Source: Clavaria fumosa (Eukaryota > Basidiomycota > Agaricomycetes > Agaricales > Clavariaceae). Taken from it: DNA of 64,000 nt. Of the stretch, positions 1 through 64,000 are shown piece after piece. The notes beneath the pieces were generated by a model, which saw only the letters and a program-made list of their open reading frames with translations, had not been told where the DNA came from and made no database searches. The position numbers and the translations under genes were made by a program. Each line of letters begins with the position of its first letter. Position 1 is the first letter of the stretch. The stretch covers positions 2,604,001-2,668,000 of the forward strand of contig OX637801.1 of NCBI GenBank assembly GCA_951802425.1, given 5' to 3'.

Positions 1-2421
1 ACAACATTTCCGCCAGCGGGTCACTCTTCTAGTCGGACAGTTCCATCCCCCCCACCTCTACCTTGGCGACGACTGGCTTAGAAAGAACAACCCTACCATT
101 GATTGGATCGAGCGAACTATTGAGTTCCCCCCAGAACCAAAAGTAACACTAATGCGACCAGTCTTTGTTGAAGCACCAGTCCCTCCATACCACAAAGAAT
201 TCCTGTCCATCTTCTCCATCAAGGAGTTCTCAAAACTGCCACCATCACGAGGTGCCATTGACCACCCTATTGAGCTCCAGGATGGAGCCGTACCCAAACG
301 ATCGAAGATCTATTCAATCCCATGAGCCTACTACCCGGAACTGAAGTCGTGGATCAAAGAGAACCTGAAAAGTGGACATATACGCCCCTCGAACTCTCCC
401 TGGGCTGCACCACTCTTCTTCAAGCAAGAAGGAAAGAAGCTGCGCCCCATTATCGACTACCAGGACCTCAACGCCATAACCAAGAAAGATGTGCACCCTC
501 TCCCTCTCATCCGAGATATTCTAGATGCCCTCAAGGGAAAGAGCTTCTTCACCAAGATGGATGTCATACGAGGATTCAACAACATCCAGATCCGTGAAGG
601 AGATGAGTGGATGATGGCATTCATCTGCCCTGAGGGACAGTTCGAGTATACAGTTATGGGCTCTGGACTCACTAATGCGCCAGCACATTTCCAGCAATTC
701 ATGAACGCTATCCTATGAGAGGAAATTGCCACAGGCCACATCCATGTATACATCAACGACATACTTGTCCATACCCTGGACCTGGAAACGCATCAGAGAA
801 TCACCTGAAGTGTCCTCCACAAGCTCGCCCAAAACTTGCTCTGCCTGAGGCTGGAGAAATGCCAGTTCCAAAGAAGCAAAGTCGAATTCCTTGGACATTA
901 CATCCGACATGGACACATTGAAAAGTCGGAATGACTATGTGCCGGAATCCGGGAATGGCCTGTCCCATGGTGTAAAAGAGACATCCAGAGATTCCTTGGG
1001 TTCCTCAACTACTTCCGCAGACATCCCGGACTTTGCAACGACTGCAATTCCCCTCCACCAACTCACCGGCAACAAGGACTGGCAGTGGGATCAGGAAGAG
1101 AAGAATGCCTTCAACTGACTCATTCAGCAATTGCTCAATGGACGGAAAATGACGGTACTGAGAGATGAAGGGAACTGGAAAATCGAGACGGACGTCTCTA
1201 ATGTCACAGTAGGCAGAATACTATACCAACAGCAGGAAGATGGGAGCTGGGCGATTATTGACTGTTTCTCCAAAGCGCTCAAAGATGCAGAAAAGAACTA
1301 CAACACCTATGACAAAGAACTTCTTGCTATCATTCGTGCCCTCGAATCTTGGCCCCAGTACCTCATTGCCACTACCAAACCTTTCGAAGTCTGGACTGAC
1401 CATGCCAACCTGGCATACTTTTGCAAACCTAACCCACTCAATGGATGACAAAATCAGTGGAAAGCACTCCTTGCCCTGTACAACTTCGAAATCAAGCATC
1501 GGCCAGGAAAGACCAACACTGCCGCTGATGCACTGTCCCGCCGACCTGACCATGACGATGCCACGACCCCTGTCCTTATCCCCCTACTCCCTGACACTCT
1601 CTTCAAATCCATCACTGAACTAAGCCTCCTAGACCACATCAAAGCTGCCCAAACTGAGTCAACCCACAGTCCCACCATTGTACTAGAACCCAACAGGGTC
1701 AAATACTACTGAAACAAGATATGGGTCCCCCCTGAGTTAGTCGACAATGTTCTGATCCTCCACCACGATGCCCCTTCTGCTGGCCACCCGGGAATGCGCA
1801 AGACCAGCGAGAATGTCTGACAGAACTTCGATTGGCCAGGACTCGATAAGGATATACAGGCCTGGATCCAACGATGCTGGCACTGTCAGTGAAACAAGAT
1901 CAACTGTGCTGGAAACTGACCCGCCCTGCACCCTTTCCCGAGTCTGCTCCAACCATGGGATGAGATAAGTTGGGATATTGTGGGCCCACTGAACCCCTCA
2001 GAAGGTTACGATGGAGTCTTGGTCATCCGCGACTGTGGTACATGATCCTCCTTGTTGGAACCAATCAGCATGGACCTAACAAGTGAAGGAGTGGCCTGTA
2101 TATTCCTACGGCGTGTCTACACGAGTCATGGACTGCCTTCCAAAGTCATGAGTGACCAAGGTTCGAACTTCATAGCCAAGTTCCTCAAGAACATGTATGG
2201 ACAACTGGGCGTAAAGACCAACCCTAGCACAGCCTACCACCCACAGACCGACGGACTTACGGAGAGGGCCAACCAAGAAGTATTCACGTTACTGAAGCAT
2301 GTCTGTAGCGAGATGCCAGAGGAATGGGCTTCCTGGCTACCGATAATGGAATTCGCCCTCAATAACCATGCCTATGGAACCTCCGACGTAACTCCCTTTC
2401 TGCTCGACTATGCACGACACC
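1..2421 (+). pseudogene. Decayed Ty3/gypsy pol, 5' part (protease end, RT, RNase H, integrase)
   Basis: This is the pol region of a Tf-like Ty3/gypsy retrotransposon that starts outside the window. Visible in order: a protease tail (LGDDWLRKNNPTIDW, near base 60), RT (HIRPSNSPWAAP, LRPIIDYQDLN, about 370-470), an RT active site at 749-760 that reads YIND where YIDD is expected, RNase H (from about 1170, ending in TDHANLAYF), and an integrase core (DQGSNF, HPQTDGLTERANQ, about 2150-2280). The frame is broken by many stops and shifts, for example TGA at 715-717 in place of an arginine codon, so no protein can be made. The reading resumes at 3113 after a solo LTR insertion. The element is old, and the lesions seen are mostly C-to-T or G-to-A. 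Family assignment is confident; the 5' LTR and gag lie beyond the window edge. Confidence 0.9.
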
Positions 2422-3112
2422 TGTCACGCCCGTGCCAACAGGAGTATTCTCCGGTCTTCTCCAGCCTTCTCCGGTGGTCTCCAGACCCCTGATTGTAACT
2501 CTGGGCTCTCGGACTTATGTCCAGGGCGCCGGACTTTACTTGCGCAATGTAGCACAGGATCAGGAAGTGTGCCTGAAGGGCCACCAACTGATGTCCACAC
2601 TAGTTGCTGTTGCCTCGGGCAACCAGGAACTGGTCCTGCCCCAGACCCATCGCCCAGACAATTTGATGGACTCCCAGAAACATCTGTACATCATAGTTAG
2701 TAGTTTAACATTTGTCCTGATCAGATTCCATCTCCATCTTGTAGTCCTGTTGTTTAGTTTATTTCCTGACTCCCAGACATTTCTCCGTAGCTACAAACTG
2801 ATTCTGTAGTCGCACCAGAGATATCTCTGTCGCTAGCATCACCCTGGACTTTTGTATAAGTACTCGTAGATTTACGGCTTTGTCTAGCCAGTCTGAATAT
2901 CAACCCCGCTCACTCGCATTCTACTCCTGTATCATCTGAAACCCATCTCCTCTGACTTCCTGAAATCCAAGACACTGATCCGCAGAGGGCGTCGTTTCAA
3001 TACGTTCACCAAGTCCAACTCCGCCTGAACTCCGGATTGCTCCACAGCACCTGGACTTTGTTATTCCCACCCGGACTTTACTCCGCCCGACCCATGCGAC
3101 ATAGACATAACA
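2422..3112 (+). mobile_element. Solo LTR (family B) inserted in the gypsy pol
   Basis: A 691 bp segment begins TGTCACGCCCGTGCC and ends GACATAACA, and is flanked by the 5 bp direct repeat ACACC (2417-2421 and 3113-3117). Removing it with one repeat copy restores the integrase frame across the site (YARH then PIALPDLHL). TG...CA ends plus a 5 bp duplication are the signature of an LTR left after recombination between two LTRs. A TATA-like motif (TTTGTATAAG) lies near 2850. A block with GTCGTTTCAATAC near 2990 is shared with the larger solo LTR at 7119-17328. CTCCGG/CCGGACT words recur throughout. The orientation is inferred from the TATA and the shared 3' block. Confidence 0.88.
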
Positions 3113-3689
3113 ACACCCTATCGCCCTCCCAGACCTACACCTCAGCGAATCAAGCAACCCTGCCACCAATGACTTCCTAAAGAAAGCCTACAAGATGTGA
3201 GAGAAGATGAAGAAATTAGTGGAGCAGTCCAACTGTACGATGGAAAGACATGGTGGATACACAACAGACTGGAAAGAAGGGACCCTAGTATGGTTGGAGA
3301 GCAAGAATCTGGTACTGGAAGACCTACAAAAAAAACTGATGCCAAGGTGAGTCGGACCCCTCAAAGTCATTGCAAAACGAGGCACCGCCGCCTACAAACT
3401 CGAGCTGCCACGACATTGGTGGATACACCCAGTGTTCCACAAATCCCTCCTCACTCTCGCAACTCCCGGTCCCAACCATCCACAACGTCCCGAAAGTATA
3501 GAAATCGATGGCGAGCTGCAGTATGAGGTGGAGTTCATTAGGGAACATAAACAAGGAAGATCAGTGCAGTACCTGGTATGTTGGCTCGGTTACCCCCCAG
3601 AGGACAACACCTGGGAGCCAGCCAAGAACCTCAAGGATGCCCAAGATGTGATATGGGACATTGAGATTGCCCAGAAAGTGCAATCTTAG
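3113..3689 (+). pseudogene. Decayed gypsy pol, 3' part with chromodomain
   Basis: This is the continuation of the interrupted pol. It holds the integrase C-terminal region (GTLVWLESKNL, GPLKVIAKRGTAAYKLELP, HPVFHKSLL) followed by a chromodomain in the open segment 3432-3689 (YEVEFIREHKQGRSVQYLV, then WLGYPPEDNTWEPAKNL). Aromatic residues expected for a methyl-lysine cage are present. Chromodomains on the integrase tail are known from chromoviruses, where they guide integration to heterochromatin. A stop at about 3199 and another near 3348 break the upstream part. The last codon at 3687-3689 is directly followed by a purine run (about 3689-3699), the polypurine tract next to the LTR. Confidence 0.88.
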
Positions 3690-3700
3690 GGGGGAGGTTA

Positions 3701-4274
3701 TGTTATGGTATGTGGTCAGGTGACTACTGTGCTGATGTTACGGGACACACCCGAGACCCCAGACACGTGAACAACAGACCTATGGTCACGTGGCTGGTAA
3801 GCGCCCGATCACCTGACTACTGACCACATGACCAGTACCAAGGGGACAGCCCATTTTCGTGATGGAACATCAACGCAGGATGCCATCATCCTATCGCATC
3901 TTGACACCATCAAGACTAGTCTGAATCTGGTTACTCCCTTGTCTTCCTCGCCTGTTACTGTTGTCCCATCCCCTTGCCACCCTTGTTCCTTTCCCTGACA
4001 TTGTACTATTCCCTCACCTACTGCCACTTCCCTTCTTGTCGCTATCGTGACCACGTGACCATCTCTTTGATACATTCATTCCTCATCTACGGTCATCATT
4101 GTTAGGCTCCCTAGCTGTTACCTTGTACTGTACTGTCACCATACCTCCTATCCCAGTATATATATGAGTAAGTAGATGTCATGTAACCCCCAGACTTGTT
4201 ACTTTCAATACTACCACTCCAGTCCTCCTGCCCAGCTAGCCTGCCCAGGAACTCTGGCAACGATAGTCATAACA
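3701..4274 (+). repeat. 3' LTR of the decayed Ty3/gypsy element
   Basis: The 574 bp segment starts TGTTATG immediately after a GGGGGGAGG polypurine tract and ends CATAACA, the exact inverted complement. A TATA box (AGTATATATATGAG) lies near 4156. The five bases after it (TGATT, 4275-4279) should match the bases before the 5' LTR, which is outside the window. Pyrimidine-rich stretches lie in the middle. No ORF of note is present. Confidence 0.85.
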
Positions 4275-4322
4275 TGATTGTACATTGACTGCTCGAATTG
4301 TTCCATACATTGGCACATTCAC

Positions 4323-5365
4323 CCAGTCAGCCAGAATAGGAATGCCAGTCAAACATTGGCAAACAAAATATGCTAAAAACAAAGACCACAACTTGAAATT
4401 GAGCAGCCCTGTGCCTGGTCCCTCAGGCACAGGTTACCAATCAGGCATAGCTGCTTTTGGTAAGCTGCTATGACCATGGGAAAATTTTTGCACAGCTTGC
4501 AAAATATGACTTTTTATACACCAAAAAATCAGGGAATTCCAAATCTGGACACCCCACATTTGTATCTGCCTTGGTTCAGTGTCAATTTGCAAAATACACA
4601 GAAAATAATTATTTTCCCACAATCCTGCAGTACCCTAGCTTGAAAATTGATAGCTAGAAGATACACACACTACCTGTGGACATATGGGGAGGGTGTGGAT
4701 TAGTTTAATGACCCACCTACCATCTCTGTCACCTCCCTGGAATCTGTTACTAGGAATTAGAGTGTTATTGGCCTGGGAGCATGGCTATTTGTTATATTGC
4801 AAATTCCAGCCATCAGACTACACCTAATACAATCATACAAAAGCCCATAATTTTTGGTGCAGAATTACAGATTCCCCATGTCTATTTTCCCAGATTTCTC
4901 GAAATCTCTCCCCAGACAGTCCCCTTTGTCAAATCACATATTCTTGTCGTCTGATAGCTGACAAGGTATGCATGAATACATGTTCAAAGTTTGGTGAAGT
5001 TAGGCCAAGTTCTCAAGAAGATAGCCCAGAATGTCTCTTTTGGAGGACAGTCTAAAGTGAAGGCAACAACACAGGCATGATTATTTTCTGTGTATTTTGC
5101 AAATTGACACTGAACCAAGGCAGATACAAATGTGGGGTGTCAGATTTGGAATCCCCTGATTTTTTGGTGTATAAAAAGTCATATTTTGCAAGCTGTGCAA
5201 AAATTTTCCCATGGTCATAGCAGCTTACCAAAAGCAGCTATGCCTGATTGGTAACCTGTGCCTGAGGGACCAGGCACAGGGCTGCTCAATTTCAAGTTGT
5301 GGTCTTTGTTTTTAGCATATTTTGTTTGCCAATGTTTGACTGGCATTCCTATTCTGGCTGACTGG
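4323..5365. repeat. Long inverted repeat, 288 bp arms around a 469 bp spacer
   Basis: Bases 4323-4610 are the reverse complement of 5080-5365, with only about one substitution and one single-base indel across the arms. Outer ends are CCAGTCAGCC...GGCTGACTGG. The spacer 4611-5079 is AT-rich and carries no convincing gene. The identical short ORFs on opposite strands of the two arms are just the repeat read twice. The structure could be a foldback or MITE-like DNA transposon, or a recent inverted duplication. I found no target duplication at the ends, so the type is not settled. Confidence 0.85.
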
Positions 5366-5588
5366 CTGAGTGTGGAGGGCAGGCCTGAAAAGGGACATGT
5401 ATTGTAATACATTGCATGGCTATTGTCCACTTTGGGACAAGCACATCACAGTTGTCACAGCAGCTGTATTGTCATGTCTTGCAATACACTTACAGTCATC
5501 TCTTGCAATAGCTATTGATTGTAATTACAATACTCTATTGCAAGGAATTCACATCATTGACTGAAATAAGTGCACAATGGTTGAGAAT
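5366..5588. other. AT-rich stretch without a recognised feature
   Basis: Between the inverted repeat and the minisatellite the sequence is AT-rich, poor in CpG and has no convincing coding potential. It contains several scattered TTGCAATA/TGCAATAC words but no ordered array. Confidence 0.5.
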
Positions 5589-6132
5589 CTTAATATATCA
5601 AATATCAGAGCCTAACAATATATTGGAGATGATGATATGAGGGGTTTCAATATATCAAATATCAGAACCTAACAATATATTGGAGATAATATGAGAGGTT
5701 TCAATATATCAGATATCAGAACCTAACAATATATTGGAGATGATGATATGAGAGATTTCAATATATCAGATTTCAATATATTGGAGATGATATGAGGGGT
5801 TTCAATATATCAAATATCAGAACCTAACAATATATTGGAGATGATATGAGAGGTTTCAATATATCAGATATCAGAACCTAATGATATATTGGAGATGATG
5901 ATATGAGAGATTTCAATATATCAGATATCAATATATTGGAGATGGTATGAGGGGTTTCAATATACCAGATTTCAGAACCTAACAATATATTGGAGATGAT
6001 GATATGAGAGATTTCAATATATCAAATATCAGAACCCAACAATATATTGGAGATGATATGAGAGGTTTCAATATATCAGATATCAGAACCCAACAATATA
6101 TTGGGGATGATATGAGAGGTTTCCATATATTG
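5589..6132. repeat. AT-rich minisatellite, about ten units of 54-57 bp
   Basis: About ten tandem copies of a unit built from TTCAATATATCAGATATC, AGAACCTAACAATATATTG and GAGATGATATGAGAGGT. Unit lengths vary: some carry an extra GAT triplet (57 bp), and two copies (near 5760 and 5925) lack the AGAACCTAAC part and are about 41-42 bp. The unit contains the palindromes AATATATT and GATATC. Predicted ORFs here are only repeat translations. The array is free of CpG. Confidence 0.9.
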
Positions 6133-6209
6133 ATTTCCTCCCCTCTAATCAGACCAATCCATACAACATCCATCACTTCTGATAAGAGTGATTCAATACA
6201 TAAAAATAC

Positions 6210-7118
6210 CTACATGGCCTGACTGTATCCCTTGACCGGTACGCTCCTAGCATCCCCAACTGACACAGTCTGACTGTTTGTATGCTTGTAGGATGCGAAG
6301 AATGACCTATCGCAGAACATATGGGCTGTTGCACCGCAATCGAGGATCACCCTGGCGGCGAGACGTGGTTGCGAAGCCATGTAAATGGTACCGACATCCC
6401 ATACGGTGAGGTCCTGGGACTCGCACATCACTGTGTGTACATGAGTCCTTCTTGGTGAGTGGTTACTCTTCTTCTTGTCATTGTCATGCTCATGAGGTGC
6501 GTTTGGGCATTGATTCTCCCAGTGCCTGGTCTCCTTGCACTTCCAACAGACATCATCGGGTTGCGGGCCACGACCTTGTTTGCCCTTTGCTCAGTCCCCT
6601 CACCCTCCACCTTTCTTGGACTTCGTCGACACCTGAAGTGCAGTCTGGCCCCCACCAGGTTTCTTGCAGATGCGTCAATTCACCTCAGTCTGGAGCTTCG
6701 TGCTCACTATGTCAGAGGTAAGAACCTTTATGTCAAATAGTTGTATCTTAATCATTTCCCAGGACAACATCTTCGGCAGGGACAGTATCATCACATGGGC
6801 GATGTGAAGGTCGGCAACTGCCTCACCAGCCTGAATTATGTGGTCTCGGATGTCAAGGATGGCTGCAATGTGGTCAGCCATCAGCACCCTGTCGACATAC
6901 TTTCACGTGTATAGTTCCTCGAAGAAGTAGTGTATATTGATTAACTGTTGGTTCATCTGATGAACTTGTTTCCACATATCCCACATCTCCTTCGACATTT
7001 CGCAGTGGGTAATGTGTGGCCACTGCGTCTCATCCATTGCACTGTGCATCAAGCCTTGTGTGGTGCCATTGCGAGTCACCCAGTCAAGGTGCTTGCAAAG
7101 TCTCATGCGATCTTCATT
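6210..7118 (-). pseudogene. Decayed Ty1/copia gag-protease, 3' part
   Basis: On the minus strand the copia Gag (UBN2-type) continues from the split site at 7118: NEDRMRLCKHLDW, GLMHSAMDETQWPHI, then VDRVLMADHIAAIL. A zinc knuckle follows at about 6545-6500 (CWKCKETRHWENQC). After it comes a copia-type retropepsin start with ILDCGATAHMFCD near 6350, where DCGA replaces the usual DSGA. The frame carries TGA stops (for example near 6893) where arginine or tryptophan is expected, plus stops before the knuckle. Integrase, RT and RNase H are absent, so the element is truncated at about 6210, next to the minisatellite. The 5' part of gag is at 17334-17495. Confidence 0.85.
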
Positions 7119-7915
7119 TGTCACGTCCGTGCCGCTCCCTTCGGGTCCGGACCGGAAACACCATCTCCGGTCCCGGACTTCTTATCTCCGACTCCCATCT
7201 CCGGCACCCGACTTCAGATCTCCGGCACCCGACTCCCATCTCTGGACCCCGACTTCTGATCTCCGGACCCGGATCTCCGAACTCCTGCTCTGGTGCCTCA
7301 GTATCTGAGGGTACCTGCCCCGCATGTGGGGCAGGCACCAAACCCACCTTCGGGGATAGTTCCCCAAGAGGCTGTCCTGACCCCGATCCCGATTCCCAAT
7401 CCCAATCCCGATCTCTGATTCCCGAACCCGACTTCCCGATGGTCGTGAACCGACGTCTGTAGTTACTCCACCAGCAACAAACTCCGCACGTGGAAACCGG
7501 ACAATCCACGCAGTTGCTTGGCAGTGTAGCTACCAACCTGATGGTAGTAATGTCCAACTCCGGGATCAGGAAACTGATCCCCATTGCTGTTCCATTGCTC
7601 TGTTGCAATTCCCATTGTCCTGTAGTAAGTCCCGCAGTGTATCTCCGGGACATTCTCCATAGCTACTGTCAATACTCCGGGTTGCTGGAAATGCCCTGGA
7701 CTTGTAGTATATATACCTACCCACTTCGTAGAGTATTCTGCAGTCCGGATACCACCTTCATACTGTACAACCTCATCCATCCCTCCATACCTCTGCACCC
7801 TGTACCTGTATCCCATCTGACCCCCATCTCCTGTCCCTCCATCTATCTCCGCACTTCTGTCCTTTCTGCCCACCACCTTGTAATTTGTATCATGTCTAAT
7901 CTGACCCTTGCCTTC
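7119..7915 (+). mobile_element. Solo LTR (family A), left part
   Basis: Left 797 bp of a solo LTR that begins TGTCACGTCCGTGCC. The right part is 16846-17328, ending CACGTAACA. The flanking 5 bp direct repeat is TCATT (7114-7118 and 17329-17333), and removing the insert rejoins the copia gag frame (ALSN-EDRMRL). It is rich in CTCCGG, CCGGACT and CCCGAC words. A TATA (GTATATATACC) sits near 7708. The start and end match the 691 bp solo LTR at 2422-3112, so both belong to one family although this copy is 1,280 bp. The last five bases (7911-7915, CCTTC) are the target duplication of the gypsy element inserted here. Confidence 0.85.
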
Positions 7916-8140
7916 TGTAAGGCTATAGGCCTTTTCTATTCTTTTATTACATAATATACATACCATAATAGTCTACTAGCATAGCCGCTTAGGCTATGCT
8001 TACCTCAGCGGCCCCTAGAGGGCCGCTCGCCTATATATATCGCGTCGCGACTGTACAGAGAGGGTAGATCCCTCTACATAGAACTACCATACTCAATATA
8101 CAGTTGAGTCCAGTTCTTTTGAGGGATAGAAAGTATTACA
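7916..8140 (+). repeat. 5' LTR of the 8.9 kb gypsy element
   Basis: 225 bp, TGTAA...TTACA. It contains strong hairpins at 7978-8000 (9 bp stem) and 8007-8027 (8 bp stem), a TATA run at 8032-8040 that would start transcription about 25-30 bp downstream, and a further hairpin near 8060. It differs from the 3' LTR at five sites, all transitions. Three of them (in CAGCGG, CTCGCC and ATCGCG) are CpG here and TpG or CpA in the 3' copy. No AATAAA signal was seen. Confidence 0.95.
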
Positions 8141-8178
8141 ACTTTTTTGAACCTTCAACACAATGAGTGTGGCTAGAA
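8141..8178 (+). other. Leader between 5' LTR and gag, possible primer-binding region
   Basis: The sequence right after the LTR (ACTTTTTTGAACC...) does not start with the TGG expected of a tRNA 3'-end primer site. The word TTGAACC could pair with a tRNA T-arm (GGTTCAA), or priming could be by a tRNA fragment or by self-priming, as known for Tf1-type elements. None of these can be decided here. An ATG at 8163-8165 opens a different frame of 32 codons and would be an upstream ORF if gag starts at 8179. Confidence 0.4.
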
Positions 8179-10836
8179 ATGGGTTACACCTGTATAGCCG
8201 TGCAGAAGAAGCACAACAGGAAGGGAGGAGAAACTCCTCCCTTGGTAGGACCTCTGCATGACACAGGCGTTGCGCAGCCAGAGGGAATAGGACCCTCTGT
8301 CGAGCCCAGCGGTGAACCCCTGCTAAGGGCTGACGTGGCGTCACCGGCCCCTGATGACGGCGTTAGGTCCGAAACGCCGTCGACACGTGGCAATCGCCAC
8401 AAGGAGGGCGCCACAACGCGCCAAGTCACTGGCAAGGCGCCATCGTTCGAGAAGGCCGGACCTTCAAAAGGAAAGGGCAGAGAGCCCTTAGAAACCCGCG
8501 AGAAGTGGCTGCGAGAGCAGTCAAGCTCGCGGGCTCCCTCCAATAGTGGAAATGAGCCCACAGCGATAGCGCGAGCTAACGCTGTAGCCGAGAGACTCTC
8601 GGACATTCAGGCGGAACTTTCCCACCAGGACGAAGAGTTTGAGGCTCTTGTAAGGGCGATGAAAAATCGCCAAGCCACTATTCAGCAACGGCTAAGTGAG
8701 GAGGCTACCCACATTAGGCGGGTGTTGGACTCGCTAGATGAGCAGGGAACCGCACTAGCGGCTCCCTTACGGCGGCCACGCCGTGATTCATTGGAACCCA
8801 AAGGGGGGCCTGCCCCGCCGAGTCAGGCACCAGCCGACTGCGAGGAAGGGTGGCGAAGGGAGAACCGCGCAGACGGTTCTCGAACCCCTGGCGAACCAGG
8901 AATGGAGGGCAGCAGCCCTCGAGAAACAGCGGGGCCGGAGCCGCGGCTTATGTCGTGCTACCCACAGCTGGGTCAGCGAGAGCCAACGGGCCGGATGGGC
9001 CCGTTCGGATGGATGGAACCGCCCCAGAAGGAGTGGGAGATTACTCGGGAGGTGTCCCCAAGTTCTACAAACTACCAGAGCGATGTATTACATTGCTACC
9101 TTGTGATGATACAAGATAAAACCTCGCTATTGCCTGAGGCAATAGCTGAGATTAGGGGGATTAAGATTGACCCCCCTGAGCTTTATGACAGACGAGACGA
9201 CCTCATCGTCTGGGAAAGGTGGCTCGATGGCCTCCTTAATTACTTCTACTTCTATAGAGTAGTCGGCCTGCAGTTGGAGCACCAACGCGTTATGCTAGCG
9301 GGGTCATGCTTAAGTGGAATAGCCGCTACTTTGTATACCCAAGAAGTAACGGGTCTATCCCATGCTCCTCGAAGGTCCACCTTCGAGGAATTGATAACTG
9401 CTATGTTTAAGCGGTTCCTGACCGAGGTAATGGCCCAGAAGGCAGTGGATGCCTTCTATCAGGTGAAGTTTACAAAGGCGAAGGGCGCCTTGGGATTCTG
9501 GAACGAATTGGCCCAGGCGGCGGAGAGAATGCTCACCCTGCCTGAGGCCGGTATGATGAAAAGGCAGTTCCTTAACGGACTGCCTAATGAGATGGTGGAG
9601 GCCATCTTCAAAACTCGCGCGATTAGCGTCAAGTTATCCTCAGTTGAGGATATTATCGATGCTAGTCACCAAGTGGAAGTGACCCTCCACTACCTCCAGC
9701 AGCGGAGGGCAGTGCCTTCGGTAGGGAACCAGGCAGGTCCCAAAGGAAACCCGCCTACAGGCAGAGTGCCTGTAGGGCAGAGGTTTGTGAGACTGCGGCC
9801 GTATCGGCCGCACACAGACCGGAGGCCAGGGGAACCTGTTCCCCTGCGGATCGACCGCGTCCAAACCGGAGGAAGCAAACCCCGGCTAGAACTGCCTAAG
9901 GCGGTGCCCAAGATTGGGGTGCGAGGCAGAGAGGAGCGGAAAGCTCCTCTAACATGCTATATGTGTGGGAAAGCAGGGCACTACGCGAATGTGTGCCCTC
10001 AGTCACAGCGAAAGCCAGAGGCTTTTAGGGGAAATGTAAGGAACTATGCCTTACAAGAGGAGCTGGGCGAGTCGGAGCCCAAGGAACCACTGGAAACACC
10101 TGCGGTTGAAAGCGTGGAGCCGGAGGGTGAAGCCCTACCGGAGGAAGTCGCGGAAGATGACTACACTGGTCGCGGGGACCAGTACGATTCAGACGAGCTC
10201 TTCGTCCTTGAAGAGCTCGAGGAGGAGGCAGAAAGCGACCAGGTCGCTGGAATCCGGGAATTGGAAGAGGACGAGGTCCTCTACACGGCAGAAGTACATG
10301 TCGGCCATGTCGACGACAGGCCGTTTCGGGTGCACATCTGGAAGGAGCGGACGGGATCGTGCCCGGTAGTGTCAAAGGAGGCTAGGCAATGCCTCACGGC
10401 CTATATCACCGTGAATGGTGTAAAAGCGTATACGCTTTTCGATTCTGGAAGTACCCCGGACCTGATGAGCCTGGACTTTGCCCAGGTGACAAAGGTACCA
10501 ACCTTCCAACTGGATAATCCAGTTCCTATCCAACTCGGCTGTATCGGCAGCCGATCGACGATTACACGCAGATGCCGCGTAGCGGTAGATTTGGGAGGAA
10601 TACTGGTGGAGGACCAGTATTTTGATATAGTGAACATCAATTGCTATGATATCATAGTCGGAACGGTGTTCATGTATGACCGCCGTGTGATACTGGATGT
10701 GCACCGACGGGCAATCCGGATTGGCGAAGGGAAGGGGAAAACCCTTCAGGCGATGTCGCCCAGTGAGGAGACGGAAGCATTACGCGTCTGTATAACGGCT
10801 AAGAACGCGCCGAGGAAGGAAGCTCGAAAGAGCTGA
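8179..10836 (+). CDS. Gag-protease of the 8.9 kb gypsy element
   Basis: The open frame extends from 8167, but the first ATG in it is 8179, giving 885 codons up to TGA at 10834-10836. The N-terminal 250 residues are charged and low in complexity with a coiled-coil-like stretch (about 130-190). A capsid-like helical region covers about 310-500. A CCHC zinc knuckle (CYMCGKAGHYANVC) starts near residue 593. An acidic linker follows. The retropepsin motif LFDSGS is near residue 755, with a typical C-terminal half (DIIVGTVFMYDRR). The product would form the particle shell and mature it. The frame continues through the TGA into pol without a shift, and the bases TGA CTA match the best-known leaky stop context. 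An upstream ATG at 8163 in another frame makes the start uncertain. Confidence 0.85.
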   Translation: MGYTCIAVQKKHNRKGGETPPLVGPLHDTGVAQPEGIGPSVEPSGEPLLRADVASPAPDDGVRSETPSTRGNRHKEGATTRQVTGKAPSFEKAGPSKGKGREPLETREKWLREQSSSRAPSNSGNEPTAIARANAVAERLSDIQAELSHQDEEFEALVRAMKNRQATIQQRLSEEATHIRRVLDSLDEQGTALAAPLRRPRRDSLEPKGGPAPPSQAPADCEEGWRRENRADGSRTPGEPGMEGSSPRETAGPEPRLMSCYPQLGQREPTGRMGPFGWMEPPQKEWEITREVSPSSTNYQSDVLHCYLVMIQDKTSLLPEAIAEIRGIKIDPPELYDRRDDLIVWERWLDGLLNYFYFYRVVGLQLEHQRVMLAGSCLSGIAATLYTQEVTGLSHAPRRSTFEELITAMFKRFLTEVMAQKAVDAFYQVKFTKAKGALGFWNELAQAAERMLTLPEAGMMKRQFLNGLPNEMVEAIFKTRAISVKLSSVEDIIDASHQVEVTLHYLQQRRAVPSVGNQAGPKGNPPTGRVPVGQRFVRLRPYRPHTDRRPGEPVPLRIDRVQTGGSKPRLELPKAVPKIGVRGREERKAPLTCYMCGKAGHYANVCPQSQRKPEAFRGNVRNYALQEELGESEPKEPLETPAVESVEPEGEALPEEVAEDDYTGRGDQYDSDELFVLEELEEEAESDQVAGIRELEEDEVLYTAEVHVGHVDDRPFRVHIWKERTGSCPVVSKEARQCLTAYITVNGVKAYTLFDSGSTPDLMSLDFAQVTKVPTFQLDNPVPIQLGCIGSRSTITRRCRVAVDLGGILVEDQYFDIVNINCYDIIVGTVFMYDRRVILDVHRRAIRIGEGKGKTLQAMSPSEETEALRVCITAKNAPRKEARKS

Positions 10837-13773
10837 CTACACTCGGGCCCCCGGGATGCGGGTGAGCCCTGGAAGGGGGGAGAGGCTAACGCCTCTGTAA
10901 AGATAGACGACGCCTACCTCGAAGGCAGGCGTGAGTACTGGTTTAACCAGTACGCTGAGCTCTTTGGGGGAGTTCCCCCCAGGCCACCGCCATTTCGGGC
11001 GGTGAACCACCGCATACCCTTAATAGACGAAAAGCAAGTCTATAATTATTACCTGCCTCAGTGTGCTGAGGCATTTAAGGAACAATTCCTTGAGAAAGTG
11101 AACCGTTATATTACTAACGGTTGGTGGGAGGCAGGAGCGGCATCGCAAGCAGCTCCTATGTTATGCATACCAAAAAGCAGCCAGAACCCGCTGCTACGGA
11201 CAGTCGTAGACTGTCGGAAATGGAATGCGAACACAGTACGGGATATTACCCCGTTGCCTGATCAGGACCAGATCAGGCAGGACGTGGCTAGAGCCGCGTG
11301 TAGGTCAAAGATTGACCTATCAGACGTGTACGAGCAAGTACGCATAGAGCCTGAGGACGTGTGGAAGACGGTGTTCGCGACCGTCTTGGGCACCATGTTC
11401 TCACAGGTGATGCAGATAGGGGATTGTAATGCCCCTGCTACCTTCCAGTGCCTGATGACACACATATTTCATCATCAATTAGGAAAGTATGTGCATGTGT
11501 ACTTAGACAATGTATTCATCTTCTCCAAGACCTTGGAGGACCATGAGCATCACTTAAAGATGGTCTTTGAGACCCTCAAAGGCGCGAGCCTTTTCTTGAG
11601 CAAGAAGAAGTGCTTGTTATACGTGAAGAGCGTAGATTGCTTAGGGCATATTATAGATGCCCGAGGAATCCATGTCACAGTGGATAAAATGGATAAAATC
11701 CGTAACTGGAAAACGCTGACAAGCGTTAACAAGGTGCAGAGGTTCCTCGGATTAGTACAGTACATCGGACAGTTCATGCCCGATCTGTCCGCTTACACTG
11801 GCCCTTTGGCTAGTCTGTGTAGTGAAACGCGAACGTTTCACTGGAGACCACTCCATGACAAGTGCATGGAGATGATTAAGGCATTGGCATGTAAAATGCC
11901 AATATTACGCCTGGTAGACGCGGCAGTACAGGAGCCAATCTGGCTTGTGTGCGACGCATCAGTGTCGGGCATAGGGGCCATGTATGGCCAAGGAAAGACA
12001 TGGGAAACCTGCCATCCAGCAGGGTTTATGTCTAAAAGGTTCAGCCCGGCCCAGTTTAGTTACAAAACCTGGGACTGGGAGGCCTTAGCGATTGTCGAAT
12101 CACTACAGAAATGGGAGGATAAACTCCTCAGTAGACGAATCAACGTGGTCACAGACCACGAAGCGCTGGGGTTCTTTAAGAACCAAATGTGCTTGTCTGG
12201 CCGGCAGGCCAGGTGGATGGAATATATGGAGAGGTTTGACTACTCCATCACTTACATTAAAGGCGAGAGCAACAAAGTTGCGGATGGCCTTTCGCATTAC
12301 CATATGAGTGACGCGACAGATGAGATTCATCCAGATCACGAGTACGTGAAGGCGGACGTTCGCCTTGAACCTGAAGGGGATGAGTTGCCCCGCGGACGCC
12401 TGGAGGAGGTGCGCGCACTACAAGTACGCACACCTGCCACGGACCAGGAGACCAAGCAGGAGCAACCACCGCCTGTGCCCCAAGCGGACGGGGAGGTGAG
12501 GGACGAGATGCTTGTGCCCTTAAGGCCCCGCGTGGAAGGGGGGGATAGCAGGATGCTGCAAAGCATCCGTGACAGCTATGAACAGGATCGCCTGTTCAAA
12601 ATAATTCTGGAGAAACCGGGAAACTACACCGGTTTTAAGATCAGGGATGACCTGATCTTCGCTGAGAATAAAAAGGGAGACGAGGTGCTCTGCATGCCTC
12701 GTACCCTTCATGAAGGGAAAAGCATCCCTGGGAGAATAATCCAGGAAGCCCATGCAGTCCTAGGACACATGGGGTCGCAGATAACGATGGATTACGTCCG
12801 CCGTTACTACTGGTGGCCATCAGTGTCTAAAGACATTGATAAGTTTTGCTCGTCGTGCGGCGTGTGCCAGACAAGCAAGACTTCCCCTCAGAAGCCACAA
12901 GGGCTTCTACACACCCTTCCGATCCCCAGGCGGCCCTGGGAATCAATAGGAATGGACTTCGTAGGTCCATTTCCTATGTCGAAAGAGGCGGACTACCTCT
13001 GGGTGGTGATCTGCCGCCTCACTTCACTGGTACACCTAGTACCAGTTACCGTTTCGGTAACGGCAGCAGAGCTAGCCTGGCTCTTCCTAACCCATGTAGT
13101 GAGACTGCATGGGTTGCCAGGATCGATTGTGTCCGATCGTGATCCGAGATTTACGTCTGCCTTTTGGCAGGAAACACACCGACTACTCGGTGTCAAGCTG
13201 CGGATGTCCACAGCTTTCCATCCGCAGACGGATGGAGCGATGGAACGGTCGATCCGATCCGTGTCTCAGATCCTCCGATCTGTGGTCCAACCGGACCAGA
13301 CAGACTGGGCGGAGCGAATCCCAATGGTCGAGTTCGCCATTAATGCGTCAATAAGCGCGTCGACGGGGTTTGCCCCGTTTGAGCTCACCTATGGGTACAT
13401 GCCCCAGATGATGGCAGAGTTGCCAGATGACCTCCGGGCAGTGCCCAGAGGGGTACGGATGTTCATGGAGAAAGCCGCACTCAACCTTGCAATGGTGCAC
13501 GACGCGATTATAGAAAGTTGCGTCCACCAGACGTTTTACGCTAACCAGCATAGATGGGCAGAGCACCCATTTAGAGAGGGAGAATTAGTCTACCTCTCAA
13601 TGGAGAACTTAAATCTCCCTAAAAAACGAGCTAGAAAGCTCATGCTGAAGTTTATTGGGCCATACCCAATATGGTCGTGTAGACTGGAATCGTCTACATA
13701 CGAGCTGGAGCTCCCCGACTCGCTAAAGTCGAGGAGAATCCATCTGACGTTCCATGTCAGCCAGTTGCGGTGA
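10837..13773 (+). CDS. Pol of the 8.9 kb gypsy element: RT, RNase H, integrase
   Basis: Same frame as gag-protease and with no ATG near its beginning (first internal ATG at about 11158), so it should be made as a Gag-Pol fusion. RT motifs include RTVVDCRKWN and the fingers/palm region. The active site at 11500-11511 reads YLDN, where the second aspartate of YxDD is expected. RNase H has VCDAS (11950), WEALAI and TDHEAL. The integrase has an HHCC zinc region (GHMG...CSSCGVC) and a DD35E core: Asp at 12955, Asp at 13135 and Glu at 13243. The GPY-like tail ends HLTFHVSQLR before TGA at 13771-13773. The catalytic substitution suggests this copy is inactive in cis, unless the family naturally carries it. 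Confidence 0.88.
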   Translation, partial: LHSGPRDAGEPWKGGEANASVKIDDAYLEGRREYWFNQYAELFGGVPPRPPPFRAVNHRIPLIDEKQVYNYYLPQCAEAFKEQFLEKVNRYITNGWWEAGAASQAAPMLCIPKSSQNPLLRTVVDCRKWNANTVRDITPLPDQDQIRQDVARAACRSKIDLSDVYEQVRIEPEDVWKTVFATVLGTMFSQVMQIGDCNAPATFQCLMTHIFHHQLGKYVHVYLDNVFIFSKTLEDHEHHLKMVFETLKGASLFLSKKKCLLYVKSVDCLGHIIDARGIHVTVDKMDKIRNWKTLTSVNKVQRFLGLVQYIGQFMPDLSAYTGPLASLCSETRTFHWRPLHDKCMEMIKALACKMPILRLVDAAVQEPIWLVCDASVSGIGAMYGQGKTWETCHPAGFMSKRFSPAQFSYKTWDWEALAIVESLQKWEDKLLSRRINVVTDHEALGFFKNQMCLSGRQARWMEYMERFDYSITYIKGESNKVADGLSHYHMSDATDEIHPDHEYVKADVRLEPEGDELPRGRLEEVRALQVRTPATDQETKQEQPPPVPQADGEVRDEMLVPLRPRVEGGDSRMLQSIRDSYEQDRLFKIILEKPGNYTGFKIRDDLIFAENKKGDEVLCMPRTLHEGKSIPGRIIQEAHAVLGHMGSQITMDYVRRYYWWPSVSKDIDKFCSSCGVCQTSKTSPQKPQGLLHTLPIPRRPWESIGMDFVGPFPMSKEADYLWVVICRLTSLVHLVPVTVSVTAAELAWLFLTHVVRLHGLPGSIVSDRDPRFTSAFWQETHRLLGVKLRMSTAFHPQTDGAMERSIRSVSQILRSVVQPDQTDWAERIPMVEFAINASISASTGFAPFELTYGYMPQMMAELPDDLRAVPRGVRMFMEKAALNLAMVHDAIIESCVHQTFYANQHRWAEHPFREGELVYLSMENLNLPKKRARKLMLKFIGPYPIWSCRLESSTYELELPDSLKSRRIHLTFHVSQLR

Positions 13774-14070
13774 CATGAACCAAACGACGACGCGTTGTTT
13801 CCATGTCGTGAAGTGAAAGTCTTTTATGACTTTGGTGTGGATCCAAAGGAGGAATGGCTAGTAGACGCCATTATTGGCCATAGGTGGGAAGGCCGCCACC
13901 TGGAATGCAAGGTTCGATGGAACCTTGGGGATACGACCTGGGAGCCATACATGGGGGTCAAAGAGCTGGCTGCTCTAGACCATTACCTTGAACTACAAGG
14001 TGTAGACTCATGGAGGGCGCTACCTAGGCACCCTCGAGCAGAGCGCGGACGGAGCGCCTGTGCGGAGTAG
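13774..14070 (+). pseudogene. Chromodomain tail of pol, separated by an in-frame TGA
   Basis: It continues in the pol frame directly after TGA 13771-13773 to a TAG at 14068-14070. The fold signature is EEWLVDAIIGHRW, HLECKVRWNLGDTTWEP and KELAALDHYLE, a chromodomain as in chromoviruses, where it binds methylated histone H3. There is no nearby ATG, so it is either cut off in this copy (TGA in place of a CGA arginine codon, a CpG transition) or reached by readthrough. The stop context TGA CAT is not the classical leaky one. Confidence 0.75.
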
Positions 14071-14203
14071 TAAACGCGATCGAGCCAGACCACTGGGTCG
14101 TTAGCCACAGTGATTAAGTCACGTGGTGGCTCCACCATAAGGTACAAAACCTTAAGAGGGCCCGCCCTCTTTTTCTCTTTTTCTTCATCAGCCATTTGTT
14201 ACA
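14071..14203 (+). other. Spacer before the extra ORF, with a splice-acceptor-like tract
   Basis: 133 bp between the pol frame and the extra ORF. It has a hairpin at 14154-14171 (8 bp stem, 2 nt loop). A long pyrimidine run (about 14164-14187) follows and ends in CATCAG at 14191, an excellent 3' splice site sequence, 12 bases before the ATG at 14204. This suggests the downstream ORF may be translated from a spliced RNA, as retroviral env is. The donor was not identified. Confidence 0.45.
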
Positions 14204-15304
14204 ATGGATGATCCGATGGGGGAAACCCCATCTCCTCGCGCTACCCGTGCCGCCACCGTCCCTGGCCTCGCGCCAGGGAACTTGCTGCCGACGAGCATCG
14301 TCGGAACGGCTGGGTTGTCCCAGCCGTTGTTGTCGCAAGGGGAGGAAACTCTCCCCTGGGTCCAGGATCGCATGATCCATGCGATCACCCACGGATCCCT
14401 GTGCACTCAGTGTATCGGATTCCGTCGTCACATCTTCGAGTCACTGCTGCACTCGGACGAAGCGTTTCAACAAATGCTTAAGGAAGCGCAGGAAAGCGCT
14501 AGGCGTGAGCTCGAGCCGGAGCTCGGAATGATACAGCGCAAGTTGGATGACTTGCATGAAGAGTATGAGAGGGGCAATGCCCTTTGTGCCGGGCACCGGC
14601 AAAAGCTTGAAAAAGCTTACAATAGCCTGGATAAGGTCGAGGCCAACCTTAGAAAGGCGAAGGAGAAGGTTCTCTCCTTGACAGAAAAGTTGGCAAGCGC
14701 CAACGAGGAGCTCGCCGCAGTGCGAATGGTGGCGAAAGGGAAGGGACCTGACAGGGATCCCTCGGAGCGGGACCCTAAAAGGGCCCGCACTGCTGTCTCA
14801 TACGCGGACATAGCGCCGCCTATGGGGGACGTGGACATCCCCATGAACATTGAGGAGGGGTATCCCCCTCTTCCACCTGCTGGTGTTAGCCAGCAGAACC
14901 CCGATGCCTCACTGAGGCATAAACAAACGTTTGCGGAGATGGTGCTTGTGCCTCTGACAAAGGGTTATCCCTTTAATGCCCCCCGCCCGGACAGGGCTCC
15001 AGATGGCTATCCCTGGCCATTGGGGATGTCCGTCAAGCCCGGTGCGTGGGCTGTCGAGTTGAAGACGGTTGAGGAGGTGATAGCCCTCAACCAGCAGGCG
15101 CATCATGGAGCGCCTGACGGCAGTTATGATATGACTGCCGTAATGAAGATGCGATGGGCCATTAAGGAGGCCCAGAAGAACGCGGCAGTGGGAAAGCTGC
15201 CTACGCCAGTTGAGGACTGGCTGTTGAGGAACTGGAGAGTTCCTGCCGGCGTCGAGAAATCGGCAGACCGGGTGGCACGCCATCTGCAGGGGCAGATGTT
15301 GTGA
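14204..15304 (+). CDS. Extra ORF of the gypsy element, part a (unrecognised, coiled coil)
   Basis: 366 codons from ATG 14204 to TGA 15302-15304. I do not recognise a known domain. The N-terminal 60 residues are Pro/Ser/Thr-rich. Residues about 65-175 are strongly helical with heptad-like leucines (LLHSDEAFQQMLKEAQES, then KLDDLHEEYERGN, VLSLTEKLASANEELAAV), predicting a coiled coil. A basic patch (DPKRARTAVSYADIA) follows, and the C-terminal 150 residues look globular (AVELKTVEEVIALNQQAHH, VEDWLLRNWRVP). It has no signal peptide or membrane segment, so it is not an envelope protein. It lies in sense downstream of pol. The frame continues through the TGA into part b, so the two may be halves of one 704-codon protein. 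Confidence 0.7.
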   Translation: MDDPMGETPSPRATRAATVPGLAPGNLLPTSIVGTAGLSQPLLSQGEETLPWVQDRMIHAITHGSLCTQCIGFRRHIFESLLHSDEAFQQMLKEAQESARRELEPELGMIQRKLDDLHEEYERGNALCAGHRQKLEKAYNSLDKVEANLRKAKEKVLSLTEKLASANEELAAVRMVAKGKGPDRDPSERDPKRARTAVSYADIAPPMGDVDIPMNIEEGYPPLPPAGVSQQNPDASLRHKQTFAEMVLVPLTKGYPFNAPRPDRAPDGYPWPLGMSVKPGAWAVELKTVEEVIALNQQAHHGAPDGSYDMTAVMKMRWAIKEAQKNAAVGKLPTPVEDWLLRNWRVPAGVEKSADRVARHLQGQML

Positions 15305-16318
15305 GAGAGTGGAGGGATGGGCAACCCATCCCTGAGGGCAGGACCCTTGGAAGTCACAGGAGGGGGAGCACCCTCCTATCTGTTGTACCAGACATTGCCG
15401 CTGACAGCGGCAAGAGTGGTTGCGCCTCCCATTAGGGAGTTTGTAGAGACCGGGGAGCCGTTGCTCCCCCAAGAGCTGTGGCTCTCCTTTGTAGGGGAGA
15501 AGGGAGAAATTCCCCCTATGAACCCGAAAGGCGACAGAGGCGCAGTGTCAGACCTGCGCTGTTGGGCTGCCGACATAAGGATGGGCAGAGCGGCCGTCCT
15601 TGGTATTGATAAGGACAGGGACTCACCCCTGTCCTTTGCACGCAAGGTGGCCATTTGGCGTACCATAATGGTGTGCGCACCGTCCCGGGCCCGAATGCAG
15701 CGCCCGTTCCTAGCTATGGCTGTAGCCCTCTTTGTGTCAAAGGGGGCATACGCGCAGGCCATTAAAGGGAGAGTCCTCCCTGCACAATGTTCCAGGCACT
15801 GGAACACAAAGATAACACCAACCGTCGCGCAGACGATTGAGGCGTTTGTAGACGCCGGAGTCTCCGTTGGGGAAACGGAGCTCTGGGACGAATTTGTACT
15901 CACGTGGGCATGCGAGTACGTGCAAAAGGGGAATGCCCCCTTGGATGATGATATCCAGCTAGCGCTGGGTGAAAGGGAGAAGCCTCCCGTACTGCCCCGG
16001 ACATATGCACTGCTAGAGTGCATAGGGCGCGGGGCACGTCCGTGCCGTCTTCGATTAAGCGAGAAGGCGGGAGACGAACGGAGGGGCGATGCGCCCCTTG
16101 AAGATGGTGGAAGCACGTCCACCGTTAGGAACCCCCTAGGGCTACCTATTGGGGGTTTAACAATATCCCAGACAGAGGGTGCGGGGCCCTCTCAAAAACA
16201 AAAGAAAGCGGCTAAGTCATCAGCCGCTAAGGCCACGAAGAGGCCTGTTGTGTCGTCGCCCGACTGGAGCAACGACGAGGGCGAGCCACCGTGCGACTAC
16301 GAGCAGGGCTCAGACTAA
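15305..16318 (+). CDS. Extra ORF of the gypsy element, part b (unrecognised)
   Basis: In frame with part a and with an ATG at 15317, 12 bases after the TGA, so either re-initiation or a former single ORF is possible. From that ATG there are 333 codons. The central region (about residues 25-240) looks like one globular domain with VREFVETGEPLLPQELW-like text, AADIRMGRAAVLG, AFVDAGVSVGETELWDEF and LTWACEYVQKG. The tail is charged with a basic, nuclear-signal-like stretch (KQKKAAKSSAAKATKRP) and an acidic end. I know of no named family for it. A 9 bp hairpin (15313-15333) covers the ATG. It ends 298 bp before the 3' LTR. Confidence 0.65.
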   Translation, partial: ESGGMGNPSLRAGPLEVTGGGAPSYLLYQTLPLTAARVVAPPIREFVETGEPLLPQELWLSFVGEKGEIPPMNPKGDRGAVSDLRCWAADIRMGRAAVLGIDKDRDSPLSFARKVAIWRTIMVCAPSRARMQRPFLAMAVALFVSKGAYAQAIKGRVLPAQCSRHWNTKITPTVAQTIEAFVDAGVSVGETELWDEFVLTWACEYVQKGNAPLDDDIQLALGEREKPPVLPRTYALLECIGRGARPCRLRLSEKAGDERRGDAPLEDGGSTSTVRNPLGLPIGGLTISQTEGAGPSQKQKKAAKSSAAKATKRPVVSSPDWSNDEGEPPCDYEQGSD

Positions 16319-16603
16319 GCGTCCGAGCTCTTTAAAAACATATGCCTACCCCGCAGGACGAGACAGCGGCACTTGGGGCACCCCCCACCAGGGCGTGCCA
16401 CTCGTGACACACTGTCCAACTGGGGGCAGGTCGCGCAGACCACCAGGTAGGACCCATCAGCACCAGGCGAAGGCCCCAGGAGGGGATCGCACCCTGTGAC
16501 ATGGCGGTAACCTTGCCCAAGGGGATGCGCCCTTTGTAACATTATTCTACTTCTGCTCGTCATCCCGCGCTGCCCGCGCGTTGCCTCTGGTTGGGGCCTC
16601 TCC
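16319..16603 (+). other. 3' noncoding segment of the gypsy element
   Basis: It lies between the extra ORF and the polypurine tract, and no sense ORF of note is present. On the minus strand an 82-codon ORF (16563-16315) encodes two CxxC pairs (CATC and CPKC) about 20 residues apart, but there is no other evidence that it is used. Hairpins seem sparser here than in the rest of the element. Confidence 0.5.
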
Positions 16604-16615
16604 GGAGGGGGAGGG
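16604..16615 (+). other. Polypurine tract
   Basis: GGAGGGGGAGGG directly abuts the 3' LTR. In LTR elements this RNase H-resistant run primes plus-strand DNA synthesis. Confidence 0.85.
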
Positions 16616-16840
16616 TGTAAGGCTATAGGCCTTTTCTATTCTTTTATTACATAATATACATACCATAATAGTCTACTAGCATAGCCGCTTAGGCTATGCT
16701 TACCTCAGTGGCCCCTAGAGGGCCGCTCACCTATATATATCGTGTCGCGACTGTACAGAGAGGGTAGATCCCTCTACATAGAACTACCATACTCAATATA
16801 CAGTTGAGTCTGGTTCTTTTGAGGGATAGAAAGTATTACA
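16616..16840 (+). repeat. 3' LTR of the 8.9 kb gypsy element
   Basis: 225 bp, the same ends as the 5' LTR. It differs by C/T or G/A at five sites, three of them CpG in the 5' copy and TpG or CpA here. The first of these changes weakens the hairpin stem that corresponds to 8007-8027. It is followed by the target duplication CCTTC (16841-16845). Confidence 0.95.
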
Positions 16841-16845
16841 CCTTC

Positions 16846-17328
16846 TGTCTCATATGCCAGCTGCGCTAAGTCCGACCTACTCCTGACCAACTCCTAACTG
16901 ACCCCCGGAATCTGTCCCTGACAACTGCACAAACCTCCTGACCTCTGGAACTCACCCACAAACTCCAGAACTCATCTCCGAACCCCGGAACTCCGTATCC
17001 CTCCCCCAACCCGACTCCTGTCCCTGCTCCTAGTCACTTGTTAAACCCGAACTCCATCTGAACTCCGTCTCCACCCTCCTGTCCATCCCTCGTCTCGAAT
17101 ATGGTCAAGTCCCACCCGGACTTCTCGCCTGAGGACCGGACCCGAGATCCCGAATCCCATAACTCTGAAATATGGGACACCCAGGACCCAGGAAGGGTGT
17201 CGTTTCAATACATTCGCCAAAGTCCCATCCGAACCCCGAAGTCCACTCCTGGACATTCCGGACATCCTGGACCCGAACTCCAAACTCCGACCGGACTTCA
17301 CCCCGACCCTCCGAGCACGCACGTAACA
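16846..17328 (+). mobile_element. Solo LTR (family A), right part
   Basis: Right 483 bp of the 1,280 bp solo LTR split by the gypsy element. It contains the GTCGTTTCAATACATTCGCCA-type block near 17197, also present near the end of the family B copy, and many ACTCC/CCGGA words. It ends CACGTAACA, followed by the TCATT duplication (17329-17333). Confidence 0.85.
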
Positions 17329-17333
17329 TCATT

Positions 17334-17495
17334 GCTCAGTGCGGATTCCAGTGACAGGTCAGCTGGCCTCTCCAGGCAGGTCTTGGTGCCTGTTACAACT
17401 AACCATAGATACTTTGCCTGTAACACAGACTTCATGTGCACAGACCAGTTAGCGTAGTTTTGACCATTTAGTTTAGGAAACCTAAAAGCATCCAT
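17334..17495 (-). pseudogene. Ty1/copia gag, 5' part
   Basis: It reads MDAFRFPKLNGQNYANWSV, MKSVLQAKYLW and then ADLSLESALSN, the typical beginning of a copia Gag (UBN2 type). ATG is at 17495. It joins exactly to the part ending at 7118 once the nested insert and one TCATT copy are removed. It is a fragment of a dead element; the rest is at 6210-7118. Confidence 0.88.
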
Positions 17496-17665
17496 AGTGG
17501 TTGAGTCCAGCTGCCTGTTGCTGGGTCTCATAATCTCACAGCAGCACAGGTGCACTGTGACAACTAGAGTTCATGCAGTAGTGTAACAACGCATGTATTA
17601 GTTAAAGTAAGATAAGGTAAACTGTGAGTACAAACCGAGAGTTCATGCAGTAGTGTAACAACATG
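17496..17665 (-). repeat. Copia leader and possible 5' LTR remnant
   Basis: About 35-50 bases upstream of the gag ATG (minus strand) the sequence GATTATGAGACCCAGC resembles the complement of the initiator-tRNA anticodon arm. That is the half-tRNA primer site known from copia-type elements. Further out, a 24 bp sequence (on the plus strand GAGTTCATGCAGTAGTGTAA...) occurs twice, about 70 bp apart (near 17568 and 17638). On the minus strand it starts TGTTACACTACTG, as an LTR could. The outer LTR end is not resolved. Confidence 0.45.
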
Positions 17666-18385
17666 TGAACTCCTTACAACTGTCTGAGGCAAGTACAAAT
17701 ACTATCTACAGGTAATCAATGGCAAGTAGGTAAAGCAGAGAACAAGAAGGCTAAATGAAAGGGTGGCACATTGTAGCACTGCCTGTTCTGTAGCAAATGC
17801 AAGAGCGAGTAGGGGCGGGGGCAAAGCGTCTTCTTCATCAGTGTAATATCATGGAAATTCATGGAGAATTGGGTGAGAAATTGCTGTTTGATGTTTTCAA
17901 TCAACTTTCTCAAAACCACTTTGATCTTTTTACAAGGCCCTAGAGCCCTTTTTTTCTTGAAGAATGGCTACTTTCACTCAGCAATATCTTCAAAATTGAC
18001 TGAGTAATGACTGAAATACTTTTAGGTGAAAAAAAGTGCATTGTGCCACAGTCTCCAAACATTTGCAAACAGCTGTAATTAGCTTGGGAGGTTTTTCCTG
18101 ATGTACAAAGCGGTGAACACAAATGTGGCAATCAAGAGAAGAAAAAAAAGTCAAAGCAAAGATTGGGATGATAAACAAACTGCCACAAGAGTGTAACGGG
18201 GTTTGAAGCAACAGGTTCTGCTATGTTGGCTTGCCACAGAACACAAACATATCAAAACTTTCTCACACTTTTTGGCCTCCGTTTCGGCGGTGGGAGACCT
18301 TGCTGAAGCAAGGTCACAGTTACACCTCGCACCCACACGACGCAATAACCAGCAGAAAGGCAAAGCACGATGTGTCGAGGACGAC
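17666..18385. other. Intergenic stretch at the transposon/host border
   Basis: AT-rich noncoding sequence between the copia remnant and the first host gene. Several short ORFs exist on both strands, but none has a recognisable domain or codon pattern. Nothing else could be supported. Confidence 0.5.
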
Positions 18386-21300
18386 CTAAACCACCTGAGT
18401 CACAAGGTCCTGCTGTTCGACGGTCATCACCTCATTTTCATGACTCTCGCTTTCTATTGGCTTTGCATTGTCTTGGTTCACCTGGCCTTGCTCTGCTTTA
18501 ACATTTCCTACTTGTTCGTTCAAGGCTCCTCCGAGTTCCGCAGGGACGTCTTCCGTCTCCATTTCTTCGAGCGCAAGCCTAGCGTTGTTGTTCAGAGCAT
18601 GCATAGATTGAGTGGCTTTCGAGCAACTCAAGACATAAATCACATACCTCCAAGCGGCTCGACACTCTTGTCTTATCGAAGAGCTCTTCCATTTCTGCCT
18701 TTGGGACGGGTTAGCTAGAAAATCTTGGTCCACGTCTGTTCCAAGACGTAAGATATACGTGAAAAAACACGGATGTTGTCAAGACCGACCTTTGTCCCCG
18801 AGCATTTCAAGTCTGTCTATCCCAACCCATTGCCTGCAACGCTTCATTAGCCGATTCATCTCAAAGATGCCAGAGCCTTACCATGTGTGTTTCTTGTCAT
18901 AGAACCGGACTAGCTCCAAAGGCCCTTTGTATCCCCTTCGAGGCGCTTTGGCCGCCAACACAGCTGGTGGGATATCCTCATCGTCCTCTTCAAATACAAC
19001 AGCAGGCCACCACGGAAATGATTCTGTCCCGCTGCATCAGTAAGCGCTCGACACGCAATGGTACCGAAAGAACTGACCGGCCTTCGCCCAAACTGGGAGG
19101 GTAAGAAATAGAGTAAGAAAGAATAAGTAGGTGAATAGAAACAGACAACCCACCCAGAGTTCCTCCTTCAAGCGGTTTCCAATCGGCAGCGGATTTGGGT
19201 AAACGGGCACCCTTCACCGGTTCTGCAGGTATAGCAGGTTCTGGAGCGTTGACAACGCGAACAGGACTGTCCTCGCTCGGTGCGCCAGTCAGGGAGCTAA
19301 GTTCAGACTCCGTATCACAGTCGTGGTCGAACGTGGATAGTCGCGGAGGCAAGGCAGTAGGTGCCGCGGGCGAAGGCGCGGGCGGAAGGTGCTGCTCCGT
19401 GGCCGGGGCAGAGGAACTTGAGGGAAGAACTGCGGAAACCGGGGCGGCGCGCTCCTGTTTTCGGCGTAAGGTCTTGGCGCGCCTGGTGAGGGGTGTGTCG
19501 AGCGTCTCGATGACGACGGTCCCACCCGGTTGCTGCAGGACGGTTGCGATATCTGGGGAAAGATCTATTATCTGGCGAAGTGAAAGCTTGGCTTAAGCTT
19601 ACCGCTGGAAGATGTATCCTCCAATAAAGTGGGACGTTCAGGACCAAGAGACGCACTAGTGTCTTGTTTTACCATTTCGGAGACGTTGTCACTTGAATTG
19701 GTGAAGAGAGTTTGGTTTTCCGCAACAGAAGTACTCATTCTGGATAGTTGAGACGTGGATGTCTCTTAAGCGAGAAGTGAGGAAGAAATATGAGACATCC
19801 AAGAATTAAAAATGACAGACCAGTTTTAGTGCGCTTCCGCAGCGGGGGCAGCGCGCTCCTGTCCACAGGTCGCCGCCCACCGCGCTTCTGATCTTGAGGC
19901 AATATCCATCCGGCGTCGAACATCTGGAACGACTGCTGGTTGTCTACGTCCTTGACCATTGGTGGGACATCTGACTGTCCAGGTAGTGCAGCGACGGGAC
20001 GTTTCGACTTGTGGCCCTTATGCGCCTCAGCTGTAGTAACATCGGACAAAGAGGCGGCTGCTCGAGCGGCCTGCCGAGTCCTAGGCGGCCTAGACCCGGG
20101 GGTGGAGTCGAGGACATCCTGACCTGGTAATCCAGTGCGGGTAGACTTCTGATAAGAACGCTTGATTGACTTGGTCTTGGGCCTTTTTGGCGGTGGCGGG
20201 GGCACGATGGGCGGTGGCTTTAATTGAGGCATTTCATAATTGAATAGTGACACTACAGGATCATCCTTCAGGATCAGATCGAGTTCGTCTTGTATCAAGT
20301 GCACGGAGGCAAGCAGCTTCAGGGTACCCATAGAAGGTTCAAGCTCTCCTTTTAAGGAGTCATCCTCAGCTTCGGGTACGGGCGGATCGGAGCCTGTCGG
20401 TGCAGTGGGGGAAGCCGACGTTCGGGACGTTTCGCCCAAGTCGTCCATGATGCGTTTTGATGCGCTTTGTATCCTAGCGGCTGCTTTGTAGAAAGGACTT
20501 CCTGGCTTGTTGTACAGCAGAGCATTGTCCAGCACCAGCTGGACATCATCCTGAGAATAAGTTGTCGTAAACGAATTCCGCACAGACCCAACAAGATGTC
20601 TAATCAAACCTTGAATGAATGAATGTCCCAGTATTCGTGACGCTCTAGCTTGCCATCAATTACACTCCAACACATTGGCCGCTTGATGATGTCAAAGTAA
20701 TCCGGAACGTCTGCTTTGGATACAGGGTGCCTAAAATAATCTTGGCGGTCGAGACTACACGGAACTTCAGTTGAGAGGTGAAGCGATACTGGTGCACAAC
20801 GAAGCTCACATCATGATCCGTTCAAAGGCGTGCCTGAGAGGGGCCACGTCCGAGAACAGAAAGCGGGACAGCACCTCGCGAACGATCTCCGTTTGCTTGA
20901 GTTTCCGGCTCTCGCGTTTCCGGCTCATCAGAGTCAGGGCACGGACGCTCTCAAGATCCGTTCGAAGTTGTTGAAGAAACTGGTCACAGTTAGACCAGGC
21001 GCACACCTTATTGAAACGCGTCAACCCATACCTCAAGCTTGATGGTCTTCTCCACTTCCGAATGTTGCTTCAACCCCGTCGAACTCGTCCATGGCTCTAG
21101 GTGAAGCCGCTTCAAAAGCGGGGCACCCCGTCTCGCTTCTCGCTTTAGGCTCCAGTATTTGCAAACAAGAAGCACAAAGTCTGACTTCTTCCGGATGATG
21201 ACCTTGGAGATATACTGCATTATGCGCTCAACGATAAGGTTAGGCACCAAGGGCGGCCCAGGCTTATACGTTTTGGCGTATGCGCGCGCCGTCTTGGACA

Positions 21301-22757
21301 GCGTCGCACTCATTCGCATGTCGTCGTTCAACTGCCCAGATTCGACCGCGGCATTGCGCACTTTCTGTTGCTCGAGCTGGAAGGCGCAAAACATAAGAAA
21401 TATACATTGGAAGAGTGCCTGAAACGCACAGGGAGATGCTTCTCGCAGTAACAGGTCAACGGCGCGGGTTCCGCCCCCTGCGCACTCTTCATTGGCATGA
21501 GGAACTTTTGTTTCCGGGCGCAGGTCGTGTGGAAGGCTAGGAAGCAGGAACTTTTGGCGCATTGTATGCATGCACCTTCACGGATGCCACATATTGAGCA
21601 TCTCTATATGTGTTATCCCTTCAGCACATTTGAGATGTATGGGAATGGAACGCACAGACCAATTTCCACCGCTGCCGAGAGATTCGCTCTACCCCAGTAA
21701 CGGGTTCCATAAAAACCTCATTCGCGACGCGTGTCTCTGGCACCCAAATCGCGCAAAGCAAGTGCACCCATTCGCCTAGCACCGTTTGCTTGAATGCGCC
21801 ACCTTCGCACGGACATAGAATGCACGACTGTATGGGATGCATAAACAACTAGCGAGGAAGATTGCAGCAAAGGCACTCACGACTGGAACTTCAGGCGAAA
21901 CAGTACACTTGCGACAAAGCCACTGTCCTTCCGGGATATATGGTACGCCGTAGCAATCTGCGCTCTACATTAGAAAGAGGATGAAGCGGGGAGGCCGATC
22001 GGTCATGCGAGGCTCACCCTGATGGACCGCGAGGTTACAGCCGTCGCAGAAGACGATAGCGTTGCTGTTCTCTCCTTCCGGATCGTCGCAGATCGCGCAG
22101 GGCGAATCCTGAGACGGCAGAGAGAAATCTGGTTTAGGGATGTTTTTGGTCTTCGTGCAGGATCCGAGAATGAGGCAGAGGGTCCTGCGGGAAATATCCA
22201 ACACACGCACCAAGTCAAACCATTCCTTCTCCAGACGGTCCACGATTATTTCGAACGTCTCGTACGTGACGGGATTGAGCTGCTCTTTCTTCCGCTCCGC
22301 GTTGACAGCGTCCAACCATTCCTGGTCTTAGAAAAGGGAGGGGCACGTCATACCCGAGGCTCAGGACTGCCAAAATTCGGACATACCCTGCTCGTCCATG
22401 TCATATTCGACCTGAACAGCCATATCACTCTCCAGCGGTTCTAGGATGTCAGACAAGTCAGACGCGCCATCAGCACGCAGAGGTGCGAAACGGACCGATA
22501 TGTCGAATGTAGTGCTCCGGCCTTCGAAACTCGGAGAAATCATTGTCTTCAAAACAGAACATTCAATCAGTATTTGAGTCATTACAGTAGCATGAGGGAG
22601 TGTGAGACGGACACCCATACGACCGGGCTTGTAAGTCATGTGTTCCTGACGGGCCTGTAGAGCTGTCGTCCTGGACCTTTGAAAAAGAGACCTGCGGTAG
22701 CTTAAGAGGGCCGTTGGCATTGGCATTGGTCGCCAGCAAAGGAACTTGAGGTGCCAT
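18386..22757 (-). CDS. BRPF/Nto1-like PHD-ePHD-bromodomain-PWWP protein
   Basis: A multi-exon minus-strand gene from ATG 22757 to a stop at 18386-18388. An N-terminal part ([18 protein letters not shown]) leads into PHD 1 ([21 protein letters not shown], about 22130-22050). The extended PHD/zinc knuckle follows ([27 protein letters not shown], about 21830-21500), then a helical linker, then a bromodomain ([19 protein letters not shown], about 20730-20420). After a long disordered tail, a PWWP domain is spread over small exons ([13 protein letters not shown] near 19010, then [14 protein letters not shown] near 18810). BRPF proteins are scaffolds of MYST histone acetyltransferase complexes (NuA3 in yeast), reading histone H3 tails and H3K36 methylation. 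In budding yeast the PWWP is on a separate subunit (Pdp3). Exon joins are approximate. Confidence 0.85.
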
Positions 22758-23110
22758 GGTGAGCAGTCAGATATAATTCGACATGCAAAGTCTAAGATTT
22801 GAGGCGCGACTGTGGCTGATGCATTTCATTTCATTGTGGCCATTCACAGAACGATAATTACCACTAATATTACAACAATAGTCGCAAGGATATCCTAGAA
22901 ATCCATCTCCTTATTAGATACTACAAGGCAGGGGAGCCATAAATTAGCGAAAGAAATGATGGAACCCGAGCCTGGCCAAAATGAAGGTATCGAGTGATAG
23001 TCCTTCTGAGCAATTGCGCATCTTCGTACGTCTCTTGGCGCGCAATCCATTCGCAGGGCGTTCCTTCTCCTGCGAACATGGGTGTTCAGACGTGACTCGT
23101 CGCAGAGGCC

Positions 23111-25583
23111 TCACGGAGTGGCCTTGAGGTGACGGCTTTGAATGACGCCCTCCGCAAAGGTCCTGAATGCCGCCGCACCAGTCGCACGTCCAGACTCCTC
23201 CGCCAGCTTGCCCTGCGTGAATCATTCAGTTTGCTTAGAGTCCCGCACTAGCACACAAACGCACCTTCAGGGCGTACAAGACGGGCTCGTGCACGACGCC
23301 ACCCCCGGTAGCCTCGAGGCGAAGGATGCGCAGAACCAGCTCCTCCGCGTCATACGCACAACGCAGCACGGGCGTCAGCCGTACATTCAACATGGGTTGC
23401 CACAACGGCTCCCTGCGGAACACTAAAAAGGAAACGAGTGTCAACTTGTGTTCGTTGGGTGATCCTCGGACACGAAAAGCACGTACACAAACGCTCGTCT
23501 TGGGTCTCTTTATGTACGAGATGACGCAGCGTGCCCACCATCGCCCCGCCAAACGGATTATTACCACGCTTCACATACATTCGCACACCCTTCACCTCCG
23601 CGAGCAAGTCCTCGTCCTCCTCTCCAGTGATATCTGCAGTTTCGTTATCATCAGGCACGCCGTACGAAACTTCGATGTTGCATAAGTCACTCACGTGCTA
23701 CGCTAGTCGGCTCTGGGCTCCCCTTGGCGCTGTCCTCTGCGGGCTCCGTGGCCTCACGCGCAAACACAGGCCCAGGTCGGGCCGACGCAGGCTTCCGCCC
23801 ATGCTCGTCATCATCCGTACTCCATATTGGTCGCTTGAAAGGGGAGGGAGACTCGGAGGTGCAAGTGCCGAAGGGAGGGCAAGTGCTAAAAGGAGATGCG
23901 GATCCCGCGAACGCTGCGAACCCACCACCAGTCAAGGGCTAGATGTGGAAGGATTCAATTAACCTCGCACTCAAGACGTAATAGGGAGCAATGCACGTAC
24001 CGGAGTTGAGGTGGTCCTACCCAAACTCGCACCGAATGGCGAACTCGTCTTTGACCAAGAACTGGTTTTAAACTCAACCTTGAGATTCCGAGCGCCCAAC
24101 GAGTCAGCTTGTGACTGAGTGGAATAGAACCAAATACAGACCGGCTGTGAGAAAGGCGGTGTCGCAGGACGCGGCGACGGTGACGCAATGACGCCGAGTA
24201 TGCTGGGGCGCAGGTTAAAATCGGAAGACGGAGTAGTAGGCTTGGGTGAAGCAGCAGTAAGGCGGCGCATCATCAGCGCGTGCCGGAAGAGAGCCTCGCT
24301 GTCACGCTCGGCTGGCGTGGGCTCGAGCGCGGCTAATTCTGGCGTCTTTGTGTGTTCTCGTGACACCGCCGGTTCTGTAGGTGTGAGTGGGCGTTCGACA
24401 GGAGGCTCTGCCGACACGGTGGTCGGCCCTGGTTCGGGGTCGGACGGGGCGGAATCACCCTCCGCGATCTCCTCAGCTGTCTGTTGATGGTCGGAATGAG
24501 TTTCGATTCCAACAATTACAAAGGAAGTACGTACCACGACGACATATTCGTCCTCTTCCGGAATCACTGGCGTTGAAGGCCTTGTGCCCGCTGACGGTCC
24601 CGATAAAATTGTTTCATGCTTTGGAGGATCCTTGGAAATTATCATAAATATGGGCCATCACACAAATAATCTTAGTTTACATACCAGAGGAGCGCTCTCA
24701 GGTGTTGGTGCTCGACTGCGCCGTTTAGGTGAGCTCGGTGTAATATGCTGGGAGCCAGATGTCAGTAAGGAGCTCTGGGTAGCATGGCAGGAGCAGCATG
24801 CCTCAATGTCCTTGCGGATTTGCAAGCATCAGGCACAATTTATTTAAAGCGAGAACAAAAGACACACATTGTCGAAATCCTCGCTGTCAAGCTTCCTCTT
24901 CAGGGTAGGAGCAGGGTCTACGAGGATTCGACGCTCAATTTCGAGCGCTATGGGTGGGGGTGTGAGGTTTTGCTTTTTCGCTGGATTGATTGTGTCGGGC
25001 TGGAACAGCGACGTTGACAAGTTGGATGGGGAGCGGGTCGACAATGAGCACGTACCTCTGCGTCACCAGTATCCTCATGCTAGATGTCCGAATAAGCAAA
25101 GAGGAGCTCGAGTTCATCGGAAATAGTACACGTACATGGCTGTAGTGGTCGTCCTCTGTGTTCTTTCTTTTCAGCCGTCCGGGCTCTCTGGTGTCGGAAC
25201 TCTGCCGAATGCCGAGAAACGATTCATTGCCGTGCGTCAGGACCAGGACGGAGTCTCACCTTCTCAGACTCCGAGAACGCACGGGAGATGTCGTCGGGTG
25301 TGGAGGTGCGACGGTCTGGTCGGAGGTGATCTACAAGGGGCTTGATCAAGCGATCATCCGATTTCTCAGACGAAATGGCTCTGAAAACGATGTGCGAATG
25401 TTCCGTAAGTCAGAAAGCCCACTTCCAAGCTTTGTGATATGGGTAGAACGCGCACCGGGCGTGGCCACTTCTCTTCGGCACCGTCATATTAGAGACGTGC
25501 TTTCTCGCAAACTGGTATCCAACAGTCGCAGCGACGGCTGCAAAACCACCAAAGACGAAATGGAACTCAGTGATAGGGAACAT
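23111..25583 (-). CDS. RanBP1-domain protein, Nup50/Nup2-like
   Basis: A multi-exon minus-strand gene ending at TGA 23111-23113. The C-terminus is a RanBP1-type domain: EEDEDLLAEVKGVRMYVKRG, GTLRHLVHKE, LFRREPLWQPMLNVRL, then VLYALK and GKLAEESGR in the last exon. Before it lies a long Ser/Pro/Thr-rich disordered region with FG-like dipeptides (GGFAAFAGSASPFS), as in nucleoporins that shuttle with Ran and importin alpha. The first exon may begin at ATG 25583 (FGGFAAVAATVGYQ, a short hydrophobic stretch, then KAWKWAF in one frame). The frames of that N-terminal segment do not join cleanly, so the start is uncertain. RanBP1 identity is well supported; the exact nuclear pore role is inferred. 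Confidence 0.72.
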
Positions 25584-26730
25584 CAAGGGTGATTGGGTGA
25601 TTGCACAAAGGGAGATGAAAGAGTATAAAGAGATTCCGAGTTCGGGCTATGCGATTGGTTTGATGAGCCACTTGGAGGTGATAACAATAAGAAAGGGCTC
25701 CGAGAACGATGGCGGCAACAAGGAGGAGGTCAAGAGGACAAACGGTGGGGAGGGAGGAGAACGCGTTGTTGTGCTGCAGAACAAACACGCGTTGTCCTGC
25801 AGCTGAAGGCGTTACAGTACCTCTTGGGGAGAAACCACGTGTTGGACCGCATCACGCGCCTCTCCACCGCAGCACTGCTCTAACACTGCTCAAAGGCACC
25901 ATTTGAGGTACTGCTTCATATAAACATTCAGAAAATTTGGTTTCGGTGTGTTCGGTTTGGGGCTCGTCTGCAATGCTAGGTCACATCATGGGTAAGGCCA
26001 GATAGAAGTCTTTCAGCACACACTTTCTGGATGTACAGTACTGTGATTTGGCATCTACAGTTCAGCAAGCACTTATAATTCCCTTATTTGACTGAGAAAT
26101 TGGTATGTTCATTGGTTTTCTGGCAAGTGATGTGCGATGCCGTTTATGAGCTGACGTATGAGCTTACGCACACTTGGTGGTGGCAGTACCATCATGTGTG
26201 CCTCGTCGCTCCTTGAGTTGCCGTTACTCATCACAAACACTCATCAGCAGTACCGCAGAGACATGACTACGCTTCTGACGGCGATAGACTGGGCTCATGC
26301 CAAGAGCTTTCTGTGCTTTCGTAGCTCCATGCTGGTCGTTGCACTCTGACGAAGTTCGAACAAATTCTTCGGCTGACAGAACACCTCAAATCTGTCACCA
26401 AAATGTCTGGTTCTTTTGTCACCTTTTCTTGTTCACTGTTTTTCCCCTCGCATCTCTCTCTGAAGTCCCGGGGCTAGTGCTACGACAACACAATGCATCA
26501 GTGATAACTGGCGGTATCCACAGACACAGGATCACTACGTTCTTTATGCCGGGGTTACTGATGAAGGTAGTGATGGCTTAACAACTAGGCTTACACGGAG
26601 GCTGATACTTAATACCGAGTGGATGCTTGCCATAACCTTATCGTCTTTTCTTCGTTTCCCTTCTACTTTCCGAGCAGGGCTCGCCTTTTCTTTCGTTTTC
26701 TGGCCCGAATCACCCTCAACCTAATCGACA
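25584..26730. other. Intergenic region
   Basis: This stretch separates the RanBP1-domain gene (-) from the lipase (+) and so probably holds both promoters. A 73-codon minus ORF (25788-25567) with a hydrophobic stretch (LLLVAAIVLGALSY) overlaps the presumed start of the minus-strand gene and could be a missed 5' exon. No other coding signal is convincing. A pyrimidine-rich stretch (about 26640-26700) precedes the lipase ATG, as is common upstream of fungal start sites. Confidence 0.5.
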
Positions 26731-28103
26731 ATGTTTAGCATCTTCGTGTTCCTGGTTCTTTTTTTGCCTTTCGCCATCTCCAGCCCCGCATTAGTTCCGA
26801 GAGCGGCAACCTCTGCCCTCTCCACCAGCAATGTCGATAGTACGTTTCTGCGGCCCGCCTTGTTCAGCCGAATTGCATACTGCTCGCCCGGTGTGGTGAA
26901 AAGCCTTACTTGCGGCGCACCTTGCGACGCGGTTGCGGGGGTGCAGGTTACCCAATCTGGAGGCGGTGCGTCCCGAACTCCTCCAGACCACACCACATGA
27001 TTTACCTGTCAAATTTTGATTGGCTTGTGTACCTTTTGCTCAATATAGACGCGGCATTGATCCCCAGATGTATGTGAGCATTTGATGATTCATCTATAGA
27101 CTTACCGACGACACCCACGAATACAGACTTCATCGCGATCGACCCAACGATGAAAAGCGTCGTCGTCGCGCATCAGGGCACTAACACCGCCAACCCGTTG
27201 GTTTCACTCCCATTTACAACTGCGCTATCCTCACACCATTGTCCTCTCTCACCTGTGCAGGCTCTCTGACTTGAACGACCTCAATTTCGACCTTGTCGGC
27301 CTTGATGCTCAGACTTTCCCGAACCAAGCCAGTGGCGTTCAGGTGCATGAGGGTTTCCAAGAAACGTTCTTACGTACCTCGAGCGACGTCCTAGCAGGGG
27401 TCAAGCAGGCCCTCGCTACTAGCCAGTTCACCAACGTTGCTGTCACTGGTCACTCACTCGGTAGGACTCCCTTACCTTGAGCGCGTGCCTGCTAATGACA
27501 AGCCGAACCAGGTGCCGCAATTGCAACATTCGATGCGATCATGCTCAAACAGAACCTGTCACCGTCTGTGACCGTGTCCACCGTCGTCTTTGGGCTCCCG
27601 AGGAGTGGGAACCAGGCGTGGGCGAACTTTGTGGATGCTCAGGTGCGTTGACAACTCTCCGCGTGACACGACGACGACGGATCTAACCCTCGAGGGGAAC
27701 CCAGCTTGGCGCAAACTTCCAGTTCATGACGAACCAGCAGGACCCAGTGCCGGACTTACCACCAAGGTTCTTGCGGTTCGTGCACCCGAACGGTGAGGTA
27801 CATATCGATACTGTGAATGCGGCTGGCGACGCGGTCAATGTCGTTGCATGCGCGGGCCAGGAGAACACGGTATGTTTCTATCCACCTGGCGTCTTCTGCC
27901 AGGGGCGCAGGCTAAAGGTTTTGTTGTTTATTAACTTTCTAGGCATGCTCAGCTGGGAATAACCCGTTCCAGGTCAGCATTCAGAATCACCTTGGTCAGT
28001 TTGTTCGGTTGGCTCAGGGACGCCTCTTGAGAGCTTACTTTCGCTAATCACAGGGCCGTACCTGCATAATGTAGCCTTTGGAGGGGCTGCATGTCCTTTG
28101 TGA
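26731..28103 (+). CDS. Secreted class 3 lipase
   Basis: ATG 26731 opens a signal peptide (FSIFVFLVLFLPFAISSPA). Mature motifs follow: FSRIAYCSPGVV, SVVVAHQGTNT, the nucleophile elbow GHSLG (split by an intron after base 27463), PRSGNQAWANFVD, the catalytic Asp in QDPVPDLPPRF, and the His in QNHLGPYL in the last exon. Stop TGA is at 28101-28103. At least six introns are needed; the one in GHSLG has a clear CTAATGAC branch point. The family hydrolyses triacylglycerols or related esters outside the cell. The Ser-Asp-His triad and the paired cysteines (CGAPC) look intact, so it is probably functional. Confidence 0.88.
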
Positions 28104-28426
28104 TTCAAAGTTGACGCCTATCATTGATATGCAGGGGGATTATTTCCCCGAGGTTACGATACATACGACCAATCATGTTATTAAACACGTATCATACCCG
28201 ACGATGTGCACGCTATATTGCGACCTAATTCCATCGATAGGCCCAGCTTGAGATACATTGCGGCGGTTGCAATGTGGATTTGCGATTGGCTCACGTGTGC
28301 TGCGTGCAAGCAGCGCCTCATTTGGGAAAGGGGGCCACAAACTTCCACCGCAACGTTCCACGCCTTCTCATCAAAAAAACTGTTTCCTCGCCGCAGTTGC
28401 AGTAGCGGTAACGCCGTCACCTTCAA

Positions 28427-30531
28427 ATGGCCAACAGGAAACCCAGGATAAAGAAGAAACAAACCAATGCGAAAGCTGTAGATCCGAGCGGCGGCGCAGG
28501 CGACGATACCAGGATGGTGAACGGCGGGCCCACAGAGTGCGTCCTCGAAACAGGTCGTTCATACGGATGCATCTTATTTAAACCACGCTTCGTATTAAGA
28601 AACAATTCATCAATAGGGCGGTCTGATTCTCCTTCGTCCAGTCAGATTCCTCCCACTCCCCAGCCCTCGACCAGGCCGCCGCCATCAGCACGTTCAGCGA
28701 CGCCTCCAAAGGCGCCTATAGATGTCGCTACGCAAGCGGAGCGCATGAAGGAGGGTGGCAACGTTCATTTCAAAGCGAAGCGATACCTAGAAGCCATAGA
28801 TGAATACACTCATGCGATCGGTGCGTAGCTTTCGCACGATCAATCTTTTGACATGGAAAAGTCAATTATAGTTGTCACTCACAGAGTTACGACGGGAGCC
28901 GACTTATTTGACGAACCGCGCCGCGTCCTACATCGCGCTCAAGCGTTTTCGACCTGCACTGGAGGACTGCCAGCAGGCCGTGAGTCTGCAGTCGTCCGCG
29001 CCGCAGGCCAAGACGCTCGTGCGTCTCGCACGGTGCCATCTCGCATTGGGGGCGCCTGAGCCCGCGCTGTCTGCGCTCCGTTCCGCGCTCGCGCTTGAGC
29101 CCGCCAACGCGACGGCGCTGCAGCTCCAGCGCCAAGTGAAGGTGCTCCAATCCCACCTTCACAACTTCGAGGGTGCGCGTGCGGCACGCGACTGGGGCCT
29201 TGCTCGTCTCGCGCTCGACCGTTGTCTGGAGGCTATTGAGGGTGAGGGCGGCGACATCCCACTCCAGTGGCGCCTGTGGAGAGTCGATCTGGAGTTGGCC
29301 AAGGGTGGCTTAGACGCTGCTAATGCTGCTGCAAAGTAATGTTTATTTCTACCCAGTCATACCCTTACATAGGTTCCGATTCTTATTCTCTCTCTTTCAG
29401 TGATGCTTTGCGGTTAGAGCCACATTCACCCGAAGTGCTCACTATCCGGGGCCTCGTTCTGTTCTTGAGTGGGAAGCTTCCTTCTGCCCTCCAACACGTG
29501 TCTTCTGCTCTGCGGTTAGATCCGGGACATGAGCCTGCCATGCAACTGCGAAGGCGGATAAAGGACGTAGAGCGGCTCAAAGAGGAGGGCAATGTAGCAT
29601 TTAAATCAGAAAGATTGCAAGAAGCGCTACAGAAGTATGGCGAGGCGCTGCTGGTGAAGCAATTTTTCTTCAGACTTTCGTGTTAGCTCACTTTGCATGA
29701 TGCTCAGCGCATAGGTGAAAAAGGTGAAGAAAGCAACGGAGGTCTTATTCGAGCCACCCTCTTATCTAACCGCGCTGTAACCTTACTGAAAGTACGTTTT
29801 AAGACTTGTGTTTCGTCTCTTGCTCATATCTACTTGTAGCTCGAACGGCACGACGAAGCGCTTGCGGACGCGACCGCGTCACTTCAGCTGCAGCCAAACT
29901 CGTTCAAGGCGCTGCGCACGCGGGCACGCATTCACTTGCGCCTTGAGAAGTATGAAGCAGCTATTGTGGACTTCCAGTCAGCAATGCAGCAGGCCCGCCT
30001 CGAGGGAAGTGAAGCGGACGTGCGTGCGCTCCGCACCGAGCTCAAGCGCGCAGAGGTCGAGTTAAAGCGGAGCAAGACAAAAGATTACTACAAAATCCTT
30101 GGTAAGTGCCACTTGCTAAGACTAGTCTGATGGCGACTGAACACTGCGGCAGGTGTCGCGAAGGATTGCTCGGAGATGGACATCAAGAAGGCGTATCGTA
30201 GAGAGAGTCTGAAGCACCATCCAGACAAGGTTAGAATGCTATCACCATCCTTGAACTTAATCGTTGTTGCTGAAGTACCGTTCCTTGCGCCCGCTAGGGT
30301 GGCGACGAAGAGAATTTCAAGCTGGTGGCCGAGGCTAATGCGGTCTTGTCTGATCCGCGACGGCGAGAGCGTTATGACATGGGGGAAGATGAGGACGGGT
30401 CGGATGCGAGCGGCATGGGCAATCCAATGCATATGGATTTGTCGGAGATCTTCGCGCAATTGCATTCCGGTGGTGGATCGTTCTCGTTTCGTGGTGGGGG
30501 TTTTCCGCATTCGCATTCATTCCCGTTTTGA
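28427..30531 (+). CDS. TPR-DnaJ co-chaperone (DNAJC7/Tpr2-like)
   Basis: ATG 28427 begins a basic and Pro/Ser-rich N-terminus (about 100 residues). Two blocks of tetratricopeptide repeats follow: AERMKEGGNVHFKAKRYLEA and LTNRAASYIALKRFRPALED, then RLKEEGNVAFKSERLQEALQ and LSNRAVTLLKLERHDEAL. The last exons carry a J domain: KDYYKILGVAKDC, KKAYRRESLKHHPDKGGDEE and LSDPRRRERYD, with the HPD motif intact. The tail is Gly/Ser/Phe-rich and ends SHSFPF at 30531. This order matches TPR2/DNAJC7, which passes clients between Hsp70 and Hsp90 in the cytosol. Five or more introns; exon joins are approximate. Confidence 0.88.
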
Positions 30532-31171
30532 TATGCCGGAGTGCCTTTCTCGCTCGGTCCGTTCGTTCACATGTCCCTTAGTAATCTGCACACCATTCTT
30601 GTTTTCCCAGGTCACTAACCTGTGAAATTGTTCAGAAATGGACATCTGAGATCACCGAAAGGTATCATTCGCGACGGCTCGATTGATATGTCTCACCAAC
30701 AAGTTGGGATTTGCCCCTCCAATCTGTCAGCGGCACTGATGTCCGGCCAATCATGTCGTCGCGTAGACAAGGAAACGGCAACCTGAAAGTTTCATGTCTC
30801 AGAAAGGCCAATTTTTTAATAATGAGCGGCATTGTCGTTGAGATTGGAACACTGACTTGCACCGTTTACGCATCCGAGCCATCAGCGAGAAGTCAAGTCA
30901 CTTTTTGCAGGGTCCATTTGATTTGATGCGATTTTTGATGGTCTCAAGTGTCACGTGACACCTCACCACCATAAGGCACTGCAATAATAAAGAGAGAGAC
31001 GCGGGGGAGGATGACCTTTGTACTGTTTGTTGTGGTGCCCATCTCTTCCGTCCGTGTGCCCATCTCCGTCGTTATTGTGGACTGTGTGGTGTCAAGCCCG
31101 TTCGCTATTGAGCCTTACTCCAACTCAAAATTCTTTGCCCGCCTTACTCTGGCTTAGTGGCTGTCCCAAGC

Positions 31172-33600
31172 ATGAACCCCTCCTCGCATGCGCGGCATCC
31201 CGCCTTTGACCCAGAGGTAATGACAATGGCGACAAAGTCGGCCTCGCAATATGCTGCCCAAGCCGCCCCGCAAACCGTGTTCGTCCCCGTAGACACCCCT
31301 CCTACCCCTGCGCCCTCCCCACGCCCAAGCAAGATGTTCCAGACTCCCATTCAAGTGCACCAGGCCATCTCCACATTCGCCGACTGCGATCCCGCGGCAA
31401 TGTCTCGCCGCGAATTCGCCTCGCTTGCCGCGTTTCCACCTTCCGTGCGCAGAAAGTACCTGCTCGCCATCCTCGGCGACTGCACACCCTCGGAGCTACT
31501 GTTCGTCTCGACGACGATTGCCCCGCTCCTCAAACGCGATTTTCTGCGAGAATTACCACCAGAGATTTCATTGCACATTCTCAGTTTCATTGACGACCCT
31601 CAAACCCTTGCGAGGGCTGCCCAAGTCAGCAAGAAGTGGAGAAGCTTGCTCTCGGACGAGTCTCTGTGGCGGAAAATGTGCCGGTTCCATGGGTTCAATG
31701 TGACACGGAACGTAGCCCCACGCCGAGATGACGTTATTGAGGACGAAGAACCCTTGGAAGAAATGGAACAATTCGCAATCCTGCCCATGGATCCGGCACT
31801 GCAGTGGCTCGCAGATCGCAAACGCAAAGCACGCAAGAAGAAGAAACTAGCTATATCCACATCCACATCGTCTGAAGAATTTTCATTCCATGAAAAGTTC
31901 TCATACCTACGGCATTTTAGATCGTGTTATGGCACCAGTGAGTGGCAGCGTCCATTAATCATGTCTGCAGAGTCCCTCTTAACGTCCCTTTCCTCCACGC
32001 CCAGTGATGAACTGGCGACACAGTGGACGACTGCTTCGCACACACCGTGTGCCCGTGGTCAATCACGAAAGCGGCGTTGTCACTTCCGTTGCTCTTGACA
32101 AGGATTGGGTCGTTGTAGGCCTCGCGAACAGCAAAATTCACGTCTTCAGCGCCAAGACTGGAGTTTTGAGCAGGACCCTTGTAGGTCATGCCTCAGGCGT
32201 CTGGGCCGTGCACCTTGTAAGCAAAGGCGGCTACTGGGACCACACAGCGGAGAGACTCTCCGAGTTGGACGCAGATGATCAGCGTCCTATATCTAACTGG
32301 AACCAGAGCCAGAACGACGTGGATGCCATCGCACACGGGCTCGGAGCAACATCGATGAGCGAAAGTCGTGTGCCTTCTTCCTCGTTCACAGACCCCCCGC
32401 TATCTTCGGCTGGTGCTAGGAACATGGAGCGTCGCATGTCTTCGTCGTCCTACTCTTCTTCACACTCGTCCTTCTCATCGAATGGCAGTTTCCCGGAGAG
32501 TTCAGAGAAGCCGAGTGACCCGTGCTGTGCCTCAGAGGGATGGGGACAGTCAAACGCTTTGATTGTGAGTGGTGGTTGCGACAAAGCTTTGAGGGTATGG
32601 GATGTGCGGTCTGGGTGAGCTCAAATCTTGACATACACACCCTATATTTTGTTCAATTTGCGCTTCTGGACGTGCAGGTATTGCGTGTATGTCTTGCCTG
32701 GACACCGTGCAACTATCCGATGCGTCAAGGTTTTACACAATCGCCCGATCGCCGTCACTGGCTCTCGGGACTCGACTTTGAGAGTTTGGGATGTCCAGCA
32801 GGGGCGGATGCTGCGAGTATTAGAAGGCCATCAAGAGAGCGTCCGCTGTATCGATGTGTTCGGGAACAAGGTCGTGAGCGGAAGCTACGATGCAACTTGC
32901 CGGGTGGGTGGTCTCTGCTCCGCCGATTCAAGACTCTTTATTGACCAAAGTTGATTGCTCTGCAACAGCTATGGGACATTGATACTGGAAGGTGTATTCA
33001 TGTGCTACAAGGTCATTTCAATCATATCTATGCGGTCGCATACGATGGCGTCCGCATTGCGTCTGGCGGACTCGACACCACGGTGCGTGTATGGGATGCA
33101 GTGTCAGGGTAAGTACCAGCAGTTGGGCTGTTCCACTCCCTTGTGCTAAATCCATTGCTTCGACCAGCCTCTGTGTTGCACTCCTGCAGGGACACACGGC
33201 TCTCGTTTGCCAGCTACAATTATCTCCGACGTTACTCGCGACCGGTGGGTCGGACGGACGGGTCATCACGTTCACACTTGAGGACTCGAGCTACAAGGCG
33301 GTGCATCGGATTGCGGCACACGACTCGTCGGTGACGGCGCTGCAGTTCGACGCGCGGTTCCTCGTCACGGGCGGGAACGACGGACTCGTCCGCGTGTACG
33401 AGACACGGACGGGGAACTTTGTGCGCGAGATTGGCGGGCCGTGCGACTGCGTGTGGAAGGTCGTCTTTCGGGACGCGACGTGTGCCGTCATGGGGAAGCG
33501 TGCGGGAAAGACGGTTATGGAAATTTGGAGCTTTGCTGCTCAGGAGAATCAGGGTGTTGGTGCTACTAGTAGTGCCGCGGCGGTGACCACTATGAAGTAG
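31172..33600 (+). CDS. F-box/WD40 protein, Cdc4/Pop1-like
   Basis: The first ATG in frame is 31172; the open frame extends upstream only through a GTG. The N-terminal 110 residues are Pro/Thr-rich. An F-box (LRELPPEISLHILSFIDDP, KKWRSLLSDESLWRK) lies at about 31540-31670. WD40 repeats start at WVVVGLANSKIHVFSAKTG (32110) and include RTLVGHASGVWAV, LIVSGGCDKALRVWDVRSG, AVTGSRDSTLRVWDVQQG, VVSGSYDATCR, IASGGLDTTVRVWDAVSG and the last blade near 33350. A Ser-rich insert splits blade 1 or 2. Stop TAG is at 33598-33600. Such proteins select phosphorylated substrates for the SCF ubiquitin ligase in cell-cycle control. The Cdc4 assignment is by architecture and could equally be Pop1/Fbw7-like. Confidence 0.85.
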
Positions 33601-33908
33601 ACAAGGCTGTATGAATATTGGGTGGTGGGAGGCAGGGCTGGTCTCGCCCTTGTGCTGCGCATGTATCTTATGATATCTATTCCTTTCTCACAGGGCTGTA
33701 GTTTCCTTTTCGGAGCAGTTTGTAGTTTAGCGCAAGTTGTAATAGGTACAGGAATTACTCAAGACTTGACGCACGGTCCGTTGCTTTCCGGCAATCCCGC
33801 AAGTCGTAAGAACAATGTCCCAACGTGTCGTGCACTACAAGTACAAGATTCAGTGCGCGAGCAGCGGAAGGTGGATCAGCACAGCATCCATTCGGGAGCG
33901 TATGGGCC

Positions 33909-35290
33909 TCATGCCCTGTGGTCGGACAGCGGGACGCACGACTCGAGGACGCGGGAGAAAGGCATCGCCTCCGTCGGTTGCAGCCAGTTCTTCTCATCGT
34001 ACTCGGCGTAGGGGGCGCTCTCAATCATATGGAAAGTGTACGCGAACCTCGTGTTCTGGCTGGTATTCCGCGCCGATTTGTGCAGCACGCTGCCATGGAT
34101 GAGGACCAGATCGCCTTCAAGTCGCATGGGAGGCGAAAAGGATTACGCAAGGTCAGGACGGGTGCAGTCTGCATATCTCATGCTTGGATCACCTGGTGCG
34201 CATGGTGCCTGAACGTATCTCTCCATCGATTTGGGGGGCTGCTGAGAGGCATCACTTGAGGTTTGAAGTTCCTCAAAGCCTGTTCCGCCGCCCGGCATTC
34301 GCACGAAACGACGAGTGATCGGCGTAGTTAGATGGGAGCCAGGCAGGAAAGATAACGCGCCATTCGATTCGGTGCATTGCTCAAGGGCTATCCAGAAACC
34401 AAGAGCGCTAGGCGGGTTGGTGTACTACATAAATGAGTCAAGTTTATTGTGTTCGTCTGAAGAATCGAGACTGACGAGAAAGGTGCTGGAGCCAATGGTA
34501 AGATATAGCAGAAAGGAGTCTCACAAAGCGAAACGTACGAGTCATTATGTTCGGGAACTTTTCGTAAGAAGAATGATGGTCAGAACGCTGTCTATTGCAC
34601 ATGACCCATCGACTGCTAGCTTACCTGCTCCCCCTATCTCTGGCTGTTTCATAATTACCATGGACTGGAGAGCTTAGAAGCATCAGAGCTTGATAAGTCA
34701 TGTGTAATTCGGCTGCTTTACCAACAGGATCGCGATGAAAGCGTAGATCGCGAACCACTTGCCTCAACCGCTCGTTTTCAAGTGTGACCTTCCGAAATGC
34801 AGGGTCGAGTTCGTGCAAAGCTAGAAAACAAGATCAACATTCTTTCCGTCTTGGCTCCTTGAACACAAGCGGGACTTACCATGCCCGATCTTGTTCACAG
34901 ACCGCGTCTTGTCCCGCGTTAGCTTCCCTTTCCCGTCGACAGCGTCGACCTCAAGGAAGTATCGAATCTTATCGCCGGAGGAAAGGAAGTAGTCGTCTCC
35001 CACATGGCTGTCATCATCGGTCGTGAATTTCGTCTGTCAATTGCCGGGCGGAGTGAGCTCAGGCTGTCAGCAATATGGCAGATATAACACACCAGCGGGT
35101 GACTAGCCGGATCGAATTCGTCGAGGAGCTGCTTCGTACGATTGAGTAGAGCATCTACTTCTCCTGGAGTGAGGAAGTTGGGAATGACAAGGTATCTGAA
35201 TGGGTATAACGCTTAGCAGGTCATTTTGGTCAGCTGTAAATTGCTCGACGCACCCGTCTTCATTGAACTGAGCAGTTCAATGTCAGCTGG
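33909..35290 (-). CDS. Phytanoyl-CoA dioxygenase (PhyH) family protein
   Basis: Minus strand, stop at 33909-33911. In order: FNEDGYLVIPNFLTPGEVDAL (two exons near 35250 and 35190), SSGDKIRYFLEVDAV (34970), LHELDPAFRKVTLENERLRQ, EHNDS with the first Fe(II) ligand pair HxD-like (near 34545), then NPPSALGFWIALEQCTESNG, LSFLPGSHLTTPITRRF, and at the C-terminus LVLIHGSVLHKSARNTSQNT with the second His and the oxoglutarate-binding Arg. These are non-haem iron, 2-oxoglutarate dioxygenases; the substrate is unknown. The 5' exon is unclear because the ankyrin gene overlaps it: FNEDG is preceded by a splice acceptor, so a further upstream exon is likely. Confidence 0.82.
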
Positions 35291-36446
35291 GTGCAAACGC
35301 TGGACGCCATCGTGTTCGCCAACCTTTTCGACTTGTCCCTTTGTAAGATACTCGAGGCGGCGCATGCCATCCATCACAAACTGAGCAGAACCTCAAACGA
35401 TTTGGTTCAAGTTACAAATCGGGATACAGCAGCTGGTTTCACAGCAGAGCAGAGTAGGCGACATGTATTTGGCATGCGGTAATGATACATGGGAGGCCTC
35501 CTGGATGGTTCCAATGTGTTTAACTCCAACCTTCACTCACTAGCTTGGCCCCGTCAGCGGTGATGTGATTCGTCCTGCCAGACCCCCCGACCACCCGACA
35601 AAGGGACTCTGTGACCAGATGATCTTCTTCCCACCAGAAGACGAAGCCCTACACTAGAATAAGATTCCTGGATATGAAAATTCTGGTATCAGCTACGCAC
35701 TCCGTACATGCCAGGAATTTGCATTGAGACACGTGTATCATCGTGAAGGATGCCGACATCAGGGAGGCGCATCGAGTCGGGTTTGAATAGGCCTCCAGCT
35801 TCTTTGACAATCACCGCATGAAAATGGGTCTCAACCTTCGACAGCACCTCGTCCGAGACGTTCAAGCGCCGGACAGGCGAGAGGATACCGTAGAGATGCT
35901 GGTAGCCCTTCTCTTGTGCGACGTCGATCGGTCGTTGCTTTTTGCCATCCATAGATTTGATGTTTCCTTTCCAGCAGTCCGGCAAATGATAAGCGCGTCA
36001 TGTTGGTATGTTTCACTCACGAGATGCTCCAAGCTCGATGAGACCCTGGACGACTTGGACAGGCGCGCCGTGCCAAGCGGCCTGATGCAGCGCGGTGTAT
36101 CCGGAAGGCCTGTCGGCCTTCTTGTCTTCATTTGACGGAGGGCGCAACCTCGTGCTGTTCGCGTACAGACCCATGTCCCATCCGTTGCCCAGCGCGACCT
36201 CGAAGAGCGCATCCCAGTCACCCCTGTATGCTGCGTCTGCCCATCTGTAGGTGTCTGGTTGATAGACCGTTCGCGATGTAGTAACGCGGCGCCAACACAC
36301 TGGTTCTGTTTCGTATCCCGCTCTGCCTCGTAGATGCCCGTTTCAAGAACACAGTCCCATAACGTTGTATATGAGTCATGCGGTCGCTGCTGAAGGTGCC
36401 ATTGGTGGATGCGGGAGAAGACTTCACACTCCGCGTTCTGGACCAT
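35213..36446 (-). CDS. Ankyrin-repeat protein of unknown function
   Basis: ATG 36446 (MVQNAECEVFSRIHQ) is followed by exons with WADAAYRGDWDALFEVAL and SGYTALHQAAWHGAPVQVVQ, two ankyrin repeats, then GKKQRPIDVAQEKGYQHLY. A less typical domain follows (VSDEVLSKVETHFHAVIVKE, LPDVGILHDD, GFVFWWEEDHLVTESLCRVVGGSGRTN) and a last exon reading FVMDGMRRLEYLTKGQVEK. Stop TAA is at 35213-35215, inside the 5' part of the PhyH gene on the same strand. I do not know the function. The two genes may be transcribed in tandem, or have been fused by overlapping transcription. Confidence 0.68.
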
Positions 36447-36757
36447 GGCTTGGAAGTGGGAGGAACACGTGGAATGATCTTGCAATAGGCTGGGCCACCT
36501 TGGTCATCACATGGTCAAGCTCAACACTGAATCTATGCCTAAGAGTGTGACCAGCTGAGCCTTCCTTCCAGGTTTGTTTTACAGCAGAACGCCACAATGT
36601 GAAGGCGACCGTCTGTCGTGAACCAGAGAGGGAGCAAGCAGAGTCGCTTATACTTCGCGTATTGCCTTCATATGGTCAGCTGATCGTGGAAATATGAGAT
36701 TTATCCGGAATCCAGCGAGTCTGCTCATCAACCAACGCTCGCTCATCCTCGCCAGCC

Positions 36758-37857
36758 ATGGCGTCCAGGCTCGCCATAAACACCTTAAAAGCCGTCGGTA
36801 AGCATCTAGACCGCCTGCCAGCCTTTCCCGTTCCAGAATCTAACGATCTCCACAGCCCGGCCTCAAGCCGCGGCGGTCCTTCCTCGTATACTGCAGACGT
36901 AGGTCCACCTGGCACCACAACCGACTGGGGTTTCCGCTGACGGGGCTGTCCCCCCACCCCGCCGCCCAGACGCGCTCTGAGCACGCCGCCTGCACCGCCG
37001 CCGCCGCCCGAGCAGCGCGCTGCCGAGCTCATCGACAAGCTCCCCTCCTCGCCGTCGCTCATCACCAAGACGGGCACCGCCGTGCTCGGGACGGGCCTGC
37101 TCGCGACCGCCATCTCGCAGGAGCTGTACGTCATGAACGAGGAGACCGTGATCCTGGTCGCGACCGCTATCCTGTTTGGATACATTGCCAAGGCGAGTTT
37201 CTCTCATTCGCTGTGTATCATGTACGCTGCTCTGACTGGGACGAACCAACACCGCGTATGGGGTTTGGACTTTTTGTTTTTAGGTCATCAGAGAACCGTA
37301 CCGCGATTGGGCCGCCGGCCATATCGCGCGGATTCGGTCTGTTCTTGAGGGTGCCAGAGCAGAGCACACGCAATCGGTCAAGGACCGCATCAAGTCCGTG
37401 GAGGGCATGAAGGATGTTGTAGACATCACGAGGGCGCTCTTTGCCGTGTCGAAAGTGCGTATTCTGGTCCCGGTCTGGCGTCGGTTTACTCTTCTGCTGG
37501 CCCTAACTGCACGCATTTATCACCCATCAATTTCTTCCGTCCGCAAGGAAACCGTCACCACCGAGGCCGAAAACTTTGTGCTTTCCCAACGCACAGCGTT
37601 GACCTCGGAAGTTAAAGCGGTCCTCGACTCATGGGTGCGCTACGAGCAGCAGCTCAAAGAATCGGAGCAGCTCGAGGTGGCACAGACGGTGGTCAACAAT
37701 GTGCTCAAGACTCTCCAGGATGAGAAGACGCAGAAGGAGATTCTGGCGGCCGCGCTGGCTGAGATAGAGCGTGAGTCGTTGCGCCCACTCGCCCCGTCCC
37801 ATCCGGAATGACATTACTTTCCCATGGTAAGAAATGGTCAAGAGTAAGGCTATTTGA
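36758..37857 (+). CDS. ATP4: Mitochondrial ATP synthase subunit 4 (subunit b)
   Basis: ATG 36758 opens a short mitochondrial targeting exon (MASRLAINTLKAVG). Downstream exons read RALSTPPAPPPPPEQRAAEL, then SPSLITKTGTAVLGTGLLAT, the membrane hairpin (ELYVMNEETVILVATAILFG), the stalk helix (EPYRDWAAGHIARIRSVLEG, SVKDRIKSVEGMKDVVDITR, ETVTTEAENFVLSQRTALTS) and a final mini-exon encoding MVKSKAI with stop TGA 37855-37857. The intron before it (from about 37771) joins as a Gln codon. It forms part of the peripheral stalk of F1Fo ATP synthase. Length of about 240 residues fits the family. Confidence 0.92.
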
Positions 37858-40800
37858 GACTTAGACGGAGTTCGTTGTATGGTCCCTCAGGCTGTCAATC
37901 CAGTTCTTCTCCATCTCTCTTTTTTCCCCGCGTTACCCCAGCAACGTCCGCTTGCCCTAGCTCTATGCGTGGGACTGGTACATGACGTTCACATGGGGAG
38001 ACCACACCGCGACGTGGAACGGGAACGAGCATGATCACAAGGTCGCACAACCCCGCGAGGTTGGTGGGCTTCATTGATGGGAGAACTGAAAAGGACAAGG
38101 CTCCTAGAGGGTGTCCTGATAATCATGATTCTTTTGGGCTTGTGACACGTTGCCGCCGGCTGGATGGCGTGCGTGTGCGTGGTCTGGGGTAGGAAAGAGG
38201 CTGTTTACCCTCCCATGTCATCGCCCACTTTGGCGTGGGCCGCGTCCACACAACTCAATCACCCTGATGATGCATGATGCATTGATGGCGATGGCGGATG
38301 CTTCGCGATGATGATGAATGCTCAGGCCATCTTCTTCTCGTCTCCTTAATTTCCCATTTAGCGTTAGCAAAAAAAAACTCTGGGGGGCGACGGGGCTTGA
38401 TAAGAACATTGATGTGCTGACCGCTCGATGATGGATGTTTCTCCGGCCTTACCGGAATATACGGATTCAACAACGTAATGGAGGAGAGGGCCTGGACTCC
38501 AGGGTTCAGATCGTTCAGATTAGATACCGGGGGGGGTACTCGTTTTGGGTCTTCCCTGCACGCTGCCAATGGCTTAAGCGCGGATATTCCGTGCTAATAA
38601 AGTCAAGGCAGAACGGGAGCGACTGAGCGTAGGACAGCTACGAAGAGCACTACAGTAATCTCAACCTGCTCCCAATAGGTCAATACGTCGTCGTCGCGTA
38701 ATCGTTACAGCCAAGAGAGAAAACTCTGCACCGCGCTCCCACGCACTCACGCATAGTCGCGAAGCCAGCATGTGCACCACGCGGAGCCCCGTCGCAGGAT
38801 CGGGCAAAGTCAAAGAGAGAAGGCGACAGGGAGATAGAGGGAGGCGAGGGAAATTGCGAGTTGTGTGGATCAGGGGACTCAGGGGCGCCGCAGAGTTGCT
38901 ATGTTTCTTGCCTCCCCGGCCCGCTTGCTCCTCAGGCTCAGAGGCGCGACGGCGACGAGGACAGTGTACAGGGAGGACGCCTGTTACCATTCCCCCGTTG
39001 CGTAGCCCGTGGCACGGGTTGAGCAGCCCACCTCGGGCACCGGTATTCCAACTCAAGAACCCTCGTACAGAGAAGAAAAAAAAACAGGAGAGAAACGCAG
39101 GTCACCGCGAAGAGGGGACGCAAAGAGGCCCTGATTCACAGGATAGCACGCGACCCTTCGTGGCAGCACAGGCCAGGCCATTGACGTAGGCATTGATGGG
39201 TGTCAGTGGGTCCCACGTCCCCCGCCTGTCGCCGCCGCGGAAGGATACCGGGAGAAGCGATTGAAATAGGCGTAAAAAAGTAGCGCACTTGGTTCCGGAC
39301 TCGAAGGTCGCGTCGAAGGGGTCGCGGTAGGCGGTTCTCCGGGCCTACGCGCGACTCAACGTCGCCCGTCCCTCCCGCGATGCGACGCACCGCCCCGCCG
39401 CGAAGTGGGCTTCGATGCCCGGGTTGACGTTGTCATTGTCAAGGCGTGATTTCGTGAAGAAGAAGAAGAAAAAAAAAGCGCAGGGTTGCGAGCTGTCTTT
39501 ACGGCACCTTGTCCGCGAAGAATCTCCGTCGGTTTTGTGAGGGAGGTGTGTGGAATAGGTGGACTTGATGGGATTGGGGTTTTTTGGGTTCATTGAGGTT
39601 CTTTTTTTTTTTACATGTTCACAACTTCTTCACAAAGTGACCGTTCCCAAGTGGTCCTTTTGTCGGTGCGGCGCTGCTGCCGTGTGCACACACGGACGTG
39701 TGTGTCATCAAACGCGACAACTTTTGCAACTATCCCCGAACGACCAACCATCACCGATGAGCGCTGAGCGCTGAGCAGGCCATGTGCGCAGCAAGCTCTT
39801 CACACAAACCGCAAGACCCGACGGTGTGCCCCTGTCCTGCTGCCAACCGAATTCCAGGTGTCTGACAGCATAAACAACCTTATATCGAAGCCCACGGCAA
39901 TGGAATCCTTTGAAACGGGTTCACCAACCAACATCGAATGAAAAAAGACTCGCAGACAACTTGCTCGTCCACGAAAAGAAAAAAAAACACCCGACCAACC
40001 CCCACCGACCCCACCGACCCACGACTCGACCCGTTAGCGCGCGACTTTCCTTCCCTTTCCTTCCTTCCCGTTCTTGAACTGTTTGACATTTCCAATTCGA
40101 TCTACCAGCCGGGGGGGCTCCGCCACCGATTGATGGGAAAAAAAAAAGGGGGGGGGAAACTCGAGGTTTATGGTTTTATCGGTGCCATCTCGGGCCGTTT
40201 CCGGATCCAAGAAAGGAAAATTTGTGCTGCTTCGTGACGTGTGACTGCGTTGTTTGTTTATATTATCGAAGAATGCAATCAAATCCGTTTATGGTACTGA
40301 GAGATTGCACACCAGGATTATTACTCCAGGATTGCACTGTACATTCAGTGTGTCAACTGGACAATGTGTGCTGAATCTGGGGTCAAACCATGAAATCTTG
40401 ATTCCGGCTTGGCAGTTTTGAATCTACCTGATGAAGGACCTTGTCTTCCAAGGCGATCAGCAATCAGTTGAGATGGGACAAGTGTGATCAAGACATTCAA
40501 TTTTTTTAAAGATTCAGGAAGTCTCCTGGATTCATGGGTTATTTCACCATGATAACATTGTATTCTCAAAGCCATGGGGAAATGATTTTACTGTAACAAA
40601 TTTGGGAATTTTCGGCTACATGTAGGACTGAACTACAGTTTGGTTAAATAGTCTGGCCGAAGCCTGGTTTCTGATCTGAACCAGGCCTACCCTGGCCATT
40701 CGGTCGCGTGATCCAAGGGGGGGTCGAGGATCGTCTTGGCACACAGTCAGATCTCGTGCTGCGGTACCGCGCAACCGACAAGTCCTCTTCGTTCTCCAAA

Positions 40801-42911
40801 CGGGGGGGCTGCTCGGGCCCATTTACTCTTGTCCCGACTTGAGTGTGCCACGTTGCGGTGTCCCGTTGTTCTGGTTCCTCGCGCCCTTGGGAAACATGGA
40901 ATTTTATTTGATCATGATCGACTACGTCGATGCACCACACCGCCGCCGCCGCTGCTCAGCGCTCACCCGCCAGAACGAGCCCCCGCGAACGACGTGTGCC
41001 TTGCTTAAAACGTTGTCTGTGCCGTCGCCCCGTCGCGCGCGCAATAGTGTATAGGTGTGTGGGTGCCCGCGTGGGTCCGTGAACGTCCTGTGCATTCCTC
41101 GCCGCTGTAGGCCGCGGTATCCCTCCCCGTTTTTTTTTCTCACGTCGATTCTTCTCGCTGATATATATATTTTAAGTTCGTGTTTTTTTTTGGTGGGTGC
41201 GGACGGACGTTTAGGTGCGATGATAGCGCTTTAGTGCCCTAGAGTCATAATGTGTTGGTGCAGCCCTAGTGAGCGATCAATATGTGACTCCGCCGAGTTA
41301 GACCCCGCTACTGTTGGGAGTGTATTCGCTCCCCCCCTCTTCAGGTACGTTGTTCTCCGCCGACGCAGAGAAGGATGTGGTATTCGGCAATGCTAAATAG
41401 TGCAGATTGCTTTTTTCTTGTTTCTTCGTCGCGTTCGCGTTTTCGCTCTCTTGTTCTTGGACGCGAGCAGTGGCTCCACGTTAGCAAGTAACACCACCCC
41501 TTTTCGCCCCCACACGGAGATTTGATCGTTGTGGTTGTGGTAATTGAGCCCCCCCCCGATTCTCTCAAGCTTTTTATAGTTGACGACCCGCTTCCGTCAA
41601 TTTTTTTGAATGTCTTCAGGTCTCCGCTAGTAACCAGCCAGTTCCCCCTTCCCTACTACACATTTACGGTCACAGGGCAATTGGACTAGACCGATTTTAT
41701 TTTGTGTAGACTGACTTGTCTGGATTGCCCTGATCGAAAATCTGTGTTGTAAAATGTCGGTGCATGCCGAGGGGGGGTGTTGTATTTTATATTTACATTT
41801 CATACTTTTACAGTGTGCGAAGAGGCAATAACGCTACGCTATGGTTCTACACCACACCAAGTTTGGAGTGAGAGAGAGAGAGAGGAGAGGACTGCACCAG
41901 ACTGACTTTAGTAGTAGCGTGCGTTGGTATCAAAGCGACGACAAAGCGATGATCGAATCAATTCTGATCCAAACTTGTGTGTTGTGTGTGTACACTTCTC
42001 CAACTTATCTCCCTTCCAACTTATCATCCCACTTACGGCTCCCTTTCCCTTTTGTTTTCAAACATCGTGCAACATTGTTGTCAAAACTGTCCCACAGTTG
42101 TCGTATCAATGTTGGTATTACTTATATACTCTCTCTATATACTCTCTTTTTTCCCACTTGTGATTGTCGATAGTAGACTTGACCTAGACCTGATTTATCC
42201 CTTTCAAGTACTCCCATCTCTCGTCAACACACATACACCAATTGAAATACCAAACAAATATTATATAATAAACCGGAGCTATCCCCCGTCCGAAAATATG
42301 ATTTCCTCTCCGAAATTGACCTGTGTACCAAACACACCCTTTTTTAAGACCGACTTGCCAAATCCACCCAACCAGCCACACACCCATCCTCATCCCTCAA
42401 CACTTCCCCCCCCCCTTCCTCCTCATTGGCTTGTAAGGCCCCCTCATCTCCCTCTCCTACTCTCCATCCCTTCCCTCAAAATCCCCCATTTCACACCCCT
42501 TTGAATCTCTTCCCTTTTTCGCGTACATCCATCGAGGACCGCTGACCGTGTCCAGCGCGACCCTTCCCTTTAAGCCCTTTACCAAACGGGAACACCATCC
42601 CACACAAACACCCCTTCCTCGCGTCTCTGTTCTACATGCTGCATGCCAACATACCCGGCGTCTAACATACCTGAACTATCTAGCTTTCACCTGCTTCATA
42701 CCTTGTTCTGGTTGCAACCCCTCTTCTAGCGCTCTCTGGTTCGCAAAGGGTCTGGCTCTTGCTTTCGCCTCTCTGTCCACGCGCGCTCAAAGAAAGTGAG
42801 ACAAAGACATCTAGCCCCCAAAAAAGTACTAGGATCTCAGCAATAGAATTCCCTCTCTCCCTCTCCCCAAATAAAAAATCCAAACCCGTACTCTCTCACC
42901 TGTACACCGCG
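37858..42911. other. Gene-free region of about 5 kb upstream of the HSF gene
   Basis: No ORF with a recognisable domain. It holds many homopolymer and pyrimidine runs (C, T and CT tracts, above all at 41500-42850), several poly-T or poly-A runs, and an AT-richer segment at about 40260-40700. That segment contains GCCTGGTT(N9)AACCAGGC, a hairpin near 40670, and may be an old insertion. The right half could be promoter and long 5' leader of the HSF-type gene: CT-rich stretches next to start sites are common in fungi. No clear transposon ends were found. Confidence 0.5.
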
Positions 42912-45624
42912 ATGGACTATGCGCACTCCCTGGCTACGGAGCCGCACTACGCCTCTCAGCACCCCCACGCCTCTCTCGCCCAGCCCCCGCAGCAGCAGGC
43001 CCAGCCGCCCAACCAATGGGCCCACCTCCTCAACTCGCACGGACACCCCCGGTCCTCGTACTCCTCCCCCGTCTCCCCCTCTGGCGGGATGCCCGATCAG
43101 CACTTCTCGTCCTACTTCCACGCCGACGCCGCGGCCGCGGCTGCGGCTGCCGTGCATGCGCACCAGCACCAGCACCAGCACCAGCAGCATCAGCACCAGC
43201 ACGCGCACGCCGCGCACCTCGAGCGCGCGGCCGCGCCAGCTCTCACGCTGAATCTCTCCTCGCTCTCCGTCGCCTCCCCGACGAGCGTGTCTCCGATCAA
43301 CCCATCACAGCCACAGTCTGTTTCTGGCGCGCTCTCCCCCGTGACACCGCTCAGCCCAGCCCTGTCGCAGCAGCACGCGCACTCGCACGCGCACCACCTG
43401 CAGCATCCGTTTCAGTACGCGAGCTCTGTTGTGGAGCAGCAGCAGCAGCAGCAGCAGCAACAGGGGCATAACTCGAGTCAGGCACAGCCTCATTCGCCGA
43501 ACCACCCACATGCCCAAGCGGCGGCGTTGCAGCTCGTGCAACAGCAGCAGCAGCAGGCACGGTACGACGACCACACTGGCCCGGCGCAGCCAGTGCCCCC
43601 GCTGCTGCCCTCGTTCAACGAGGTGCGCCAGCTGTCTATGACGCCTTCGTCGACATCGCGTTCGTCCTCGTCGTCCTCGTCGATGTCGCGTAAGCGGAGC
43701 TTCACATCGAACCCCGCCGTCGCAGCAGCAGCGAGGCTCCTGGAGGAGCCGGAGTACGACGACGCCTCTATGGAACTGTCGTATCCAGACGAGATGGGGT
43801 ACGGTGGCGCTGGCGGTGCTGGTGCGCCTGGCGGCGTTGGCGGGGGAGCTGACGTGGCCGGTGGCGGTAGAGCGGGCCGCGGTGCCGCTGGGAACAGCGA
43901 GAGCCCGGTTGACGAGAATGTGAGCGGCGACGGCGGCGACGAGCCAGTGTTGGGCGGCTTGGGGCTTGGGGCGTCTAGCATAAACGGGGCTGCCGCGGGC
44001 ATTGGGCCCGGCGTGAACCTACTTGGGAAATCGACAGGGGCGAATAACTTTGTCACTAAGCTGTATCAGTGAGTTCTTTTGCTGATAGGCTTTGAATAGC
44101 CCTGACGCGCGTCATTTTTTCTCTTTCCTTCTACCACAGGATGATCAACGATTCTAAGTCTGCCCAGTTCATATCATGGACCGAGCTTGGCGCGTCGTTC
44201 GTCGTTTCGAACGTGGGAGAATTTAGTCGCAATATCCTTGGGTCACACTTCAAACACAACAACGTGCGTTGCCGCGAACTTCTCCTTGTAACTCTTTTTT
44301 TCCCTGCTTTTTCTTCCCGCAGTTCTCAAGCTTCGTGCGCCAACTTAACATGTACGGTTTCCACAAAATCAACCGTGTAAATTTTTCTATTTCCTGTGCA
44401 TCCGCTCGGTGTGTTTTCGCCGCTCTAACTCGTGTGGCAGACCCCTCGGGCCCAGCGCGCAAGCACCGATGTGCAAACTTGGGAATTCTCGCATCCCAAA
44501 TTCCTCCTTGGGCGGCCGGATCTCTTAGATGAAATCAAGCGGAAAACGCTCGATCCAGATCCGAGCTTGAAGTATCGCGTGGAGCTGCCCTCCGAGGTGA
44601 GTCTCGATGTCTATCTTAGGTTTTTAAGCTTGGGTTTTTTTGCGCAAACTGACAAACCGCCCGGGCGGCGATTGGCCAAAAAGGTGGCTGCACAGCTGGG
44701 GAATATGAAGGAAGAGAACAGACAATTGTGGGAACAACTCATGGAAGAGAGACGGAAGACGGACAAGATGGTCGGGTTACTGGGGCGGCTTTGGGAAACG
44801 GTCGCTCGCGGCCACCCGAGTAGCCGTGAGTGTTGATGCGACTCGCTCCGATCGAATGTGTTCATGACCCCGTCGGTGTGCCCCGACACGCAGTACCACC
44901 TTTTCCTTTGGACATGCTGGAGCCAATCGAGAATCCGAACATATACGTGACGTCTCCCCCGGTGACGGCGACGACGTCGTCCTCACGGTACCCGCCTCCG
45001 CTGTCGACGAACTTTAGCAGCCAGTCGCTGCACTCGCTGCACTCGATCAGCAGCTCGAACTCGAGCCCGACGCTCTCGGCGCACCCGCTGCACGGCAACG
45101 GCAACGGCCACACGCTCTCGCGGCAGCCGAGCTACCAGCACATCTCGTACCGCGGCGCGGAGCCGTCGTCCCCCAGCGACGGCCCGCTGGACATGTACGA
45201 CGATGTGTGCGTGGGCGACCCGGAGCCTGTGGGGCGGCAGAAACGGCAGCGGACGTCGAGTGGGCAGGGTGGTGGTGGTGGCGGCGGTGGCGGCGGCGGC
45301 GGCTGCATCGGCGCTGGCATGAATGGTATCGGTGTCGGTGTCGGTGTCGGTGGTGGTGTTGGCGTCGGCGGTGGCGGCGGCGGCAGCGGCGGCGTCGTGG
45401 GGGTGGCAGACGGCGGGATGCCGAGTGGCCCCGCGGCGGCGAAGAAGCTGTCGCGCGCACGGAGCGACTCGGCGCCGTTGGGGTATGGGCTCGGCGTGAA
45501 CCTGGCGACGTGGCATCCCCATGGCGGTAACACGCGACCGAGAAGCGGGAGCGGGATGGCGCCCGTGCAGAGGATGGGCGGTGCGATGGGCATCCCGAAT
45601 ATGATGAGTGGCAGGGGCCCGTGA
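42912..45624 (+). CDS. HSF-type transcription factor
   Basis: ATG 42912 (MDYAHSLATEPHYAS); the frame stays open further upstream without an ATG. Exon 1 (about 386 codons) is Gln/His/Ala/Ser/Gly-rich with runs of CAG, CAC and GGC codons. The HSF DNA-binding domain begins at its end: NFVTKLYQ, then MINDSKSAQFISWTELGASF, EFSRNILGSHFKHNN, FSSFVRQLNMYGFHKINR and WEFSHPKFLLGRPDLLDEI, spread over four exons to about 44600. A coiled-coil region follows (QLGNMKEENRQLWEQL, KMVGLLGRLWETV). The tail is Ser/Gly-rich with a long glycine run coded at about 45270-45400. Stop TGA 45622-45624. HSF-type factors bind nGAAn repeats as trimers. Whether this is the heat-shock factor or a morphogenesis regulator of the Sfl1 type cannot be said. 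Confidence 0.88.
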
Positions 45625-46674
45625 TATCCCCTGTACGCCCAGGGTGCCCGCATGGGGAAACAAGAACGCCAAGAGGAAACACAGAGAAAAGCTCAAAAAA
45701 AAAAAGTTAGAGAAGATGGAGGTATACCTTTGATTGCTTTGGAGCGGATCTGCTGATTTTTTTTTATCTCTTTCCTTTTCATTTTTACTTGCTCTGTTGG
45801 TTGCCCTTCTTCGTTCGCCCCCCGCTTCTCTCTCAAACCCCACTTGACTCTCCCTTTTTTCCGTCTCTTTTCTCCATCGAGATTTCTTCTCCCATTAGCG
45901 GTTGTCCTCGGACCCGCAAACACTCACGCACACACTCCTTTTCGAACACCTAGATGCCATTTTCCTCCATCTCTTTCCATCCTTTCCAAAACAAAAAAAA
46001 AAGGACGAAAAAAGAGAGAAAAAAAAAACGAAAAAAGGAACGAAAAAAGATTGTTATCGTGCAAATCTATCGGTCTTTCACTCCCCTCCGACCATCCTCC
46101 TCTTCTTCCCCTGCTTCAACTATGAATTTGTTGCCTTCGAAGTTTTTTCCTCCCCTCCCCTGCACCTGCACCCGCAGGCGCTCGTTGTACATGATGGGGT
46201 TTCATCGTGATCGTCTTACTTTTGTTACCCGTACGTCCATCTTCTTTTCCTTGCTTCAATTTGCGTCATCCCTCTTTGCTGGGCTGCTTCCCTCTCTTTT
46301 ATTTAGCGCATTTTTTGCATTAGACAAAGTTGTATGACTATCGCATGCGGAGAAAGAATTTCCTGCTTCACCCGTTGGCCTGCGTTGGTCCCTGTCAGGT
46401 GGGCCGAAGGTAGAACAATATATAGAAGAAAAATAAAATAAAATACAATGCGTGGTCGCGAACGTGTGAGAAAGGCATATACAAAGAAATCGCTATCGTG
46501 AAACGCGACCGTTCGTCTCGCGGGAAGTGAACGATTCGTAAGGTGGTTGGTCTTCATGTCCAGGCTAGACAGTGTTAGTTCGGAAGCGGGGTTAAATTGC
46601 GTACGGAGAAAGAAACATACGGGATGACGCCAGGTATATGGTGCTGCCAAGCGGGGCTGGTGATATGTTCTTCA
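45625..46674. other. Intergenic region between convergent genes
   Basis: A pyrimidine- and adenine-tract-rich 3' flank of the HSF gene, with several poly-A and poly-T runs (45695, 45760, 45990-46060). No coding signal supported. Confidence 0.5.
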
Positions 46675-47628
46675 TCAGTGGAAATGGCAGAAATAAGGTA
46701 CATGTCCCAACACGAATCTGACCATGTCTGGGTCTATGGGGCTGCCTCCCGCGTGGCGACGACGACGGGATGCGGGTGCGCCGCTGCCATTCATCCCATT
46801 CTTGTGGAGAGCTCTGCCGGACGGCGTGAGTGGCCTAGGCGCCGGCGTCATGTCGGGCGGCGAGCGAGAGGTACGTGCTGGTGGCGCATCGGGCGGCGTA
46901 TGAGGGATGCGTGCTGGCGGCGCATCGGGCGGCGCGTGGGTGGTGAGTATGGGTAGTGCATCGGGGGAGGTCGAGAGCTGGTCGGCGGCCACGTAGGAGA
47001 GGAACGGGAAGAGCTCTGGGTGTGAATTAGCCGCGACGTCGAGAGCATCGAGGAGCAAACTGGTGGTTGCGTGGCGCGCAAGGTTTTTCAGAGGGCGGGG
47101 AGAGGTAAAAGCCCCAAGGCAGACACGACCTGACGCACTCGTTTTCGGCCTGGATGGATTTGAGACGGGCGGCGACGCGCTGGTACTGCGACTTGAGGTC
47201 TTCGTGGGTCTGGTGACGTGGACGAACGACGCGTGGGGTGTCAGAGAAGAGGCGGATTGTTGGTTAGGAAGCGGGATGACGTACGGCGACCACCTCCTCG
47301 TAACGTTTGCGCACGAGGAGGAACCTGGAAGCGTAGCGCGTACGCGGAAAGAGACGTGTAACAAAATAAATAAATTTCTGGATAAAAGGGTCGCTTACTT
47401 GCGTTTGTAGCGTGCGCGCTGCGGGGGTGGCTGTTGGTGGCCAGCGTCGGCCGTGAACGGATGGGTTTATTATAGGCTGTGTGTCCGCATGCGTCGGTAT
47501 TCACTTACGCGCTTGGTATCGCCGTCGGGCCTTTCTCCGGGTGCTGCGGCCAAAGAGGGCGCGGGGACTTCCGAGCGGAGAGACATTGGCGTGGTTGAGG
47601 CGGGTGCAGAGCCAGAGCCAGAGTCCAT
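46675..47628 (-). CDS. Small coiled-coil protein, possibly INO80 subunit Iec3-like
   Basis: ATG 47628 (MDSGSGSAPASTTPMSLRS). Introns with GTAAGT/GTAAGC/GTACGT donors join short exons reading ARYKRK, FLLVRKRYEEVVA and THEDLKSQYQRVAARLKSIQ. The next exon leads into LLLDALDVAANSHPELFPFL, followed by a Pro-rich tail with repeated APPDAPPAR/HTPPDAPPAR units to the stop at 46675. The YKRK-plus-coiled-coil beginning and the LLDAL element resemble what I recall of the fungal Ino80 subunit Iec3/Ies3 family, a chromatin remodelling partner. The similarity is weak, and it could be an unrelated small nuclear protein. It is divergent to the next gene, with about 315 bp between starts. Confidence 0.5.
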
Positions 47629-47943
47629 CGGACGTGGATGGGGAACGACGACGACGACGAGGAGGAGGAGAAGATGGATGGATACACTCGCTTATGTCTT
47701 TACAACACGTGATGGACTAAAAAAAACCGGATTTGCATTGCAAGGTACAGATCTGTGTGACCGCGCCGCGCCGCTGACCCTCGTCGTGCCCCTGGCCACA
47801 AACCGCAAGCAAAATTTTTATACAAATTTTTCATCTGTCCTTTCCATTCTTTCGTCGTAACCAACTTGGCTAGTTGACCCGCTCGCGTCTGCTTCCGACA
47901 ACACGCACATCGGCGCCGGTTGCACAAGGGTCCTGGTCCCAGT

Positions 47944-50572
47944 ATGGCTCAAGCCGTGTTCAACGAACATCCTCTTGAGGACTACCTGATAGGTACTTTC
48001 GTTGCTCAATGTCGCTCTGCTTCATCGCATTCGAACCATTCGTCATAGATGCAGGGGATGAGCCGGAGTCTATGCCAGGTATCATTTATGACTTCACTAA
48101 AGAGGCTTCGTGCAGTCGGACGTGGCGGTTCGGGACGAGTGGTTGGTTGTCCAGTTTGGTAACGAAGTCTATTGAAGTGCGGTTTCTTTGTGTTCCATCA
48201 TGCCTTCGTCGATGACGCTTCACCTCCCCAAGATTGTCTGTGACTTCCTTTCCATCCCGCCGCCTTCTGCTCGCCACAGCGCATTCGAGGAGCACTTTAA
48301 ATATGAAGTCATATCCTCGTCTCTCCTCTCAAACTCCCTGCCTTCGCCATACCGCACCTCCCGCGCACGCATTCCGTCAATCCCCGGCAGATTGAGCACA
48401 AATCATAGTCGTGCCTCGAGCACGGCTTCAAGTATCACCATCAATGAGCCTCATTCCCTGCCCGTCAGCGCCACTCCATTTCGTTGGCCCGAGACACTGG
48501 CCATCGTAGTTTCCATCACTTCTTTCAACAGCGGCCATTTTCTTGTCACTGCTCTGACTCTTGGAGGATTATGTTATTCTATTTATATCAATTCTAAGGA
48601 TGAAGCAAGGATTGCTTCAACCCGTGTGAGTGCTTACGAATTCATTGGAAGCCGGTAAAATTTGAAGCATAAAGTCATTTGCAGACACTGGACGCACTTC
48701 ATGAATTAATAATCACTGGCAACGCTTGGGACTCGGTAGTACACGAAGCCATTATGACATTAGAGAGAGACGAACAAATGTCAGTCTAAGTCTATTCGCA
48801 GGAATGGCTATTCTGATATCATACACAGGAGCCACTTCAGCTCATCACCCTCCATTCGAGTTGCTCTTCATTCGTCGCTCCGCGATACTCAAATCCAATG
48901 CGACAACGTCCGCCCCCTTCTCGCAGCACTAGCCGCCCCCTCCGAGCTTACCCAACTTACCGAGATGTACGGATCGCCTCTACACTCTCCGACCCGGCAA
49001 GCTTCCTCCGTTTCTTTGTCACCGACTCGGCGGCGTTCGTTCAACAAAAGTAAACGCTCCACGTGGAGCGGCGCGTATACGACTGGTATTTCGGTCGGTC
49101 ATGCATCCAACAAGAGGTCAAGCAGAAAGCCCGATATGTCGGCATTCCTTGACGTGGACGCTTCCTCAGTCTTCTCACGCAAGAGCTCACCCACCACCTC
49201 ACCAAACACTGGCGTCGAGGAATTAGACGCAGGGTCTAATCCATCGTCACCCTCGGCCTCACCATCGATCGGCACTGCTCTGCTTGACCTCCAGCGCAGT
49301 CGTCGGAACAGGGGTCTTGAAGCGCTCGGTTTCGAGCCTCCGCACAACGGTGCCCCGCTGTTAGCCCCAGCGTCGCGCTTCACGACCGTGCTACAGGCGA
49401 CGCGCAACCCACTGCACGCCGCGCTCGCTGCACGGCGGTATACGTGTGCCCACCTTCTCGCGCTGCGCTTCGGCGAGGAGGAAGCGCGCGACGGGGCGGA
49501 GGGGTACTGGGAGGACGTACGGAGCATGATGACGCTGTTGGCGGGCGCGCTGGGAGACGCAGCGGCGCGCCTCGGGGACGCGCTTGACCAAGCCGCGGCA
49601 GCCAGGGCACGTGAAGGCGCGCCAAGCCCGAGCACGGATGCCTCGTCGCCTGAGCGGGGAGGAGCCTCTACCTCGCAGTTAAAGACGGTCGTCAAAGGGG
49701 TGAGACACCCGCTGCGCTTAAGTTTGCCGATATCGGCCGGGTTCGCACCCATGCCGAGCCACCTCGCTCGCTTTGCGGCGCATGTGGACGCTATGTCGAG
49801 CGCATTGGATGATGCGCGGGGGCATCTCGAGAGCTGCGTTGCAGCGCTCAAGACGGGGGATGGCGCGCATGAGTCGTTGTCTCTGTCGTCCTCACCTTCG
49901 TCACCATCGACTCCTCCACAAACTGAACGGACATTGGCACAAGGGGAGCCAGCGTTGCAGGCGTATGAGCGACTGCGGCAAGAACTTGGGCTCGCGCTGC
50001 GGGAATGTGAACGCGGACGTCAGAAACTCTTAGAGCTTGTGAGCCCGCCTGCCGACCAGACGGACGGGGATCTTCTAGAGCTGCAGGAGAGGGACGACCC
50101 GGATAATCAACATCTGGAACAGGAATATACCACGACAGCGACCCCGACTCCGCGCTCGTATCTAAATGAACACGATCGTAGCGGCACCCTGGTCGAAGAC
50201 CATGCCGAGCCAGGTGCAAATATCACGGAGGATGATGAGGACGACGCTTCAGCGCATTTGCTCATGACGGCGACGTCGCAACATCTTCCGCCGCCCGGTG
50301 CCGAGCAGGTGTTTGAAGCAGAAACCGAGAGCGAGGTGCCTTTCACGAGAGAGAGGTCAAAGCTTTCGAGGGAGGAGCGAGTGCGGATCATGAAGGAGAA
50401 GCGGCAGAGTGCTCCATCCCAGCCGAATGTTGGACTGGAGGTTGCGGCGAGCGGGTGGGGTCCAGGCGGTGAGGTTGTGCAGGAGCTGAAAGACGTTATT
50501 TGGAAGGTCGGCGAGCGACGGCGCAGACTAGCTGCTCCCCAACCCTTGGGGGTTCAGGCTGAAGCAAGTTGA
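47944..50572 (+). CDS. Vezatin/Inp2-like membrane protein
   Basis: ATG 47944 (MAQAVFNEHPLEDYLI) starts a short first exon. The following exons read LPKIVCDFLSIPPPSARHSA, FEEHFKYEVISSSLLSNSLP, a hydrophobic segment (TLAIVVSITSFNSGHFLVTALTLG split over the likely membrane region, about 48500-48590), then TLDALHELIITGNAWDSVVH and LLAALAAPSELTQLTEMYG. The long last exon (48965-50572) is mostly Ser-rich, with helical stretches (MPSHLARFAAHVDAMSSALD, ALQAYERLRQELGLALRECE) and ends VQAEAS. The layout matches the myosin-binding vezatin-like family, whose yeast member Inp2 links peroxisomes to myosin V. The identification rests on the overall pattern. Confidence 0.62.
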
Positions 50573-51276
50573 CGTTCCCTGTTACCTCATTCTTAGTATC
50601 AATCCTAATGACATCTGATGACATGCCCTTATATGGGCTATCATGCGATTCAGCAGACTAGTTCAGTGTTTGCGCCGAGTCTGCGAAATTTAGTTGAGCC
50701 CATCATCCCGTGTGAATTTCGATCATGAGACGAGACTTGAGACGAGATGGCTTTGAATTGGGGCTGACCTCTTACTCTCAACGGTACGCGTGAGTTTTGG
50801 TATGGTAATGAACTTTAGTAACAATTAGCGCAAGCCCGTCCGTATAACATAGTAGGGGAACTTAATACTTGCTTCCCTCATTCAGAGGTGAATGCAGATA
50901 ATTGTGACATTACCAGGCAAGGGTGGCACTCCAGGCTGTGATACCATAGCAAGTGACGTATTCTCACTAAATAACATCTCAGAGCAATATGAAGTTCCAT
51001 TCCAAACTCCAGGAGATTATCAGCGAAGGAGATGCATGCTGCAAGACAATTAGGATAAAGAGGGACATCAGAACTACAACCGAGGAACGGCCACAGTCAC
51101 AACGCTGAAAAGGAAGGCGAGCAACCCAAACTAGCTTCAGAGCTTGGGTATCTGCGCACAAACCTTTGCAAAAGGCGTGATAAATAGAAGCGGTAAGCAA
51201 AACGGATAATACTGAAAACGGGGCAGGCGCAACGAAGGCTGTCACAAACGCGCAAATCCCAACGAGTCCCAATATG
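50573..51276. other. Intergenic region between convergent genes
   Basis: AT-moderate sequence containing the 3' ends of the flanking genes. No coding signal, repeat or terminator motif could be supported. Confidence 0.5.
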
Positions 51277-53804
51277 TTATTTCATATCGAGGACGTTCGC
51301 ATTCCCGTCTGCATGGAACCATTGTCCGAAATCTCGCTCGAAATCCCCTGCGGGGTGGAAAAGACTGCTGTCCACGTAATCGTCAGGAAAGACGGGGAAG
51401 ATATCTGACAGATCGACGTTTGGTGCTGATCCAGGCGCCGAGAGTGGGGGACCCGAGCTATTGAGGACTGAAGAAGGGGATGGCGCCGTCATCGCAGAAG
51501 GACCAGGGGTATTGGGTGCCGGTGCGGACTGGACTAATAATGTGCTCGGAGTGGGCGTGGTTTGGCCCTGCGCCTGACCTGTGGGCTGCGCGACGTTCCT
51601 CGGAGAGCCCTCAGGGGGTGGAGCCTGCTTATCCTTGGGCCCCGCTTGATCTTTGGGAGCATTCATGCCCGGAGACGGCGGCGGCATCATTGTCATCGGC
51701 TTGTTGTTTTGGCTAAGACGATTGCCTGATCCAGAGAAGCCGGCAATTTGACCAGGCTGTCCACCTGTGTTGAAAGATGGATCGCTGGAAGCAGGCGAAC
51801 CAACGTTTCCTGGAAGATTCCCGACAGAGCCAGGCTTGGACATGTTTTGTGCGGAAGGATGATATCTTTGGGCCGCGCCATAGTGGGCCTGAAACTATGT
51901 TGAATACAATGACAATTGAGGCATGTATGAGATGCTCACTTGCGCCGACATGATACCTGCATTTGGGTGCGTCATAGCGGGGCTCATCGTGTGCGGTGCT
52001 TGGGGTCCCATACCCTGCCCCATAGACATGTTCATTCCTGGCGTGTTGCCCATGTATGGCATTCCCTGCGGAGTAAAGCCGTTCATCGGACCGGGTATAG
52101 GGGGCCTCATCAGTCCATTTTGCGCCTGCCCACCTTGCATTGCTGCGGTGTGGGATTGACTTAGGGGGGTCATCGGTTGCTGGGGTTGCTGGGCTTGTTG
52201 TTGCTGCTGCTGTTGCTGCTGCTGATCCATCGGAGATCTGCGGGCCCGTTTTCGGTCCGGTGGCGATGTGTCACCCATCGGAACGCTTTCAGGCTAGGTG
52301 CCTATCAATCAAACATATTTGAGGCAATGCAGCAAATCTTACCTCGTCTCCCGGCGATGACGTGCTACTCCGCTTTGTGATCCGCGTTTGAGGATTCATC
52401 TGACTCATCGAGTTCGCTCTCGAGTTCGGAGGCTGCATTAACTGGTTGCCACTGGAAGGTCCAGCAGTGTTGTTGGCTTGCGCGGGTTTCGCCCCAGCGC
52501 GATTGCGTTGTCGAGACGCCTGGACAATATGTTGCTGTGCCGTGTCACGAACGGTACATTCTCAGATTGCATTACTGGAATCTCACCTTGTCCTCTAATG
52601 TCAGAGCATTAATGTCCTTGTCTGAAAGCCCAACCTCTTGCTTAATTGAGTTGAGCATATTAGCTGGTAATCGGAGAATCTCGTTCGTGATGTCTGCTGA
52701 CATGGCGGTCTGCCGCGCGGCTAGGGATGGGCTCCGATGAGTAATCGAGGTGTTCGATGATGGTGAGCCGAGCCGACTGGGTGGCCGCTGCTGATATGCG
52801 CCAGGAGTTTGAACCTGCTGACCAGGGTTCATTTGGTTGGGATTACTCATCCCTTGCGGGCCGTTTGGGGGAAACATGACGTTTCGGTTCATATGTGCCA
52901 TGTGAGGCGACGGACCCAGTTGGCCCATGGGTGCCTGCTGCGAGGTATCAAGTCCCGAATTCTGCGGAGATACAGCAAGGAACATTGGCGATTGGAATGG
53001 GGCTACACCGTTCGGGTTGCGCTGAGGAGGCATTCCTGGTCTTTGTCCCGGCATAGATTGAGGATAATTTGGTGACTGTGCCGCAGCAGGACCGAGTGCA
53101 GATGGGAGACCGGAAGGGCCTGGCATACCGTTGGGTTGAGGCCCTAGGCCGGGGATAGAACCCATTGAACCCGCTAAGGGAACTCCTTGCATATGTGTTG
53201 GGCCAACTCCATTGGGTAGCGGACCATTGGTCATGGGCCCAGACGGCCGCAATCCCATACCATTTGCCGCTCGATGCATAGGTTGTGGTGGCATCCGCTG
53301 ATGTAGTTGCCGCTGTGCTGCTTGATGTGCTTGATGCTGCATAGACGTCATGACTTCAGCGTGAGGTGGGTGAGAAGAAAACGAACTTGGGTGTAAATTA
53401 AAGCATCCTCTGGCCCGGTTCCATTGCTTTTCGCGGTGAAGAGAACCCAGAATACGCTCCACCATCTATGTCGAAGGTCAGAAGGACGTCGGACTCGAAA
53501 TGGGCGGCACGGCTCACTCAAATAAAAGTCCCTGTTTAGCATCAATTGGAGGCCTATTCTCTGCAGTGATGTCTGCCTCATTGAGGAGTTCGCGGGCGGT
53601 CTTCCGAAATCCCCGCTTAGTGCAATAATCGTAGATATAGATGTTGAACCTGGCGAGTGGGGGCGTGAGTCAGAGAACGGCATTGGGAAACAAAATGGCT
53701 TACATTCTATCTCCCTCCCACGAGGTCGACTGAGAGGGGGATGAAGAGGATTCGACAAGTGGAGCTGAAGGGGGTGGTCCGGGTGGGGGTGCGCCTGCGG
53801 ACAT
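51277..53804 (-). CDS. LisH-domain transcription regulator, Flo8/Som1-like
   Basis: ATG 53804 (MSAGAPPPGPPPSAPLVESS). Small exons then carry the LisH part (NIYIYDYCTKRGFRKTA, LLNEADITAENRPPIDAKQG) and the conserved block LFEWWSVFWVLFTAKSNG. This is followed by a very long Pro/Gln/Met/Asn-rich region with few structured parts (MHRAANGMGLRPSGPMTNG and so on), a helical segment (LRLPANMLNSIKQEVGLSDK, near 52640), a polyglutamine run near 52215, and a C-terminal acidic/aromatic stretch (DLSDIFPVFPDDYVDSSLF) that looks like an activation domain. Stop TAA 51277-51279. Homologous fungal proteins (Flo8, Som1, plant LEUNIG/animal SSDP by the LisH block) act in development and adhesion. Confidence 0.8.
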
Positions 53805-54352
53805 CACTGAGGGGTTCCGGTGGTTGAAGGTGAGGAAAGTGAGGCTAAGGATAGAGGTAACAACGCTGGACGAAGTTTGTACAACAAAGGATTATCGCTG
53901 ACGGCGAGGAAGAGTAGGTGTGAGGGGGGGTGCGATATTGATAAATACACTAGAGGTATCCTCGAGTAGGTTGCTGGGCGACGAGGCTGTCGAGGAACAG
54001 CAATACAGTAGACTTGGTTTATCGAATATACAAGAGACAGGGTGCTGCAGAGCTGCGCAAGGACTCGCAGGGCCTGGAGTCCGGGTTCGCAGGGCGGACG
54101 ACGAGGACGGGGTCGGTAAGATAGCGAGCAGCCGAACGAGAAGCGCGAGGACAGCGGAATGGCAAATTGGAAATCAGAGTCAATCACCGAAGGCTATGCC
54201 GTCATGCCGAGCACAACTCCGATTCCATCTCCGGGTCGTCGCAACCAATTCGTCTACCCGTTGAAACGTCGAACTAAGCCCTGCTGTACTGCCTTTCACC
54301 GTTGATTGTGTCATGTACGGATACAGATACGTAGAATGTCATCGCACTAGCG

Positions 54353-57300
54353 TCAATGCCTCCGCACTAGGGCCACTTGAAAATCCCACCCGCCTACAAT
54401 GTACTTAATTTCCAACAGCCTCTTGACCTCTCTCCATCCATTATCCATTTCTTCTCCATAATCCTTAAGGTCCGATACCACAAACATAAAATCCGCTGGC
54501 GACAAAAGGGCTCGAAGCAGTGAACCCAACAGAAATGAAATGAGAGCAACGATGACAATGGTGGAAAGTGGATACAGTGTCAGTGCTGCACTGGGCGTAA
54601 CGGCAGCTCTTGGGCCTTCGACCGCAGAAGAGTCGTGCATTGCGAGCTCTCCGGGAGGCGAGTGATGTCCTTTCGAGGGCCGACGCGACGAGGTTGACGA
54701 AGAGGACGTGGAAGGTGCTGGCGTTGACGTAAAGCGTGAAAGTGGATTAGGATAAGGTTTTAAAAAGTTGAGGAGGTTTAACGATCCAGATGCAAAAGTA
54801 GAAGTGTCTGGTTTCAACTCTTCCCGCTGTTGCTGGTTGTGCATCAGCCTTGCGACCAATGGGAAGACATGACATGTTACTGACCACGTTGGAATCACTT
54901 TCGCGATTATCTGAAATGCTATCTACCCGTTCGGCATCTTGAGGAGTTGGTCTCTCTGCGACTGTTGATGACGTGGAAGAAGGATCCCAGAGGTAGGTAG
55001 CAGAAGCAACCGGAGCAGCCAGATCTTCAGGAGTCACATCGTCTTCTCCGGCGCACCTGTTACAAGCATAACTTCAAGAAGGCATATAACGTCCTGTCCT
55101 GTTTGCATACCTGGATAGCACAGCCATCTTTGATAGCCTGTCATCTTGAAGCTCGTCTCTGCCGACCTTGGTTAGAGAATCCTCCTCGTCGAAAACAGCG
55201 ATAGTTTCCCCATTAAGGTAAAAGGAATCTTTGGATCCTGTAGGAAGAGGCTTGATCTCAACACCCACGATGACTCCTTGTTCCTGCAAATCTGTTAGCC
55301 ATGGGGGCTTGGAAACGGGCTTGTGTCCTTGCCCCATGAGAGGGTCCGAGATGGCAGAAGCAGAAGGGTGGTACTGCGAGGTCGGTAACCAAAGCCGCAG
55401 AAGATGGCGTGTCGGTCGGTCAGCGTTCAGCCCAGACGAATGGAGCGCAGAAACCGGTAACGTGTAGATACTGCCGTAGATTGGCAAAATCGTTCCGGAC
55501 TCTGAGGGCTCCCCGGGTGTCTCGAGAGATATGATTTTAGTCTTCTCATGAGCTCGCGATCGGAGATCGACCGTGTACCCAGATGGATACAATCGAGTGT
55601 CAATGACTACCTCGCTTAAAAGGAAATCAGCGGGACGCCGCCGTTCACCCTTGGCCGTGAGAGTGGCCGCCTGCAGATTTGACGGACTCGGCGTCATATC
55701 GCGGCTAGGCCCGCCCGGTGAGCTGGAATTGACGGATGCCCTGGGTCGCCGAGCAGCAGGAGAAACAAGCTTGGACTGTGCCATCTGACTCCGAAGATCG
55801 GTGGGGTTTTCTGCCACATCAGGAGGGCATGCACCGGGCCGCGGGGTGGCATCCGCTGCCTCGACTTTTGGTGAAGGACCGACGGTCAATGGCATTGTCA
55901 GGAGAAAGGAACATTTATATACTTGTCCTTCGGGCTTGTATCTGGTCGTGATGAGCAATCTATTTTCGTCACGGCGGCGTAGTCTCCATGCTGGAGTAGC
56001 GACGTCCTCTTCGTTGTTGCGATTAGCCAAGCACAAGCCCGAAGAAGGCAGTCGAGTTGACGGCAGCGGACAAATCGTCTTCATGTACGCTTCAACCGCC
56101 AGTATCGTTTTAGGCAATGCGGCATTAATCATTGAGTTAACCGCGGCGGGTATCGAACCTGCATAATCCACCGCGACGTAGCGGGTGCATCTTGTCGAAG
56201 GTATTGCAAAGTTCTCCGTCGTATATGGATCCAAAGTTTCGAAGACCCAGCCGTCTATAAAGACGCGGCCAGTAGGGAGCGAATAAGGATTATATTTAGA
56301 TTGTAAGAACGTGGTTGCAGATTGTGGATTAAAGGATGCCGAAACGTAGAACATTGCATTGTGATGGTTGCCATTTTGCTCTGTATCCCCGGTGTTCCGG
56401 CGAGAATGGTTTGTCGGTGGGCAGCGCGCCATGACAGACGCCAGATAGAAACCTCGGTCACGAAATGGAAAGCCGCTTTTTGAGACAAGGTAGCTGGTAT
56501 AGCACTCAGCACCATATGATTCGAGGACTATTGCGGAATCAAAGCGATCATCCCATTGCTTTCGGCAGTCATATTGTGTCACGATTGATCCGAGTTCCTC
56601 CGCCGATACGCCTTCGATCACCTTCTGGCCACGATGGACTGGTATTGATAGCGATATTTCTGGCGCAGACCTTCGGAACACAGCAAGCCCCTTCTCAGCC
56701 AGGGGTGTCCAACTTTCAGATGAATACCGGCAATGTGCCTCCTGGACCCACGACAACGCTTCCAAAACATGCCGCATCGGAGACTTCGTGGCTGACATGT
56801 TTTCCTGTTGGGCAGATGGCGATACAGCAGCGACTGCCTGCTGCGTGGTACTGGTGGCTTGCTCGACTGCACTTGTGAAAAAGCGAACCAGCGGACTCGA
56901 TAACCTTGGCGTGTACATCCAACTGGGGACAGATTCTGGAGACCCTGCGTCATTTTTCGGTCCACCATTTGCATCTGCACCGGGTATGGGGTCTGGACGT
57001 CGTTTACGAATGGCGCCCGCGACGGGAGGCTGATCAAGGGGTACTCGAACGGGCTTGATGCGCTTCCGCCGTGTGAGTGCTTTGATATCAGATTCAGATA
57101 GGTCCTCGACATCAATGGTCACTTTGGCGCCATTGAGCATAACCAACCCTTTCTCCTTACCAGGTCCCCTGCGTACGATGACGAGTAGACGTTCGTCATC
57201 AACAAACACAGCATCGTGAGTCATTGTAAGCCACAGGCCGCCGCCTCCTTCTGAAAATCGATGACGGCGAAGACAAGTGATAGATTGCGGTGGAGGATCA

Positions 57301-59834
57301 ACAACAATGTCAAGTGATGATGCCCAAGTGTCGAGGTCACATCGAATTTCGCATTCGATGATGGGCATTTGTGGGCTCGATGAAACGGCAACTTGGTCAT
57401 CTTGTAGAACTGGCGAGCTTCGATTCCGCAGAGCTTCATACTCGATCTTGAAACTTCCGCGCTCGTGATCGTATCGGAGTTCCTTGGCCATTGCTCCTGC
57501 AATCCGAGTCATCGCGGGTGGTCCGCCACATTTGATCGCGAATTCCCCCACGCCAGCAACAGACATTATCATTTGTTGGGGTATCGAGGCTTTGTTAGAC
57601 CATCCTTTTGGATCAGATTGCTCGAGAAGGGTCAATAGGGTGGTTGTCGGAGAGAGCGACTCGATCGCCCATCCTTGCAGATCGATCTGGGTCCTGATGA
57701 TATTTGGGTCTACAGGGGGGATGCGGGGGAAAAGGTGTTGTTCATCGGCGGAAAAGGAGAAGACATGAATGGCAGTGGATGACTTATACACCGATTTCAG
57801 GACAACGGAATCTCGCCCTCTGAATCAGGTCAAAGTCAGCACAGGCCATTAACAGGCATTCCCGATAACGCACACAACAGGCCATGCCGGCTTGGATTTG
57901 ATATGCCATAGCTCGGTAAGTTCGTTTACATGCTCGAGTAGCTCGGCGTCATCATGTTGCTTGTCCCAGTAGATGCGTGCACCTGGCGAGATAAGAGCGC
58001 CATACAGATCCCAAAGACTGACACCAACGAAAGTGGCCTCGGCTCGATAGACGACCAGTGTGGGGTCAATGGAATCCAGCTGTGTGACTGAAACGCCACG
58101 AGCCTCAGTAGCTTACAAGAGATCAACTTTGAGCTAATGCATGATCGTACGTCATGACTCACTTCGCTTCCATTTCGCCTCCGGTTCCTGAAGAAGAGAA
58201 GAGAAGTATATGTAATTTCTCCTAATCCTTGAGAGAATGGACTTCTCTGCCGCGGCTGATCTCTCTGTAGGCGTACTAAGGGACGAGACGTGAAGAGCAT
58301 TAGTAGTTGACGCCTTTGAGACCGAACTCTCTGCAGTATGGGTGGAAGACATCGTGTGAAGACTAAGTTCTGCTGTGCTTGAGACGTCTTTGAGAATAGC
58401 CTCAGGTGTGTAGTGCGAAGACGGGTTTCTGTCCTCGGTATCCATAACGGCGTGAGGTAAGCCATTAAGGCGCAAACCGCTGGACGTTCCAGAGTGTTCA
58501 ATAATAGCTTTAACCTTGAGAACAGATTGGTCGTCTAGAAGCGCGGCGTGCGTCAATCGCAAGCTGATCTGGTCAGTCTGTTCCAGGGAGGACCCCATGG
58601 AACTACTCTTCGTAGCATGGGCAGTACATGGAAGATTCTCCACTTGAGCAGATGACGCTTTTGTGGATAGCCGAACGTCCCAACCTCCAGAGACTGGTAA
58701 GGCGCATTCAATAGAACGTCTTAAGGATCTATTCTCTCGCTTGGCGCCGAAGCCTTCAGGACCTTGCATCCCCTCATTGCGGTCTAAATTGTCATCCTCC
58801 TCCGGGATGATGGCGTATTCAATGGTCAGAGCTTCTCGATCGATCTGGAAGCGGATACGCTCGATAGTGACATCATTTCCGTACCCTAAGAGCATGGGTA
58901 CCCGAGAACCACGCTTCACCACAGACTTCCACAAGCCTAGAGCCATAGAACAAAGTTGCTGAGGAAGGTTTGAGGACGTAAAATTCCACATTGCTCGCAA
59001 GTCATGTTGCCAGAAACATGTCATACGGATGCGGCCATTACCGGAGGCTTTGCTTCTCAGCGCATCAGGAGGTTGTAGAAGTTGGGTCTGAGGCAATGGG
59101 GAGAATTGTATACACCACGCGTATACTGAGATAGAAGTCAATTTTCAAAGCGAGCAACAAATCGGGAAAAGCTGCTCACGTTCAACGTACGAGCGCACGT
59201 AAGGGGGAGATGGTCGTAAATAAGCGGGCTCATCAGGAGAGCGAGGTAGTGAAGTTGCGACGTCGACGATCGTGGATGTACTCTGGTATGTACGAGATAT
59301 TGTAACAGCATCGCGAGGGCTGTCACATCGTCAAAATTTCGCGGCGAAAACTAGGCAATCTCGAGCTCGTACTTGGCTGGCCATCCAAGAGCAAACTTGG
59401 TCATGCAGATCCGAGTCCTTTGATCGAACATCTCGACAAGATGGGAAGCTTCAACCGCGGAATCCCATTCTTGTCGCAGCTCTGGAGTCACCAACACCCT
59501 CTTCCAGGGCTCCAAAGACACGCTCTCCTCGCTGACAGACACGTCGAGTGTGACTCTATAAGTGTCGTTCCCAGATGTGTTTACCTTTCGGTGGAGGACA
59601 ACGTCATGAAGTTCTGGAAGTGCGGATGGGCGAGCCTTTGTTTTACTGGCGCTGTATGAGTTGTCACTAGGTGTGGCGACGCGCTTCCACTCCGTAGGCA
59701 ACGACGTGAGCAGTCCTCGGAAGCGCGATTCTGTTTCACTTAATGCTGAAGCCCACGATTCTCGCAGTCTGACATAACGGAGTGAATATAGAGCAAATCG
59801 CTTGTCCCAATACATACCTTACACCATCCGACAT
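54353..59834 (-). CDS. Protein with three START-like lipid-binding domains and a tail anchor
   Basis: ATG 59834 (MSDGVR) is split by a 49 bp intron from LRESWASALSETE. Three START-like domains are visible: the first (VVLHRKVNTSGNDTYRVTLD, PWKRVLVTPELRQEWDSAVE, about 59600-59400), the second (GVSLWDLYGALISPGARIYW, about 58070-57950, continuing into IRTQIDLQGWAIESLSP), and the third (GLAVFRRSAPEISLSIPVHR, DCRKQWDDRFDSAIVLESYG, FPFRDRGFYLASVMARC, about 56720-56400). A Ser-rich linker leads to one transmembrane segment near the end (LYPLSTIVIVALISFLLGSL, about 54575), followed by about 50 residues. The architecture suggests a membrane-anchored lipid sensor or transfer protein; ligand and membrane are unknown. 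About 1,700 residues. Intron positions are approximate. Confidence 0.8.
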
Positions 59835-60248
59835 TGTTAGTTGACCCGAAACACGGTGAGTGTCTAAACGTGCAGTCAGCGGCGAAATGACGCATGACCC
59901 GAATAGGCCTGCAGCGTCTGCGACTGCAATTACATAATTTGTTTACCTTTTACAGCCCCAAAAATGAAAAAACGCTGCTGTATAGAAAAAAAATCGTTTG
60001 CAAGCACTACGAACATAACAACTACCAGGGCAGCTGAACAGGTACTAAATTCGTTTGATTCTGACCGGATTTGTGTCTTACCGGTACCTCCGATTTTATT
60101 GATCAGAGAGCCCTCTACAGCAAAGCAGGATAAGGAACGCCAGTGAGTTAGAGGTGAAGGCGAACTGGACGACCAGTGGCTCCAGCCCGAACTGTAGTAT
60201 CCGATCCGACGTCAGAAGGTCCGGATCCACAAGTCGTCGACTTCAAAA

Positions 60249-61572
60249 ATGCACCAGAAATCCTCCTCGGAGCGAGTTCTCAGCATCCAGTCTCATGTCG
60301 TCTTTGGATACGTTGGTGGAAAGTGTGCTGTCTTTCCTCTGCAATTGCTTGGCTACGAGGTCGATGTACGTTTTCCCCCCTCTTTGGCTGAGACACACCG
60401 ACCTGAGTGTCCCAGGTCGTTAATTCTGTCAATTATTCGAATCACGCAGGTTGGTACTATTCTACGCGCGACTTTCTATGACGCTAAACGCATTTAAACG
60501 CCAAGCATATAGCCAGTTCGGGGGCAGTAATGTTGAGCCAGCTGAGCTAGAACAGCTCTTTTCGAGCCTTGAAAAGAATAGCCTTCTTTCTCCAACTAGG
60601 CTTCTGACAGGTCGTCCGATACTCCTGGCCAATCGGTCGTAGATCCCCTAACTGCTTAATTTAACAGGCTACATCCCCAGAGGGGCAGCATTGTCCGTCG
60701 TCTCTAAACTCACCACGCGACTCAAGCAGAGCAATCCAAATTTGATCTACCTCCTCGATCGTGAGTCATCCCCAAGACAGCGTATCTTGCGTCTCAAATA
60801 GCCCTTTCAGCCGTGCTGGGAGACGCGGGTGCATTTTATGTCGGCGAGGACGTAGTTCCAGTCTATCGCTCAATGCTGCCGTTGGCGACTATTATCACGC
60901 CGAACTGGTTCGAGGTCGAGTGAGGCCTCATCTCTCCCACTTTGGCGTTCGTGTTGATCCCACTTTCTAAGGACACTTACGAAGCTCAGGCTCGAGGACT
61001 TTAGTTCTCTGAAACGCGCGGTTAAAATCCTGCATGAAGAATATCATGTACCCAACGTTGTGATCAGCTCAGTGCCGCTCCAGCCCTGGTTGCGTGACGC
61101 CCTACCACTTCGCCTGCGACTATTCGACGAGGATGAAAACCACCTCGTCTGCATATCCTCCTCGAGCCCCAGAGACCCAGCTGTCTCCAGCCCATCCGTC
61201 GTGCATGCAGGTTGTGTTTGTCAACTTCCAGGTTGTTATGCGGGTGTCGGCGACCTCTTCTCTGCGCTCCTTCTAGGACACTTCGATCCTTCCTCAGACT
61301 GCATCTCGTCCAGCGAAACAGCGCTTTCTCAGGCAGTGTCGCTGGCCTTGACAAAGACGCACGCCGTCGTGTGTATGACCTACGAATACATCAAGTCTCT
61401 TCCAGAGGGAGACCACCCAGAGTCCGACGAGGAGAAAGATGCCTCAGATTTAGGGAGGAAGAATCGGCGCATAAGGGCCCGCGAACTGAGGCTCGTTCAG
61501 TCCCAAGATATCATCCGGGGAGCAACGCTGCGAAACTTGAGGCCCATGCATCCCTGGCCAGAGTTCTGGTAG
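60249..61572 (+). CDS. Pyridoxal kinase
   Basis: ATG 60249 ([20 protein letters not shown], then [19 protein letters not shown]). Exons continue with [102 protein letters not shown] and the ATP/catalytic motif [15 protein letters not shown]. Stop at 61572. Motifs agree with PdxK of the ribokinase fold (yeast Bud16), which phosphorylates vitamin B6 to pyridoxal 5'-phosphate in the cytosol. An acidic insert ([11 protein letters not shown]) lies near the C-terminus. It is divergent from the START gene with about 415 bp between, which must hold both promoters, and convergent with ARP2. Confidence 0.9.
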
Positions 61573-61744
61573 CCATGAGTTTTCTCCGTTTCATTCGGGG
61601 CAGCTTGATTTTGATTGCTCAAGAATCGGTTGGGCCTTCACGCGCTTCACGTCTCGAAGACACCACTGGGACTCGAACTTATCTTACAGTAATATGGAGG
61701 CGAAGTACATATTCAATCGATGCTAGGGCAACATTCCTTGGTAG

Positions 61745-63261
61745 TTACATACTTAATTCTCCCCGATTTAGAACATCTAGAGCCCGTACGCCCTCCTCGA
61801 GCCACTGCTCCCTCGAAATCCAGAATTCTTGCCGACCTTTCATGATATCTGCCAAAACCGCGCCTCCGAGGAAGACCATGTGTTTCCTCCGCGGTGGATC
61901 TTCGATCTTAATTTTGAATTTCTGCCAAAACGAAATAAATGAGTAGCTAGGATGGCATACGAAACAACTCACATTCAATCGAGATGGATCCCCGTTCAGC
62001 ACTTTAGCCAAGTACAGCTGCTTCATCTCCTTCTCTAGCCTGCTCGGCAAGCCAGGATACATGCTAGAACCGCCACTGAGTACAATATGTTTGTACAGTT
62101 CCGAGCGAGTGTCCACGGCCGCGTTCTGGATAGTCTGGAACAACATTTCGGCGACCCCGGGCTGTTCGACGTCGACGAGATGTGGTTGGAACAGGCATTC
62201 CGGCGCTTCGAACCGTTCGGAGCCGACTTTGATTGTGCGCCCGTCCGGGAGCTGGAACGGCGGTCATTCCCAGGTTCGTCAAGATTGGGTATCTCCGGAA
62301 AAGAAAGGAACGCACCGTGTAGCTCTCTACGAGCACGGTCGTTTCCTCAGAGAGCCGAGTATCCATCTCCAAATCGTAACTAGACCCAAGTCGCCTTCAG
62401 TCGATAGTTCAGTCAGGTGATGGAAGAAAGGTGCGGACCTGACGTAGCAGAGCTTCTCCTTGATCTCCCGCACGGTCTCGAAGTCGGCTGTGCGGTTGAA
62501 TGCGTATCCACGCATCAGCAGCAGCTTGATCAGATAGCGCGTGACATCACGGCCTGCAATGTCTAGCCTGCGCGTGAGATGGGGGAGTGCGAATCCGTCA
62601 TATACCGGCACTATGTGTGTCACGCCGTCGCCCGAGTCGACGACGACACCCGTCGTGAGGCCTACATGAACATGATATAACCATGACCTGTGTGGTGTGA
62701 CCTTTCTGGCTCCTACCTTGCGCATACAGCGTCAACACCGCCTGAATGGCGACGTATACCCCACCAAAGCCATACTCCTCAAACATGACCTGGCACATCC
62801 GCTGCCGGTTCGCCCTGGGGTTCATGGGAGGCTCGGTGAGCAGCACCTTCCTGTCCCGCACGTCCACGCGCAGCTTATCGTAGAAGGTGTAGTCCCATAG
62901 ATGTTTCATATCTTCCCAGTTACGCACGATGCCATGTTCCATCGGCTGCGTCACCTGTAGGTAGTTGCGGTTGGCCGCCGCCTCGTCTCCCACCATGATG
63001 TCCTTTATCGTCGCAGAACCAACGCGCTCCTCGGCACGAAGGATGGGTCGACCTACTATAGATGGAAACACTGTAATTTTCCTGCATTAACAGCGAGTTT
63101 CTCATGCGCAGACTGGAGACGCGCCATGTTCGGGGAAGTTGGAACCTGCGTAGCCAACTTTGACAAACTGCACAACAGTCAGAGCAAAGTCCACAAAAAG
63201 AAAGTATTAGGTCACTCACGCCTGTACCGTTGTCAACTACAATTGGTATCGAGGGATCCAT
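61745..63261 (-). CDS. ARP2: Actin-related protein 2 (Arp2/3 complex)
   Basis: ATG 63261 ([14 protein letters not shown]) is followed by exons reading [135 protein letters not shown] and the tail [20 protein letters not shown], with the stop at 61745. These are ARP2 signatures, not actin's (for example the [12 protein letters not shown] stretch). ARP2 and ARP3 form the actin-like dimer that nucleates branched filaments at endocytic patches. About seven exons; the gene appears intact. Confidence 0.95.
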
Positions 63262-64000
63262 AAGCAGTGGACAGTTATTAAGCGTTTACTGGCAGGCAGC
63301 GATGCACAGTCGAATTGATGTGTGCTGCGTGTGGTCACGTGTCCGGCCGCATTTATCAACAGTGAAATTTAGCGTGTCTCGTCAGCATCATCCGTTCTTC
63401 TGACGTTCATTGTACTCCTAAGTCCGCTATGTACACTCTACAGCCCAGTTGCCAGGGTTGTTTGAACGCACTCATGTCAGTCTGTCGGGTTCGTTGAGAA
63501 TGAATGACTTCAATTGCGTCTAAGAGGAACGCGCTGGTGAAAGTGTGAGTATGTAGTTCTTTTATGTTTTGATGAGTGCTCTAAGACTCAAACGTTGTTA
63601 GCAACGGTTGGCAGAACTCCCCGAACGCCAGAAATGTGATGAAGGGTTAGATATTGTTATTCCAAGTCGATAAAATCGATGAGTGTTAGGATTCGAGCCG
63701 AATTGGCTGATCACTCTAGCTAGCACTCTTTCTATAGTGAGCGGCAGCAGAGCTCTCGCGGTAACTACAGCGATTGCAACTTTCCTAGCGAGTCGGACAA
63801 ACTCGAAAGTTATACAAAGGACGACGCGTTGCCCCTGAACCTGAAATCAACCGAAACGCAATTATAGCGGCCTAAAGTAGGGTTTTGACCTGGGCTAGTG
63901 TGTCGACAACTCAGCATAATTATGAAAGTGCATTTGTCTCCACCTCACTGACTACGACAAGCGTGAGAGAAGATGACAGAGACATAACAACGCTTTTTTC
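63262..64000. other. Right-edge intergenic sequence
   Basis: Upstream region of ARP2 and beyond. No coding signal or repeat is convincing. A short GAGTGCT...AACACTC inverted pair around GCTCGAATCC (near 63695) looks like part of a tRNA but is too short. Confidence 0.4.

Follow-up and report, generated by a model that had tools for sequence, protein, structure and literature searches.

Dense local hairpins along the coding sequence of a Ty3/gypsy LTR retrotransposon in Clavaria fumosa

In RNA viruses with genome-scale ordered RNA structure, the folding energy of the coding region is below that of shuffled sequence. In the mitochondrial genes of Nematomorpha, 110 perfect inverted repeats of at least 15 bp have been described in four mtDNAs, averaging 43 bp with a spacing of 37 bp; the portion of that report available mentions no surplus of imperfect repeats and states that inverted repeats longer than 65 bp avoid the 3-3 codon register (PMC6649704). 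The RNA of the yeast elements Ty1 and Ty3 is described, in the accessible part of its source, as a mosaic of stable structured regions (up to 30%) and A-rich sequence (PMC11381356).

The stretch analysed here (64,000 nucleotides, hereafter the window) contains at 7916-16840 a Ty3/gypsy LTR retrotransposon whose family has at least 40 copies in the genome. Its features are as follows.

7911-7915 and 16841-16845, 5-bp target-site duplication CCTTC flanking both LTRs
7916..8140, + strand, 5' LTR with TG...CA ends
~8032-8041, + strand, TATA-like stretch in the 5' LTR
8167..10836, + strand, gag-protease frame, stop to stop, with RVP_2, ending in TGA
10837..13773, + strand, pol frame with RT, RNase H, integrase and a Tf2-1-like SH3
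14156..16318, + strand, extra ORF, N half coiled-coil-like
16319..16615, + strand, 3' segment of 297 nt without hairpins, with the purine-rich tract GGAGGGGGAGGG at its end
16616..16840, + strand, 3' LTR

The assignment to Ty3/gypsy is supported by the paired LTRs, their TG...CA ends and the target-site duplication, and with the order gag-PR-RT-RH-IN, protease lying in the first frame and RT, RNase H and integrase following in order in the second. Gag itself was identified solely from its position and a weak CCHC knuckle (E 0.0012, just below the curated cut-off). Gag and pol share one reading frame, and the TGA at 10834 is kept in 18 of 18 covered copies. The stop at 15302 that splits the extra ORF in the window copy is shared by one of 18 covered copies; ORF3b has just four protein relatives, which give no clue to function. 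No TGG was found directly after the 5' LTR in a primer-binding-site search, no complement of 7-14 nt starting within the first 12 nt past the 5' LTR in a self-priming search of 7916-8300, and no match to known RNA families in 7800-17000.

A preliminary description had claimed that the whole element is saturated with short perfect hairpins, and the saturation was upheld against both dinucleotide and codon-preserving shuffles. Perfect stems with loops of 3-10 nt were counted across the element against dinucleotide shuffles. Stems of at least 6 bp numbered 138, vs 14.9±3.8 in 60 shuffles (maximum 25); the corresponding counts were 77 vs 3.8 for at least 7 bp, 39 vs 0.8±0.9 (maximum 3) for at least 8 bp and 6 vs 0.1 for at least 10 bp. 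With 100 codon-preserving shuffles per ORF, loops of 2-12 nt and stems of at least 8 bp, the counts were 13 vs 0.62 in gag-pr, 13 vs 0.81 in pol, 5 vs 0.33 in ORF3a and 4 vs 0.20 in ORF3b. Non-overlapping stems of at least 6 bp with loops of 0-10 nt numbered 135. The excess was highest at loop sizes of 3-6 nt and mostly gone by ~20 nt. Loop sequence was somewhat enriched in A (.324, vs.250 for the element) and depleted in C (.183 vs.253). Loops of 3-6 nt lie in the range favourable for hairpins.

All 21 hairpins reported in the preliminary description were recovered with exact coordinates, stem and loop, two of them being extendable inwards. They are marked "reported" in the following catalogue, which gives stem/loop and carries no strand.

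7978..8000, hairpin 9/5, 5' LTR, reported
8007..8027, hairpin 8/5, 5' LTR, reported
8221..8243, hairpin 10/3, reported
8356..8381, hairpin 9/8
8860..8881, hairpin 8/6, reported
8985..9005, hairpin 8/5, reported
9126..9146, hairpin 10/1 (9/3), reported
9366..9389, hairpin 11/2 (10/4), reported
9437..9457, hairpin 8/5, reported
9635..9652, hairpin 8/2
9754..9776, hairpin 10/3, reported
9794..9812, hairpin 8/3, reported
9827..9846, hairpin 9/2
9930..9950, hairpin 8/5
10194..10219, hairpin 10/6
10422..10439, palindrome 9/0
10508..10524, hairpin 8/1
10599..10621, hairpin 9/5
10935..10953, hairpin 9/1
11054..11073, hairpin 8/4
11101..11122, hairpin 8/6, reported
11255..11279, hairpin 9/7
11301..11319, hairpin 8/3, reported
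11365..11387, hairpin 8/7
11821..11842, hairpin 9/4, reported
11883..11903, hairpin 8/5, reported
12579..12598, hairpin 8/4
12637..12659, hairpin 9/5
13026..13046, hairpin 8/5, reported
13217..13236, hairpin 8/4
13908..13927, hairpin 8/4
14154..14171, hairpin 8/2, reported
14259..14279, hairpin 8/5
14305..14328, hairpin 10/4, reported
14366..14386, hairpin 9/3, reported
14904..14920, hairpin 8/1
15067..15092, hairpin 8/10
15117..15141, hairpin 8/9
15313..15333, hairpin 9/3, reported
15395..15413, hairpin 9/1
15611..15636, hairpin 10/6, reported
15788..15806, hairpin 8/3, reported
16004..16024, hairpin 8/5
16678..16700, hairpin 9/5, 3' LTR counterpart of 7978-8000

Most of the element is covered, but not its entirety as first described, because 16319-16615 holds no stem of at least 6 bp; its fold z was +0.46 (4 windows). 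The element folds below matched shuffles, as in genome-scale ordered RNA structure, with a mean z of -2.76 in sense (147 windows, 65% of them below -2) and -2.61 in antisense, compared with 0.27 in the older gypsy (1-3689) and -0.09 elsewhere in the window. In the older gypsy at 1-3689, which the preliminary description had set apart from the element along with the host genes, stems were at chance (6 vs 5.8). In 16841-64000, stems of at least 6 bp were near chance (90 vs 79.7) and those of at least 8 bp numbered 9 vs 4.2±1.6 (z 2.9; 15 shuffles). The bin 4001-8000, which contains only 85 bp of the element, also exceeded chance (23 vs 7.8). Between 4001 and 7915, the 11 listed stems of at least 7 bp comprise four inside a repeat that has mirrored ends, two belonging to a 54-bp tandem array, one next to a different array and four standing alone.

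Hairpin enrichment was found in all 10 partial relatives of the element and in L033 (z 7.2 to 18.7). Four other gypsy pols were examined, namely 1-3689 and three controls whose domains follow the gypsy order and whose DNA does not match the element; three lacked the trait and one control, L043, showed it weakly (z 3.8). Among the pols examined in the genome, the trait is confined to the element's lineage. No pol relatives were confirmed in viral and genome contig collections. Chance, base composition or an artefact of the first reading has nothing in its favour beyond the stems expected from composition and is already refuted, being contradicted by both kinds of shuffle and by the control elements.

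The coding sequence is shaped at the residue as well as the codon level. The number of hairpins that the window proteins permit exceeds that of their residue-shuffled versions by a factor of 1.4 to 2.0, vs 1.05±0.23 for 18 E. coli proteins. For pol the value was 2.94 vs 1.49 after shuffling (z 6.8), and its bias ranked first of the 125 sequences scanned; z was 5.7 for gag-pr, 2.9 for ORF3a and 1.7 for ORF3b. The element's proteins are bent towards hairpin-compatible sequence. Stems use the three codon registers evenly (42/41/39). Codons within stems show no loss of conservation (.576 vs.551), and in 43 hairpins the residues encoded by one arm are as conserved as those encoded by the other (difference 0.215 vs a null of 0.245±0.029).

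When the two main families were compared, base pairs in hairpins changed at one half to one quarter of the frequency seen in matched chance stems. The share of changed pairs was 4.6-8.5% in hairpins vs 17-19% in long-loop chance stems across six directed comparisons, which set the window or L012 against L033 and the window against L031 (Fisher p between 1e-3 and 5e-8, each pair counted as independent). Considering all 16 directed comparisons, which overlap, p was below 0.05 in 14; from L036 to the window there was no difference (.040 vs.042). Compensatory change did not exceed the decoy level: between the window and L033, non-CpG compensatory changes affected 2/520 and 0/428 hairpin pairs vs 5/363 and 4/523 in decoys. 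In the same comparison, changes per stem were Poisson-like, no stem had three or more non-CpG changes (0/83 and 0/70), and clustered multi-base changes matching the opposite arm were not found. One-mismatch stems showed no preference for G-U (26) over A-C (31). As a strand test this ratio was dropped; it was inconsistent (G-U 18 and A-C 3 from L033 to the window, 8 and 17 in the opposite direction), and mismatches in phage MS2 are themselves symmetric (15 vs 13). Simple sense-RNA selection would predict G-U to be favoured over A-C, a preference that is not consistently seen.

Within the family, decay after insertion falls mostly at CpG, regardless of stems. CpG-capable sites vary about equally whether or not they lie in stems, and the frequency of private non-CpG variants is.027 in stems vs.031 outside. 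The alignment of sister copies, suggested earlier as a check for paired change, gave 61 Watson-Crick doubles among 62 double changes in 20 copies; every one of the 61 falls on a CpG-on-CpG pair and, being recurrent CpG decay, was rejected as covariation. Shared variants appeared depleted when stems were defined on the window (16/1711 vs 136/5488, p 4e-5), also at third positions (7/498 vs 80/1505), and none of 2975 circular shifts was as low. The ratio of 0.38 nevertheless reflects ascertainment in part: long-loop decoys gave 0.33-1.04 (pooled 30/1619; real vs decoy p 0.026), and with stems defined in the second family shared variation in the first was not reduced (27/1145 vs 84/3716, ratio 1.04). 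The depletion is accordingly treated as unproved, and constraint on stems within the family is not established.

We favour, at about even probability, the reading that prolonged selection in favour of closely packed, local Watson-Crick hairpins has shaped the coding sequence of this lineage. The earlier suggestion of selection for an ordered fold is supported by the retention between families, the negative fold z and the hairpin-bent proteins; covariation and within-family constraint do not bear it out. The selective pressure would act during replication of the lineage and end at insertion, after which copies would decay irrespective of stems. Both the genomic RNA and the complementary strand, whether antisense RNA or minus-strand cDNA, would fold locally at once, and because of this immediate folding both may stay compact and be poor at forming long duplexes or accepting small RNAs. 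Near-perfect stems carry G-U and A-C mismatches about equally often, which suggests that folding matters for both strands or else that G-U is already too weak a pair.

Alternatively, quasi-palindromes could have been sites of template switching, in reverse transcription or in replication, that perfected the arms in an ancestor, leaving functionless hairpins that are slowly lost. We consider this possible but doubtful. Most stems are perfect, the mismatched excess is mainly G-U and A-C in similar amounts, as transition decay predicts, the even registers look as if nucleotides rather than codons had been shaped, and compensatory change is nearly absent; a similar process is discussed as a possible mechanism for the hairworm mitochondrial palindromes in the part of that report available (PMC6649704). 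Ongoing arm conversion would, however, be expected to produce paired doubles, of which there are almost none, and the Poisson-like changes, the better retention than in chance stems, the equal conservation of the residues encoded by the two arms, with stem codons no less conserved, and the exemption of the final 297 nt before the 3' LTR also argue against it. The preliminary proposal that template switching perfects the palindromes is thus unsupported for the period covered, with no multi-base arm rewrites and equally conserved arms; an older burst may have preceded that period.

It is improbable that the hairpins serve as numerous weak sites through which Gag or nucleocapsid would act in packaging or assembly. 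Their even spread over the coding regions and LTR, the weakly scoring CCHC knuckle in gag and the somewhat A-rich, C-poor loops would fit such dispersed sites, but a shared loop motif was not evident by eye among the listed loops and the density far exceeds that of MS2. Less probable still is a role or process on the chromosome involving cruciforms or single-stranded DNA hairpins. Folding and mismatches are strand-symmetric, as this would suggest, but mutations after insertion ignore stems, so no upkeep is seen in chromosomal copies, and neither the control gypsy pols nor the greater part of the window has such hairpins.

Under the selection reading, a stronger version, to which we attach a rather low probability, is a double code in which nearly all coding sequence would also specify short perfect hairpins on both strands, even at the cost of bending the proteins; RNA and complementary strand would each fold back on themselves and thereby evade duplex formation and targeting by small RNAs. 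A description of such a putative both-strand folding strategy for LTR elements was not found in the open-licence literature, nor was one of a hairpin-saturated LTR element, the latter in agreement with the earlier statement that no LTR element with such hairpins has been described. If true, this would be an extreme case of a protein code and a nucleic-acid fold in one sequence. At least 40 copies are there to be compared, and RNA structure and small RNAs could be measured in the fungal host. The element would thus allow tests of whether folding serves mobile elements as a defence against silencing, and of whether selection or copying gives rise to perfect coding palindromes, including those of hairworm mitochondria.

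Among Agaricomycetes Ty3/gypsy elements, 12 aligned pol relatives (including Phanerochaete, Trametes and Mycena) are 51-65% identical and share the pol domains and Tf2-1-like SH3; unlike the element, such relatives, compared as proteins alone, average little hairpin bias (1.24±0.22, n=124 including four ORF3b relatives), with a few up to 1.9. With Ty1 and Ty3 of yeast the element shares a structured LTR-retrotransposon genomic RNA, here predicted, and with Ty3 the superfamily, whereas saturation by perfect hairpins is not described for Ty1/Ty3 RNA in the accessible part of the source (PMC11381356). With 114 perfect 7-bp stems in 8.9 kb, the element is more densely packed than phage MS2, which has 9 in 3.6 kb. 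The nearest analogues are the ordered viral RNAs and the hairworm mitochondrial coding palindromes. As in the former, folding energy is below shuffles along the coding region, but the hairpins are short, perfect and strand-symmetric and lie in an LTR retrotransposon. Compared with the latter, as far as the available text describes them (PMC6649704), the element has stems of 6-11 bp, loops mostly of 3-6 nt, imperfect stems, even registers and a nuclear LTR element as carrier; common to both are many perfect inverted repeats in functional genes, with arms coding conserved residues.

The element at 7916–16840 is a Ty3/gypsy retrotransposon both by its order of domains and by its LTRs, and is organized as follows:

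7916–16840, whole element: LTRs of 225 bp each, ends TG...CA, target duplication CCTTC
8167–10836, first frame (gag-pr): protease and a weak CCHC knuckle, then TGA
10837–13773, pol, after the TGA: RT, RNase H, integrase and a Tf2-1-like SH3
14156–16318, extra ORF (halves ORF3a and ORF3b): N half coiled-coil-like

At 8141–8165, directly after the 5' LTR, a TGG-type primer-binding site was absent and a self-complement was not found. Gag and pol share one frame with the TGA between them, and the sequence at 10834–10842, TGACTACAC, did not vary in any of the 18 copies or the 10 relatives that cover it. Because UGA-CUA is a context in which stop codons are read through, readthrough may yield gag-pol; hairpins are present downstream of this TGA. 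The extra ORF of the window copy is divided by a stop at 15302–15304, found also in one of the 18 other covered copies.

The preliminary description had named 21 short perfect hairpins in the element, all of which were recovered with the same coordinates and sizes, and its central observation proved even stronger than claimed. With loops of 3–10 nt, the element contains 138 stems of at least 6 bp and 39 of at least 8 bp; 60 dinucleotide shuffles gave 14.9±3.8 and 0.8±0.9 (maximum 3), respectively. When synonymous codons were shuffled inside each reading frame, the 8-bp stems likewise exceeded the controls in gag-pr (13 vs 0.62), pol (13 vs 0.81) and the halves of the extra ORF (5 vs 0.33 and 4 vs 0.20). 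The excess peaks at loops of 3–6 nt, and the loops are rich in A and poor in C. RNA folding in 120-nt windows gave a mean z of −2.76 (sense) and −2.61 (antisense) for the element, 0.27 and −0.05 for the older gypsy pol at 1–3689, and −0.09 and 0.14 for the rest of the window. Saturation of the entire element, as originally described, applies to most of it but not to 16319–16615, where there are no stems of 6 bp and the fold z is +0.46 (4 windows). Almost wholly outside the element, bin 4001–8000 is moderately stem-rich (23 vs 7.8 shuffled), a surplus traced to a mirrored-end repeat, tandem arrays and a few lone stems. Mirror-image hairpins (4408–4433/5255–5280 and 4486–4504/5184–5202) lie at the two ends of 4408–5280, suggesting an inverted-repeat element of ~870 bp, and 5592–6130 comprises about ten 54-bp tandem units with palindromes containing ATATAT.

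Across 48.8 Mb of the genome (17 contigs), at least 40 places, the window included, match window 11500–12500 at 93–100% (40 scored of 150 candidates); copy comparisons rest on 20 other copies (L009–L028). A second family (L029–L033) is about 82–85% identical to the element, and ten partial pol relatives (L034–L040 and L044–L046) show 86–95% identity where aligned. Stems of at least 6 bp were enriched in all ten and in L033 (z 7.2 to 18.7). At least 17 places from the second-family search match the query at 99–100% with one internal deletion in common, several lying no more than tens of kb from a contig end; L033 is free of that deletion and strongly CpG-depleted (0.12). As described, the older gypsy at 1–3689 is unlike the element, its stem count being at chance. 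The control pols L041–L043, three of 150 RT places listed and picked for long open frames, show the gypsy arrangement of RT, RNase H and integrase and have no DNA match to the element (L041 and L043 are 71–78% alike in parts). Two were at chance and L043 was weakly enriched (13 vs 5.0, z 3.8), so the statement that other gypsy families lack the trait stands on four cases.

The element's proteins are themselves bent towards hairpin-compatible sequence. With residues fixed and codons random, 7-bp stems per 1000 residues were 2.94 for the window pol against 1.49±0.21 for residue-shuffled protein, and 2.44 against 1.41 for gag-pr; the bias was less clear in the extra ORF halves (z 2.9 and 1.7). 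Hairpin ratios were 1.05±0.23 on average in 18 E. coli proteins (top 1.61) and 1.07–1.26 in L041–L043. The window pol ranked first among 125 sequences, the others being 120 relatives of pol and 4 of ORF3b; the relatives averaged 1.24±0.22, topped by the pol proteins P0056 (1.92) and P0026 (1.85), whose DNA may share the trait. Pol relatives named among the matches listed were from Phanerochaete, Trametes and Mycena, which makes an agaricomycete the probable host. The match to 12 chosen relatives was.576 at stem codons and.551 at other codons.

Stems were not seen to be maintained once copies had inserted. Variation among L009–L028 is chiefly C-to-T and G-to-A at CpG, with transitions far exceeding transversions; such heavy decay of CpG to TpG/CpA is expected of CpG-methylated repeats. 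Paired LTRs of 15 copies showed substitutions at 71 of 3420 columns. Decay was blind to stems, CpG-capable sites varying similarly inside and outside them (single.297 vs.265, shared.547 vs.570), as did private non-CpG variants (.0273 vs.0307). Sister copies, proposed earlier as a covariation check, gave 61 paired double changes, which are ruled out as covariation because every one is CpG-on-CpG.

For the replicating lineage, variants in at least two copies were depleted from window-defined stems (ratio 0.38, or 0.26 at third positions). Long-loop chance stems of the same sequence also gave ratios mostly below 1 (0.73, 0.33, 0.75 and 1.04), from which the window-defined stems differ modestly (p=0.026), and second-family-defined stems showed no depletion of shared variants (ratio 1.04; 18/848 vs 25/843 in decoys). 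Constraint within the family is therefore unproved. The between-family test is stronger, since its decoys, chance stems with loops of 25–400 nt, carry the same ascertainment. Changed pairs made up 6.5% of hairpins and 18.5% of chance stems from the window to L033 (6.3 and 18.0% in reverse), and 8.5 and 18.9% from the window to L031 (4.6 and 19.1% in reverse). The difference reached p<0.05 in 14 of 16 directed comparisons, which overlap in sequences and for which Fisher's test takes pairs as independent; L033 to L045 (p=.084) and L036 to the window (p=1.0) showed no significant difference. Where both families are fixed, non-CpG differences amounted to.020–.039 in stems and.083–.085 elsewhere (no decoys). 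Compensatory changes between families were nearly absent (2/520 and 0/428; decoys 5/363 and 4/523). Between-family constraint shows as reduced change, not covariation.

Two causes proposed in the preliminary description may be weighed against these results. If a copying process had perfected palindromes by copying one arm from the other, arms would be expected to differ in conservation and changes to cluster. Among 43 hairpins in pol, the conservation difference between arms was no larger than in random placements; changes per stem between the window and L033 were Poisson-like, and no stem had three or more (0/83 and 0/70). This argues against ongoing palindrome making, and leaves an older burst unaffected. 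Selection over the long term for a genome predicted to fold on itself is the likeliest cause. Near-perfect stems carry G-U and A-C mismatches about equally, in the family and the window copy alike. G-U exceeded A-C from L033 to the window (18 vs 3, p=.0015) but did not dominate from the window to L033 (8 vs 17, p=.11), and the first unpaired position beyond stems leans to G-U (28 vs 15, p=.066). A fold useful on both strands is suggested only tentatively.

Codon registers across stems are even (42, 41 and 39), in which the element differs from the long hairworm palindromes (PMC6649704). In its working the element may be likened to ordered viral RNA genomes; membership among them is not claimed, because compensatory change was not found and the fold is a computed one. 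Phage MS2 is likewise symmetric for G-U and A-C. Counted as perfect 7-bp stems with loops of 3–8, E. coli 16S and 23S rRNA had 2 (1.5 shuffled), the pooled L041–L043 pols 12 (4.7 shuffled) and MS2 (3.6 kb) 9 (1.1 shuffled), against 114 in the element (3.4 shuffled).
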